DNA of 64,000 bases. It comes from Chiridota heheva. Lineage: Eukaryota; Echinodermata; Holothuroidea; Apodida; Chiridotidae. Numbering within the stretch: the stretch's first letter is position 1; each line of letters starts with the position of its first letter. Under the pieces are notes generated by a model. That model saw nothing but the letters and a program-made list of their open reading frames with translations. It was not told the origin of the DNA and did no database searches. The stretch spans positions 1,212,001-1,276,000 of the forward strand of contig JAIGNY010001690.1 of assembly GCA_020152595.1 (NCBI GenBank), given 5' to 3'. The position numbers and the translations under genes are program-made. This document shows positions 1-64,000 of the stretch, in pieces.

Positions 1-412
1 AATGATTATAATATTCTATCATTGTACTGAATCAACAAATAAAATCTCAAAGTAATTTAAAATGTTTTAAATCTTACCCCCAGATTCATTCTCCCATCCC
101 CAATAGTCATCGTCATCATAGTAGTCTTCATCTGATTCCTCTTCATGGAGATGCCCCTCATGCTGTAAGCTAACATTTTCAACTACAAAAACAAAAACAA
201 AAACTGAAATACAACAATACTGTGAGGGTCATTGTTTTCATTTATATTGCTCTTACCTGATTTTGTGTGAAAGTTTACCCCCGTGTTATTAATGCTGCAT
301 ATTTTGGCTGTTGCAGCTTGTTAACCTGCTTTTCCTGGATTCAAAATTGCTATACTGACCAGGTCTATTGTCACTGGTTGGACGATATACTTCTTAGCCT
401 GTAATTCTATTG

Positions 413-563
413 TTCTCCTCTATCTCAAGTGTTTACCTCGACCCTTGGTTATGTTAATTTGGCTAGTATTTCATGAAGTGGCAGGGATTCATGCAAATAC
501 TTGTTGCTTCTTTATTGGATGAGGCTGGTCATGCGATTTAGCCTATAGTGCGTTGCCCAACAA
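413..563 (+). repeat. Repeat copy 1 of a ~155-bp dispersed pair
   Basis: This starts with TTCTCCTCTATCTCAAGTGT and ends with GCGTTGCCCAACAA. It is about 90% like 919-1085. The two copies are direct and 506 bp apart. No coding content. Confidence 0.75.
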
Positions 564-918
564 CTGTTTAATTTGACTGCTGAATGCTTGTAATTGAAAG
601 TTGAGTTGATGTTTTGAGTTAAAGGCAGCAGACCTATCAGCCTGAGTTGTGTAGGTTGACAGATTAAGTCAAGCAGAAAGCCTAGCCACATGGATCCATC
701 GGTAAATGTGGCTGGGACTTAGACAATAGTCTGTAGGCCTGCATATCTCATGCAAACGGTCTGAGAACCATTTTGTTTTTCTATAATTGTGCTTTGTAAA
801 GCTACCACTTTTCATTTGTGTATGTTTTGTAATAAACTTTCATTTCTTTACTGGAAGCTCTTTTTGGAATTGCTCAGCCCGTTACAATACTTAAATATCA
901 ACATTTGTGATGTATGAA

Positions 919-1085
919 TTCTCCTCTATCTCAAGTGTTTACCTCCACCCCTCAGTTATGTTAATTTGGCTGGTATTTCATGAAGCAGCAGGGATTCATG
1001 CAAATAGCCGTAAGAGTCATACTTGTTGCTTCTTGATTGGCTGAGGCCGGTCATGTGATCTAGCCTATAGGGCGTTGCCCAACAA
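919..1085 (+). repeat. Repeat copy 2 of the ~155-bp dispersed pair
   Basis: This is a direct copy of 413-563 with a ~14-bp insertion (GCCGTAAGAGTCAT) after the shared ATGCAAATA. Origin unknown. Confidence 0.75.
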
Positions 1086-1982
1086 AGTCAATTGGTCTGA
1101 AGTAAATTGACCCACCTCAGAGTCACTCTGGTGATTGATAATTTGGTACAATGGCGTACATGTGAGTCACTATTTCATATGTCAATGATTCACATTTGAC
1201 TGACATTGCCAGGGGGTAGTAGGTGTGAGTCATACAACTGACAAGTGCATAACATTAATGACCTCTAAGGTTTCCATTTCAAGTGTGACCTATATTTACT
1301 CTATAAAAACAATTTTACAAGTGCTGCTTCTTTGAGGTAAATTCCTATAAAGTAACTTGTTCTTGGTTGTCTAACACCTGAAACCATGGATAACACCTGT
1401 TTTGTTAATTACAGTTCCATACCTGCATCACCGAGGCCTCTTTCAATTTCGTCTGGAGAAGCTGTAGACTGCACAGAAATATGTTTTGAATTCACAAGCT
1501 TTCTGTATAAGAGAAAAGATAGAAAGACTGCATTAGAAATAGCATGATGAACAATATGACAAAAGCAGAAAATGCCTAAACACAAGGATATCTTTAGCAT
1601 ATCTAGATGGCTAACATGAGGAATGTGCAATTCAACAAGTTGTTTTAATTTTTTGCTTCATTCACCTTTTTGAAACTATCTATGGCTGGTGAGTTGTACA
1701 TGTCATGATATCTTATGTAGCCATCTAAAGCAGTGCTAAAGCTAGAGCAATTGCAGGATACCTCGCAACAGTTATGTAATTCATGGAGCCGGCTCCACAG
1801 TTGCAATGAGAAAAATTAAACAATTGGCTTTGCAATATGTTGGGGAATTTTAAGTCCAAATTAATACACCCTGATGTGGCTAAACAGCAAGTCCAAATTA
1901 ATACACCATGACATGGTTCTGCAGCTCCTTACTTGTAATGGCAAATAAATTAAGACATTTCATGGTGTCATGACTACCCGGA
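1086..1982. other. Intergenic, nothing recognised
   Basis: No coding similarity or strong repeat was seen. A short internal duplication is present around 1856-1915, where AAGTCCAAATTAATACACC occurs twice. Confidence 0.5.
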
Positions 1983-3460
1983 GTTGTACTTGAAAAATTA
2001 AAATGTTTAAATACTTCTAAGTCAGCGGGACCAGATGGTATCCATCCAAGGATTTTATATGAGTGTTCTGATACCATTGATCCATACCTTACTACTTTGT
2101 TCTAATTGTCCTTAGAAAATATGACAGTTCCAGACGATTGGAAGGTGGCAAATATCTCACCTATTTTCAAGAAGGGCAACAGATCTTTAGTATCAAATTA
2201 TCGCCCTGTGAGCCTAACAAGTGTTGTAGGTAAAAGGATGGAATCAATTATTACAGACCATTTGATGGAACATCTTCATAACAACAATCTTATTTGTCCT
2301 TAACAGTTTGGTTCCATGAAAGGGAGACTACTTCTCTAAAATTATTAAAGGTTTTAGATGATCTGTCCCTAGCATGGGAAAATAATAAAAAGGTTAACAT
2401 TGTATATCTCAATTTTATGAAAGCTTTTGACAAGGTGTAACATAAACGTCTGCTTCATAAATTAAAGTTATATGGTATTGTGGATCCATTATATAGCTGG
2501 ATCAGATCCTTTCTTACAAATAGGTCACAGCGTGTTATAATAAATGGTTGTACTTCTAATTCAGTGACAGTGACCAGTGGTATACCACAAGGTAGTGTTT
2601 TGGGTCCGATCCTATTCATTATATATATAAATGATGTCCCTAACACTATGAGTTCTTCAATTTACCTTTTTGCCGATGACACTAAGATTCATAGGTCAAT
2701 GGGGTCAACTCAAGACCATGATATCTTGCAAGCTGACCTGGACCCCTTGGCAAGCTGGTCTTCTAAATAGCTATTGAAATTTCACCCAGACAAGTGCAAG
2801 GTCCTAGAAATTGCACGTTGTTCTCCTTCAAGTGATTTATGCTACACCATGTTGAATCACAATCTTGAATTTGTAACTAATGAGAAGGATCTAGGAGTAA
2901 CTTTTAACTCCGAGCTTACTTTTGAGGCTCACATTAACGAGAAAGTGAACAAGGCAACATGATACTTGGACTCATCCGTAGATCATTCACATATCTTGAC
3001 AAAACCTCTACCAACTCTACAAGACATTTGTAAGAGCTCATCTGGAATTTTCAAACTGTGTCTGGCACCCATCAAAGTAAAAAACACATTGAGTTGATTG
3101 AAAATGTTCAAAGGTGAGCCACCAAACTTATCCCACATTTGTGTAATCTGCCATATCCTGACAGGCTTAATAATCTGAAACTACCAACATTAACTGACAG
3201 AAGAGCAAGAGGTGATATGATTGAAGTATATAAGATGGTCTCACATATATATGATACAAGAGTTACAAATTTATTACCTATTTCTAATAATACTAGAACA
3301 AGAGGTTCAAAAAACAGGAAAATTCTTTAATCACATTCACCAGCGTTTGACATAATTTTTTCTTCATTCAGATTTGCAAGTTATGGAATAATTTACCTAA
3401 GGAGGTCGTGGTAGCATGCAATCTTAATTTGTTTAAGAACAGGCTGGATAAGCACTGAAG
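1983..3460 (+). mobile_element. Decayed CR1-like non-LTR retrotransposon (reverse transcriptase part)
   Basis: Broken frames spell reverse transcriptase motifs in order: SAGPDGIHPRILYE (about 2020), WKVANISPIFKKG with NYRPVSLTSV (2145-2225), KAFDKV (2420), GIPQGSVLGPILFIIYIND (2578-2635), FADDTKI (2668), PDKCKVLEI (2787), EKDLGVTF (2883), and the typical end LPKEVVVACNLNLFKNRLDKH before TGA near 3458. The motif style fits the CR1 group. At least five stops or frameshifts separate the pieces. The 5' end and endonuclease are absent. Confidence 0.85.
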
Positions 3461-4316
3461 CACTGGTGTAGTCGGGCTTGTCGCTTTCACTCTAAGGCCG
3501 AGAGTCACAAATTACAGTACTTAACACTTCTAGGTCTGAAATCTCAGGCTACTAGCCTTTCATCCAGGAAACATCATAGGTATCATACAGTAGGTAGTAC
3601 AAATCTTCATACTCCAACTCATTCACTCTAAATCTATGATTTAGGCTTCAAAATGTGTTTTCAAAAAGAGTTGCCCAGGAATTCTAGGCAACTTGATTTT
3701 CGGTACAAAGACTTCCATATTTTAACATGAAAATCAGCACACGGAAACTTTAATTGGTTTTACACCTTGTAAATATCGTAGTAACTCAATTGCTATCTTA
3801 AAAGGATACACATTTTTCAATCAAAAATTAAGTTTTGACAGATTTTCTGCGAGCATCTTGACAAAAATTGTGATACGCACGTAAGCATTTACCCCAACCA
3901 ATAAGAAGATAAGACGCTTGCGGAGGAAATGATTGACATAATTTGAGTGTGTATCTGCATTGTCTGTGTAACCTTGAGCATATGAACGCACTGATGTGCA
4001 TCCTACGTGCATGTTACTTATGTATGTATTAATATTAACAAAGAAGCAAGGCATGAGGTAGTTAAATTTGAATAATTACAAAGGTGCACAACAATGCAAT
4101 TGTCACATCTTGTAACAAATGGGCAGTGTAGTTTTTGGTTGTATCTGTGCCCGTTTTGGCCCCTCCTTTTTCAAGTTATACGTGTGCCTTTGCAACATTA
4201 GTTACAATGCTAACGTCCTGTGCACAAGACACTGAATTTCATCAAAAAATTTACAATTTTTACAAGGAATTAGGAAAATCTACCAAAACGTAAGTTGAAA
4301 AAAGTTGTACAGCTCT
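3461..4316. other. Intergenic, nothing recognised
   Basis: AT-rich sequence with no supported gene. Short open frames here lack similarity and splice context. Confidence 0.5.
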
Positions 4317-4500
4317 AGCACAGCATAGCATAGCAAGGTTTAACGTCCCAAAAGCATTCAGTGCTGGACATTATATGAAGATGGCCAAGGCCTTTGACAA
4401 CTAGTTGTGAACACACTGGTTGCAGACCCACCGGGAAAAACGAACCTGGGCGTGCGGGTGAGAGGACAAAGCACCAGCCACTACACCACGGAAGTCCATT
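4317..4500 (-). mobile_element. tRNA-Glu-like SINE, copy 1 (minus strand)
   Basis: Read on the - strand, this has a tRNA-like head (GTGTAGTGGCTGGTGC A-box region, then CTCTCACCCGCACG and a B-box-like stretch), followed by the same body as 42405-42597, including TCCAGCACTG and TAACGT. It ends in the repeated TATGCTATGCT tail. Both copies share head, body and tail, so this is a SINE rather than a tRNA gene. Confidence 0.75.
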
Positions 4501-6234
4501 ATGTCTGTATGGTTACATTAAGCAAGAGACTTTAAGGGCAACAGTGTTAATTTTCATGCTCTTCTGTGACCACTGTACTGTAGAAGAGGTACGCGATCAT
4601 GTCTACTAACCCCAGAGTGGCTCCATGGCTTCACACATGTCATTTCATATTCTTATGAAAACACCTCGGAGCACTTGCGACTGCAAATTTTCATAATCTC
4701 ATAAATACACCCGTAGCAGTTCCACATTTTCCACCGCTCTTGGCTGTATTTATTGAGAAAATTCCCATCGCAAACGCGGGGCCGCACCAAGGTGTATTCA
4801 TAAGCCCATAATACTATATCATGTTATTCAAGAGCATTTGGGCATACGAGTACAAATTAAACTTCACGTGTTTTCGCAGAACTAACCTTATGGTTGTGAC
4901 ACATTAAATATGACAGAGACCGGAATAACTCACATTTCAACAGTAGAGAGAGATATTCCATCTGCGTCCTCAAATTGATCCTCTTCATATAGGCCTACAT
5001 CCATCTTCAAGATGGGGTTGTTGTTATAAGATAGCAAGACTGCAACTGTGCAAGAAAGGCCCGTAAATTTCTGGACCAAGTGGTGTTGATGCAAAAGGTA
5101 CACAGATGGTTTAAAGTAAAGTAAGTTTAAAGATAACTTTTATTCAAAGACTTGTAAGAAGGGTAATAATCCTGAAAAATTTCGCAGTGATTTTGCAACT
5201 TTAATTTTACTCAATATTATATTATCTGATCACAATAAGTGACCACAATCAGTTCACAAGTAAATTGCAAATGATCAAGGTACTCTACCTTTCAGCAGAT
5301 GTGCAATTTCAGAATAAGTGATATTTTACGCCACATACAAAAAATGAATATTTATTAGAATTACGTAGCCACGTACCCAAAGCATTGCTGATCAGCTATT
5401 TCACAATTACCCCCTCTAACAGTTTTCCTATTTTCAATAAAATACTCTGTAAATTTATTCGAAATTTGGCAAAGCTCTTTCAAAAATAATAAATATCTTT
5501 GGAGAAGTAGCAACAACTTGCAAAAGAAATATGCCATAAAAAAATGTACAATTTCTAATAACAATTATCATAATAACTTTTGCAAATTTTAATATTGGGA
5601 CTGGACTGTACATATTATGCAGATGTTTACAGAAAAATACTTTACAAGAAAAGAAAGGAATATTTCATAACAAAAGAAGGAAAGAAATCACTAATCACAA
5701 AAATCATTCGGGTAATATTTTCTTTAGAAAACGGGTTCAAAGGTTAATACAAAAATTGTTTCAAAAATAACAGATATAGATGCCAGAATAATTAGCGTAA
5801 ATTTTTTGTTAAGATTTACTTTAAATGTTTAATGTTGTTTACGTTTTCAATTTCATTTCAGTGGGATATTATTCCAAACCTTTGCACCGTTATGTCTTGC
5901 AGAAAGGAAAATATGCCAGAGCTCTGCAAACTGAAGTATATTTAAAGCCCATGCTTTCTAAATTAACTTAAAGCTGCAAATGAAATATTTTTATATTCAA
6001 AAACTGTGAGCGCAGTGATTCATTAAATTTCAAATCGCTTAAAATTGTATTTCTTTATGTTATCCCACTTACCTGTTGCTTACCAGCTTACGATTTGTTT
6101 CAAAAGTTTTATCAAAAAGGGTCAAACGGTCCAAGTAGATTTTATCTAGCTTTGTTTCATATAGGGCTTGTGCAAGCAGTGCGAAGGTGTTTAAAAAGTT
6201 ATAGGACTAAAGGTAATTTTTATTTTTAAGCCAG
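4501..6234. other. Intergenic, nothing recognised
   Basis: AT-rich non-coding sequence. No gene, RNA or clear repeat could be supported. Confidence 0.45.
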
Positions 6235-6500
6235 ATAGAGGACCTATATATCAAAGAAACAAACTGGTGAAAAAATCATGTTGATGTCTTATTCCGTTTA
6301 GGAGTTATTGCATTTCAAAGATTTCACATGCATATTGAAAAGTGACCGTGCAGTGTAATTTGTGATGCCATAATTGCAAATCCAAGACAATTTATTATGC
6401 ATTTCTTTTAAAATTAATTGCCTTTTTGTAAAAAATGTATGTTTTAAATCTGTAGTAACTGAAAGGACGGGAAAGTCTATCATTTCGAGAATTTTATAAG
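6235..6500 (+). repeat. Dispersed repeat, family C copy
   Basis: This resembles 57220-57460 over the stretch running from GAAACAAACTGGTGA through GTGATGCCATAATTGC. Related pieces are at 40450-40560 and, inverted, at 57860-58005. Probably a non-autonomous element; no coding capacity. Confidence 0.55.
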
Positions 6501-6919
6501 GGATAGGGGCCGGGAGAGGAAGGAGGGGAGGGGTTGGGGAGATACATGACAAAGACTCCACGACTTTTGATCAGAATTTACTGTAACACGTCCAAGAATT
6601 ATTTAAGAAACAAAGGAATTACAACTTGAGATAATGCATCACAAAATTTGCATAAATTATTCAAATTCACGCCTAAGATTTAAAAATGCTGTTAAATGGT
6701 CAGTGTTCAATTGATTTTTCTTTGCTATTTTTGTAATAGGTTTTTAAACAAATAAGCTGATATTCAATGTTACCTACAAACGCATACGTCCACATACCTT
6801 TAAGAATGTATATACTTTTGGATTTGTTTACGTAGCTTTCATAAAGGGCTCTAGCATGTAGCCTGGGAGCGGAGTTGATGTGTCTACCCAAGAATTCGTA
6901 CATCCTTGATTGCCTTAAA
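6501..6919. other. Intergenic, nothing recognised
   Basis: AT-rich sequence with a short G/A-rich run near 6505-6545. No feature supported. Confidence 0.4.
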
Positions 6920-7024
6920 ATATTTCAGGGGTGAAGCATGTCTATCTTATATAAAAGAGGACTTCAAAAGAAACGAAATGGTGAAGAAAGCATTCAAAAA
7001 TCTTATTCCGTTAAAGACATTTTT

Positions 7025-7605
7025 TCATGGTTTTTTGTAAAATTTTATTAAAAAGGGCATATTTTTAGAGCCAACTTGGTACAAAAATCAGGTTGATAAC
7101 ATATTCCGTTCAGGAGATGTGGATTTTTAAAAATTTCCCAATTGTATTTTAAAGCTTTTGTACAGTATGATGAATTTGTGTTTGAAGATGTCATAGAGAC
7201 AATTTCATTACAAATGTTTATGTATTTCTTTGAATGTTAATTGGTTGTTTCTGTATGATTAGAAACAATTTTCCTAAAAGTTATATTTGGCAATGTATAT
7301 GAATACGATCTTTCATCTACCATCTACCAACTTCCATCAATTTATTTTTATAGCAGGTTTTACTAATAAAAAATGATGATAGATTTTAATGAAATACATC
7401 AATTTTGTGAGAGAATGTGTTGCTGTGATGTCATACTGAGCCTTTTCCTATTCGTTTATTGACATTTTTGGTGAGCCTTAAAATTTGAATATCTCCTGGT
7501 AGGAATAACATATCAACATGATTTTTGTACTAAATTGTTTTTAAATTTTTTCTATTTCTTATAAAAGGTTATCGAAAAACATGGGATTATTCTTGAAGAT
7601 TCAAG
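7025..7605 (-). mobile_element. Family B foldback element, copy B1
   Basis: The ends are inverted repeats of about 100 bp: the left one runs from CATGGTTTTTTGTAAAATTT to TATTCCGTTCAGGAGAT, and the right one (7484-7605) is its reverse complement with changes. Interior 7140-7400 is the reverse complement of 41120-41360. It sits inside family A copy A1. Confidence 0.65.
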
Positions 7606-7773
7606 TTTACAGTTTAGCATCATTTGTATAAAAACGACTGAAATCAGATTAGTTGTAACATCACAGCCTCTGATTCATTAAAGTCTTTATGTATTCTATT
7701 ATTTTTCGCCGTTTTGCGACTTAAAAACCAATTAGACAATGTCAGGAAAGTAGTAAAGCTGAATGTAGTAAGG

Positions 7774-9487
7774 ACTGATTTGAATAAACATTTTGGCCGT
7801 TTTAATCACTCACGCAATAAAGATATTAACATTTCTCTACCAGAATACACAGGTAATGTGTGTGTATCTGAGATAAATATAGATTATGTATGTTATCAAT
7901 TTAAGAAGGTTAGAAAAGGAGTTGCATGTGGGTCAGATAAACTTCCTTGGTGGGTTTTTAAATTTTTAAGTGAAGATTTAGCAGCATTATTTACCTTCAT
8001 TTTTCAGAAAACTATCTCCAACAGCAAAATTCCGTCGTTGTGAAAAAATGCCATAACAACTCTTGTCCCCAAAATTAAGACACCTCAATCTGTAAATGAT
8101 TTTAGACCAATTGATTTCGCTAGTATCGCTTTTAATATCCTACAGAAAATATTACTGCCCCGTTTGATGGAAAGTGTAGAGCAAGTGGAGATGTGTATCA
8201 ATTTGCTTACAAAAAGGGTGTTGCATGTGTAGATGCTGTACTAGTTTTAATTAACGATATAGTAACTTATTTGAATTGTAAAGAAACAACCATGTCAAAA
8301 GTACTTTTTCTCGATTTTTCAAGTATTTTCAATACGGTCTTGCCAAACTACCTACTTAAAGATTTGACAATATTTATAAAAGACCCGTGGCTTATTCATT
8401 GGTTGGCACAGTTTCTTCAAGGGTGGACAAGACAAATTAAACTGGACAGAGGTTTGCCAGAACAATCTGAATAAATGTAGGTGTACCACAGGGAGGCCCT
8501 CTATATGCTGCACTTTTTACCATCTATACCGACGAAATAAGATCAAACGAAACTATTTGTGTGATAAAGTATGCCGATGATACTGCTATTTCATGTAAAA
8601 TTGCTAAAAATTATGTAAATGAGGATCAAGTAGAGTACCAGTCATGTGTTGATGAGTCTGCGTCAAAATGTGATGAAAAGAACTTGTTGCTGAACTCAAA
8701 GAAATCAAAGGATATGTGCTTTGTAAACAAAAATGTGAAACATACAGGGCTTTTGAAATCAAAATTAGGCAACATATTTATTCAAGGTTCAGAGGTTGCA
8801 AAATGTGTAAAAACTGATTATCTTGGTGTATGTATTGATGCTAAACTGACTTTTTCCCATCATGTGTCCAAAATTTAAAGTAAAATTTACTATATTGTTT
8901 CGAGTTTATCATACATTTATTTTTTGTAATCTTAATGCTAGAGTTAATCTTTTTAAATCAGTTATTTTATCTCAGGTTCTTTAGGCAAAATAAATAAACC
9001 CGTTTGGTATCATTTAATCGTACAGAAAGACAAAGACAGAATTAGGAATTTTTTAAAGTGTACTTCAAAGATTCTTAACTTACATTATTCCATGCTTATT
9101 GAAATTTTAAATGAGAGGGCGAAATCGAAATTCATTGCATTGGCGACAAAAACCAACAAAGAACAAAAGCATCCTTTACACAATACAATACAAAGTCATC
9201 TAGCACGTTCAAACAGAAACCTTTGAAACCATACCATAGTGACAAAATGCAAAATACATGTCTACAAAAATTCATTCATTTACCGTGCGGCAATTTACTT
9301 ACAAACAGGAGAGTTAGAATTACTGTTTTAAACCTTTTATCTTTATTTTTTTTAATTTATTTAATTATTCATAATCTTTTATTTTCTGCTATGTGTTTTA
9401 ATATGTATATGCATGTACTTTTTCCTTTTTACAAATGTTTTAAATTGTACTGAAATATTTAATATAATATATATATTCTGTATAAGG
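7774..9487 (+). mobile_element. Decayed Rex1/CR1-like LINE, nested in element A1
   Basis: Reverse transcriptase fragments appear in order: CGSDKLPWWVFKFL (about 7928), VNDFRPIDFASI (8092), SKVLFLDFSSIFNTV (8296), VGVPQGGPLYAALFTIYTDE (8478-8537), YADDTAI (8569), LLLNSKKSKDMCF (8690) and KTDYLGVCIDAKLTF (8811). Stops occur at 8041 and 8472, with frame changes. The boundaries are set by where the flanking family A sequence stops and resumes. A short repeat TAAGG lies at both edges and may be the target duplication. The GVPQG..L..LFTIYTDE style fits Rex1-type elements, which is inference. Confidence 0.75.
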
Positions 9488-9760
9488 GTAATCATAATCT
9501 AAAATTCGAGAGAAAAAATCTATCATATAGTAAAAAAGTTAAATAAATCTTCTTTAAAATACATTAACAGTTATTAAAAATGTGATAAGTGCGCCAACCT
9601 TCCATAGTAGACTCACTACACCAGTCATTCCTACACAGATGTGGCAGAGGTTTAAACTTAAATATCTCTTGAACGGAATAAGTATCACCATTGGTTTCTT
9701 TTAAAATCTTTTTTCATAAACAATGCACTTGAGTAACACCAGGACTAATCCTTTGAAGGA

Positions 9761-9989
9761 CAAAATGTTAATTTCTTAAGTCGTTTATAGAATTATTGTA
9801 ATTCAAAGGTTTCACCAATGTGTCAAAAAGTGACTTTTTCAGACAAATTTTTACATGAATGTAAAAAAAAATAAAAAATGTATCAACAGATATGTTCCTT
9901 ATATAGTTTTAGATAAATATACAATAACACTAATGATAATCAATCCATGAACCGTCTGATTCATTTGCACCTGTTTTGACTTTTGAGTA
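9761..9989. repeat. Possible family C fragment
   Basis: The stretch near 9790-9850 (TTCAAAGGTTTCACCAATGT, GTGACTTTTT) loosely resembles the family C copy at 6300-6350. The similarity is weak. Confidence 0.3.
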
Positions 9990-10098
9990 TAAAAGGATTA
10001 GTTCAGGGGTCAAGCATGTCTATCTTGTATAAAGAGGACTTCAAAAGAAACAAAATAGTGAAGAAAGCATTCAAAAATCTTATTCCATTACAAAAGAT
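9990..10098 (+). mobile_element. Family A terminal unit, copy A2 (solo left end)
   Basis: This begins AAAGGATTAGTTCAGGGGTC, contains GAGGACTTCAAAAGAAACAA and ends TTCAAAAATCTTATTCCATT. No matching right end was found nearby. Confidence 0.8.
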
Positions 10099-10360
10099 TA
10101 AGGAAATTTCCCAGAAATGAAGAAAAGTTACCAAAAATTTTGCGCAAATGAAAACAATTTCACGAAATTGGAAAGAAATTTCACAAATTGATGTAAATTT
10201 CAAATAATAAAGAAGATATCTGAAAAATTAAGGAAATTTTCCAAAAATTGAAGCAAATTTTGTTAAAAATGAAAATAATTTCCCGAAAATGAAGAAAACA
10301 TTTCGAAAAATAAAGCAAATCTACAAAAATTGAAAATGATTTCCCGAAAAATTAAGATTC
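10099..10360 (+). repeat. Degenerate ~30-40-bp tandem repeat
   Basis: Variants of AAATTTCCCAGAAATGAAGA and AATTTCCCGAAAATGAAGAA recur every ~30-40 bp directly after the solo A2 terminal unit. The array is diverged and its unit length is not constant. Confidence 0.5.
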
Positions 10361-11291
10361 TGACTCTTCAAAATCAATTTGTTAGACCTTCATTATTGGG
10401 GGAGGGGGGGGGGGGCAAAATGGTACTTGGCCCTTAATAAAGTTATTGGGGGTCTTGACTCCGTGACTCCCTGGTTCCGTCGCCCCTGGGGCGTACCTTT
10501 CCCCCTGCTTCTCGCTTCCTAAAACCAGAAGACTCTGCACCCTTGTCCCAATGAGGACAAAACTGCTCATAAAACATGTTATAATCCCTGGTTTTGATTT
10601 GCCCCCCCCCCCCCCTTCCTCTCCTCTTAAATTTTATTCTGGCTCCGCCCCTGACGTTACTTCTATAATTCGCACGTATTACCGAAACGGTAAATGCTGT
10701 CAGCAACGAATTTTGAAACAATTTAGTTTTTTCGCCATGCATATATCATTAAGCAAAACTTGTCGACAATGATAAACACGGACACATTTGTCCAACAAGA
10801 CATTTTATACAATTTTAGAAAGTGAATTAAAAACACAAATTTAAAATCTGAATTTTCAATTCTTCCGTTTCTGAATAATTAATCTGATTTATTTAACTTC
10901 TTCTATATACGTTTAATCTATTTATCCAAAAAACTAAAAAAATTGCCCGAAAACTTGCGTATATGTTGTCCGAATGGGAGGCTGCAGCCACCCCATCGCA
11001 TCCCGTCCCGTACCGTACGTCTTGTATCTTTGTGAAAGTGTTATACCCATCAGTATGAAAGATTCATTTAATATAAACTTACAGCTCTGTAGATTTCTAG
11101 TTATGCTGCGCAAAAAATGGCGTTAAATCAAAACACAAAAATAAATAAATAATCATTTTAATGAAAAAATAAAAAAATCATATTCTATCGTTAATTGAAG
11201 CCCCAGAAGCTCTTAATATTTTTTTTGTTTTTAAAAGCTGAAGGCACAATCATTTAATTGATAAAAAAAAAAGAAAAAAAACTCTAACGTT
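10361..11291. other. Intergenic with opposed G and C tracts
   Basis: A G-rich tract at about 10397-10415 and a C-rich tract at about 10602-10617 form an inverted pair around a GC-richer core. The rest is AT-rich with no supported feature. Confidence 0.4.
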
Positions 11292-11437
11292 AAAGGATAA
11301 GTTCAGTGGTCAAGCACTGGCATTTCCATCTTATGAAAGTGAACTTCAAAAGAAACAAAAACGCTTTCTTCACCATTTGTCTCGTTATAAGTCTTCCTTC
11401 ATATCAGATAGACATGCTCGACCCCTTAACTAATCAT
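11292..11437. mobile_element. Family A miniature foldback, copy A3
   Basis: The left terminal unit (TTAAAGGATAAGTTCAGTGG ...) runs straight into the right terminal unit (... ACTAATCATTGAAC) with no interior, giving a ~145-bp foldback. It is a deletion form of the longer copies. Confidence 0.75.
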
Positions 11438-12580
11438 TGAACGAGCTTGAACTGTTAATGGCCATTTATCGTAATTAAAGTGTGGCAGCGCACATTTTAT
11501 TCCACAACGATTACTGATTGCTCTATCATAAGTACACAGTTGCACAGTAAACCATTTTATTTCGACTAATCAAAAGAAACGAGAGTTGAAATCAAACTTT
11601 GTCTAAGAGACGATATCTGACCTTTAAACCTAAGTCAGATATACATCTGTACATTTGCTGATTTGTGTTGCCATTTATATGTCTAAACAGGTACAGACAT
11701 TTTCTCGGAAAATTGCCAAATTCAGCCAAATTTTATGAACATTTAAGTGAAAAAGCTCTGAGGAGGTCACAGAAACGTGGAAAGTAAAAAAAAGGTCACC
11801 TGCATATTTTACTGGTAGTCTGATAATTTTCTTATTAAAATTTAATAAAGTTCTTAATCAGTCAAAATATGCTTTTTCCCCCTTGAAAACGTCGAGTTCG
11901 TATATGCATCAGCAAAAAACTTAAAATGAAAAATATATATTTTTGCCGCCGAAGACAGACCCTATAACTTAATTTGAAAAGGGGCAGGTTGCTAGATTGG
12001 TTGAGCAGTTGAGGGTGACATTACTGTACAAGCGAAGCGCTCGCCGTTTTAGCAAGGGGTTTAGAGCCCCCTTCTTATTATGTTATCATTCTGTGTTCTG
12101 TATCCATGTAAGGTATTTCATTCATGAGTTTAATGAAGATTATTCAGTTTTCTAAACAATAATTTTTTAAATTTTTTTAAGAGGGGCAGGGCGGACCAAA
12201 AGAGGGTGAGTCGGGCGTACCCTGAAAAACAACAAATCTAGGGCACTAGCAATGAAGGTCAGGGAGCGAAATAGACCATGGAATGCAGGAAGCTCTAAAG
12301 ATTCCGCATTTTTGATGCCCAAAAATCATGCTTTAAAATGATATATAAATTTTCGATCATAAGCAGTTTCAAATTATCACGGTGAGGAAAAGAAATGAAC
12401 CCGCTTATTCTAACAGTAAAATCACAGCAGAGCTGCAAATATAATACCCCCTCCCTTATACCCCCCCTCCCAACGCTGAAAAAATGAGGAAATTGCTACA
12501 AAATCATAGAACTGTAGAATAGGCCTATATTCAGATATTTGGATCAACAAAGCGGGAATGGCAAAACAATTTGTTACTAT
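11438..12580. other. Intergenic, one diverged dispersed repeat
   Basis: 12240-12400 resembles 32690-32830 (AAGATTCC.CATTTTTGATG.CC ... AAAATGATA). Nothing else was recognised. Confidence 0.4.
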
Positions 12581-13345
12581 TAAAGGATTAGTTCAGTGGT
12601 CAAGCAAGTCCATCGTATATAAAAGAGGACTTCAAAATAAGTGGTGATGTCACATGCTCAAAATTCACAAAGTCTTTATTAGTTTATTCTATTTTTTTGT
12701 GATCTTTGGCTTAAAAACCATTGGATATGTTAAGAAAGTAATAAATCAGAATCTAGTAATTGTAATTATTTTTTACCACCTGAAGAAAGTTCGAGAACAA
12801 ATATTCAAATAGTAAAAAGATAAATAAATTGTCTTTAAAATACATAAACAATTGTTAAGAATGATGGGGATGAGGACACCAACTTTCCATAGAAGGCTTA
12901 TTACATTTCTACACAGATAAGACATCACTTTAATCCTGAATATTTCCTTAACATGATAAGATTTCAAAGTAGTTTTTTCACCACTTTGTTTCTATTAAAG
13001 TCAAAATAAGATAAGCTTGGCTGACCACTGAGCACTGACCACTAAGCACTGACCACTGACTCCTGAACACTGAGCACTGAGCACTGACTCCTGAGCACTG
13101 ACAACTGAGCACTGACAACTGAGCACTGACAACTGAGCACTGACAACTGAGCACTGACAACTGAGCACTGACAACTGAGCACTGACAACTGAGCACTGAC
13201 AACTGAGCACTGACAACTGAGCACTGACAACTGAGCACTGACAACTGAGCACTGACAACTGAGCACTGACAACTGAGCACTGACAACTGAGCACTGACAA
13301 CTGACCACTGACAACTGACCACTGACAACTGACCACTTTAATGCA
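12581..13345. mobile_element. Family A element, copy A4, with a minisatellite in its right terminal repeat
   Basis: The left unit starts TTAAAGGATTAGTTCAGTGG (12583). The interior 12650-12950 matches the other family A interiors (CTTAAAAACCATTGGATATG, TTTTTACCACCTGAAGAAAG). The right terminal unit runs to AAGCTTGGCTGACCACTGA at about 13030, where the 14-bp array begins. After the array, CACTTTAATG resembles the normal end of the terminal repeat, so the array lies within it. Confidence 0.75.
13021..13336. repeat. 14-bp minisatellite (about 22 units)
   Basis: The unit is GAGCACTGACAACT, very uniform in the middle and varied at both edges (GACCACTGAGCACT, CTGACTCCTGA). Because 14 is not a multiple of 3 and the - strand has no stop in any phase, all three - frames are open here; they are not genes. 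The edge units equal the TGACCACTGA of the family A terminal repeat. Confidence 0.95.
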
Positions 13346-13516
13346 AACATTAGAACATGAATTTCAGGATTGCAGGGGGAAAAGACGGAAAATGATTGAA
13401 ATCGATGTCGTCTATAAATTTGTTAGTGTCGTTTTTTTTTTTTTTTTGGGGCGAGACACTACAAACATTTTGATGGAATGTCCACCATGCTTCCTCTCCC
13501 TCCACCCCTAAAGTCA

Positions 13517-13752
13517 AGCCATTCCACTCGGGCCATTCCACTCGGGCCATTCCGCTCGGGCTATTCCTCTGGGGCCATTCCACTCTCGGGCCATTCCACT
13601 CTTGGGCCATTCCACTCTCGGGCCGTTCCACTTTCGGGCCATTCCACTCTCGGGCCATTCCACTCTCGGGCCATTCCACTCTCGGGCCATTCCACTCTCG
13701 GGCCATTCCACCCTCGGGCCATTCCACTCTCGGGCCATTCCACTTTCGGGCC
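13517..13752. repeat. 14/16-bp minisatellite (about 15 units)
   Basis: The first units are 14 bp (ATTCCACTCGGGCC) and later ones 16 bp (ATTCCACTCTCGGGCC). Its right flank (CCAAAATCCTTTG, GTGCATTAAAT) matches the flank of a single unit inside the foldback element at 46722-46849. Long open frames on both strands here come from the repeat. Confidence 0.95.
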
Positions 13753-13966
13753 AAAATCCTTTGCCTAGTGGTGCATTAAATGCGTATGATATAGGCGTTT
13801 TTTTAATTTTATAGGAACACCTTTGCCTCATTATAGAGGAAATTCATCACGTGACTCTAACTCCACCGGAAGTTTGCAGGGAAGCGTTGTTGCGTTTCAC
13901 GCGTCTTCACACAGCTTAGTCACATCACACGTACAACAAACATATACTGCATGCGAACCTACCTAC

Positions 13967-14098
13967 CAGTTCAGCGAATTTTACTGATCGCAGTTTTTTG
14001 TTGGATTCCGCTTTTTCTTTAAGTTTTATATATTCACCGGGAATACGAAGAGAAACTTTTACATGAACGCCATCTGATTGCTTGTTACACTCAGACAT
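13967..14098 (-). CDS. Possible first coding exon of an unrecognised divergent gene
   Basis: On the - strand an ATG at 14098 opens 44 codons (MSECNKQSDGVHVKVSLRIP, then a Lys-rich part ending SVKFAEL) up to a consensus GTAGGT donor at 13966. The frame extends upstream without a stop to about 14200. I do not recognise the protein. It lies about 1.1 kb from the PEX3 start in head-to-head orientation, so it could share a promoter region. An alternative reading is a 5' UTR exon ending at the CAG|GTATGT just upstream of the ATG. A related inverted copy at 26.64-27.24 kb retains most codons, which either reflects coding origin or shows that the whole block is just a repeat. Confidence 0.35.
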
Positions 14099-15029
14099 AG
14101 CCCACATACCTGATATGAATTGCTCGCTACAAATCCTAGTGTGAGCCGTATAAGTTGAAAGCCGTCGCGTCGTACAACAGAAACCCACTTCGAACGTCAA
14201 TCAGGATCAGATGGAAATCGAGAAAACTTTTTTTATTTCCTATGTCTATAAGTGCAACCGCAATAGCACAGCAAGATTCCTGCATAAATATCTTACAAAA
14301 ATAATCTTATATAACTACATGCACACGTAGGCCTTACAGCATACGACAGTGTTTATGGTTTACAAAATGGCAACGTGTAAACAAAGTCATGTGATCTCAT
14401 GACGGTCAGCTGAAAGACCTTTAGGTAGCACGGAACTAAAAAGATATCCCCCATTATCCAAAAATGAGAACCCTCAGAGAAAGGCTAATAAATATATTTT
14501 CGAGAGGTCCTATTTAATGGAACAGGAAGGTGATACGTTGAAAATTTAAGAAATGGTAGAAAAAGGATAGGACTTGACTATTCATGTCCAAACTTGACGA
14601 GATTTATTTTAGTAAAAGTTTCATGGGCAACTATTTTACCAAGGACCCACACCAAAATTTGAGTGATTTGGTGAGGGTGTACACGTCTTCACTTCAGCCT
14701 AAAAAAAAAGCCAAAACTTCTAATGACCCCTTTGAAAGTACCCCTATCTCAGAGATATTAGATGGTACTTTTTGGAAAAAATTACAAAAAATCCCAAATC
14801 TATTTAATTCTGTACAAAAAGGACCCCGAACTTGACCCTTTCATCATAGGCTTCAATGGGGGACAATAATTAGTTTTGTGCCACCTGTATCAGGCAAGTC
14901 AGGATTCAGTACGTAATGACCTCATTTCTTATGAATATTTAATAGCTTTCTACAACGAGAGTAAATAATCACAAAATAATCACAAAAAACGACTCATACT
15001 CTGTACTCTGCGCTGCTAGTCTAAAGTTC
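14099..15029. other. Region between the - strand exon candidate and the PEX3 promoter
   Basis: Up to about 14390 this belongs to the block copied in intron 3. From there on I see no repeat. An 83-codon open frame at 14584-14835 has no recognisable similarity and I do not call it a gene. Confidence 0.4.
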
Positions 15030-15222
15030 AAATGTTACGTAATATTTATGCACGATCTCTGAGTGTCGGAACGATCGTGGACTTGAACCGTACCGTCGTA
15101 CTTGAGCGCGCTTGGCCGATCTTGTTACTATACTACTATGTACTAGCAGTACTATAATCTGAAGTAAAGTCTGGAGTGTACAACTACAAGTTCTGGAGAA
15201 ATTCCGTGAGAAATTGACATAA
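15030..15222 (+). promoter_or_regulatory. Likely PEX3 promoter / 5' UTR region
   Basis: The ~190 bp before the PEX3 ATG is richer in CpG than the surrounding DNA (several CGATC, CCGTACCG and GAGCGCGC clusters around 15045-15120) and free of repeats. No clear TATA box was seen. The assignment rests only on position and composition. Confidence 0.35.
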
Positions 15223-15310
15223 ATGGATCCGCGAAATCTCCTAAACAGAACTTACAATTTTCTTCACCGCCACAGAGCAAAACTTGCTATTCTGGGCGTA
15301 GTAGGTGGAG
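15223..15310 (+). CDS. PEX3: PEX3 exon 1 (start codon, basic N-terminus and start of membrane anchor)
   Basis: The ATG at 15223 opens [20 protein letters not shown], followed by the hydrophobic LAILGVVGG. The exon ends before a consensus GTGAGT donor at 15311 and leaves one base (G) for the split Gly codon. The Arg/His/Lys-rich stretch before the hydrophobic segment matches the peroxisomal targeting and anchoring N-terminus known for PEX3. An upstream ATG was not needed to reach family length. Confidence 0.93.
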
Positions 15311-18300
15311 GTGAGTGGTCTTTATTTCAATATTTGATATCGTTTTTGATCTGCGTTTGTTGCAAGAAGACGAAGTTAACAGCCTTGGTCGAGAGACTCA
15401 CAAATTGTAGACCTAACGTTAATAACACGTTAGACACACTGAAGGATTGATATGCTTTACCGCCAGACATTGTACATGCACCAAGTCCCAACTGTTTCAA
15501 AGCTAAACTTATATGCTAACTAGTTTTTTTTTTTACTCCTACTTTTTATGCTCGGTTGGCGTTCATGTCCTCTTGAAGGATTTTTGCCGACTTAACCGAT
15601 TAAGATTCAGACAGAAAAAATTTGCACTGACTTTTTTCGTGCAAACCCCATGGCCCAGGGTGCGATTTGTGCACTATAATAGTACGAAGATTTTCGGCAT
15701 GGAGTTGACTTCTTTTAAGGGTAGGCTAGTGACAAAGCACTAGCACGAATATTCAGGCCCAAATCAGCCTAACAACGCTAGGCCCTAACTGTTAGTAACG
15801 TTAACTTTAGTAGTAACCCAAATCCGTAGTATTATTGTGAAATAACGTTTGGATTGTCCCCATTTTAAGGGTTGTTTGCTAACGTTGGCTTAATTGTAAC
15901 GAGGTGCACTCAGCGGATAAAATGAAACATCAGAGAAAGGAATGTTTGATTCCGGTCGTAAGTTTATTAAAACCTTCAATATGACGACATGCTTCATACT
16001 CCAATGATTTTACAGGTGAATGACAGTTCTTTTAACGGAAAATACAACAGATGATACGTAATAAATCAGAGTAACTACAACACACGACTTCACAGGACAA
16101 CCGCACGGACGAGACTAACTCGACTTGAAGTGGATACGGATACGATCGATAGAGCATACGCTCTTTCAAGGAAACAACTATTCTGATTGGATAAACCTGA
16201 ACGCCTGATCAGATCTAACCACCTGATTGGAGGAAAGTACCATACCATGTAAATCAAACTCATGGTGACACTTAAAGGTGATTGGATGTCAAAGGTCCCA
16301 TGATTAACTAAGTTTACCCATTGGACAAAAGTATAGAAGTTTGTAAATGTATGCAGATAAAGCCTAACATCTGATGTGCATGTGACAGACATGTGAATAT
16401 CATGCAAACTAAGAACAAATATCCAAAAGCTGGCGTCATCAATTCTTAGACGTACATTCGTGACATAAATAACTAAATAATCTTCCAGAATTATGATTTG
16501 ATAATTCTAGAACCACGACCATGAAACCAATTTATAAAACTTAAATATAACTTCAACTCATAAACAATCATAGCAATGTAACTCAGCTTAATAAATAAAA
16601 CCCCATGAGGGATAAAACATTGAACACCTCAAGGTATATTATTTATACACTAAACTCTTCAAAATATATGATTTATACAGATTAATTTAAAACACAACAA
16701 AATCAAGACTCTTACAATATTTTGGGCATAAAGTTACGCACATGTATTGAAAAAAACGCACAACACACGTCCTATGCAATCCACATGGCAAAATAAAATG
16801 GCCAAGTTGAACGGAACACTCAATTTTACATTTCTCAAAATTATATAGAATTTATTCATGAAAACATTAAAAAATTTACTGTTCAAATTATTGTTAGACA
16901 ATACTAAGACATAAAAGTCAACTTAAAAGTCATAAAACCAATGTGAAGTATAATTTTTTGAAAAGTTGTCTGAAAATGATTCTCCGTCCACCAGTACTGC
17001 TTTTCCACCGACCAACTGCATATTCGTGTTAAAGAGTCAGGTAGCTCAGTTGGTAGATTGCACCACTGAGATGCTGGAGGTACCCAATGCAAGCCTCTGA
17101 CAGGTCTAACCACAGTTATGCAGACAGATATGACGATTATCAAAGCGGAAGTAAGTCATTTGCAGCTCCTGCTCCTCATTCAGTTGTTGAGAGAAGTGGC
17201 AATAGTTGAAGGGGACGGAGGGGATGTTAAGCTGTCGGTCCTGATGGTAGGACAGTCACACCCTACCTGGTTCTCTGAACACTTTTCAAAAAGAGTAGGG
17301 TGAAAACCTGGTGTCCACTTCTGTTCCTGTCGCACAAGACAGGAATTTGCTATGCAGGCTATAGCTTGGAATCTATGCTCTGTTCAGGAGTCTTGCAGAG
17401 TTCCCATAATAAGGGAGGATTATGTACAAAAAAAACAATTATCTGTCAAACTAATTTACGAATGAAATGAACATTTTGTACATTACGTAAAAAGCATCTA
17501 AATTTTGGAAAAAATGACATTCCGATCACTTGGCGAACCCTCACACGTACACAATTAGTGCACATTTCATTCGAGTGTGCTGGCAACTGCTATTTTGAAA
17601 ATGTTTGTCAGTAAGCGCTCTTTCTCAATTTCTTGCTCAAATAGTGCGAGGAAGGAAAATTATTACACACAACAGTTTGCCATTAATTCTTCACCACAAC
17701 TTAATTAAAATTCGTCCAATTTAAAAACAAAAAATAAGAATCTTACTAGGTCAAAAGATGATTTTTGCACCTCTTAAAAATATTGAACCTTATACGCCAG
17801 GCCCGTTAGCTTTCTAGAAAACGATAAGAATTGAGCTTTTTTTCACTTATTTTGATTGGTAACTAGAACTTTTTTTGTCATGTTCTAATTACAAAGTTAG
17901 ATAACATAACAACATGATGGGCTAAGAAGGGTTAGTCACTCCATAAAAAGCCCAAACTAACACCACCACCACCACAAAAAAAAAAAAATCAAAGATGTCC
18001 AGAGTTAGTAAAGAACTTATCAATGTTGACTTTGAAATTGTGAAGAGAATTGTACCTAACTACCCACTGAGGCAAACCATTCCACTCATTAACAACTCTT
18101 TGCCAAAAGCTAAAACACTGAATATCTATTCGTGAGAAATCGTTGGTCAACTTCAAACTGTTACCACGTGTCACATGAGGATTAGCAGCAACATGCAAGA
18201 AATTACAGGACGTCAAAACATCATATCGCCATGTGCTTTTCTCAACTCTTAGCAACCTAGATTAGTAAGAGAGATTTCTTACTTCGGGAATAAGTCTAGT

Positions 18301-21300
18301 GGCTCTTTGCTGAACCTGCTCCAAAATGAACTGATCCTTCTCATAAAGGGGACTACAAGCCTGAATAGCATACTTAAGGTGAGGCCTGACTAACTGCTTA
18401 TACAAATTAAGGACAACCTCTTTATCAAAAAAACAAAAATTTCTTCTAATCAAACCAAGCATCCTATTTGCCCTTGCAGCTCTTAAAGCACACTGTTTAG
18501 AAGGCTTCAGATTACTAGTAATGACAACACCTAGATCCCTTTCTTGATCAACAAAACCAAGATTTGAACCATTCATGCAGTAATCAAAAGCCAAATTGCT
18601 CTGACCAAAATGAATAACTTTGCATTTATCAGCATTGAATGACATCTGCCTTCTTTGTGACCAAGAAACTAACTTATCCAGAAGAATCCCTAGCATCATC
18701 AACTATCCTGTACAGCTTAGTGTCATCAGCAAATTTACAAATCCTGGAGCCAAGGGAAACATCAATATCATTGATGAAGATTAAGAAAAGAAGCGGACCC
18801 TATACAAAATCCTGAGGAAACCACTTGTAACCTTCTTCCATGGAGATACTTCACCATTAACAACAACTCCTTGTGACCTGTCAATTTACCAAGAATTTAT
18901 CCAACTGGCACACTTTCCCTCACCAAGCGCTCTTGTTTTCAACATGAGCCTCCTCCACACCAAGCGCTCTTGTTTTCAACATGAGCCTGCCTAACAGAAC
19001 CTTATCAAATGCATTTTGGAAGTGTAAATAGATAACATCCACATTATGACCAGAATCAATTAGTTTAGTAACATCATCAAGAAATTCCATTAAATTAGGA
19101 ACACAAGACCTCTTAGGTAAAAACCCATGCTGGGACAAATTCAACAAACCATTGAATAGTAAATGATCTAATACAACCATAACAATGAACTCCATGACCT
19201 TGCACACAACACTAGTAAGACCCACTGGCCTATAGTTACAGGGCAAACTGTGGTCACCCTTTTTAGTTCCTATGCCAACGGCATCGGGAACCTTAAAGCC
19301 GCTTTCGCGTGTGTGCAAACATTGTATGTGTGTGACAGCTAGCTTGTTCACGATATCTCGTGAGCCATACACTGCAGACTTGTCATATCTAGTACACAGG
19401 ATACTTATATAGAGTACAAGAACCATGTCATTTTTGGTGATGATATCATGCATATGAATGAGTGGACGGAGCTAAATTTAAGATTCTTGAAATTGTAATA
19501 ATTTAGCAACTGTTTGTCACTTTTATGTAATACTTGCTGTGCTACTGTTATAAGGTATTGTACACATGTTTTTGCAGATCTCATATCATTACTATGCATG
19601 GTGGGTAGGGCTTGATGTAAAATTGCTATGAAATGCTTGTTCTCACAATATCTTATGAAGCATACTTGGCAGACATGTCATAATTAGTATACAGAATACT
19701 TATATGTAGTACAAGAACCCTATCGTTTTTGGTGATGATATCATGCATATTAATTAGTAGGTGGGGGGGCTAATTATACAGTTCTTGAATAAGCGATTAT
19801 CAAGCAGTCGTTTGACAGTTTTATGTCAAACTTGCTATGCTGCTGTTATTAGGTATTGTGCACATGTCTACGTTGTTAGCAGGTCTTATATCATTATTAG
19901 GCATGGTGGGTGGGGCTTGATGTAAAAATTGCTATGATTTTCACATTATCTCTTGAACCGTATACTGCAGACATGTCATAATTTGTATATAGAATACTTA
20001 TATGTAGCACAAGAATCCTATCATTTTTGGTGATGATATCATGCATATTAATGAGTGGGCAGGGCTCATTATAAAATTCTTGAATAAGTGATTATTAATC
20101 AGTTGTTTGACAGTTTTATGTAATACTTGCTATGCTGCTGTTATTAGGTATTGTGCACATGTTTACGTTGTTAGCAGGTCTTATATCATTATTATGCATG
20201 GTGGGCGGGGCTTGATGTGAAATTGCTATAATTGTACACTGCAGACATGTCATAATTAGTATACAGCATGCTTATATGTAGTACAAGAACCATGTCATTC
20301 TTTGTGATGATATCATGCATATTAATGAGTGGGCGGGGCTAATTATACAATTTTTGAATAAGTGATTATTAAGCAGTCGTTTGACAGTTTTATGTAATAC
20401 TTGCTATGTTGCTGTTATTAGGTATTGTGCACATGTCTACGTTGTTAGTAGGTCTCATTTCACTAATATGCATAGTGGGCGGAGCTTGATGTGAAATTGC
20501 TATGAAATGCTTGTTCTTACAAGATTCTGTTCATAAATCAATCTGATATTTGGTCAGAAATTAATTAAATATTTAATCCATAGATAATGTCTTTGCTAAC
20601 AAATGATGACCAATAGAAGCAGATCTAAGAACAATTTCCTTTACCTAAAAAAATAAAAGGATTATTCAAATAATCATATGTGACAAGAGAAATAAAGTTA
20701 AACAAACTGAAATAAATTTATTGATATTTTTGGTTCACAAGTTACAGAAATTTTAGAGTTTAGTAGTAAATTAAGAATAAAGCTAGTAGTAAATTTGAAA
20801 CACCTATGATATCACACAGACAAATTAACATACTCCCTGGTCATTGGGCATTAACATGCCTGAGAATCTTCCTAGGAAGTCACTATTCCCCTTTACTACA
20901 GTAGCAGCTATATACAGGTGGCGAGCTCCATTCATTTAAATTTAACACATTTTTGCAGACCAAAACCCTCCTTGCCTGCCCTAGGGCAACACTGCCCTCT
21001 CCACACGAATATAAAGAAACATTCCAAAATTTGATATCTAAATGTAAACATTGGAAGGAATAACATCTGGCTAGCAACCATTAGGCCACATCAAAGTTGT
21101 AAATTTCCTCCACAAATCCTGTAATAATGTTTGAGATAAATACACTAAAACATTTGATATAGACCACCATCAACTCATGTGTCTGAATAGTCATATATAC
21201 ATTCATACATACTGCTATGAAATCACATTACATATATATATACATTCATACATACTGCTATGAAATCACATTACATATATATATATACATTCATACATAC

Positions 21301-24300
21301 TGCTATGAAATCACATTACACTGCTCTAAAAAGGGGAGGCATTGAAACCACAAAAGCTTTTGGTCTTCTGGTTAAAAATAGGAGTGACATTTGTAATTCT
21401 ATTCTTCAATCTAGGAACAACATCAACATCAAAGCACTTTGAAAAGATAATACTCAGGGAACAGAAAGAACATCTCATGAATCATGACGAATTAGGACAA
21501 GAGATGGCAGCATAATATTACTTGATAAACTTAACCCCAGAATTTAGATTAAGAAATACAAAGTAATCAACAACACATTGACTATTTGACAAATTTGGGA
21601 TTTTCACTTGTTATTAAAATATTGTTTTATTGTCGCGCCATGTTTACAAGCTTCAGGTGTGTTTTTGCTACTGTACCGTCTATGCTAAGGTGTTATTACT
21701 CGTGTGTGTGTGCAGTGTTCAATTTAATGCTATATGCATATTGACTTCACTGACTCTCCTTTGTTTGACAGCTTTTGAACTAATTAAGTACATCCAATAA
21801 TGCGCTGTTTTAAAGGTAAATCAGCAGCGAAGGCACAAAGCACAACTTTTTGATAGGTTTTTTATTAAACCAGGGAGTTGTTAAGACTCACTCACAAAAT
21901 GTAAGGAACATCTCAATATATACATGTAGTTTCATTGCATGTATATATTTATTTTACGTAAAAGTGATCCATGAGTGACGATAAAAGGCATTGTCAAACG
22001 TTGACCTGAGATTGTCGTGGAAAGGGCTAGTTATTCTAGCGCGTAGTCGAAATTCATCTACACTTCTATGATAAACCAATGCAGCAGTTTCAACGTTAAA
22101 AAGTATATAGCATTGTCTGACCATGTATAGCAGCCATATAGTGGCTATAGGGTATACTATGGTCAGAATGTTATCTGACTAGCGTAGTAAAAGCTTTTCC
22201 TGACATACTGGTGTGAAAAAAAGTATAAACCTGCAAGTAGTACAGTAGTCAAATTTCTTTCCTAAACACTACACATGAGTTGTTTTCCTAAAATACCAGA
22301 ATGTACTATAAATCTAGATATAGTAACGATGAAACAATCACAAATTAAGAGACTTTGTACTCCTGTTAGATTGCATTTAGTACGAGTCATACCCAAATAG
22401 AGCAGATGTCCAAATCCATCGATTTGGGTATGTGCCTCAGATCTTCATGTCCATTATAAAAAAAGTTGAATCGAAACCAGTAAGAAACCCACACTGAACA
22501 AAAGTCAATGGGATTTAACACGAATCTCCAAAAAAAGTTCCCAGATTTTTCGGGGAGCATTTATTTGTGATATCAAAATCAACCCCCTTCTCACTGAAAA
22601 ATCAAACACTCAGTTTTGTTTCCAGTTGTAGTTGTAAAAGTTGGAGAGAAACCACAACGATTAATGGTCAAAATTTGAAGGAAAGAAAAAAAGGACAACA
22701 ATTTCAGTTTGTTCATAATCGTGAAACGCTCTGAACAATACATGAAATGAGTTGCATGCACAAATAAGATGCTATGCCTCCTATATAAGCATGCGCAATA
22801 TTTGGAATATCTTACGCTCATGGCGCGAGCGTATGCATACAGTATTATACACGTTGAAATTGCAATGCTTATATGGTGCAATCCATTCCCTGTGCTGCAT
22901 ATTCGTACACAAATACGCCTGTGAAATTTTCTCACTCATATATTGCTCTTTATCTTATTTGTGTACACACGCAAACGCGCAACCAGGCCTAGCACACAAA
23001 AGTCAGTTTTACGAAGGAATTTCACTGTAAAAGACCATGGAGCCAAAACTTCAAGAAAATAATGATTTGTGGTACATTTTAATAATTAGTTTCACTCAAG
23101 TGATATCATTATTTGGTTCGGGACGTCTTCTTAATACGCGAGACTAAGTTTTTTGTGTTTACAATGTAAAGGAGAGAAGTTAGCAGCCATCGGAAGTAAA
23201 AGTTTGTTGTTTTGATGATGTTGCATAATATTGCATAGTAGTATTGTATTGAGATGATGGCTCACTGGATTACGTTAGACTAACGATGCAATGGCAGTCA
23301 TTATGAAAGCGGTAGAATGCACGTAGGAAGGGCGTAATGCAGAAATGATATTTTGTTTGGTTCTTCTTTGCTATACTGTATATACTTTTGTATATTCCTG
23401 TATCAGTGACTTGATATAAATAAAATACTGTCAAAAACTAATGCATATTCATTAGGCCTATTTGTATAAGTTGTATTGTTAGCCAATTGTATTCTTTTAA
23501 AATTAAAAGCAAGTTTTGTCACCAAGGAAAGTATTCTAGAAGCAAAATACTAAACAAGGCTTATTAAGCCTTGTTATTTAGTAGTAACTCGCTGCTTGGT
23601 TGTTTGACTGTCTTGGCATATGAAAGCAAAGGCCTCGTACTTTCGGTATAGGTTTTAGGTGGTATGCACCCTGGCCCATGACATCTCCTTGTTGTTTTAA
23701 TAAGTAGTCCTAACTCAATTTTCTATCTTACCTCTATTGTCAGAAAAAATTGTGAGGGCCTTTTGAGTATCCAAGTTATGAATGGATTGTTTGAATCCGT
23801 TCAAAGGCATGAGAATCGCAGTGAGTGTACAGACTGACTGATCCATCGGCATTTTAGGCAACTGCTTTGGCATATTCTTAGTGAAGATGGTCCCCCACTA
23901 TTTCGGCCGTTGGTACTTTAAAATTATGTGACAAAGTATGGTTTAAATGGTACTGAAAGAGACCCTCCCTTCACACACACACACATTTACTCTTACTTGA
24001 AGAGAAATTTGAACAGTTCCATCTGAAATTGAACAAATAAAACTTTCTGGACCAACAATGCAATTCTGTTACTGTTGAGGAATACCACAGGTTATCATTT
24101 TCTTGATGCAATCTTGTTAGGGCCAGCTGAAGATATGACTCAAGTAAGTCTGGTTTTCAAAGTTACTGATCGTTAGAAACCATATTGAAAACGGGAAAAG
24201 TAGAGGAAGCAGCTAGCGATTAGGAGGTGGATTTTGATAACATAGAAATTCCGGGAGGCCGGGCAGGTGACGATCCTACTGAGCCTAAATGCCCTATGGT

Positions 24301-27300
24301 TTGAATTATGATGGTCGCCTGTACAGAATATGCCTTTGCACAAGTTGCACAATAACCCTTTTGTTCTTTGGTTTTTCTCCAAGCTTGCTAACTTGAAAAG
24401 TAATATGCAAATGGCAGTGGTACACAATGCATAATGCTAGAATGCATTCCCTACAAGTGCACTTGTACGGGATAAAACTTGTAAATCATTTAAGATATGC
24501 CCTTCAGATTGGTCGTAAACATTCCATTCTTGTGCGTATCTCCGTAATTTTAGTTTATTTTTATGTCCATTTTGCAAAATTTCTTTCGTTGAATTTTTAG
24601 GTGCCGTTTTGTTGTGGAAGTATGCAGGTCGAAAGGTGGAAGAATGGAGGACCTTAGAAGCAGAGGAGTGCTTGGCAAATGCCCGTAAACAACACCACTT
24701 CGACAGCAATCAGAGGACATGTAACATGACGGTGCTGACCATGATGCCCACACTAAGAGAGTCACTGCAGACCATGATCAACTCAGAGAAAATTATTGAA
24801 GAACTAAAGAAAAAGTAATTTTCTTTTTCCTTGGCATAGAAACTACACAGATAGCACAATTATGTTGGGCCAACGTTGATAAATGGTTACAATTTACATC
24901 TCACGTTGGCCCTACTTTAGGGAAAATATTCGCTATAGGTATGTGCGCCATGGCGCAAACCTTTAGCCAACTTTTAAAACCGACTGTTGGTCTAGTACGT
25001 TGCACCAATATTGGTCCAACATTAGCATACTAACCCAACATGGTACCAACTTATATGTCAACCTTTCATCAACATTGGGCCAACGGTGGGTGCTAACTGG
25101 GTAGTCTGTGAGAAAAGCAATTCACGCTCTAGATTGGGAATTCAAGTAATTATGAGAGTTAGTGCGTTGATTTCAGTATTTTCCGTATACGCTGGTGAAA
25201 TTATCATATTTTGAAAATATTCATCATGAGGATATTATGGGATGAAGGTGGGGTCAGTGCAGCTTGTTCAATAGGATTTTCCAAAACATTTACAACTATC
25301 TGTTGAGATGTATGTAGAAGGATGTTTAGAATACGGGAATACATTTTTATGCAAATATACAGACTTGTGGTTGAAATTTGTGAAAAGTGTGAAGTGATTT
25401 TCTTTTCTTTACAGACCAGAAAATAAAATTGAACTTTGGACTGACCTCAAAGTGAAGAGTAAGTTAGTTTTATATTCTTTTTTAACTAAAGATTGTGTAA
25501 ACATAGTTTTACATGAAATAGTATGGTAATTAGAGCAGACTGTCTGATCAAAGGTTTCATAAGGCTAATATCATGTAAAAGCAAAACATTTTAAGTTTGT
25601 CAAACGATGTATTGGAACTGTTGATATGAGCAGATAGCACGTTTGTAAAGGAAATAGGTGGCTCAAGTCGTTTGAGCGTACAACTTAGATGCTGGAGGTT
25701 CCGGGTTTGAGCCTAACATCGATTTTACCCAAGATATTTCCACAGATATGCAGAACAATATGCTGACATGAAGTACAGTGATTGGCCATCTGCATCCCTT
25801 CTTGTCGCCATCCGTCCTTTGGGGAAAGTAGTGATCAATAACAGGGTGGTGTTCACCATCCATCGGATGAGGACATTAACTGGCGGTTCTGATGGTTATG
25901 ATACCTGGTTATCTGATCACTTCTCAAACAGAGTAAGGTTTAAACCTGGTGTTCCTCCACTTCCGATCCAAATTCAGAAATTGGTATCAATTTACAGAGT
26001 GGTATTGTTAACCCAATATAAGGTTGTTGCTGAGTTTCCAATTGCGGGAGCATCATTACCCAAGAAACGGGCTTGATATATCGTAACCTGAACAAGAAGA
26101 TGGACTGGTAAAAGATCAATTGTTGCTTTTATTGCAACTTATTTTCCCAAGTTAATGGTCATACTCCAGTGAACTTGGAATAGTGAAAATATTGTCATTG
26201 ACGTTACTATTAGTGTCAATGTTCTGATCGGGCAGAGTTGGAATTAATTAAAAAAATTCTCACGCTTCTGAATAAAGGTGTCGCAAATCTTCCCACGAAA
26301 AGTCATGACAGAAATATCAATGTAGTGAATACATCTGTGTATACTTCCCTCTGTTGCAATTAATGTACTCTCATCGCACAATTACATGGGGGTCATTTTT
26401 AGAGCACTTATTTACCACATACACTGTTGTTTTCTCAAGAAATCGGAGAAGGAAAAAAAATCTTCCTGCTAATTTCCGATTTTTCCACTGCTATAACCGT
26501 CGAAACCATAGATTTTTTTCCAGCTTCGTGATCAGGCAAGATTGAAAGGTAATTTTCCTTCATTCCGATAGCCGAGAGAATTCTTAAATTAATGACATAA
26601 TAAACCAACATCATATTTTTGTGAATAAGGGTGTTTCAGTTGATGTCACGAGTTCATGTGACTTTGTTTACATCGCCATTTTGTCGGTCAAAACCACTGG
26701 CATATGCTGTGCACTTAATTAGACTTACATACATTTGCATGTTGTTATATAAGATTATTTTTGTAAGATGATTATGCTGGAATCTTGTTGTGCCATTGGT
26801 TGACTAATAAATGTGTGCGGGCGAATAAAAAGACATTTTCTCGATTTCCATCTGATCCTGATCAACGTTCGAAGTGGGTTTCTGCTATACGATGCAACGG
26901 CTTTCAACCTACGGTAGGCCTTACACACTAGGATTTGCAGCGAGCTCTTTATATCAGGTATGTAGGCTTTGAGTATAGCGAACAATCAGATGGCGGTAAC
27001 GTTAAAGTTACTCTTCGTATACCTGGTGAAAATATATTTACTGAAGGAAAATATGGAAAAAAATCGGAACCGAGCAAAAAACTGCAATCAGTAAAATTTG
27101 CTGATGTGGCACTGGTAGGTTAGCATGTAGTATGTTTATTGTACATGTGATGTGTCTGAGCTGTGTGAAGACATGTGAAACGCAACGACGCTGCTGCCCT
27201 GCAAAATGGAGTCCAGTTGAGTTATAGAGTCACGTTATAAAATCCCTCTATTTACACCTGCGAATTCAACAAGTTATGAAACTAAAATGTCAGGGATGAA

Positions 27301-30300
27301 GATGATTTTTTGTTGTTGCTATTTTCATGATTAATATGCTTTACTAATCTAGCTAATGCTCACTTGTGATGCTATAATAGCGCAAGTTATACATATTTCA
27401 ATAATTTTGTGCTTCATTGATTTGGTGGAAGCTTGTTAAGCTATGGAATGTACACTATTTGTAATGCAGTATGATTGCAGAGATTATGAGGTAAAATAAA
27501 TGTTGGTCATATGTGTGTTTAGATTTATACTTGAGGGTGCAAACTAATTTCCATTCTTTGTTGGATGTATTCATCTGTATCTGTCAAAATGAGGATTCCA
27601 AATTTCTGATCAAATTTATCAAATTCTTTTGCCATTTTTCTCTTTTTTGTTACAGGTTTCACAAGAGCTTTAGTCGCTGTGTACACTTCAACCTTGCTCA
27701 CTGTCTTCCTAAGGGTTCAGTTGAACATTCTTGGGGGTTATATGTTTATTGAACACTGCCAAGAGAGTCCCAAAAAGGTAAGAACTCCTAACCTTGTTGC
27801 AAGATAAGAAACACATAGATGCTGCATTAACTACCTTGCTGCAACAAGAAACACATAGATGCTGCATTAACTACCTTGCTGCAACATAAGAATCACATAA
27901 ATGCTGCATTAACTACCTTGCTGCAACATAAGAAACACATAGATGCTGCATTAACTACCTTGCTGCAACATAAGAATCACATAGATGCTGCATTAACTAC
28001 CTTGCTGCAACAAGAAACACATAGATGCTGCATCAACTACCTTGCTGCAACAAGAAACACATAGATGCTGCATTTACTACCTTGCTGCAACATAAGAAAT
28101 AAATAGATGCTGCATTAACTACCTTGCTGCAACATAAGAAACACATAGATGCCGATTAACTACCTTGCTGCAACCTAAAAAATAAATAGATGCTGCATCA
28201 ACTACCTTGCTGCAACAAGAAACACATAGATACTGCATTAACTACCTTGCAGCAACATAAAAAAACACATAGATGCTGCATTAACTACCTTGCAGCAACA
28301 TACGAAACACATAGATGCTGCATTAACTACCTTGCTGCAACATAAGAAATAAATAGATGCTGCATTAACTACCTTGCTGCAACATAAGAAATAAATGGAT
28401 GCTGCATTAACTACCTTGCTGCAACATAAGAAATAAATAGATGCTGCATTAACTACCTTGGTGCAACATAAGAAATGAATAGATGCTGCATTAACTACCT
28501 TGGTGCAACATAAGAAACACATAGATGCTGCATTAACTACCTTGCTGCAACATAAGAATCACATAGATGCTGCATTAACTACCTTGCTGCCACAAGAAAC
28601 ACATAGATGCTGCATTAACTACCTTGCTGCAACAAAAACACATAGATGCTGCATCAACTACCTTGCTGCAACAAGAAACACATAGATGCTGCATTTACTA
28701 CCTTGCTGCAACATAAGAAATAAATAGATGCTGCATTAACTACCTTGCTGCAACATAAGAAACACATAGATGCCGATTAACTACCTTGCTGCAACCTAAA
28801 AAATAAATAGATGCTGCATCAACTACCTTGCTGCAACAAGAAACACATAGATACTGCATTAACTACCTTGCAGCAACATAAAAAACACATAGATGCTGCA
28901 TTAACTACCTTGCAGCAACATAAGAAATAAATAGATGCTGCATTAACTACCTTGCTGCAACATAAGAAATAAATAGATGCTGCATTGACTACCTTGCTGC
29001 AACATAAGAAATAAATGGATGCTGCATTAACTACCTTGCTGCAACATAAGAAATAAATAGATACTGCATTAACTACTTTGCTGCAACATAAGAAACACAT
29101 AGATGCTGCATTAACTACCTTGCTGCAACAAGAAACAGATGCTGCATTAAGTACCTTGCTCCAACAAAAAACACATAGATGCCGCATTAATCACCTTGCT
29201 GCAGCATAAGAAATGAATTGATGCTGCATCAACTACCTTGCTGCAACATAAGAAATAAATAGTCGCTGTATTGACTACCTTGCTGCGACATAAGAAACAC
29301 ATAGATGCTGCATTAACTACCTTGCTTCACCATCTTCTACTCCTCCCCTAGCTTCCCTATTGTTGAAAATAAGCTCCAAATCAGCCTCAACCAGCTGCAA
29401 GATTGGAGCAACAATAACGGTTTTAAATTCTCCAAAGACAAGACAGTCTGCATGCACTTTTGTCATTTCAACAACCTCCACCTCAACCCGAACTTTGTGC
29501 TCAATGGCAATCGCATCCCTAAAGTTGAACACACAAAGTTCCTTGGTCTAACTATAGACCACAAGCTCACCTACAAGCAACACTTTACCAATTTGAAACT
29601 AAAATGTAATAGCTCCCTCAACATTCTCCGACTCCTCTCCAACACCACTTTAGGTGCGAACCGCTATACTCTCCTCAAAATTTTCAGGCTAACCATTCGT
29701 GCCAAGCTTGACTACGGCAATATTGTCTACTGTGTCGCTCACAACTCATACCTTAACCACATCAACACCATCCAAAATGAAGCCCTCAGGCTTTGTCTAG
29801 GTGCCTACAGGACCTCCCCAATCACCAGCTTTCATGTTGAAGACAATGAAACCCCCTTTCTACTTAGATGTAGAAAGTTTAGCCTCTCCTATGCTTTTAG
29901 AGTCCTCACCAACACCCAGAACCATGTTTACAACCTCATTAGGTACCCCAATTTCTCCACACCTCTTTGATAGGACTAAAACCCTATCCCCTCCCTTTAG
30001 TTTATGCATTAAATCAGACCTCTTCCATCTCGGCATCAACCCCGCCACTCTCGGCACCTTCTTCTGGCCCACTTTTCCTCCTTGGGCCACCCCCCTCCCT
30101 TCTGTCCACTTGGGCCTCTCCACTCATCACAAAACTCAAACCCACCCTAACCTCTTCATCAATCTCACAACCAAATCAAAGACCAACTCTCAAATTACAC
30201 CTCCATCTATATTGATAGCTCCAAGGAAGGCAACAAGACAGCTGCTGCTGCCGTCATTCAAGACATCACCCTCAGTAGCAGGCTTCCTGACTACTCATCC

Positions 30301-33300
30301 ATCTTTTTAGCCAAGGCTAAGGCCATTCTCCTCACCCTCAACTTTATTGAGTACTCTCCGCTCAGCCACTTTGCCATTTTCTCCGACTCAAAGGCTGTTC
30401 TTACTTCTTTACTCAATCTTAAATGGGATAACCTCACATGCCACCTCCTCCGGAAACTCCTTTCTCCCACCCTCTGCAGGAAAAGTATTCTTTTCTTCTG
30501 CATACCCATCCATGTTGGCATCCCAGGCAATGAAAGGGCTGATGCAGCCGCTAAGCTTGCCCTCAACCCCCTTCCTGCTCCTTTTCCCAAAACCCTCTTT
30601 GACATCAAACCGCCCATCGCTTCCCTTGTTCGTGACCGCTGGCAAACCTCATGGAACTCCCAAATTGATAACAAACTCCATGTCATCCAGCCCACAAATC
30701 CAATCAAATCCACCATCAACAAACTCTCTCGTATCGACAATGTTCATATTACCTGACTAAGAATTGGTCACACCCACCTTACTCACTCCCACCTCCTTAA
30801 TGGCTCCCCCAACCCCTCTGCAACAATTGCCATTGCACCCTCACAATCCATCAAGTCCTCCTTGCTTGCCCCCTGTACAACCTTCCCAGAGCTTCCCTCA
30901 CTCCCCACAAGTCAATTGCTGAGTTCTTCCAGAAAAATCCTCCGGATAAAATTATCTCCTTCCTTCATCATGCCTCCCTCTACAACCATATTTAATTCTC
31001 CTCTTCCACCCCCTCTCTACTTTGTTTTTGTTTCAACCATGCACCTCCCTTCTCGATCACAGCTTTCTGACCTCTTGTTTTTGAATTTCTCTCATTCTCC
31101 CCCTGTTTTCTTTCCTTCCTACCTCTAGAATGATCTGACCTCTCAGGCACAATTTGACCTTTGGTGCCATTGCCCTCATCAAACAAAGAGACAAACCTTG
31201 GTGCAACATGAGAAATAAATAGATGCTGCATTAACTACCTTGCTGCAACATAAGAAACACATAAATGCTGCATTAACTACCTTGCTGCAATATAAGAAAC
31301 ACAGATGCTGCATTAACTACCTTGCTGCTACATAAGAAACACAGATGCTGCATTAACTACCTTGCTGCAACATAAGAAACACAGATGCTGCATTAACTAC
31401 CTTGCTGCAACATAAGAAATAAATAGATGCTGCATTAACTACTTTGCTGCGACATAAGAAACACATAAATGCTGCATTAACTACCTTGCTGCGACATAAC
31501 AAACACATAAATGCTGCATGCTGTGATTTTTACATTAAAAAGTTTGCAAAAAATCCAACTCGATATCGGGTTGAGGGCAGCCTCATGTTTACTCAAACAC
31601 AAAAGGATCTTTCATTAGATCCCAGACAGAACTTCAACACCCGATATGGCTATCTGTGAATGTCAAGGAAAATAAATCTTGTGGTTATTTACTGTCCATG
31701 TGTGCACATCTCCATAGTTAATGCACCATTTCAGTTTGTTTGTTACATTGGGAAGCCAGTGCAATGACTGCATGCACTGTGCATTACCACAGCATACATG
31801 TTTACTTATAATTCACGGAGGAGTGAACAGACACGTGGGCTTAAATCTTAACCAATTTTGACCACCATTGGGTGACCATTGGAATTTATTAAGTTGAACA
31901 GTTGAGTTTAAATAAGGACCTTAGTATTTTTTGCTTAATTAATTAAGGTTTTTGGGGGATAGAACTTCTCCCGATTCTGGAGAAATTGTACTCTACTTGT
32001 TAGGTTGATTTTTGCATTGAAATAGTGTGGCAACAGCTTAGGCCTCAGTTTCCAGTTGATTTTGTGTGTGTGTCTTTCTCCATTATTTATCTTAAGGTTC
32101 TAGATAAGATTACACTTTTGTTTCAGGGTCTTGATTGTTATATGACCATAAGGAATATGTGGACTACCCTTCTACATATGACAACTTGTGAGAAATTTGT
32201 TATCTACAAGTTCCACGCATCTTAGGACAAAGGCACTAATGTTAAATTTGTTTGCATCGTCAGTTAAGTTTAAGTGATAGCTAACTTATGTACTTGTTAA
32301 AATGCCCAAATTGACTGGAATTTGTTTCATCAGTTGTTTAGTGGGTAGGTGGGGGGGTGCATTTTTTGAAAACTAAGCATTTTTTACGCTATGTAAAAAT
32401 ACTGAAGTAGAAAGTGCGGTAGGGCTCTCGCACGGAGGGGGTTGGGGCAAAATGTCCAGATTTAAAATTAATTATATATGCTGAAATATTTGAAAAATTA
32501 GGCGCTGACCTTTAAAGGTGGGGGGACAACAAGTAAGGCAGGAGAGTAGTGTGGTCCAAGAACCTTCTTAAGGGGCTTTAGTGGGGTCAAGAGGCAAAGC
32601 CTGTTAGGGACCCAGGGGGGGAGGTCTGAAAATTCTATTTTTGATGGCCCGCAATGGCAATGGAAAACTTTTCAATAAAAATAACAAAAAAGGTATAGCA
32701 GACAGCCTTGCATGGTTCTGTGGTTAGGGATGTACTAGCCCTGGAAGCGCTGAAGATTCCATGCTTTTGATGGCCCCAACTGACTTCAAAATGATAATAA
32801 TAATTAGCCATATAATTAGGAACATAATCCAGATGACTGCTCAAAATAATGTGTTCATTTCTGTGGTTAATATTTTCAGTTGGATTCCCCTTCAGTATTT
32901 TGAAACCGAACTGAATCCATCCCCAAATTAGAGGTAGAATTTTGCCACTATAGCCTACAATTATCATTCACACATACCTGTTTATTAAAAAAAAAAAAAT
33001 TACACTAAAATAAAAGTTGACTTTCTAAAAAATTTACAAATATTTAAATCCATTTTGCTGGTTTAAAAATTAGAAATAGACCCTGATCAGGTCAAAAATA
33101 TAGAAATTTCAAAACACAAATTTGTACAGATTTGGAAAACAATTTAACAGATGGGCTCACAGAAAGGGGGGTACGTCACCCCGTCATACCCCTTCCCGAC
33201 TGGCCTGGAAGCATGAGTCCTTATGCTGTCATAACATTTACTATATTGTGAATGAGGAAAAGCTTCTGCCATTTTGAGAAAAATGCCAGATATTTTGAGC

Positions 33301-36300
33301 AAAAACCTTGGAAATTTTAAAGTAAAATTCAGATATGTATTGTACTAATTAATAATTCAGAGATTTTTAAGATAAGACGGATATTTAAAAAAAATCTCCA
33401 GACATTTCAAGGAACAGGTCAGATATTTTGAGGAAGAACATTGGAAATTTTGAGGAAAAAGTTGGATATATTGAACTACCTTGCTGCAACATAAAAAAGA
33501 CATAGATGCTGCATTAACTACCTTGCTGCAACATAAGAAACACATAAATGCTGCAGTATATACCTTGCTGCAACATAAGAAACACATAGATGCTGCATTA
33601 ACTACCTTGCTGCAACATAAGAAACACATAGATGCTGCATTAACTACCTTGCTGCAACATAATAAACACATAGATGCTGCATTTACTACCTTGCTGCAAC
33701 ATAAGAAACACATAGATGCTGCATGAACTACGTTGCTGCAATGTAAGAAACACAGATGCTGCATTAACTACCTTGCTGCAACATAAGAAACACATAAATG
33801 CTGCATTAACTACCTTGCTGCAACATAAGAAACACATAAATGCTGCATTAACTACCTTGCTGCTACATTAGAAACACAAATACTGCATTAACTACCTTGC
33901 TGCAACATAAGAAACACATAGATGCTGCATTAACTACCTTGCTGCAACATAAGAAACACATAGATGCTGCATTAACTACCTTGCTGCAACATAAGAAACA
34001 CATAGATGCTGCATGAACTACCTTGCTGCAATATAAGAAACACATAGATACTGCATTTACTACCTTGCTGCAATATAAGAAACACATAAATGCTGCATTA
34101 ACTACCTTGCTGCAACATAAGAAACACATAAATGCTGCATTAACTACCTTGCTGCAACATTAGAAACATAGATGCTGTATTAACTACCTTGCTGCAACAT
34201 AAGAAACAGATGCTGTATTAACTACCTTGCTGCAACATAAGAAACACAGATGCTGCATTAACTACCTCGCTGAAACATAAAAAATAAATAGATGCTGCAT
34301 TAACTACCTTGCTGCAACATAAGAAACACATAAATGCTGCATTAACTACCTTGCTGCAACATAAAAAACACATAGATGCTGCATTAACTACCTTGCTGCA
34401 ACATAAGTAATAAATAGATGCTGCATTAACTCTTAATAACAAATGTAATGAATCTGTTTAAGATTTTGAAAATATTTGTATGCGGATGGGAACATACTAA
34501 AGGTAAACTACAAAACTATTGAATAATTTGATCATTGTGATTACAATCTTATTTCTCACCGGGAAGGTTTGTGTATGTAGAGACACAACACCAGATAAAT
34601 ACCATGATTTTATAGCACTTCTATGTATTGTATGTATTCTCTGCCATCAGAGTTGATATTAATTATACAAATTTCCCACGGTTCTAAATAAAGGTGGTGA
34701 AAATCTTCCCATGAAAAATTGCGACAGAAATAATATTAATGTAGTGAATACATCTTTATATGCTGCCCTCTTTCACAATTAACTCTTAAATACCCAAACC
34801 GGTCGTGACACGCCTGGTTGGACATGACTTAAACAAATATTTGGGTGGCTTAACCATGTGATATAAACGTAATTTTGGTATCGTTTGAAAGACCTCACAC
34901 AGTTCTTTCAGAAAATGTAACTTTTTGATGGGGGTTATGTTGAAGATTTTTGAGAAACAATGGGTTGAATTAAAGAAAATGCAAAAAATGTAATGAAAAA
35001 ACAATTTTTTCTCTTCAAAAGCTTACTTGCCATACTTCCAGACCTAACTTTTGCTTGAAAAGCCATGAAGAAACTATCAAAAGACATCTGAAGTATCCAA
35101 ATCCGGTCAAATTTTGTCTGCCCCTATCATCAATATCTTTTTTTTTAGCAAAAGTTATACAAAATTTCATGCAAAAAGCAAAAAGAGCAACTACCCCCTC
35201 TTAATTCTTGCCGTTATTTAAGTATAAAAACAAACCCAGATATTGGAGCATACAGTGTTCTGGTGTAGCGGATAGTGACTGGTAATTATTAATTGATTAA
35301 TTTCATTGTTTTGCTTTGTAAAAAAAAAAAGAAATTAGACTGGTATTATTGGAAAGGAAATTTTACAAGCAATCTAAATATGTAAGAAAAATCATCCATT
35401 TTCCTTATTCACAAGAAAAAAAAACAAGCTCAACAAAATTGGGCCTAATATTTGCACATTTATGTCGATATTTTCTTTACTTCTACTTGTTTATTAGTAA
35501 GTTTAATGTCTTAGCATTCATATAAACCAAACTTGTAGTGATAGGTAATTTTTTTGTCACGTTTTTACGGACTGAGTGTAAAGGTTTCTACTTTTTATTG
35601 CACAATTACATGAGGGACATTTTCAAAGCACATATTTACCACATATACTGTTGTTTACTCGAAAAGAAGTCCAAAAAAGGATTGTTATTATTATTATTAT
35701 TATTTTATTTGTTTATATTTTTTTACTTCTGCAAATTCCTGATTTTCCCAAGGTTATAACTGCCACAACCATATATTTTTTCCAGCTCTGTCTGCCATTT
35801 TCCTGTCTGCACTGAGGTTGATAAGTTTCAGTATTTGTGTTTTTTTATTTTTAAACAGGAAATTCATGCTACACAAGAAGTTCAAAAGCTTTATTTAGAA
35901 AAAGTGCAATACCTCCTAACTGATGGTAAGTTTTTGGTCATTTGATAAAAGTATAAAGTCAATGTTATAAAGTACAGAATCCAACTCTTGGAAGTAAAAT
36001 ACCCCCTTCCCCCAATAAATAAAAAAAAAAAAAACCAGGAAAGTCACAGATATGTAACAATATTATGAAGAAAGTTTTTTGGACCAGATATAAACTACTT
36101 AAAGGTATATGGACAGATGCAACATTAGCTAATTGTGCTTTAGAATCGCTCAAAAACCCAGAAAAGTAACAAAACATATCATCAACTTTGGTTACGAATT
36201 GGCCATTTTACAAAGTTCTTAAATCGTAAGAATCAGTCTGCAACTTTTTATACAAATTCACAGGGTGAACTTGGTATATCTGTTATAAATCCTTTGTTTT

Positions 36301-39300
36301 TATGTCTATTATAATGTTTTGAAGTGGTGCAGGAAATTCTTACCAAAAGTGTTCATTTAAATCTACAATACCCACTATCAAATTCTAGCAGTAGTAGACT
36401 TTTCCATACAGCGACTGAGAATTAGGAAAGATTTTTTTATTGATCAGCCGTACCTCAAACACTAAAGCTGTACGTATGGTCAATGTGATTGACATCTATC
36501 GCAGATTGCTCGTGATCAATAGGTAAAACTGTCCAACTGAAGTGACAGGTAAAGATTTTATATGCATCAGAATGGGCTTGAAATTCTGAACAGAATTTCT
36601 TTCTTTGCTTTCTTATTTCCAGTTTGAATTATGTACAATTTATAAATAGGAAAATACAATAATATACAATACAAAAAAAAAAAAAAAAGTGAACGAAAGA
36701 AAATAATGTAGAAAATGAGACTAAAAACGATTAAAGATATGAAAATGAATACAAAATGATTAGTTAAAAAGGGTTATAATAAGGAGTCTAAAATACCAAA
36801 ATGTTTAAAAATTGCAGCTTTATATACAAATGAATTTTTAAAAACTGTTGTTTCAAAACTTGAGATGGTGGCTGGGTTTCTCAGATTATAATTTGTTTTA
36901 TTGCACATGGATGTTATTTCTAAATTGAATGGGTGGTGTTTCGTCGAAACTATGTTTTGGGCAAGTCTGTCAAATTCTTTCTTTGCTGCATCGTTTACTT
37001 AATCTATAAGTAAATCACGGTCTAAACAAAATATATTGGCACAATATCTCAAGAAACGTTTAATTCTATTTTTATCTTTTACTTTTAAAAAATAGCACCA
37101 AACTGGGACTGCATAAATGATATGACATAAGAATAGTCTTTCAAGTATGTCAAATCAAAAGCACCAAAAAAGTGAATAATTTTTAATGCATGTAAAAGTT
37201 ATGATGTATGAAAAAGAGGACAGCTCAAAGTTCAATAATATAAAGCACTGGAAATCATCAGATTGTTCTTGCGTAATTTTGATTGAGAGAATGATGGAGA
37301 TTCAAAACGTCTTCATCATAGTCAACTGCTCCCATTCAAATAATATTGGGGGAGTATTGAACAACAATTGGTTAACATAACTTACATAAGCAAATTCATA
37401 GGTTGCCTTGTTGTGATGTCACAAAATATAGATAAGAATTTTGTAAGTGATTGTAATAAGCTTTAAAATTCAAAATGTTTTAAAATGGTCAATTTGTAAT
37501 GGATTTTGATGACACTTGTTGAGATTTTCATGGTTTCTAGCATTCGCTTCCATTTAAAGGATTAGTTCAGGGGTTATGCAAGTCCATCTTATATGAAAGA
37601 GGACTTCAAAAGAAACAAAATGGTGAAGAAAGCATTGAAAAATCTTATTCCATTAAAGGATTAGTTTAGGGGTCAAGCAAGTCCATCTTATATGAATGAG
37701 GACTTCAAAAGAAACAAAATGGTGAAGAAAACATTTTAAAATCTTATTCTGTTAAAGGATTAGTTCAGGGGTCAAGCAAGTCCATCTTATCTGAAAGAGA
37801 ACTTCAAAAGAGACAAAATGGTGATGAAAGCATTCAAAAATCTTTTTCCGTTAAGGTGATATTTAAGTTTGAAGTTTGGTATAATTTGAGTAGAAATGTC
37901 TGAAATCAGACTAGTTGTGATGTCACTGCCTCAGATTCCTCAAATATTCCTCTTCATGTATTCAATTATATTTTGTCCTTCGATTTTAGGGCTTAAAAAC
38001 CATTTGATTATGTCAGGAAAGTAGTAAAACAGAATCTCGTAAAGATGATTATATTTTACCACCTGATAAAAATTCAAGGGAAAATAATTGAAATAGGAAA
38101 AAAGTTAAATGTATTTTCTTCAAAATACATTAACAAGAATGTGAGGATAAGAGCGCCAACCTTCCATTTTAGACTTTTTACACCAGTCATTTTTACAAAT
38201 GTAGATAGCGCTTTAAACTTAATATCTCCTCAATGGAATAAGATTTTTGAATGCTTTCTTCACCATTTTGTTTCTTGTAAAGTCCTCTTTCATATATGAT
38301 AAACATGCTTGACCACTGAACTAATCCTTTAATGGAATAAGATTTTTGAATGCTTTCTTTACTATTTTGTTTCTTGTAAAGTCCTCTTTCATATAAAATA
38401 AACATGCTTCACCCGGGAACTAATCCTTTAATGGAATAAGATTTTGGAGTGCTTTCTTCACCATTTTGTTACTTGTAAAGTCCTCTTTCATATAAGATGG
38501 GCTTGCTTGACCACTGAACTAATCCTTTAAGCTCAAGTTGTTTCTACCAGTCCATAGATCTTTAACATTCCCATACATTTGAAGGAGATGCGTACAATAT
38601 TTTCAAGTTAAAACAGAAGTTTCTAAAAAGTTGCTTTTACACATTGGAAAAATATGGTTGTGGAGCAGGAGACTACAACTACAGTGCACAGCGATCTTTG
38701 GCAAGTGTGGCTATCTGTTCTGCTTGGATGTCTTCATCATACCCTAACATACGTTGAATGTAGTTAACATAAGAGGTGCGTGGACGTCCTGGTCTTCTTT
38801 TGCCATGAGTTGGAATGTAGAGAGCGTATCTTCTAGCAGGTTCCTCCTCTGGGATATAAAGGATGTGTCCCAAGAATCTCAGTTGGTGATTCTTTACACA
38901 GTGGATAAGAGGCTCAGTGTTGGTCATGTCATATATGCTGGCATTTAATACACGATCTCTCCGTTTGATATTTAGCATAATCCTAAAGCAGGCGTTAACA
39001 AAAGTGTTAATTTTGCACTCCATGTCCTGGGACAACAACCAGGATTCTCATCCATAGAGGAGAGTCATGCAGGAAGTTTAAAATAATTTCACTTTTGCAA
39101 AAATTGGGGACTTTTCCGCAGATGTTCCTTTTTCCAAAAAGTGCACCATGCTAATGCTAGGTCGCTTGCAGCAGATGCCATTTTGGAACCAAGATATTTG
39201 AAATCTTAAACATGGTTGATGGGTTCACTGTATACTTGAAGTGTTGGATGGGGATGACAGTTAACAGTTATATACTCAGTCTTGGATACACTTATTATGA

Positions 39301-42300
39301 GGCCAAGATCTTCTGCTGTGGCTGCATTTCTTGTCAGCTGGGCCTGTGCCCGGGGAATAGTGGAACAGAGCAATGTCATCAGCAAAATCCAAGTCATTTA
39401 ATATATTAACTGCATAATGACTGGAGTGACGAGGATGTGTTACAACTCCAGAGTCAAGATCAGAGGTGGCTTTCTTTAGAAGAAAGTCTGCTAACACTAT
39501 GAATAGGAATGGAGCCAGAACATCACCCTGTAGAACTCCGGTAGAGACATTAAAAGAATCAGATATGTTGCCATCATCTACCATTACTGCCCTTTTTGAG
39601 TTGTTGTAGGGTGCGATTATGGCATTGACCACAACTTCTGGTATTCCAAAATGTCGTAGCACATGGAACATAACCTTTCTGTCGATGGAATCTCAGGTCC
39701 TCTTGAAGTCTATGAATGTGACTGTAAGAGGAAGCTGGTAATCTTGAAATCCATCCATGATCCAGAATGTGCATCTGTTGGGCACAACTTCTCCCTTGAC
39801 GAAATCCAGCCTGGTTGTTCTTAAAGATCGGGTCTACGTGATCTCGGATTCTATTAAGCAGAATCTTGTTGTAAACTTTGGCTGTAATTGACAGAAGAGA
39901 TCTTCCCTGGTAGTTGGTCATGAGAATAAGGTCTTCCTTCTTGGGTAAAGGGACAATACCACTAGTGGTCCATTTGCTGGGTGATGTTAGAATACTATAC
40001 ACTTCTGTGCAAAACCATGGATCACGTCCGCCATTACGTCACCTCTATTTCGGAGTGCTTCAGATGTAATTGTGCAGTTAAGACCTGCAGCCTTGTTGTA
40101 CTTCATTTGGTGAATGACTTTCGGTGTATCCTCCCGTGTTGGGGGATTCACCTCGATTGGTAAGTCCTGGGCAGCAGGTGGAGGCAGTTCAGAGAGTGGA
40201 TGTCCCATGTTGTTGTTGAGTAGAGAGCTGAAGTATTCCATCCATTCTGCAAGGAGGTCTTTGTCACTTGTTTGTTGGTGGAGTATATGACATTATCTCT
40301 GTTTTATTTTTGTTTTCTACAGGTTTGAAAGATTTGATTTCAACAGTGACTGAGGCAGTACAGAATGTTTTGTGCAGGTGTGTACCCATATATTTCCAAT
40401 GTTACCTGAAGCTGTATGTATTTGATTATTCCCTAAGTTTTAATTTTCATTTATATGATAGAGGACTACTATTATAGAAACAAATTGGTAAGAAAACTAT
40501 GTAATATCACATGATATATATTTAAAAAATCATATATTACAAAATGCAAATTTACAGGAATATTCCTTCACAGCTTAAAGGCCGTTACACACCGAACGCA
40601 ATGCGGCGAATGATTTTTTAAACAAAATTGAATAAAACAAAGGAAAAGAAACATTTTGTCCTCTTGTTTTCAGAGAATGATCGTCATCGCATGGCTATTC
40701 AGGTAATAACTGAAAATTGATTGAAAGGGCATTTCTACGCCCATTAAAGCAAAATTTGCGTTGCGACAGAAAATTGCGCCCCTCTAAAGTGAATTTCTCC
40801 ACAGTTTGAAGAAAAAAGAATTTCTAGCAAATTTTCCAGAATCATCAGAAAGCCTCAATTGTAAACTTCATCGTGTGTAAGCAAAAAGTCAAAGGATCTT
40901 AAAATATTTGTTTCCTGTATGATGATCTAAAAAATTGCTCGCCGCGTCGCGTTAGGTGTGTTACGGCTTTAACTTTTAAGAAAGAAAGGGTGTCTGATCC
41001 CAATAACAAAATGGTGTATGTAGTAGTGTTGTCATGACATGTCGATTATCGCGATATCTCTTTTCCCACGACAAAAATATGCCTCTCGCAACAGATTGCG
41101 ATACCAAAAACTAATGCTCAACTAAAACATCCTTTTTTATTAGTAAAATCTGCTAGAAAAATGAATTAATGAAAGTTGGGTATTTATATACTTTTCCAAA
41201 TACACCTTACTTCAATAACTTTGGGAAATTGTTTCTAATCAGAAACAACCAATTAACATTCAAAGAAATACATAAAGATTTGCAATGGAATTGTCTCTAT
41301 GACATCATCAAACAGGAATTCATCATACTGTGCAAAAACTTTAGAATGCAATTAGAAAATCTTGAAAAATTCATATCTCCTGAACGGAATATTATATCAA
41401 CCTGATTTTTGTACCAAATTTGTTCTAAAAGTATATGCTCTTTTAAACAAAATGTTACAAAAAAACTAGGGAATATTACAAAGATACCATGGGAATATTA
41501 TAAAAACCATGGGAATATTACAAAAACCATGGGGATAGTACAAAATACCAAGGGAATTTTACAAAAAAACATGGGAATATTACAAAAACACCATGGGACT
41601 ATTACAAAATGCCATGGAATATTACAAAACACCATGGGAATATTACAAAACACCATGGGATTATTACAAAACACTATGGGAATATTACAAAACACCATGG
41701 GAATATTACAAAACACCATGGGAATATTACAAAACACCATGGGAATATTACACAACACCATGGGAATATTACAAAACACCATGGGAATATTACAAAACAC
41801 CATGGGAATATTACAAAACACTATGGGAAAATTACAAAGCACTGGAAATTTAACAAAACACCATGAGAATATTTCTTTAATGAACACTTTGCTTCCAAGT
41901 TTGGAAGGTATGTGCATGAGTTGATCATTGATCAATTGAAATGATTTTGTAAATTAATCATTTGATATATTGAATTGAATTACAGGGTAACCTTGAAAGA
42001 TATGATGTCACTTGCGGATTTGGAAGTCTTTCTGAATGAGATGAGAGGTCAAATTGAAGTTCTCAGTTCTGATAATGATGGTAAGTATTTGGTGTTTCGT
42101 CTTGTAATGTGTAATGTAATAAACACATTGATGAGAAAGAGACGAAACGTAAATATTATTTGAAGCTTTCTTGCTGAATTATGTAAGAGGGAAATTGTTA
42201 GAAAACATCAGGCTCACTGACCAGCTTCAATGTCAATGGACAGCTGGAAAAGTGTTCTCTGATATACTACCATAGGGGCCGCCCAGGCGCCAGGGACAAT

Positions 42301-43670
42301 TGCAAATATGGGCAGGCAGTGGCTCATATGAACAGCACACAGCCAGCAAGGCAACATAGAAGCACATAGAATTTGTAAGGAATTACACTCATGGGGTTAC
42401 TGACCTCCATGGTGTAGTGGTTAGTGCTTTGTCCTCTCACCCGCACGTCCCGGGTTCATATCACGGTGGGTCTGCAACCAGTGAGTTCACAACTGGTTAT
42501 CAAAGGCCGTGGTCGTCTTGATATAATGTCCAGCACTGGATGCTTTCGTGACGTTAAACCTTGCTATGCTATGCTAACCTTGCTATGCTATGCTAACAAG
42601 CTCAAAACAGTCATTTGCTTTACACGTACAACAATGTGGTTGTTACTTCCCATTTGGTATTAATAGACTGCAAAATTTGCTCTTAAGTTTTACCTTCAAG
42701 TAGCAATGGTTTATTCTCTCCAAGGTGATCTGGCCAGTACCGATAACTGTCCAATCAAAACTGGTCCTGACCCCTCCTGTATTTTAAGTACAGTATTGTA
42801 GAAAGCAGTTTTGCCCCCCCTCCCCTCCTTTCTATAAATTGCAATAGAACAGTCTGGATAGTACAGGGTGATGGAACCTGATGTGATAAGTTTGCAAAGT
42901 TTGATCATGATAGTGGTTTGACAAACAAGTCCAAAAATGTGCAATTATTCACAATAGGTAAACCAATTAAGTGTGTTGCAATTTCTTGTTGTCCTATTTT
43001 GGCAAATCAATTTTGCATCTTGGTGGCCAAAGTTTCGGTGCAACTTTCTGCTCTGGCACAAGAACAAATTTAAATGTTTCGAGGGCATAAGGAACATTGA
43101 ATTCTGAGAAAATAAGATAATATTGGAGTTTTGTAAATTGGGCATTTAGCTTTCAAGTTATTGCTGATCTTAGTTGGGATATGTATTTGCAAAAGTGAGG
43201 TTCGAATGAAAGGACGGCTCTTAAAACATTTATTTTATTTCATTAAATTTCTTGCCAACATTTTTTAGTCGGGATAATGATAAAAATGCCTTTGAAGTTT
43301 GTGAGTTTGATTGGGATTATGATAAAGATTGAAAAGCTATTGTTGGAATTGGCTTTTGTTCAAAAGTAAAGGCCTGCTTGTTTATACACCACAACTTTTG
43401 TATCATAAGGTGCAAAAATTCAGACCAATTTTGACATTTATTCTGTCAGTTATATGGTTCTTCATACATTTCAAAACAATTAGGCACTTTTGACTTTGAC
43501 TGTCGCGGTGCCGTTAAACATCAAACCAATTAGGCACTTTTGACTCCGACTGTCACAGTTCCGTTAAACATCAACAAACCATCAAAACAATTTAACTTGA
43601 TATACTACTCCTACCAACTTTAAAGTGAGAGTATTGGTTTTGGAAGAATCTGGTTTTGTAACTAAGTGAA

Positions 43671-43710
<40 letters not shown>

Positions 43711-46700
43711 TAATATTAAATATAATTTTTCTGAAACCATTTTACTATTCTCAATCTCGGACCTTTTTGAAAACATTTCTTCCTCAAACATCATCAACTT
43801 CCTCTGCAACAACAACCTTTTCCACCACATTTAACTCCATCCCTCCCCTCCCTTTCGACACCTAACCTTACATACCCCCTTTTTTTTCTTCTGCTTTTCC
43901 CCTTTATCTCCCTTACAAACCTTCCATCTCACTATCCTTACTCTTACACCATAATTTATTAACACCCCACATTTGATTCTGACTGTCGTGGTACTGTTAA
44001 ATATCAACAAACCAAACCAACATTTTACTGTAATATCAGACCCACAGATTTTAAAGGATTAAATAGGTGCTCAGACTTGACTATCCTATCTGATAGGAGA
44101 GCAATACAACAGAACTGTGAGCAAACTATGGATTACAGGATTTGTTCAGTAGTCAAGTAAGTCCATCTTATATGAAAGAGGACTATAAAAGAAACAAAAT
44201 GGTGAAGAAAGTTTTCAAAAAATCTTATTCCGTTAAAGCATTAGTTTAGTTGTCAAGCAAGTCCATCTTATATGAAAGAGGACCTCAAAAAAAAAAAAAA
44301 AAAAAAATGGTGAAGAAAGCATTCCAAAATCTTATTCTGTGAAGGAGATATTAAAGAATTAGTTCAGGGGTCAAGCATGTCCATCTTTTATGAAAGAAGA
44401 CTTCAAAACAAACAAAATGGTGAAGAAAACATTCAAAAATCTTATTCCATTAAGGAGATATCCAAGTAACAATTTATGTTTCATTGGTTTAGAAACACGT
44501 TCCTCAAAGTCTTGATGTATTGTATTATATTTTTTCTGAGATTATATGGAAAACCATTGGATATGTCACAAAATTAGTGAATCAGATTCTGGTATAGTAA
44601 TCATTATTTGCCATTTGAAGAAAGAAAATTCATATAGTAAAAACTTGACTTAAAGTTACTTTAGAAAGTGAAGATGAGGGTACCATCCTTCTACACCAGT
44701 CATTTCTACACGAGTGAGACAGAACTTTTATATTACTTGTCTTAGAATTGGTCACACCCACCTCACTCACTCCCACCTCCTTATTGGCTCCCCTCAAGCC
44801 CTCTGCAACAATTGCCACTGCACCCTCATAATCCATCATGTTCTCCTTGCTTGCCCCCTGTACAACCTTCCCAGAGCTTCCCTCGCTCCCCATAACTCAA
44901 TCGCTGAGTTCTTCCATAAAATTCCGGAGGATAAAGTTATTTCCTTCCTTCATCATGCTTCCCTCTACAACCATATTTAATTCTCCTCTTCCACCCCCTC
45001 TCTACTTTGTTTTTGTTTCACCCATGCACCTCCTCTCTCGAATACAGCTTTCTGACTTTTGTTCTTCAATTTCTCTCATTCTCCCCCTGTTTCCTTTCCT
45101 TCCTACCTTTAGAATGATCTGACCTCTCAGGCACAATTTGAACCTCATTGTCATGGTGCCGTTAAGCCCTCATCAAACAAACAAACAAACAGAACTTTAG
45201 ACTTGAATATCTCCTTAATGGAATAAGATATGGAAGTAGTTTCTGCACCATTTTGTTTCTTGTAAAGTCATATTTCATATAAAAAGAACTTGGGTGACCA
45301 CTGATCTAATCCTTTAATGATTGTCACACCTGTTTTTGAAAATGTTTTTGAAAATAGTAGGTGTTGAAAGTCTAGTATAGAAGAGGGACATCTCACATTC
45401 GTAACAGTTGTTAAGATATTTACTGTTTACTGTTATACTAGTTTGTGATAAATCCATTGGTCATAAATAACAAAATCTCAAAAAATATATCAATGAATTG
45501 TACAAAGAATGTGTCACTCTTAGTTTGATTACAGTCATTTCTACAAAAATCTAATAGGATTGTAACTTTAATATTTCCTGAAAGAAATAGACCATTTGGA
45601 AATTCCCAGAAAACAAATGTCATATGGCCAAAATCCATGTGACCATAAAGGACTAATGGTATACTGTGGGAATCTTATTGACCAATCAAACACTGGGGGA
45701 TTCATGGCTGTCTACCTAATTCACACAGGGTATGGGACCAAGCGTATGTAAAAAATTGTTTTTCAAATGCTAATCATATGTGTGTTATACATGAAGGTAA
45801 TATATGCATGTATTGTTTGTTGCTTACAACTTATCTTCCAGCAAGTGCCTTGATTGGTTGGGTAACAAAGGGAAAATTCCCCCAGCAGTTGATTGGTTGG
45901 GTAGCAAAGGGAAAATTCCTCCAACAGTTGATTGGTTGGGTAACAAACAAAAGATTCCTCCAACAGTTGATTGGTTGCTTAACAAAGGGACAATTCCCCC
46001 AGCAGTTGATTGGTTGGGCAACAAAGGGAAAATTCCTCCAGCAGTTGATTGGTTGGGTAACAAAGGAAAAATTCCTCCAACATTTGATTGGTTGGGTAAC
46101 AAAGGGAAAATTCCTCCAACACTTGATTGGTTGGTTTAACAAAGGGAAAATTCCTCCAACAGTTGATTGCTTTGGTAACAAAGGAAAAATTCCTTCAACA
46201 ATTGATTGGTTGGGTAACAAAGCAAAATTCCTCCAGCAGTTGATTGGTTGGGTAACGAAGGGGAAATTCCCCCAGCAGTTGATTGGTTGGGTAACAAAGG
46301 GAAAATTCCCCCATAGTTGATTGGTTAGGTAACAAAGGGAAAATTCCTCCAGCAGTTAATTGGTTGGGTATCAAAGGGAAAATTTCCCTCGTAGTTGATT
46401 GGTTGGGTAACAAAGGAAAAATTCCCCCAGCAGTTGATTGGTCAAAGTACTTAAGTATTTTAATCAGATTCGGCTGAAATGGTCTATAGTATTTGTTATG
46501 AAATTTCTATGACGTATTTGCATCATCATTAACCATGCAATTAATTCCTGTAATGCACGGCCTTCAGTAAATGGTTTAGTCCATTTTTACAACAGGTGAA
46601 TTTCTTAACAAAGTGTAAAAATGTATGTAAACTTTTTCTCGTTTTTCATTCTTTTTTGTTGTTTTTATGCATTTTAAACAATCTAATACGGAAATTTGAT

Positions 46701-49700
46701 AAAAATATGTTTTTGGCATCGTGTTTATATGCATATTTAATGCACGGTTCAAAGAATTTTGCACTCGCGAACAAATAACCCTCCTATAGTCGGGACATTC
46801 TACTCAAGCCAAAATCCTTTGACTCGTGCATTAAATTTGCATATAAACACTCCGCTTCAACATTAATCTTTAAAGGAGACATAAAGTGTGATATAATCAT
46901 TATTTTATATAGTAGAGGATGAAAATCTTAACCAACTGCCAAACACAGCAAGTCAAAAATCTTGTTCCTATCTCAAGTTATTCATGTTTGAAATCGACAC
47001 ATGGGGGCTGCCATTTTGTTCAATTCTGTATTAAAATATTGTGCATGATGACATAATTTTCCCAATAGGGACAAAGGATTATAATGTATTTTTTATAAAT
47101 GTGATTAAAGTTTTTATTACAAAATGATGTGACACAAAGTTTTAACAGAATGTTTTGATAATTTCATGTGTACACAAAAACTTTCCTTGACGCCTACAAA
47201 AGAAAAACAATTTTTCATGAGCTAGAAAATTTGAGGTAGATTATAAAGAAATACAAAGCATTCCAACATCCTGCTGGGCTGATGACATAATCTGCATGTT
47301 TTGAAATCAAAATGGCAGCTCCCATGGTACTATTAAGTAGTAGTATTAAAGTTTGTAATGATTACAAAAAATGTGTTAGATTGCTTTGGGAGTTATGAAA
47401 CTTGGTCAGTAAATTTGTTATTTTCAATTCTATTATATGAAATAAGGATTATGTCAGACTTTATGTCTCCTTTAATGAATGATTTCTTTACCCCATTGTT
47501 GTATTTATTACCCTTGGTCATATAAGCTGGACTACTAAGCCCTATTCTCTAATTTTTGTATGGTTTAGTGTTGCTGACTGGAAATCAAATTCATCCGCTC
47601 GGTCGGTACTTGGTAGCACCTGAAGGTGTCAATGGGGACTGCTCAGCTTGCACGCTGATAGAAGACCAAAAGTCGCTGCAGCATCTGATGGTGGAAACCA
47701 GAGATGTCATTGAAAGGTTGGAATTCATTTACTATTGTTCAAGAATGGCAAGCATGGGGCAGGATTTGCCCTCTTGAAATGGGAGGGCAAAGTCACAAAA
47801 TGGAATTTGTGTACCGAAAGTGAGGACAAGATTATGAAATTACACTAAAATACAAAAAATTACCATACAAGGGGTATAGATATGGAAAAAGTGAGTTCAA
47901 CCTTTACCCCTCTAATTTCACCTATGATGACAAGGACGTTAAAGCTCAATGGACATGTAGCAATGTCTACATTGGTTAGAAGAGTATTAAAATCTGAGCA
48001 GATCAGTTACGGCTCAACAAAGTTTGGTGGATGTTTAATTTACCGTATTCAAAGTATAATTTGTGATTGATGACTGGGCGGACAGCTCAAAATCTTTATG
48101 CAATTCGTTAAATTTGTTCTCAAAATTTAAGTTACTGAAAATGATGGGAATGTCAGTTTCTGGTAAGTTTGATTGGGGTATGGCAAGTTTGATTGGGGGT
48201 ATGGCAAGTTTGATTGGGGGTATGGCAAGTTTGATTGGGGGTATGGCAAGTTTGATTGGGGTATGGCAAGTTTGATTGGGGTATGGCAAGTTTGATTGGG
48301 GTATGGCAAGTTTGATTGGGGGTATGGCAAGTTTGATTGGGGTATGGCAAGTTTGATTGGGGTATGGCAAGTTTGATTGGGAGTATGGCAAGTTTGATTG
48401 GGGTATGCAAGTTTGATTGGGGTATGGCAAGTTTGATTGGGGTATGGCAAGTTTGATTGGGGGTATGGCAAGTTTGATTGGGGTATGGCAAGTTTGATTG
48501 GGGTATGGCAAGTTTGACTGGGGGTATGGCAAGTTTGATTGGGGGTATGGCAAGTTTGATTGGGAGTATGGCAAGTTTGATTGGGGGTATGCAAGTTTGA
48601 TTGGGGTATGGCAAGTTTGATTGGGGGTATGGCAAGTTTGATTGGGGTATGGCAAGTTTGATTGGGGTATGGCAAGTTTGATTGGGGTATGGCAAGTTTG
48701 ACTGGGGTATGGCAAGTTTAATTGGGGGTATGGCAAGTTTGATTGGGGGTATGGCAAGTTTGATTGGGTGTATGGCAAGTTTGATTGGGGGTATGGCAAG
48801 TTTGATTGGGGGTATGGCAAGTTTGATTGGGGGTATGGCAAGTTTGATTGGGGTATGGCAAAGGCTGAAACCCTTTCAGTCAGAGCTTGCTGTGCCTCTT
48901 CAAACAATTATGTTAAACATTTAAAACACATTGGATTTACATTAGAAAATAGTAAGGTCGGCCTGTAATACATCACAAATTTGTATATTGATGCGTGAGA
49001 TTTTAAAGCGCTTTAAAATGGTCAATTTCTAACTGATTTCATAACTGATTATATTATTCTTGAATCTTCAAGTAATGTTATCTCCACAAACATATATATG
49101 ATTTTAATCCAACCAGACTTGTATTGTGAGTACATTTCCATGAGTACGAGTACAATTCATATTTTATGAGTACGAGTACAAGTCATTTTCAAGAGTACAA
49201 GCAATTAGAATTTGCTTGAAGCCCAGGCATGTGAGACATAAGCTATTTAGCTAATTTCACCTATTTTCTGCATAATTGATAATACTTAGCTATTTTGATG
49301 AGAAAATTGATCAATTTCAGCATGTGAAATTTCAGCTATTTAGCTGGTTGCAGCTATTTTCCAAGCTAATTTCATCTATTTTCTGCATAATTGACAATAC
49401 TTAGCTATTTTGATTAGATTGATCAATTTCAGCTACTTTTATAAATCATTACTTACATGTCTGTATGCCGAAAAAAAATGTGGGTACATGGTCTGAATCT
49501 CATGAGTACGAGTACAAACTCAAAATTGTGCTCATGAGTACAAAAATTATACTCACACTACAAGTTTGAATCCAACTTGGTGATGGCATGGGCTTGTTTT
49601 TGTTTAAAAATTTTTCCTTATTAATATTATAAGAGGGATGGTGCAAAATATTACTTTGCTGCAAAAACACTTACAGATAGTTTAACTCTGGGTTTATAAC

Positions 49701-52700
49701 AACTATTTTGGGCATCAGAGCTGAAATCCATCTTTGCATAATCTTTTTGTAAACTATATTGAAGACTAATTTTCAAAGAGAAGGCCGGGAATAGAAATGA
49801 ATGAATTATTTACAGGATTAAGGCAAATATTTGGTTTTGGTTTCTGTACAGCAACGATTTCTGTTTAGACATTTTTCCTTTAGAAATTTGTCCTTATTGA
49901 TATTATAACAGGGATGGTGCAAAATATTACTTAGCTACAAAAAGACCTACAGACAGTTTAACTCTGGGCTTATAACAACTATTTTGAGCATCAGAGCTGA
50001 AATCCATCTTTGCCTAATCTTTTTGTAAACTATATTGAAGACTTTGATTTTTCAAACAGAAGGCCGGGAAAAGAAATGAATGAATTATTTACAGGATTAA
50101 GGCAAATATTTGGTTTTGTTTCTGTACAGCAATGATTTCTGCAAAGTGCTGAACAACTGCCTGGATGTAGCCTTCAATAGATTTCTGGATAACATGACAC
50201 ATTTTTTCAGACCATCATCGATGATCAACGGCATGAATCCAAGTATCAGGTGAGATATTATTTGCATTTTTATTCTCAGTCATATATTAGTTTTTAGTTC
50301 CACCCACTACACAAAGTGTAATGAGTGGAACTTATCAAATGGTACGTGAGCTCCCATATGTGCCTGTGCATTGGTTTGCTTTAAAATGCATCTCCTAGGT
50401 TTTAACAGTTTTGCTTTTAAAATTCTGGCTCAAACGAGATTTTTGTATACTTTATATAGCTTGCATTTTGCTAAGAGATATTCTATGTATTTTTTTAATT
50501 AAAGCTCACGAAAGATTTACAAAAGTATTAGATTTTATGTTTAATGGTGCTAAAAAAAAGCTAGCTGTAGATATAATGCTAAAAATAGCTAGCTGTAGAC
50601 ATAATGCTAAAAATAGCTAGCTGTAGACATAATGCTAAAAATAGCTAGCTGTAGACATAATGCTAAAAATAGCTAGCTGTAGACATAATGCTAAAAAATG
50701 CTAGAATAATGCTAAAAATAGCTAGCTGTAGACATAATGCTAAAAATAGCTAGCTGTTGACATAATGCTAAAAATCATGCTCCAGGTACCAGCTGTAGAC
50801 ATAATGACTAGCTGTAGACATAATGCTAAGAATAGCATTCAGACATTATCCTCATGCATTCATGACAGGTCCTCATGCATTGTTTCATGCATTCAGCACA
50901 TGTGTTTCCTATTAGCAATACGGTATTTACTACTTTTATTAAACATATCTAAAAGCTGGTATAATATCATTAATTTGTGTAGTAATATCTTTTATAAGAC
51001 CAAAATTATGCAATCTCATTAAAATTTGAGTGAATTACGGGATGATAAAAAAATCTATATCGGAGACTTGAAGCCATGTGAAATTTTTGGGACGTGACTT
51101 TGTGTTATGTCAGGGAGTTCGCATTAAACATAACTCTACCAGGGCTTTAAAAAAAGCAAGCCCATTTTTTGTAACTTTTTTTAATATGCATTTTTGACAA
51201 CTTTCATTTTCTTTCTTTACAAGTTTGGTTGGAATAGAGGCTAAGATATTTATCTTTTGAGTAATGAAAGCCAAGTTATTGGACAAAAATATGCAAATTC
51301 AGCAATTTTTGGCAAAATTTGGTCAACAAATGGCCAATCTTTGCAGAAGGAAGTATAACTTCTTGTCAATATTGAAAACAGAAATTTGTGTTTACATATT
51401 TAGATTCTTTATGAAATTTCCTTTCAATGATGCTAATTTATAATTCTTAGAAAGAAAGGAAAGATAAAAAATACCAAAAATGATTATAGTCAAAAGACCC
51501 TAAAAGCTGCAGCCAAAAAATTATTACGCAGTGGTCACGGTGAGACTCGAACCTGGAGTGCTCGAGCGTGCTAGCCGAGTACATTTCCTCTGCACCACAT
51601 AGTCATTCAAATTGAAGAGGTGAAATATAATTCTTATAGGAAAATTTTTAAATAGAGGGGGTATGCCATTATTTATATATCACATGAAAGGAAATTGCAA
51701 GCACTTTTGAATGGCGGTTCAATGAAGCATGTGTGATGTACGGTTTGGGTACACAATTTTTTTGAAGAAAAAAAAAACGGTCAAAAATGGCAGAAATTTA
51801 TGAAATTTTAAAGAAATTTTTCCAGAATTAAAAATTGCATGAAGGGATTATAAAAATTAGACCAGAAACCAATACTTAGGACTTGCATGTTTGATTTTGA
51901 TGCAAAAATGTGATCTTTAAGTTACTGTAAGATTTAAAAAGTTAAAAAAACATTTTTTGTGAATTTTTTAGCAATTTTTGAATTTTACCCTTTTTCAAGG
52001 TACTTTTTCTCAAAATTCTGTAATATGACCCCTATAAAAAAGTTACATTTTGTGAAAGAAATATCTGAGTACTTTAAAATGATACCAAGATTACTCCTAT
52101 AGGACTTTAGTGAAGTCCCGATTTTATTTTTAGAAAAAGGTGGTTTGAAAACAGCAATACTATCGCCACGTGGTAGAGTAAAAGTTAAGAAATCGTTGAA
52201 TCTTATATGTGGCCAGAAATAAAGACAATATCTCAAGCTTTCTAATGATACCTGAGTTTTAAGTTTTCAATGATGTTTTTCCAGAAAAAAGTTGAAAAGC
52301 TTTTTCATTTTTAAGCATATTTATTCAAATGCAATTGCAAAAATTCAAACTTTGTTTGAAAGGGAATTGTTTTATCTTTAAAATGAGATATAATTCTTCA
52401 CGATGCCCTATTTACACGGCAAGAGGCTCGTTTGTGAATTGACATATGAACTAAAGCTAGCATTCCCGTATTTCGAGGGCAATTTGTATTAATTTGCCTT
52501 TTCTAATTGCACGTAATGTTAAGTATAACTTACTTATATTAAGGTAAGCTTAATTAAATGATTTATCAGCTGGTTTTAGAGTAATTTTAAGCCGATGTCC
52601 GCTTGGATTTCAGCATGCATGTTGCAGTACTGTACAGTACCTTCATAACGTAACTAATGTAGTGTAGTGTACACAAATGAATACACTGTGTGTAGTCAGG

Positions 52701-55700
52701 TAGTACTACACTAGCAGTACTGTAGCATCCAACTGCAATCTGTAGTGTAGGCCTACTTGTTTAAGTAACTATTTATCTTAAGTTATTGTGTATGGACTAT
52801 CTTGAATTTAAATTCTTAAATATTGCTGAAAGGAAATTTACTTTTACTTAGCCTAGATCAAGATTTTTTTTTGTAATAAAAAAGCACAATCTCTGATGCT
52901 GTTTTAAGCTTCACCGAGGCCCAGGGCCCATTTTTTTCTTTTTTTTTGTGAGGGGGAGAGTGGGAGTGGGGAGTTATTAATTCTTGATCAATTGAGCATG
53001 GCTGGTACACTGTACGTACCATCATAAATTTTCTTGATCTATGCGTATGAATTGTTAAATACTATCATTGCTGAAAGAAAATTAACTTTTGATTAAATAA
53101 ACTTTGTTTTTCAACAATCACTGTGCAGCTATTTAGGGCCTATCTTTTTTTAGGAGAGTTGAACTTTTCTTGATGAAATGAACTGAACATTATTTCAGGT
53201 AGGCCTACGCTGCTACTGTGTTGTTGTTTTTTTAACTAAAAAATTTCATCACAATCACTTGCAGCCACCTTGGCCTAATGCCTGTTATTTATTTATGTTT
53301 TCATGCAAGTGCCAGAGTTTTTTTTTATGGATCTACCAAACATTGCAAGTATACTGCTATTGCATGTGTACCATCATGAATTGTCTTGATCTTTGTGTAT
53401 ATTTTGTTTTTGCTGAGAGAAACTTAACTTTTGATTAAATAAAATAAAACGTTTTTTTGAGGTACAGTCATTGGGTAAAATAAATAACTTTCAGTCTTAG
53501 GGGTACAGTCATTGGGTTAAATTAATAACTTTCAGTCTGAGGGGTACAGTCATAGGGTTAAATGAATAACTTTTAGTCTGAGGGGTACAGTCATTGGGTT
53601 AAATGAGTAAAACTTTTAGTCCAAGGGGTACAGTCATTGACTTAAATGAGTAACTTTTAGTCTGAGGGGTACAGTCATTAGGTTTGATAAGTAATTTTCA
53701 GTCTGAGGGGTACAGTCATTGGGTTAAATGAGTAACTTTCAGTCTCAGGGATACAGTCATTGAGTTAAATGAGTAACTTTCTGTCTGAGGGGTATAGTCA
53801 TTTGGTTAAATAAGTAACTTTTGGTCTGAGGGGTACAGTCATTGGGTTAAATGAGTAACTTTCTGTCTGAGGGGTACAGTCATTGGGTTAAATGAGTAAC
53901 TTTTAGTCTGAGGGGTACAGTCATTGGGTTAAATGAGTAACTTTCAGTGTGAGGGGTACAGTCATTGGGTTAAATGAGTAACTTTTAGTCTGAGGGGTAC
54001 AGTCATTGGGTTAAATGAGTAACTTTCAGTCTGAGGGGTACAGTCATTGGGTTAAATGAGTAACTTTTAGTCTGAGGGGTACAGTCATTGGGTTAAATGA
54101 GTAACTTTCAGTGTGAGGGGTACAGTCATTGGGTTAAATGAGTAACTTTTAGTCTGAGGGGTACAGTCATTGGGTTAAATGAGTAACTTTTTCAGTCTGG
54201 GTTAAATGAGTAACTTTTAGTCTGAGGGGTTATGCAAAGCTCTAGTTAACTTTGCATGGATATCATCTTAATAAATAAATGTGGGCATTTGGAGACAACT
54301 TGTCATGTCTGAAATAACTGTAAATCATTTCTGCAAGCGCTTTCCTTTTGTGAATAAATTTTTGCTTAATTGGTTTAAATTGTGTTAAAGTGGTGAAATT
54401 GATAATTCGTGATAAACACTGATTTTCTTGAATTGTTTATCATGCATGTAGATTAACGACTGGTGGCAAGTCTAGAAGCAATTGTCAAAATTGGTCAAAA
54501 GTGACCTTTGTGTCACTTTATGTTTTCACACTTCATGAAGCTAAATTCTCCAAATAGCTCAGATTTTCTAAATTGGTTTTAATATTTGTATATCATTTTT
54601 TGTATGGTTTAAGAATTACCCATGATATCATTTGGCTTATCACAGGAATTTTTTGGGAAAAGAAGCTATTGAAAATAAAGCTTTTCTTGTTTGTCAAGTG
54701 AAATGATGAATAATATAACCAGGAAAAACACAAACTGTCTTTGTTACCCTTATTTATACATCCATCAAGTTTGCCTGAATGTTTATAGGTTTTCTAAGTA
54801 ATTGCCTCATTTGCCTCCTACTCTCCACTCACTGTGCATTGCTTACTTTGATAGCTTCCAAGTTTTGTTAGTCAGTCACTGAGAAATGAATGTTTATGTT
54901 TTATTACAGCCCTCACAGCACCAAGCTTGCTCTTGCTAAGGTTATTCCATTGGTCAATGGACAGATGAAAGTACTCTGCAGCGATACGCCCAACCACTTT
55001 ATTCAGGTCAGTTTCTGTGCAACAGACTTCTTATTCATTTTCAGGATTTGTTTTTTAAAATGGACTAGTCCAGATTACCAAACTCCATTATTTCATCAAG
55101 GAGTTTTAAACTTAAAGATGAGAGAAAAAAATCTTAATCAAAAAGTAACTTGATTTGATTGTGAAAATGAAAATAGTCCTTGTACCTTATTTGAAAATTT
55201 GGACCAGATTCTTCCAATTTGTATGTCAGAATAGATTAGTTGAGATTAATAAATTTCCATTATTTCATCAAGAAATCAGAAAATTTTGAAGTTGAAAATG
55301 AGAGAAAAAATATCTTAGTCATAAAGTAACTTTTTACTTTATTTTCATTTTCACATTTTCTTTTAAAATTTGGAAAATATTCTTCAAAATTTGCATTTTA
55401 AATTTAAAATGGATTCTTTAAAATTTGTATTTTAAATCAAATGGACTAGTCGAGATGACTAAATTTCCATTATTTCATCGAGATACCAGCAAATTTTGAA
55501 GTTGAAAAGGAAAGAGTAAATTTGTTGGTCATAAAGTAACTTTGCAATGGAAATCGCCCTTGGACTTTGTTTTGAGAATTTTGACCAAATTTGTAAATTT
55601 TTATTTCAAAATGGACTACTGTAGATCACTGAACTTTGAAAATAGGAAATAAATATATGAATCATAATGTAACTTTTAAATTTGATTGTGCATCGTGAAC

Positions 55701-58700
55701 CTTATGTTTGTAATTTGGATCAGTCCATTCTTGCAAAGCACACATTGAATGTAGGGACTGTTATCTAATGTGAACTTAAAAATAAAGACATGCAACAGCT
55801 GCAGTGACTTCAAAGAACTTCTCACTATCAGGACATTTAAAACAAGTCAAAACAAGATGTCTGTTTAGTTAAGTTTGCACTGAGTTTTATAAGTTTTTGA
55901 AATTTGTTTAGAAATGTGTAGAAATGTTTGTGGATATTTTTTTTTTTCTTCTCACTTTATTTACAACCATTCAGTATAGATGTAGTATATTTTTGATAAA
56001 TGATGCAAGTTTGTCTAAACAACAAAATAGAAATAAACATTTCAGATAATAGCTGATATGTACATCAAAAGATAAAGTTGAGGAACTAAACAAGTTTTAA
56101 AAGTTTTAAACACGATGTCCCAATGTAATCAGTTTTGATGAAATTTTTGCCAGGTCCATAATTGTTGTTGTATTGTTTAAGGATTAGTTCAGTGGTCAAG
56201 CAAGTCCATCTGACATAAAAGCGTGACTTAAAAATAAACAAAATGTTAAAGATAGCATTCATTATTCTGTTACGAATATATTCAAGTTTAAAGATTAGTC
56301 TCATTTTTGTAGAAGCGGCTGCAATCAGACTAGTTATGACAATACAACATACAATATGGCAATCAAACTAGTTATGATAATACAACTTGACGTTCCTCAA
56401 AAAAGTTTGATGTATTCTGTTATATTTTGTCCCGAAAATGTCAGGAAATCTTTAAAAATAGAATCAAGTAAGGTAATTCTAATTTACACTTGAAGAAAGT
56501 TGGAAGAATTTTTTAATTATTTTTAAGATACATTAACAATTGTTAACAAAAAGAAGTAGACTTTCTACATCAGTCATTTCTACACAACTGAGACAGAACT
56601 TTTAACTTTGAACAGAATTAGATATTGATTGTTGTTTTTTCACCATGTTGTTCCTATAAAAGTCCTTCATATAAGATTATCTTTCTTGACCACCCATCTT
56701 TGATCTTAACTGCCGATCTTGACGGCCAGTCTTGACCACCGGTCTTGACCACCGGTCTTGACCACCGGTCTTGACCACCGGTCTTGACCACCGGTCTTGA
56801 CCACCTTATCTTGACCACCTTATCTTGACCACCTTATCTTGACCACCAATCTTAACCACCTTATCTTGACCACCGATCTTGACCACCGGTTTTGACCACC
56901 AGTCTTGGCCACCGGTCTTGGCCACCGGTCTTGGTCACCGGTCTTGGCCACCGGTTTTGACCACCAGTCTTGGCCACCGGTCTTGGTCACCGGTCTTGGC
57001 CACCGGTCTTGACCACCGGTCTTGACCACCGGTCTTGACCACCGGTCTTGACCACCGGTCTTGACCACCTTATCTTGACCACCTTATCTTGACCACCAAT
57101 CTTAACCACCTTATCTTGACCACCGATCTTGACCACCGACCTTGAACAATTAGCTGATGTTGCTTCTGGGCTTCATTACATCTTACAGGAATATTCCAGT
57201 GAATTTTCATTGATTATTTATTTAGAGGACTGTTAAAGAAACAAATTGGTAAACAAACCATGCTAGTATCTTATTTTGTTTAGGGGGTACAGCATTTGAA
57301 AGATTTAACAAATATGTTGAAAAGTGAACATGAAGTGTAAAGTGTGATGTCATAATTGCGGATCCAAAATAATGTTTATTTCGTTAAAAATAAATTGGTC
57401 TGTTTCTGAAGTATTGGAAACATTTTTTTGTTTAATTATTGAGATGTGGTAAAACATGCACTTTTTACTCTACCAGCACTTTCTTGAAAACGTGCTAGGG
57501 AGGCAGGGTCAAAGATGGGGCTTCCAAAACCGCGATAATATTGCTGCGTGGTAGAGTAAGGGTTAAGCACAGGCTGATTATTGAAGGGTCCTTTGTCTTC
57601 CGAGCAGCAGAGTCAGTCTTGTTCCTCTTCAGTGGGCCACCCACCGGGACCATGCTGCATATATTTTTGAGTTGGCGCATTTGTCGCAGGTTGATTAACC
57701 CTTACTCTACCAGCACTTTCTTGAAAATGCTTTTGGGAGGCGGGGTCGAAGACGGAGCACCCAAAACGGCAATAATATCGCTGCGTGGTAGAGTAAGGGT
57801 TTAAAGACCCTGCTAAGCTCATGTACCTTACACTCAAAATGAAAGAAAAATACATTTTTATTTTATAGAAATACAAAAGAATTTTCAGGATCTAAGATTA
57901 TGACATAACACTTTACACTACAAGGTCAACACACTGGTGAAAATGTTGAAACACACTTTTACACTGAATAAGATATGAACATGATCTTTAACCAATTTCA
58001 TTTTTAGCTCGACTATTCGAAGAGTAGTAGAGCTGTTGGTGTCGGGTTAGAGTTTTGGTTAAAGTTTTGGTTAAAGTTTTCATTACTGAATTATGAATGG
58101 TGTACATTCATGTGAGTTGGCATAGGACATGGGTACTGATCAAATGAGCATGATTTGGGGTTGTGTGTGCATACTAATTAGCTTATTTGCATAACAATGA
58201 AAATATTTGTCAGGTTAAAGTTTTGGTTTAAGTTTTTGGTTAAAAGTTTTCATAACTTATGAATGGTGTACATTCATGTGACTTGGCATAGGGGTACTGT
58301 TCAAGTGAGCATGATTAGGGGTTGTGTGGGGGACTAATTTAGCTTATTTGGATATCAATGAAAATATTTGTGTTTATGCTATCTCTTAAAATAAAATGGA
58401 TGTGGGGATTTTGTTTGCAAATGATCAGATATGTGAAGAGCATTGTCTACTCTTAATGGTGAGGTGAAGTGTGCATATTAATTAGGTAATATTTGCATAA
58501 GAATAGACTTGTATAAAATGTTTAACATGAGCGAAGAACTTAAGTTATGAATGGTGTACATCCATGTAGCTTGGCATGGGTAGAGGACATAGGTGCTGTT
58601 CAAATAAGCATGATTGGGTGCATACTAATTAGCTTATTTGCATAACAATAAAAATATTTTTATCTATGATATGTGTTAAATTAAAGCAGGAGTGGGATTT

Positions 58701-60189
58701 TGTTTACACAAATGATTATATATGTGAAGAGCATCATCTATAGTGAGGTGTAATGTGCATATTAATTAGGTTATTTGCATAACAGACTCATACAAAATAG
58801 TTAACCTGAGATAAAAACTTGGTACAGTGGTAGAGGGCATTGGTACTGTTCAGTTGAGCATGATTGGTGGGTTTATGTGTGCATACTAATTAGCTTATTT
58901 GCATAGCAATGAAAATATTTGTATATGTGGTATCTCTTGAATTAAAGTGGGTGTGGTGATTTTGCTTAAACAAATGATCATACAGTATGTGTGAAGAGCA
59001 TTGTTTACACTTATGGGTGAGGTATAGTGTGCATATTAATTAGGTTATTTGCATAGAAATAGACTTTGCTGCAAATTGTTTGACCTGAGATCAAAAATAT
59101 TTCTTCTTGAAAATATTTAATCTGAGATCAAAAACTAACTTCACATTTCTAGTTTTGTTATGATATTGACATGATATGAATCAAAATGTTTGTCTTACCA
59201 TGAATAAAAAAGCAAACAATCAGTTCCCAGCCTCCCGAAAAGTCACTTATTTTCTTCTGTGTATATTCAGCCCACTTCGATTCATGAATATATAATGAGC
59301 TGAAACATGCTGTTTTTCAAACTTGATTACAGCTTTGTTGCGACAAAAAACCTTTCCAATACATGAAATTTAGGCAGATAAAGGGTTGAAAATACTATCC
59401 ATTAACTTTTGAAGAATAATTCGAACAAAAAATAATGAAAATCGGAGGGATTTATAACGATTTCATATTTTAAAAAATGGTGGCAAAAATCGTGGTCACA
59501 ACCATATTTCCAGTCTTGGGCCCATACGATTTTTACATATGTGATAAAAAAATTCCTTTTCTATCTAAATCTATGAAAATAAACATGAAAATCAGAGGAA
59601 TCCGGTCAGGGGTTTGCAAGGTTTGAACCTATTTCCACTGACCATTATTCCCTCAACAACTTTGCTTGCTACCATTGAACTAAAGGTGTTATAGTATAAA
59701 GACTGCTAGCTTTTACATGTTTTCTGAGTTACTGCATAGATGAGGTAACCTTATTTTTTTTTTTGTCTTAAAATATCTTGGAAAAAAGATATTTTAAAGC
59801 TTGTAGTAAAATGTGAAAATTAACAAAGCAAATGAAAATGCAAGTGCATCTTTTAAAACTCAAGTGAATTGAAATCATCTGCCCCTGCTCTCCTATATAC
59901 TTCCCGCCCCTACTACCCTATATACTTCCCGCCCCTACTACCCTATATACTTACCTCCACTAGCCCATTCTCTATACTAGCTTTAAATAGTCAAGCATAC
60001 TGTTCTTCCAACAGTTCTTGTAAATAGTCTTCTACTATGTATGTGAAAATAGATTTGATCTTTAATTGAATCTTTCCTTCCCTTTGTTAACAGGAGCTGC
60101 TTTTGATGCAGTGTGTGAAAGACTTTGCCGCCAATGTGTATGAAGCTTTTAGCCAAGTATCTCCATTAAATGGTAACTCCAGACCGTAA
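15223..60189 (+). CDS. PEX3: PEX3, peroxisomal biogenesis factor 3 (whole gene, 11 coding exons)
   Basis: PEX3 is the peroxisomal membrane protein that docks PEX19 carrying newly made membrane proteins, and it is needed for peroxisome formation. I assembled 11 exons (15223-15310, 24601-24814, 25415-25458, 27656-27777, 35859-35925, 40323-40377, 41986-42080, 47569-47716, 50130-50249, 54910-55006, 60094-60189). Every intron is GT..AG, phases match at every junction, and the total is 1146 bp, giving 381 residues plus stop (human 373). Visible hallmarks are a basic N-terminus followed by one hydrophobic segment (about residues 21-36), the family block [11 protein letters not shown] (65-75), Trp109 in IELWTDLK matching human Trp104 of the PEX19-binding site, [22 protein letters not shown], and [11 protein letters not shown] near the C-terminus. 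The start is the ATG giving the usual short N-terminus. No frameshift or stop was found. Intron lengths are about 9.3, 0.6, 2.2, 8.1, 4.4, 1.6, 5.5, 2.4, 4.7 and 5.1 kb, swollen by repeats. Confidence 0.96.
15311..17034 (+). other. PEX3 intron 1, first part, nothing recognised
   Basis: Starts with the GTGAGT donor. AT-rich; no repeat or gene could be supported. Confidence 0.5.
17035..17350 (+). mobile_element. tRNA-derived SINE, second family, copy 1
   Basis: The head resembles a tRNA (GTAGCTCAGTTGGTAGATTG as A-box region, a decayed B-box near 17080). The body shares ATGCTGGAGGT near the head, then TACCTGGTT.TCTGA.CACTT and AAACCTGGTGT with 25656-25990. No tRNA fold survives. Confidence 0.7.
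17351..17989 (+). other. PEX3 intron 1, nothing recognised
   Basis: AT-rich with a short A-run near 17977. No feature supported. Confidence 0.45.
17990..19296 (-). mobile_element. Decayed CR1-like LINE in PEX3 intron 1 (minus strand)
   Basis: Read on the - strand the motifs appear in order: [20 protein letters not shown] (about 19265-19205), [42 protein letters not shown] (18750-18703), [38 protein letters not shown], and a C-terminal part with [11 protein letters not shown] ending at about 17990. It is broken by frameshifts. A ~37-bp direct duplication at about 18925-18998 (CCAAGCGCTCTTGTTTTCAA twice) is a later event. It lies antisense to PEX3. Confidence 0.87.
19297..20530. repeat. ~275-298-bp tandem satellite (about 4 units)
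   Basis: Anchors such as TTTTTGGTGATGATATCATG recur at about 19431, 19726, 20024 and 20298. Each unit carries CTGCAGACATGTCATA, GGGCTTGATGT and a TTAATGAGTGGGCGGGGCT-like stretch. Related units occur at 63690-64000. It starts exactly where the CR1-like LINE ends. Confidence 0.85.
20531..24600 (+). other. PEX3 intron 1, last part
   Basis: Three copies of a ~46-bp unit (CATACTGCTATGAAATCACA) with AT-dinucleotide spacers lie at about 21190-21315. Near-perfect hairpins occur at about 22118-22166 (arms CTGACCAT.TATA) and 23553-23574 (ACAAGGCTT/AAGCCTTGT). No gene was supported. Ends with the exon 2 acceptor. Confidence 0.5.
24601..24814 (+). CDS. PEX3: PEX3 exon 2 (rest of anchor, conserved [11 protein letters not shown] block)
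   Basis: The exon follows a TTTTTAG acceptor and completes the Gly codon from exon 1. It encodes [15 protein letters not shown], then the [20 protein letters not shown] block, which is the most conserved part of PEX3. It ends before a GTAATT donor at 24815 and leaves two bases. The exon 1-2 junction gives an unbroken hydrophobic segment, which supports exon 1 as its true partner despite the 9.3-kb intron. Confidence 0.96.
24845..25118. mobile_element. MITE-like inverted-repeat element in PEX3 intron 2
   Basis: The left end (ACAGATAGCACAATTATGTT, GGGCCAACGTTG) and the reverse complement of the right end (ACCCAGTTAGCACCCACCGT, TGGCCCAATGTTG) correspond. The interior has several more GTTGG.CCAAC segments on both strands. 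About 270 bp with no coding capacity. Confidence 0.6.
25415..25458 (+). CDS. PEX3: PEX3 exon 3 (PEX19-contact Trp)
   Basis: This short exon (44 bp) follows TTTCTTTACAG and is followed by GTAAGT. It encodes [14 protein letters not shown]. The Trp is residue 109 of the assembled protein and aligns with human PEX3 Trp104, known to contact the PEX19 helix. The phase fits both neighbours. Confidence 0.93.
25656..25990 (+). mobile_element. tRNA-derived SINE, second family, copy 2
   Basis: The head has GTGGCTCAAGTCGTTTGAGC and a good B-box, GGGTTTGAGCC, at 25703-25713. The body shares CTTCTCAAACAGAGTAAGGT and AAACCTGGTGTTC with 17035-17350. Lies in PEX3 intron 3 in sense orientation. Confidence 0.75.
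26230..26540. repeat. Dispersed repeat, uninterrupted copy
   Basis: This matches 34660-34780 and then 35585-35800: TAAAGGTGTCGCAAATCTTC, CAATGTAGTGAATACATCTG, GCACAATTACATGGGGGTC and CATACACTGTTGTTT are all found there with changes. The distant copy is split by about 800 bp. Confidence 0.7.
26640..27240 (+). pseudogene. Decayed inverted copy of the 13.85-14.39 kb block, in PEX3 intron 3
   Basis: This block matches the reverse complement of 13.85-14.39 kb. It includes the CATGTGACTTTGTTTACA segment, the short coding stretch ([19 protein letters not shown] ... [10 protein letters not shown]) and the sequence past the putative donor. The start ATG is lost (TTG at the matching place) and small in-frame insertions are present. 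Because sequence beyond the donor is copied too, it arose from DNA rather than from spliced RNA. Confidence 0.6.
27656..27777 (+). CDS. PEX3: PEX3 exon 4
   Basis: The exon follows TTTTTTGTTACAG and is followed by GTAAGA at 27778. It encodes [20 protein letters not shown] followed by [21 protein letters not shown], matching the human FTRSTVAVYS...LLRVQLNIIGGY stretch. It ends in phase 0. A 42-bp satellite begins only about 12-15 bp past its donor. Confidence 0.95.
27790..29324 (+). repeat. 42-bp satellite, block 1, in PEX3 intron 4
   Basis: The unit is 42 bp, containing AAGAAACACATAGATGCTGC and ATTAACTACCTTGCTGCAAC. Variants lacking the TAAG or carrying AAATAAATAG recur. A segment of about 620 bp is duplicated inside the block: the rare GATGCCGATTAAC variant is at about 28149 and again at 28769, with the same neighbours. 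The array begins ~12-15 bp past the exon 4 donor. Confidence 0.97.
29325..31195 (+). mobile_element. I-clade LINE, 5'-truncated, inserted in the 42-bp satellite
   Basis: The copy starts just after the catalytic DD (FTIFYSS), then [36 protein letters not shown] and YGNIVYCVA, up to a stop at 29968. Then an RNase H domain in shifted frames ([17 protein letters not shown] at about 30209, [27 protein letters not shown]), then [17 protein letters not shown]. The 3' end has GTGCCATTGCCCTCATCAAA and a CAAA-like tail. CCTTG of the satellite lies at both edges (29320-29324, 31196-31200), a likely target duplication. RNase H behind RT places it in the I group. Not functional. Confidence 0.88.
31196..31520 (+). 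repeat. 42-bp satellite, continuation of block 1
   Basis: The same 42-bp unit continues directly after the LINE, in phase with the broken unit, so the LINE entered an existing array. Confidence 0.95.
31521..33472 (+). other. PEX3 intron 4, between satellite blocks
   Basis: 32690-32830 resembles 12240-12400. G-rich short runs occur near 32350, 32445 and 32520. No gene supported. Confidence 0.45.
33473..34430 (+). repeat. 42-bp satellite, block 2
   Basis: About 22 more units of the same 42-bp satellite, mostly the AAGAAACACATAGATGCTGC form. It has sharp edges and is separated from block 1 by ~1.95 kb of other DNA. Confidence 0.96.
34650..35815. repeat. Dispersed repeat (as 26230-26540) split by ~800 bp of other sequence
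   Basis: 34660-34780 and 35585-35800 together match 26230-26540. The ~800 bp between (34781-35584) is absent from the other copy and is probably an insertion. I found no coding content in it and no convincing inverted ends. Confidence 0.55.
35859..35925 (+). CDS. PEX3: PEX3 exon 5
   Basis: The exon follows TTTTTAAACAG and is followed by GTAAGT at 35926. It encodes [20 protein letters not shown] then TD and the first base of a Gly codon. It matches the QQQYLSSIQHLLGDG stretch of human PEX3 in position and phase. Confidence 0.9.
35926..37553 (+). other. PEX3 intron 5, first part, nothing recognised
   Basis: AT-rich with A-runs near 36020 and 36673. No repeat or gene could be supported. Confidence 0.45.
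37554..38530. mobile_element. Family A element, copy A5, with three tandem terminal units at each end
   Basis: The left side has three direct 99-bp units starting at 37554, 37653 and 37752 (TTAAAGGATTAGTT.AGGGGT). The right side has three inverted units ending at about 38332, 38431 and 38530 (AACTAATCCTTTAA), also 99 bp apart. The interior 37861-38225 matches other copies. TTAA lies at both outer edges (37554-37557, 38527-38530). No transposase is present, so it must have been moved by another element's enzyme. Confidence 0.85.
38655..40275 (-). mobile_element. RTE-clade LINE remnant in PEX3 intron 5 (minus strand)
   Basis: Read on the - strand: [10 protein letters not shown] and KYNKAAGLN (about 40240-40090), [83 protein letters not shown] (39392-39366), [14 protein letters not shown], and the C-terminal [20 protein letters not shown] with [20 protein letters not shown]. 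The FLGH and GRRxPGRPR end is typical of RTE. It is broken by several frameshifts, has no endonuclease, and ends about 50 bp before the exon 6 acceptor. Confidence 0.87.
40323..40377 (+). CDS. PEX3: PEX3 exon 6
   Basis: The exon follows a good polypyrimidine tract and TTTTCTACAG. It encodes [18 protein letters not shown] plus two bases of Arg, and is followed by GTGTGT at 40378. It aligns with the human GLTELITVIKQAVQKVL helix. An RTE LINE remnant ends about 50 bp upstream of this acceptor. Confidence 0.92.
40378..41114 (+). other. PEX3 intron 6, first part
   Basis: 40450-40560 carries a family C-like piece (AGAAACAAATTGGTAAGAAA). Nothing else was recognised. Confidence 0.4.
41115..41467 (+). 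mobile_element. Family B element, copy B2 (half, with minisatellite at its end)
   Basis: This is the reverse complement match of 7040-7400: TTTTATTAGTAAAATCTGCT, GAAACAACCAATTAACATTC, ATATCTCCTGAACGGAATAT and CCTGATTTTTGTACCAAATT all correspond. At the end the sequence runs into the 21-bp array. Confidence 0.7.
41468..41872 (+). repeat. 21-bp minisatellite in PEX3 intron 6 (about 19 units)
   Basis: The unit is TTACAAAACACCATGGGAAT plus A. The outer units vary most. As 21 is a multiple of 3, several frames stay open; they are not genes. It begins inside the end of family B copy B2. Confidence 0.95.
41986..42080 (+). CDS. PEX3: PEX3 exon 7
   Basis: The exon follows GAATTACAG and is followed by GTAAGT at 42081. 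It completes Arg and encodes [20 protein letters not shown] followed by [11 protein letters not shown]. It aligns with human [20 protein letters not shown]. Length 95 bp, phase consistent on both sides. Confidence 0.92.
42405..42597 (+). mobile_element. tRNA-Glu-like SINE, copy 2 (plus strand, intron 7)
   Basis: The head follows tRNA-Glu: CCATGGTGTAGTGGTTAGTG (A-box), CTCTCACCCGCACG and a B-box, GGGTTCATATC, at 42452-42462. Body and TATGCTATGCT tail are shared with the - strand copy at 4317-4500. The anticodon arm and acceptor stem do not pair fully, so it is not a working tRNA gene. Confidence 0.82.
42598..43480 (+). other. PEX3 intron 7, nothing recognised
   Basis: AT-rich non-coding sequence. 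No feature supported. Confidence 0.4.
43480..44025 (+). repeat. LINE 3'-tail-like pieces with poly-T run
   Basis: GACTGTCGCGGTGCCGTTAA (about 43498), GACTGTCACAGTTCCGTTAA (43547) and GACTGTCGTGGTACTGTTAA (43980), each followed by ATCAA(CA)AACC, resemble the 3' tails of the I-clade LINEs at 31160, 45150 and 63200. A T-run lies at 43673-43708. These look like very short LINE or SINE insertions. Confidence 0.5.
44130..45325. mobile_element. Family A element, copy A6, interrupted by an I-clade LINE
   Basis: There are three left terminal units (from about 44135, 44237 and 44355), the interior 44460-44728, the LINE 44729-45190, then the rest of the interior and one right unit ending ACTAATCCTTTAA at about 45318. 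The middle left unit has an A-run at 44287. It is non-autonomous. Confidence 0.8.
44729..45190 (+). mobile_element. I-clade LINE, 3' fragment with target duplication
   Basis: This starts at CTTAGAATTGGTCACACCCA ([17 protein letters not shown], then [20 protein letters not shown]), corresponding to the C-terminal zinc-knuckle-like part of the LINE at 29325-31195. It ends in the CAAA-type tail (AACAAACAAACAAAC). AGAACTTT stands directly before (44721-44728) and after (45191-45198), a clean 8-bp target duplication. Confidence 0.9.
45326..45847 (+). other. PEX3 intron 7, flank of the 39-bp array
   Basis: Around 45673-45697 TTGACCAATCAAACACTGGG is an inverted match of the last array unit at 46426-46446. 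No other feature. Confidence 0.4.
45848..46445 (+). repeat. 39-bp minisatellite in PEX3 intron 7 (about 15 units)
   Basis: The unit contains TTGATTGGTTGGGTAACAAA and GGGAAAATTCCTCCAGCAG. 39 is a multiple of 3, so a 180-codon frame and several shadows stay open; they are not genes. Each unit carries ATTGG, the reverse of CCAAT. Confidence 0.95.
46722..46849. mobile_element. 128-bp foldback element
   Basis: The arms are about 40 bp: TGTTTATATGCATATTTAAT at the left and the reverse complement TGTTTATATGCAAATTTAAT at the right, continuing through TGCACG..TCAAAG.ATTTTG. The loop contains CGGGACATTCTACTCAAGCC, a single unit related to the 16-bp minisatellite at 13517-13752. Confidence 0.85.
46870..47475. 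mobile_element. ~600-bp MITE with TTAA at both edges
   Basis: The inverted ends are about 45 bp: AGGAGACATAAAGTGTGATA at the left (46874) and its near reverse complement at the right, ending 47471. TTAA flanks both sides (46870-46873, 47472-47475). The interior has no coding capacity. TTAA targets are known for piggyBac-type elements, but the AGG...CCT termini differ from the usual CCC...GGG. Confidence 0.8.
47569..47716 (+). CDS. PEX3: PEX3 exon 8
   Basis: The exon follows TATGGTTTAG and encodes [20 protein letters not shown], a variable stretch, then [11 protein letters not shown], which matches human KLLNETRDMLE. It is followed by a weaker donor, GTTGGA, at 47717. It completes a Val codon started in exon 7 and leaves AG for a Ser codon in exon 9. 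The acceptor and donor are the least canonical of the gene, but reading frame and homology both require them. Confidence 0.85.
47717..48161 (+). other. PEX3 intron 8, first part, nothing recognised
   Basis: AT-rich; leads into the 20/21-bp array. Confidence 0.4.
48162..48861 (+). repeat. 20/21-bp minisatellite in PEX3 intron 8 (about 34 units)
   Basis: The unit is TATGGCAAGTTTGATTGGGG with an extra G in many copies. The mixture of 20- and 21-bp units shifts frame often. A 290-codon - strand frame through it is an artefact. Each unit contains ATTGG. Confidence 0.96.
49100..49570. mobile_element. Possible inverted-repeat element with internal duplication
   Basis: The left end (AGACTTGTATTGTGAGTAC) and the reverse complement of the right end (AAACTTGTAGTGTGAGTATA) correspond. 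GAGTACGAGTACAA motifs lie inside both arms. A ~70-bp segment (GCATAATTGATAATACTTAG) is duplicated at about 49252-49320 and 49368-49435. Confidence 0.55.
49590..50145 (+). repeat. 278-bp tandem duplication spanning the exon 9 acceptor
   Basis: 49590-49866 and 49868-50145 are about 90% alike and both end in TTGGTTT..TTTCTGTACAGC followed by AA(C/T)GATTTCTG. The second copy holds the real exon 9 acceptor. The first holds a decoy acceptor (AG at 49850-49851) and 12-14 bp of exon 9, but the frame soon meets a stop and no donor follows. Confidence 0.93.
50130..50249 (+). CDS. PEX3: PEX3 exon 9
   Basis: The exon follows TTTCTGTACAG and is followed by GTGAGA at 50250. It encodes (S)[20 protein letters not shown] followed by NMTHFFRP, matching human [27 protein letters not shown]. 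The intron end and the first ~14 bp of this exon are duplicated 278 bp upstream (see the 49590-50145 entry). Confidence 0.95.
50250..50545 (+). other. PEX3 intron 9, start, nothing recognised
   Basis: AT-rich intron sequence from the GTGAGA donor to the 28-bp array. Confidence 0.4.
50546..50836 (+). repeat. 28-bp minisatellite in PEX3 intron 9 (about 9 units)
   Basis: The unit is 28 bp with TAGCTAGCTGTAGACATAAT and GCTAAAAA. Middle units are uniform; the right half is irregular. Confidence 0.92.
51527..51605 (-). mobile_element. tRNA-like sequence (SINE head or tRNA pseudogene), minus strand
   Basis: On the - strand a perfect B-box, GGTTCGAGTCT (51543-51553), is preceded by GTGGTGCAGAGGAAATG (A-box-like) and CTCGGCTAGCACGCTCGAG. 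The arms pair only partly, and no CCA or terminator context was seen. Probably a SINE head. Confidence 0.5.
51606..53460 (+). other. PEX3 intron 9, middle
   Basis: 52155-52195 (ATCGCCACGTGGTAGAGTAA) resembles one end of the ~105-bp MITEs at 57.5-57.8 kb. T-runs lie near 52868 and 52935. No gene supported. Confidence 0.4.
53461..54230 (+). repeat. 41-bp minisatellite in PEX3 intron 9 (about 19 units)
   Basis: The unit contains GGGGTACAGTCATTGGGTTA and AATGAGTAACTTTTAGTCTGA. Units alternate between TTTTAGTCTGA and TTTCAGTGTGA forms, which suggests a two-unit (82-bp) higher period in the middle. Confidence 0.95.
54231..54909 (+). other. PEX3 intron 9, end, nothing recognised
   Basis: AT-rich intron sequence up to the exon 10 acceptor. 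Confidence 0.4.
54910..55006 (+). CDS. PEX3: PEX3 exon 10
   Basis: The exon follows TTTTATTACAG and is followed by GTCAGT at 55007. It encodes [20 protein letters not shown] followed by [12 protein letters not shown], matching human [28 protein letters not shown]. It ends in phase 0. Confidence 0.95.
55035..55720 (+). repeat. Diverged ~170-210-bp tandem repeat in PEX3 intron 10
   Basis: CCATTATTTCATC recurs at about 55085, 55257 and 55467, each followed by GATGAGAGAAAAAA-like and AAAGTAACTT stretches. A weaker fourth unit follows near 55620. It starts about 30-50 bp past the exon 10 donor. Confidence 0.7.
56176..57150. mobile_element. Family A element, copy A7, with a minisatellite at its right terminal repeat
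   Basis: The left unit starts TTTAAGGATTAGTTCAGTGG (56177). The interior 56290-56570 matches the family (ATGTCAGGAAATCTTTAAAA, CTACATCAGTCATTTCTACA). The right unit runs through CACCATGTTGTTCCTATAAA to TTTCTTGACCAC at about 56695-56702, where the 13-bp array starts. Confidence 0.75.
56695..57147. repeat. 13-bp minisatellite in PEX3 intron 10 (about 35 units)
   Basis: The main unit is CTTGACCACCGGT, with CTTATCTTGACCACC and TTGGCCACCGGT variants. A mixed segment of about 75 bp (CCACCTTATCTTGACCACCA ...) occurs at about 56806-56885 and again at 57066-57135, so the array has a higher-order copy. Confidence 0.95.
57215..57460 (+). repeat. Dispersed repeat, family C copy
   Basis: This matches 6235-6480 (AAACAAATTGGTAAACAAAC, GTGTGATGTCATAATTGC). 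A further piece lies inverted at 57860-58005, with two short MITEs between them. Confidence 0.55.
57460..57560. mobile_element. ~100-bp MITE, copy 1
   Basis: The left end TTTACTCTACCAGCACTTTC and right end GCTGCGTGGTAGAGTAAGGG are partly inverted (ACTCTACCA / TGGTAGAGT). The sequence is nearly repeated at 57698-57802. Confidence 0.75.
57698..57802. mobile_element. ~105-bp MITE, copy 2
   Basis: It begins AACCCTTACTCTACCAGCAC and ends GTGGTAGAGTAAGGGTT, giving a 16-bp inverted end. It is a direct copy of 57460-57560, 138 bp apart. The two copies could represent one composite insertion. Confidence 0.78.
58007..59110 (+). repeat. ~140/280-bp tandem repeat in PEX3 intron 10
   Basis: Versions of CATACTAATTAGCTTATTTG and CATATTAATTAGGTTATTTG alternate at about 58170, 58331, 58472, 58619, 58756, 58888 and 59028. 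The unit is thus ~280 bp with two related halves. The start has a small foldback (AGCTCGACTATTCG ... GTAGAGCT). Confidence 0.85.
59111..60093 (+). other. PEX3 intron 10, last part
   Basis: Apart from the tRNA-like piece, there are three copies of a ~27-bp unit (CCCTATATACTTCCCGCCCC) at about 59882-59955. Nothing else was recognised. Confidence 0.45.
59600..59690 (-). mobile_element. tRNA-like sequence (SINE head or tRNA pseudogene), minus strand
   Basis: On the - strand: TTTAGTTCAATGGTAGCAAG (A-box, 59683-59664) and a B-box, GGTTCAAACC, at 59621-59630. Stem pairing is poor. Probably a decayed SINE head in intron 10. Confidence 0.5.
60094..60189 (+). CDS. PEX3: PEX3 exon 11 (C-terminus and stop)
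   Basis: The exon follows TTTGTTAACAG and encodes [20 protein letters not shown], then [11 protein letters not shown] and TAA at 60187-60189. It matches the human [21 protein letters not shown]-terminus. The last ~11 residues are lineage-specific. Confidence 0.95.
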
Positions 60190-60465
60190 CACGGGTCATC
60201 TCACGATCATTGACACATCTTCCAAGAGAACTAATGTCAGTGGAATGGACATTCAAAAGAATGGCTGAATGATGCAGACTAACACAGCATTCACTGATCG
60301 ATGATGGGGATATACTGAAAGTAGGAGATAAAGATTGCTGAATGAAGTTGATTGTTCCTGGAGCATTAATTGATAACGAATCAAATATGTGATTGCAAGT
60401 CCTTATTGAAATGATAAAAATAGCAATTCTGGGATTCAATTTAGTTATGTAATGGACGCTGACAT
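60190..60465 (+). other. Probable PEX3 3' untranslated region
   Basis: This is ordinary AT-rich sequence directly after the PEX3 stop with no recognisable repeat. I saw no AATAAA between the stop and the LINE at about 60890. The first one outside a LINE that I noticed is at 63458. The transcript end is therefore undefined. Confidence 0.4.
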
Positions 60466-60673
<208 letters not shown>

Positions 60674-60884
60674 CTGAGGCAATAACTTTTACAACACCAA
60701 ATATAAATCATTAAGATGCTTGATTATTCTAAACAGGGAGTTCATTCTGGGTATTGTGATGTTAGGGCATTGTAAGCAGGGGCGTAAATACACAGGGGTC
60801 AATTTTTGAGACTTGTTGGTAAAATTTGAGATTAGTCGGTAAATTTGGTATCAGGTCGGTAAAGATATTTATTTTGATTAATAA

Positions 60885-63237
60885 CTCTTTTAGATCGTTA
60901 ACCACCTCGCTGCCTCTTTCAGCAACATCTCGTCCTTGGCCAACTACCCCAATGCTTTCAAAGCCAAAAAAGCTCACGATGCAACCCAGAGTATCACCTT
61001 TCCCTCCGACAACACCAAGAGCTATAACACCCTCTCACCCTATCTGAATTAAATCAAGCCATCCATGATGCTGGCTGCACCTCCAGGGCCCAGATAACAT
61101 TCCCTACCAATTTCTGAAACACCTCTTTAACAAGGCCATCACTACTCTACTCACCATCCTGAACCACATCTGGTCCTCACACTCCTTTCTCCCTATCTGG
61201 AGGACAGCTATTGTCACCCCTGTCCCCAAACCAGGAAATGACAGTACTGATCCCTCCAGCTATCACCCCATCTCCCTAACCTGCTGTCTCTGTAAAATTA
61301 TGAAAAGGATCATTAACCAGAGACTAAACTGGTTCCTTGAGACCAAAGACCAAAAGAATTTGCTCCCCTCACCAAAGCGGCTTCGGAAATGTTGCAATAC
61401 CTTGGACCAGTTATTTACACTCAACATCGCTATCTGGGAATCCTTTGCAAAAAAGGAACACTTCATTGCCATTTTTCCCGACCTCGAGAAAGCTTTTGAC
61501 ACTACTTGGAAATATGGCATTATCTGCAAACTTCACACCATCGGCCTAAGAGGCCACCTCCCCACCTTTATTTAAAACTTCCTCTCACCCAGGCAGTTCC
61601 AAGTTCGTATTGGTCACACCCTCTCCAAGCCCTATCCCCAAGAAGAGGGCGTCCCCAAGGCAGCATTCTCTCTCCCACTCTCTTCAACCTCAGTATTAAC
61701 AACATAGCAGACAACCTTGGCCCAACATCAACATCAAACATGCCCTGCAAGCCTGGTGCAACAACAATGGTTTAAATTCTTGAAAGACAAGTGGATGACT
61801 TTACCATCTTCTACATCCTCTGAACCCAAGCTTTACTGTTGTCTATGGCAAAAATAGGCTCACAACTCTTTCAATTCAAAATCCAAAGCCTTCATGTTGA
61901 AGCCAACAAACCCCTTCCTGGCTGCAGCGCATTCACCAATACCCAGAACCCTGTTTACAACCTCATTAGGTGCCTCAATTTAATTCTATCCCCCTCCCTT
62001 TAGCTTACGCATCAAATCAGACCTTCTCCATCTTGGCATCGATCCCACCATTCTCAGCACTTTCTTCTGGCCCACTTTTCCTCCCTGAACCACCCCTTTT
62101 CTACTATCCACCTGGACCTCTCCACTTATCACAAAAACCAAACCCACCCTAACCTCTTCATCAACCTCCACAACCAAATAAAAGACCAACTCTCAAACTA
62201 TACCTCCATCTATACTGATGGCTCCAACGAAGGCGACAAGACAGCTGCTGCTGCCGTCATCCAAGACATCACCCTCAGTAGCAGGCTTCCCGACTACTCA
62301 ATCATCTTCTCGGCCGAGGCTAAGGCCATCCTCCTCGCCCTCAACGTTATTGAATACTCTCCACTCAGCCACTTTGCCATCTTCTACAACTCCATGGCTG
62401 TCCTTACTTCATTACTCAATGTTAAATGGGATAACCCCACATCTCACCTCATCCTCCATAAATTCCTTTTGCCCCCCCCCCCCCTCCTCCCCCATCCTTT
62501 CGTAGGAAACATATTCTTTTCTTCTGGATACCCAGCCATGTTGGCATCCCTGGCAATGACAGGGCTGATGCAGCTGCTAAGCTTGCCTTCACCCTTTCCC
62601 CTACCCCTTTTCCCAAAACCATCTCTGACATCAAACCGCTTATCACTTCCCTTGTTCGTGGCTGCTGGCAAACCTTATGGGACTCTCAAATTGATAACAA
62701 ACTCCACATCATCCAGCCCACCATTCCGATCAAACACACCATTCACAACCTATCCCGTGTCGACAACGTCCACATTTCCCGCCTTAGAATAGGTCACACT
62801 CAACTCACTCACTCCCACCTCCTTATTGGCTCCCCCCTCCTCCACCCCTCTGCAACAATTGCCATTGCACCCTCACAGTCCATCACATTCTCCTTGCTTG
62901 TCCCCTATACCACCTTCCCAGAGCTTCGCTTGCTCCCCACAACTCAATAGCGGAGCTCTTCCAGAAAAAACTTGTTGGATAAAATGATCTCCTTTCTTCA
63001 TCATGCTTCCCTCTACAACCATATTTAGTCCTCCTTCCCCACCCCCTCTCTCTTTACATTAGTTTTTCACCCATACACGTCCTCTCTTGATCCCAGCTTT
63101 CTGGCTTTTAGTTCTAGTGTTTTTCTGAATCTCCCCTTTTTACTCTCCTTCCTGCCTCTGGAATGATCTAACCTTTCAGGCACAATTTGACCTTTGCTGT
63201 TGTGGTGCCGCTAAACTCTCATCAAACAAACAAACTC
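60885..63237 (+). mobile_element. I-clade LINE, longer decayed copy
   Basis: RT pieces in order: FKAKKAHDATQSITF region (60955), GPDNIPYQFLKHLFNKAITT (61086), WRTAIVTPVPKPGND (61200), SSYHPISLTC (61257), FPDLEKAFDTTW (61480), a frame-shifted EEGVPKAAF region (61640), and a VDDFTIFY remnant near 61793. An internal deletion follows, then RNase H ([18 protein letters not shown] at about 62211; [20 protein letters not shown]), then [19 protein letters not shown] and the CATCAAACAAACAAA tail at about 63220-63235. Same family as 29325-31195 and 44729-45190. Confidence 0.87.
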
Positions 63238-63679
63238 TTTTACAAGGAGGCAGTTTTTTTTCTTCTTTGAATGGGATGCTAATTTGAAGTTGTTGGGAAA
63301 TCTTATACTTAAACCCCTCCCCCAGTCAAAATGGCCTACTGATGCCACTGGTTGTAACGCTAGTTGGTTGTAATTGCTTGTTAAAAGACAAGTAGAGGTG
63401 AGGGCATTTTTTGGTGAAGCTTTTAAATATTCATTGACCTGTGTTGCCTCCTGAAGCAATAAAATGTTATTGTTTATGAATGTTAGATAACTACTTGGTG
63501 TAAATATGGGTGTTAGAGAAGATTTGTAGCCCTCTATGTGAGTCGAAAAGCTATGCTGAATATTTTAGAGTCTCTAGAAAATTGCGTCCTCACTTTTTGG
63601 TGTATTGCCCCATTAAGTTTTCAGTTTTTGGTTCCGATGCTAATAGCTTAAGGAACCTATGCAGTCATGCTGGCGTGTG
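63238..63679. other. Intergenic, nothing recognised
   Basis: AATAAA occurs at 63458. No gene or repeat supported. Confidence 0.4.
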
Positions 63680-64000
63680 TATGTATGTGGGTCTGTGACA
63701 GCAAGCTTGTAAGCGCGATATCTCAAGAAGGATACACCGGATTCATGTCATATGTGGAACACAGATATCCCATGGTCTGTAGATGTGCCAATTGTTTTTG
63801 ATGGTGATGTCATGTATATTAATGAGTAGGCGGGGCTTAATGTAAATATCGTGAAATGCTCATATTTTTACAACCGTATGTCTGCTTTGTTTCATGTTGA
63901 GTGTAATTATGCTGTTAACTAGTGTGTACATATTCATGGTACAAAAATGTTAAATTTCATTAATATGCATAGTGGGCGGGGCTTAACATGATTTTGTTGA
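63680..64000. repeat. Satellite related to the intron-1 array, running off the window end
   Basis: GCGATATCTCAAGAAGGATA, TTTTTGATGGTGATGTCATG, TATTAATGAGTAGGCGGGGC and ATATGCATAGTGGGCGGGGC match the 19.3-20.5 kb satellite in order. At least one unit is present and the block continues beyond the window. Confidence 0.8.

Follow-up and report, generated by a model that had tools for sequence, protein, structure and literature searches.

A transposon family that is apparently a recurring birthplace of minisatellites, with tandem duplications in and near the tips of its terminal repeats

The window considered here, i.e., the whole stretch of 64 kb that was analyzed (C1630:1212001-1276000), belongs to a 1.1-Gb assembly, which was the search space of the genome-wide counts given below. 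The window looks eukaryotic, with LINE-type reverse transcriptase remnants in three of the ten ORFs scanned and many minisatellites; Pfam yields RVT_1 in three of these ORFs, RNase_H in one (two of the four matches are below the cut-off) and nothing in the other six, and the Rfam search of the window gave no match. One element family is represented in the window by at least eight copies, whole or fragmentary. These copies and the arrays attached to them are as follows.

6913–9757, forward strand: copy A1, with LINE-type sequence nested inside and a right tip without array
9989–10357, forward strand: left TIR of A2 with a degenerate array of approximately 21-bp units from 10093 (10223–10357 by TRF)
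11284–11447, forward strand: A3, a 164-bp foldback, tips without array
12578–13020, forward strand: A4, with the left TIR from 12580
13021–13337, forward strand: A4 minisatellite of 14 bp (2 x 7), from the right TIR tip of A4
13336–13341, forward strand: CTTTAA, directly at the far side of the A4 array
37548–38533, forward strand: A5, complete, with TTAA at both ends and no minisatellite
41128–41873, reverse strand: family fragment (41128–41450) with a 21-bp array (41451–41873) directly after it
44127–45320, forward strand: A6, with three left TIR units, a LINE-like fragment inside and no tip-derived array
56174–56684, forward strand: A7, with left TIR (56176–56268), core and right TIR arm (56612–56693)
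56685–57144 (hand-set), forward strand: A7 minisatellite with 13-bp units (CTTGACCACCGGT and variants), expanded from the right TIR tip of this copy
57183–57407, forward strand: left end of A8, 38 bp past the hand-set end of the A7 array

The copies have in common a TIR of about 99 bp, whose tip, read outward, is CTTGCTTGACCACTGAACTAATCCT-TTAA, so that the family ends are AGGATTAG... directly after TTAA. This tetranucleotide, which has a frequency of 0.0098 per position in the window, is present at seven of the 12 family ends that were read, among them both ends of A5 and of A4, with the far side of the A4 array counted as an end; the other five ends have TTGA, TTTA, GTAA or similar. A3, A4 and A7 have single TIR units. 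Each arm of A5 consists of three tandem 99-bp units (37548-37854 and 38232-38530) with TTAA at most unit borders, the triplication in A6 is in the left arm only, and tandem TIR units of approximately 99–119 bp are also found in L062, L070, L071, and L073; this is foldback-like TIR growth at a larger scale. The arms of A5 and A7 pair in silico, with the outermost long-range pair of A7 ending at 56693. Whole copies are 67–76% identical (five window copies compared), and therefore the family copies have probably long been inactive.

The ends of the element resemble those of a Kolobok-type MITE, with the TTAA target site and a terminal RR dinucleotide (AG), the latter as defined in the available text of PMC6004289. 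Single-unit copies are of approximately 0.45–0.6 kb, carry TIRs, and are non-coding as judged from the window ORFs, and the exact tip word is found 28,359 times genome-wide; the tandem repeats inside the long TIRs, seen in both A5 arms and on the left side of A6, are a foldback-like feature. The family consensus is AGGAT, not the terminal AGGRR, and therefore the family was not filed as T2-MITE. A distant-mode search with A4 against phage sequences gave no match, nor did the exact tip pattern in viral contig and genome contig collections.

The right tips of A1, A3, A5, and A6 carry no tip-derived array; in A4 and A7 the normal right tip is absent, and a 14-bp and a 13-bp array, respectively, stands in its place. 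In A7, the match of the right TIR to those of other family copies extends to CTTGACCAC (56685-56693), where the array starts, and this bears out the original observation of a 13-bp array growing from this terminal repeat (TRF: 56713-57138, 32.2 copies, 89% matches). The first A7 units are degenerate, and variants of 13 and 14 bp form a mosaic over the rest; the array has the unit order ABBBBBCCCDEFBGHHIHGHIHBBBBCCDEFJ, where a block of 9–10 units is repeated, and such block duplications suggest array growth by slippage and unequal exchange. Copy A4 follows the canonical tip through GACCACTGAGC and then turns into (ACTGANC)n, as read by eye; its array (TRF: 22.6 copies, 94% matches) consists of 7-bp ACTGANC units, then amplified as a 14-bp dimer, in a register that matches the canonical tip. 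That both arrays leave the TIR at the same site, as originally noted, holds to about 5 bp or less (by eye). The CTTTAA behind the A4 array is probably the retained terminus with the TTAA target site, its position being suggestive. Local alignment did not recognize the outer terminus of A7 beyond its array (far side, P 0.13), and for tip remnants it gave P 0.13 at the far side of A4 and P 0.41 at the near side of A7. The tip sequence itself is contained in the units, with 9/9 bases in the A7 unit (shuffle P 0.003), 10/10 in the first A4 unit (P 0.0016) and 9/10 in the modal A4 unit (P 0.018); among 11 further array units, tested on both strands, none gave a P below 0.104.

The two arrays look independent, as had been supposed. 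Their units differ, and the cores of A4 and A7 share 61% identity, which is no more than they show to other copies, and do not group in a tree when taken alone, but the left arms do group (small tree, support 0.86), as do the whole copies (0.77). As the array units are 89–94% alike within each array, and the cores only 61%, the arrays were formed or homogenized long after the copies diverged. Hairpin-forming units were rejected as a common cause for A4, whose units fold worse than shuffles (z about +1.9), those of A7 folding mildly better (z about –2). Among the triggers originally proposed, nothing singles out nicking or hairpin repair. The left end of A8 behind the A7 array is a strong match (its score over 180 bp downstream is not reached by any of 3000 null windows; over 120 bp, P 0.0013). 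Behind the A4 array no family left end is seen (P 0.45 and 0.60 on the forward strand, 0.31 and 0.39 on the reverse one), unlike A7, and a hairpin between neighboring elements is thus unlikely as the common cause. A 16-bp array (GCCATTCCACTCTCGG) lies at 13518-13753, 180 bp past the A4 array, with no family left end between them.

In total, 15 minisatellites of at least 100 bp with a period below 70 bp were hand-selected from the TRF list, covering 7060 bp of the window. With TRF boundaries and 19 tips (both ends), one array lies within 10 bp of a tip (P 0.17), two within 25 bp (P 0.067) and two within 50 bp (P 0.20). When the boundaries are set by hand, two of the 15 arrays are within 10 bp of 20 tips (P 0.016), and, if only the eight right tips are taken, post hoc, P is 0.003. 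Right and left copy ends with an array number 2/6 and 0/8 in the window (Fisher P 0.16). Two further arrays, at 10093-10357 and 41451-41873, start at the inner TIR border, not the tip: the A2 array starts at the TIR/core border (seed match P 0.0016), and the unit of the other one matches family sequence near the inner border. Hence four of the 15 arrays touch the family against 1.9 expected, an enrichment that is not significant (P 0.11). The window-only statistics are weak, ranging from P 0.003 to 0.2 by the choice of boundaries and tips, and do not settle the question.

Genome-wide, the tip word TGACCACTGA occurs 28,359 times and its reversed counterpart 1,512 times, which puts the number of family tips in the tens of thousands. 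Direct duplications of the word within 1–20 bp are present at 948 places, against 47 for the reversed one. Among the matches listed (contigs C1-C577 of 3744) there are 18 tip-word loci with periods of 11–30 bp; a family arm or tip is present at 12 of them (C23 by tip only), and no recognizable family arm is nearby at six (L033, L041, L042, L043, L044, L048). Thirteen family loci, these 12 and one in C1763, were read. Their common anatomy is inner TIR, units, and then, in 11 of 13, the outer terminus CTTGACCACTGAACTAATCCTTTAA or its close relative; L045 lacks it and one locus is unreadable on the far side. Contrary to the original view of arrays expanding past the end, the array thus lies inside the tip in these 11 loci. 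The periods are 11, 13, 15, 17 (five loci), 20, 21, 25, 29, and 30 bp, and the spacers differ, although the 17-bp loci are L036-L040 and L038 and L040 have an identical spacer; the L037 array has 40 copies. By core orientation, which could be called for nine of the 13 loci (L037, L039, L040, and C23 being left out), five are right-type ends (L030, L034, L035, L038, L045) and four left-type (L029, L036 at both tips, L046, L047). Arrays of different period are found at the same tip and on both ends of the element, and the proposed comparison of right with left ends, made here by word counts and samples, shows tip duplications at many loci of the genome and does not support a specificity for right ends. 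In L036 (519-1150), a single element bears one and the same 17-bp unit at each tip, in 4.9 and 2.9 copies, and has both termini intact, which suggests that arrays were copied between arms or that an array-bearing copy transposed. In general, the tip arrays apparently nucleated recurrently, in apparently independent births.

As controls, four other family words (inner TIR, mid-TIR, outermost tip, and core, the latter being CCTCAGATTC) were searched in tandem. They are duplicated genome-wide at 233, 230, 214, and 72 places, respectively (reversed words: 19, 10, 27, and 2), i.e., related events are observed elsewhere in the TIR. In C1-C577, family-associated loci constitute 12 of 18 for the tip, 9 of 11 for the inner TIR, 4 of 5 for the mid-TIR and 9 of 9 for the outermost tip, three of the last being weak tip-only matches (E 0.008-0.03) and one being shared with the tip list. 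For the core word one of seven loci is family-like, and about three in the whole list, as judged by eye from the listed spacers, which is less sensitive than the TIR model applied to the other words. Exposures, taken from 156 kb of flanks of family copies and the window, are 9 words for the tip, 12 for the outermost word, 15 for the inner, 17 for the mid-TIR and 6 for the core; they are small, and the P values do not include their error. Relative to these, the tip is duplicated 5.7-fold more than the mid-TIR (P 0.001), 8-fold more than the core (P 0.02), 2.2-fold more than the inner TIR (P 0.07) and 1.8-fold more than the outermost word (P 0.19), while tip and outermost word together exceed mid and inner 2.3-fold (P 0.02). 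With the exposure from 54 full TIR units the tip exceeds the mid-TIR 5.0-fold (P 0.0005), mid and inner TIR together 2.8-fold (P 0.004), and the inner TIR 1.8-fold (P 0.14; with family-associated loci only, 1.5-fold, P 0.51). The four TIR words pooled show a non-significant 3.7-fold ratio to the core (P 0.25), and an excess of the whole TIR over the core is not established. Thus, the tip core is duplicated more often than any of the other four words, but the end is not a unique point. Of the predicted recurrent nucleation at the element end, the recurrence with many unit lengths stands (948 places against 47 for the reversed word) and the exclusiveness of the end does not, since other TIR words are duplicated too.

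The breakpoints lie on 0–3 bp of shared sequence, as read by eye and without a null model. The junction is ACT..ACT in L037, L038, and L040, AC..AC in L039, GA..GA in L030 and AA..AA in L035, and the homology is about 1 bp in L029 and about 0 in L034 and L045 (all by eye; C23, L036, L046, and L047 are left out of this reading). For example, GG-ACT-TGCTTGACCACTGA-ACT-AATCC gives the 17-bp unit, and the inner-TIR duplication AGAAACAAAATGGTGA in L051 is bounded by GAAA..GAAA (by eye). Such junctions look like slippage or microhomology-mediated duplication, not homologous recombination. The rate is low, with about 1–3% of tips affected: of the exactly anchored right-type tips 1 of 61 is duplicated, and among 75 TIR arms (20 sampled regions and the window) an array is near the tip in four and near the inner border in one, the tip-derived ones being only A4 and A7, and the others a 12-bp pair beside A6 and a CTCC run in L022. 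That the window has two tip arrays is due either to chance or to a predisposition of this region.

The account that we consider probable is tandem duplication by slippage or microhomology in a foldback TIR, followed by ordinary minisatellite turnover. It would start from a non-autonomous TTAA-flanked foldback or MITE-type DNA transposon with tens of thousands of tips, in scattered old copies of which a stretch of 11–30 bp including the tip core CTTGACCACTGA would be duplicated in tandem, with breakpoints at 0–3 bp of microhomology where readable and the real terminus mostly left outside the array. The trigger, at the base of the foldback stem, would be slippage during replication or else template switching mediated by microhomology; once at least two copies are present, ordinary slippage and unequal exchange would grow and homogenize the array. 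We infer that the arrays are independent. On the other hand, slippage is not separated in these data from repair of transposase-made breaks, the microhomology was judged by eye with no null model, six of the 18 tip-word loci have no recognizable family arm nearby, inner-TIR duplications are almost as frequent, and L036 with its 17-bp unit on both tips suggests inter-arm copying or a transposed array. Moreover, given the 17-bp period in five of 13 family loci and the spacer common to L038 and L040, not every locus need be a separate birth.

A reading compatible with slippage as the mechanism is that no site is special, any sequence with tens of thousands of copies in a minisatellite-rich genome showing tandem duplications. 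It is a serious possibility, against which we lean somewhat. The 15 window minisatellites with their 7060 bp, the contact of arrays with the family (4/15 against 1.9, P 0.11), the duplication of inner, mid, and outermost TIR words, the ratio of 3.7 between the four TIR words and the core (P 0.25) and the rarity of tip arrays (only A4 and A7 of 75 arms; 1/61 anchored right-type tips) all agree with it. It is less easily reconciled with the core word, family-like at one of seven loci in C1-C577 and about three in the whole list (by eye), and with the excess of the tip over mid-TIR (P 0.001) and core (P 0.02) and of tip plus outermost word over mid plus inner (2.3, P 0.02). That the family end is, on the contrary, a true hotspot, where transposase cutting or the foot of the foldback stem leads to microhomology-mediated duplication, seems rather doubtful to us; if so, about a hundred independent minisatellites could exist, a number extrapolated from 18 loci in C1-C577 of 3744 contigs.

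Transposase cutting is possible, and repair of transposase-made breaks would give similar products to slippage. According to this explanation, a sharpened version of the original proposal, cuts or nicks at the end, or abortive excision, are followed by microhomology-mediated or synthesis-dependent repair that copies the tip, and the highest duplication rate of the tip word among the five (5.7 times that of the mid-TIR word, P 0.001, and 8 times that of the core word, P 0.02) and the varying periods, as in sloppy repair, would be expected. We nevertheless consider it unlikely, as the inner TIR, far from any cut, has about half the tip rate (ratio 2.2, P 0.07), duplication of the outermost word is no more frequent than that of the tip core (which leads by a ratio of 1.8, P 0.19), the duplicated stretch mostly leaves out the terminus, and the whole window copies, 67–76% identical, are probably long inactive. 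Inheritance of arrays from a few array-bearing founders that transposed, rather than independent origin, agrees with the identical 17-bp unit on both tips of L036, the recurrence of 17 bp in L036-L040, the spacer shared by L038 and L040 and the grouping of A4 and A7 by left arms (0.86) and whole copies (0.77), but nine periods of 11–30 bp with different spacers in 13 family loci, and the A4 and A7 cores, which at 61% are not specially related and do not group alone, make it very unlikely. As has been proposed for Galileo, selection might have favored repeated tips for the additional transposase-binding sites that they bring to the TIR, in line with the 99-bp units triplicated in both A5 arms and the left arm of A6 and with the L036 arrays at both tips with intact termini, but this idea is hardly credible, as the array of 40 units in a single element (L037) and the divergence among units have the look of decay and no binding site is known in this family.

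To judge from its title, a study by Satovic and Plohl of 2013 reportedly deals with tandem repeat-containing MITEs of Donax trunculus. In the available parts of the literature, tandem repeats seeded by transposable elements, TIR-derived ones included, are well documented (PMC9659126, PMC12628747, PMC4079207, PMC3688188, PMC6004289, PMC4596501, PMC2872659), and a review of 2022, in its accessible portion, states that any part of an element can seed tandem repeats, with no conclusive evidence for preferred portions (PMC9659126). The Xstir tandem repeats ride on Xmix / T2-MITE of Xenopus, from the Kolobok superfamily (PMC6004289, PMC12628747); in the sections available, the likeness is that of a TTAA-target MITE with a segment amplified to tandem repeats, so that MITE, array, and composite forms exist, whereas Xstir is one repeat family from an internal segment, and here many lengths arise from the TIR tip and the motif is AGGAT, not AGGRR. 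The foldback Tetris of Drosophila virilis with its TIR-220 satellite (PMC4079207) also has TIR tandem repeats derived from a part of the TIR, in arrays that outgrow the element, but, in the portion of that paper at hand, with one unit of approximately 220 bp, compared to units of 11–30 bp with many apparent starts here. Galileo, a P-superfamily foldback of Drosophila (PMC3688188), resembles the 99-bp units of A5 in its long TIRs with internal tandem repeats; according to the available text, the Galileo repeats hold THAP binding sites tested in vitro. In BrickBuilt of Porphyromonas gingivalis (PMC4596501), a minisatellite of 23 bp is located within a MITE, and the similarity lies in a MITE body made of a minisatellite between short inverted repeats; it is bacterial and has one unit, and the part of the paper available describes no recurrent independent units. 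Among the open-licence PMC titles and abstract openings listed, which in two cases were the best 15 of 980 and the best 8 of 19, no description was found of many minisatellites of different period from one TIR tip.

Hence, while repeats derived from transposable elements are already known, the new part is many separate births from one tip: the family apparently is a recurring birthplace of minisatellites, its tips having been duplicated many separate times, although the ends are not the sole place inside the element. One abundant family provides dozens of duplication loci (33 family-associated ones for the four TIR words in C1-C577), some still at two or three copies and with breakpoints readable against the known canonical sequence, and thus the start sites and the mode of origin of transposon-derived minisatellites become directly countable, position by position.

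Two more features of the window concern other repeats. One 42-bp unit forms three arrays, at 27791-29333, 31195-31519, and 33474-34431, and a LINE-like sequence at approximately 29334-31194, between the first two, ends exactly at the start of the second one and therefore probably entered what had been a single array. Two 100-bp repeats that are 86% alike are located at 57465-57564 and 57702-57801; the second copy opens with TTAACCCTTACTCTACCAGC and closes in a near inverted repeat of TTAACCCTTACTCTACCAGC, and is perhaps another TTAA-flanked MITE.
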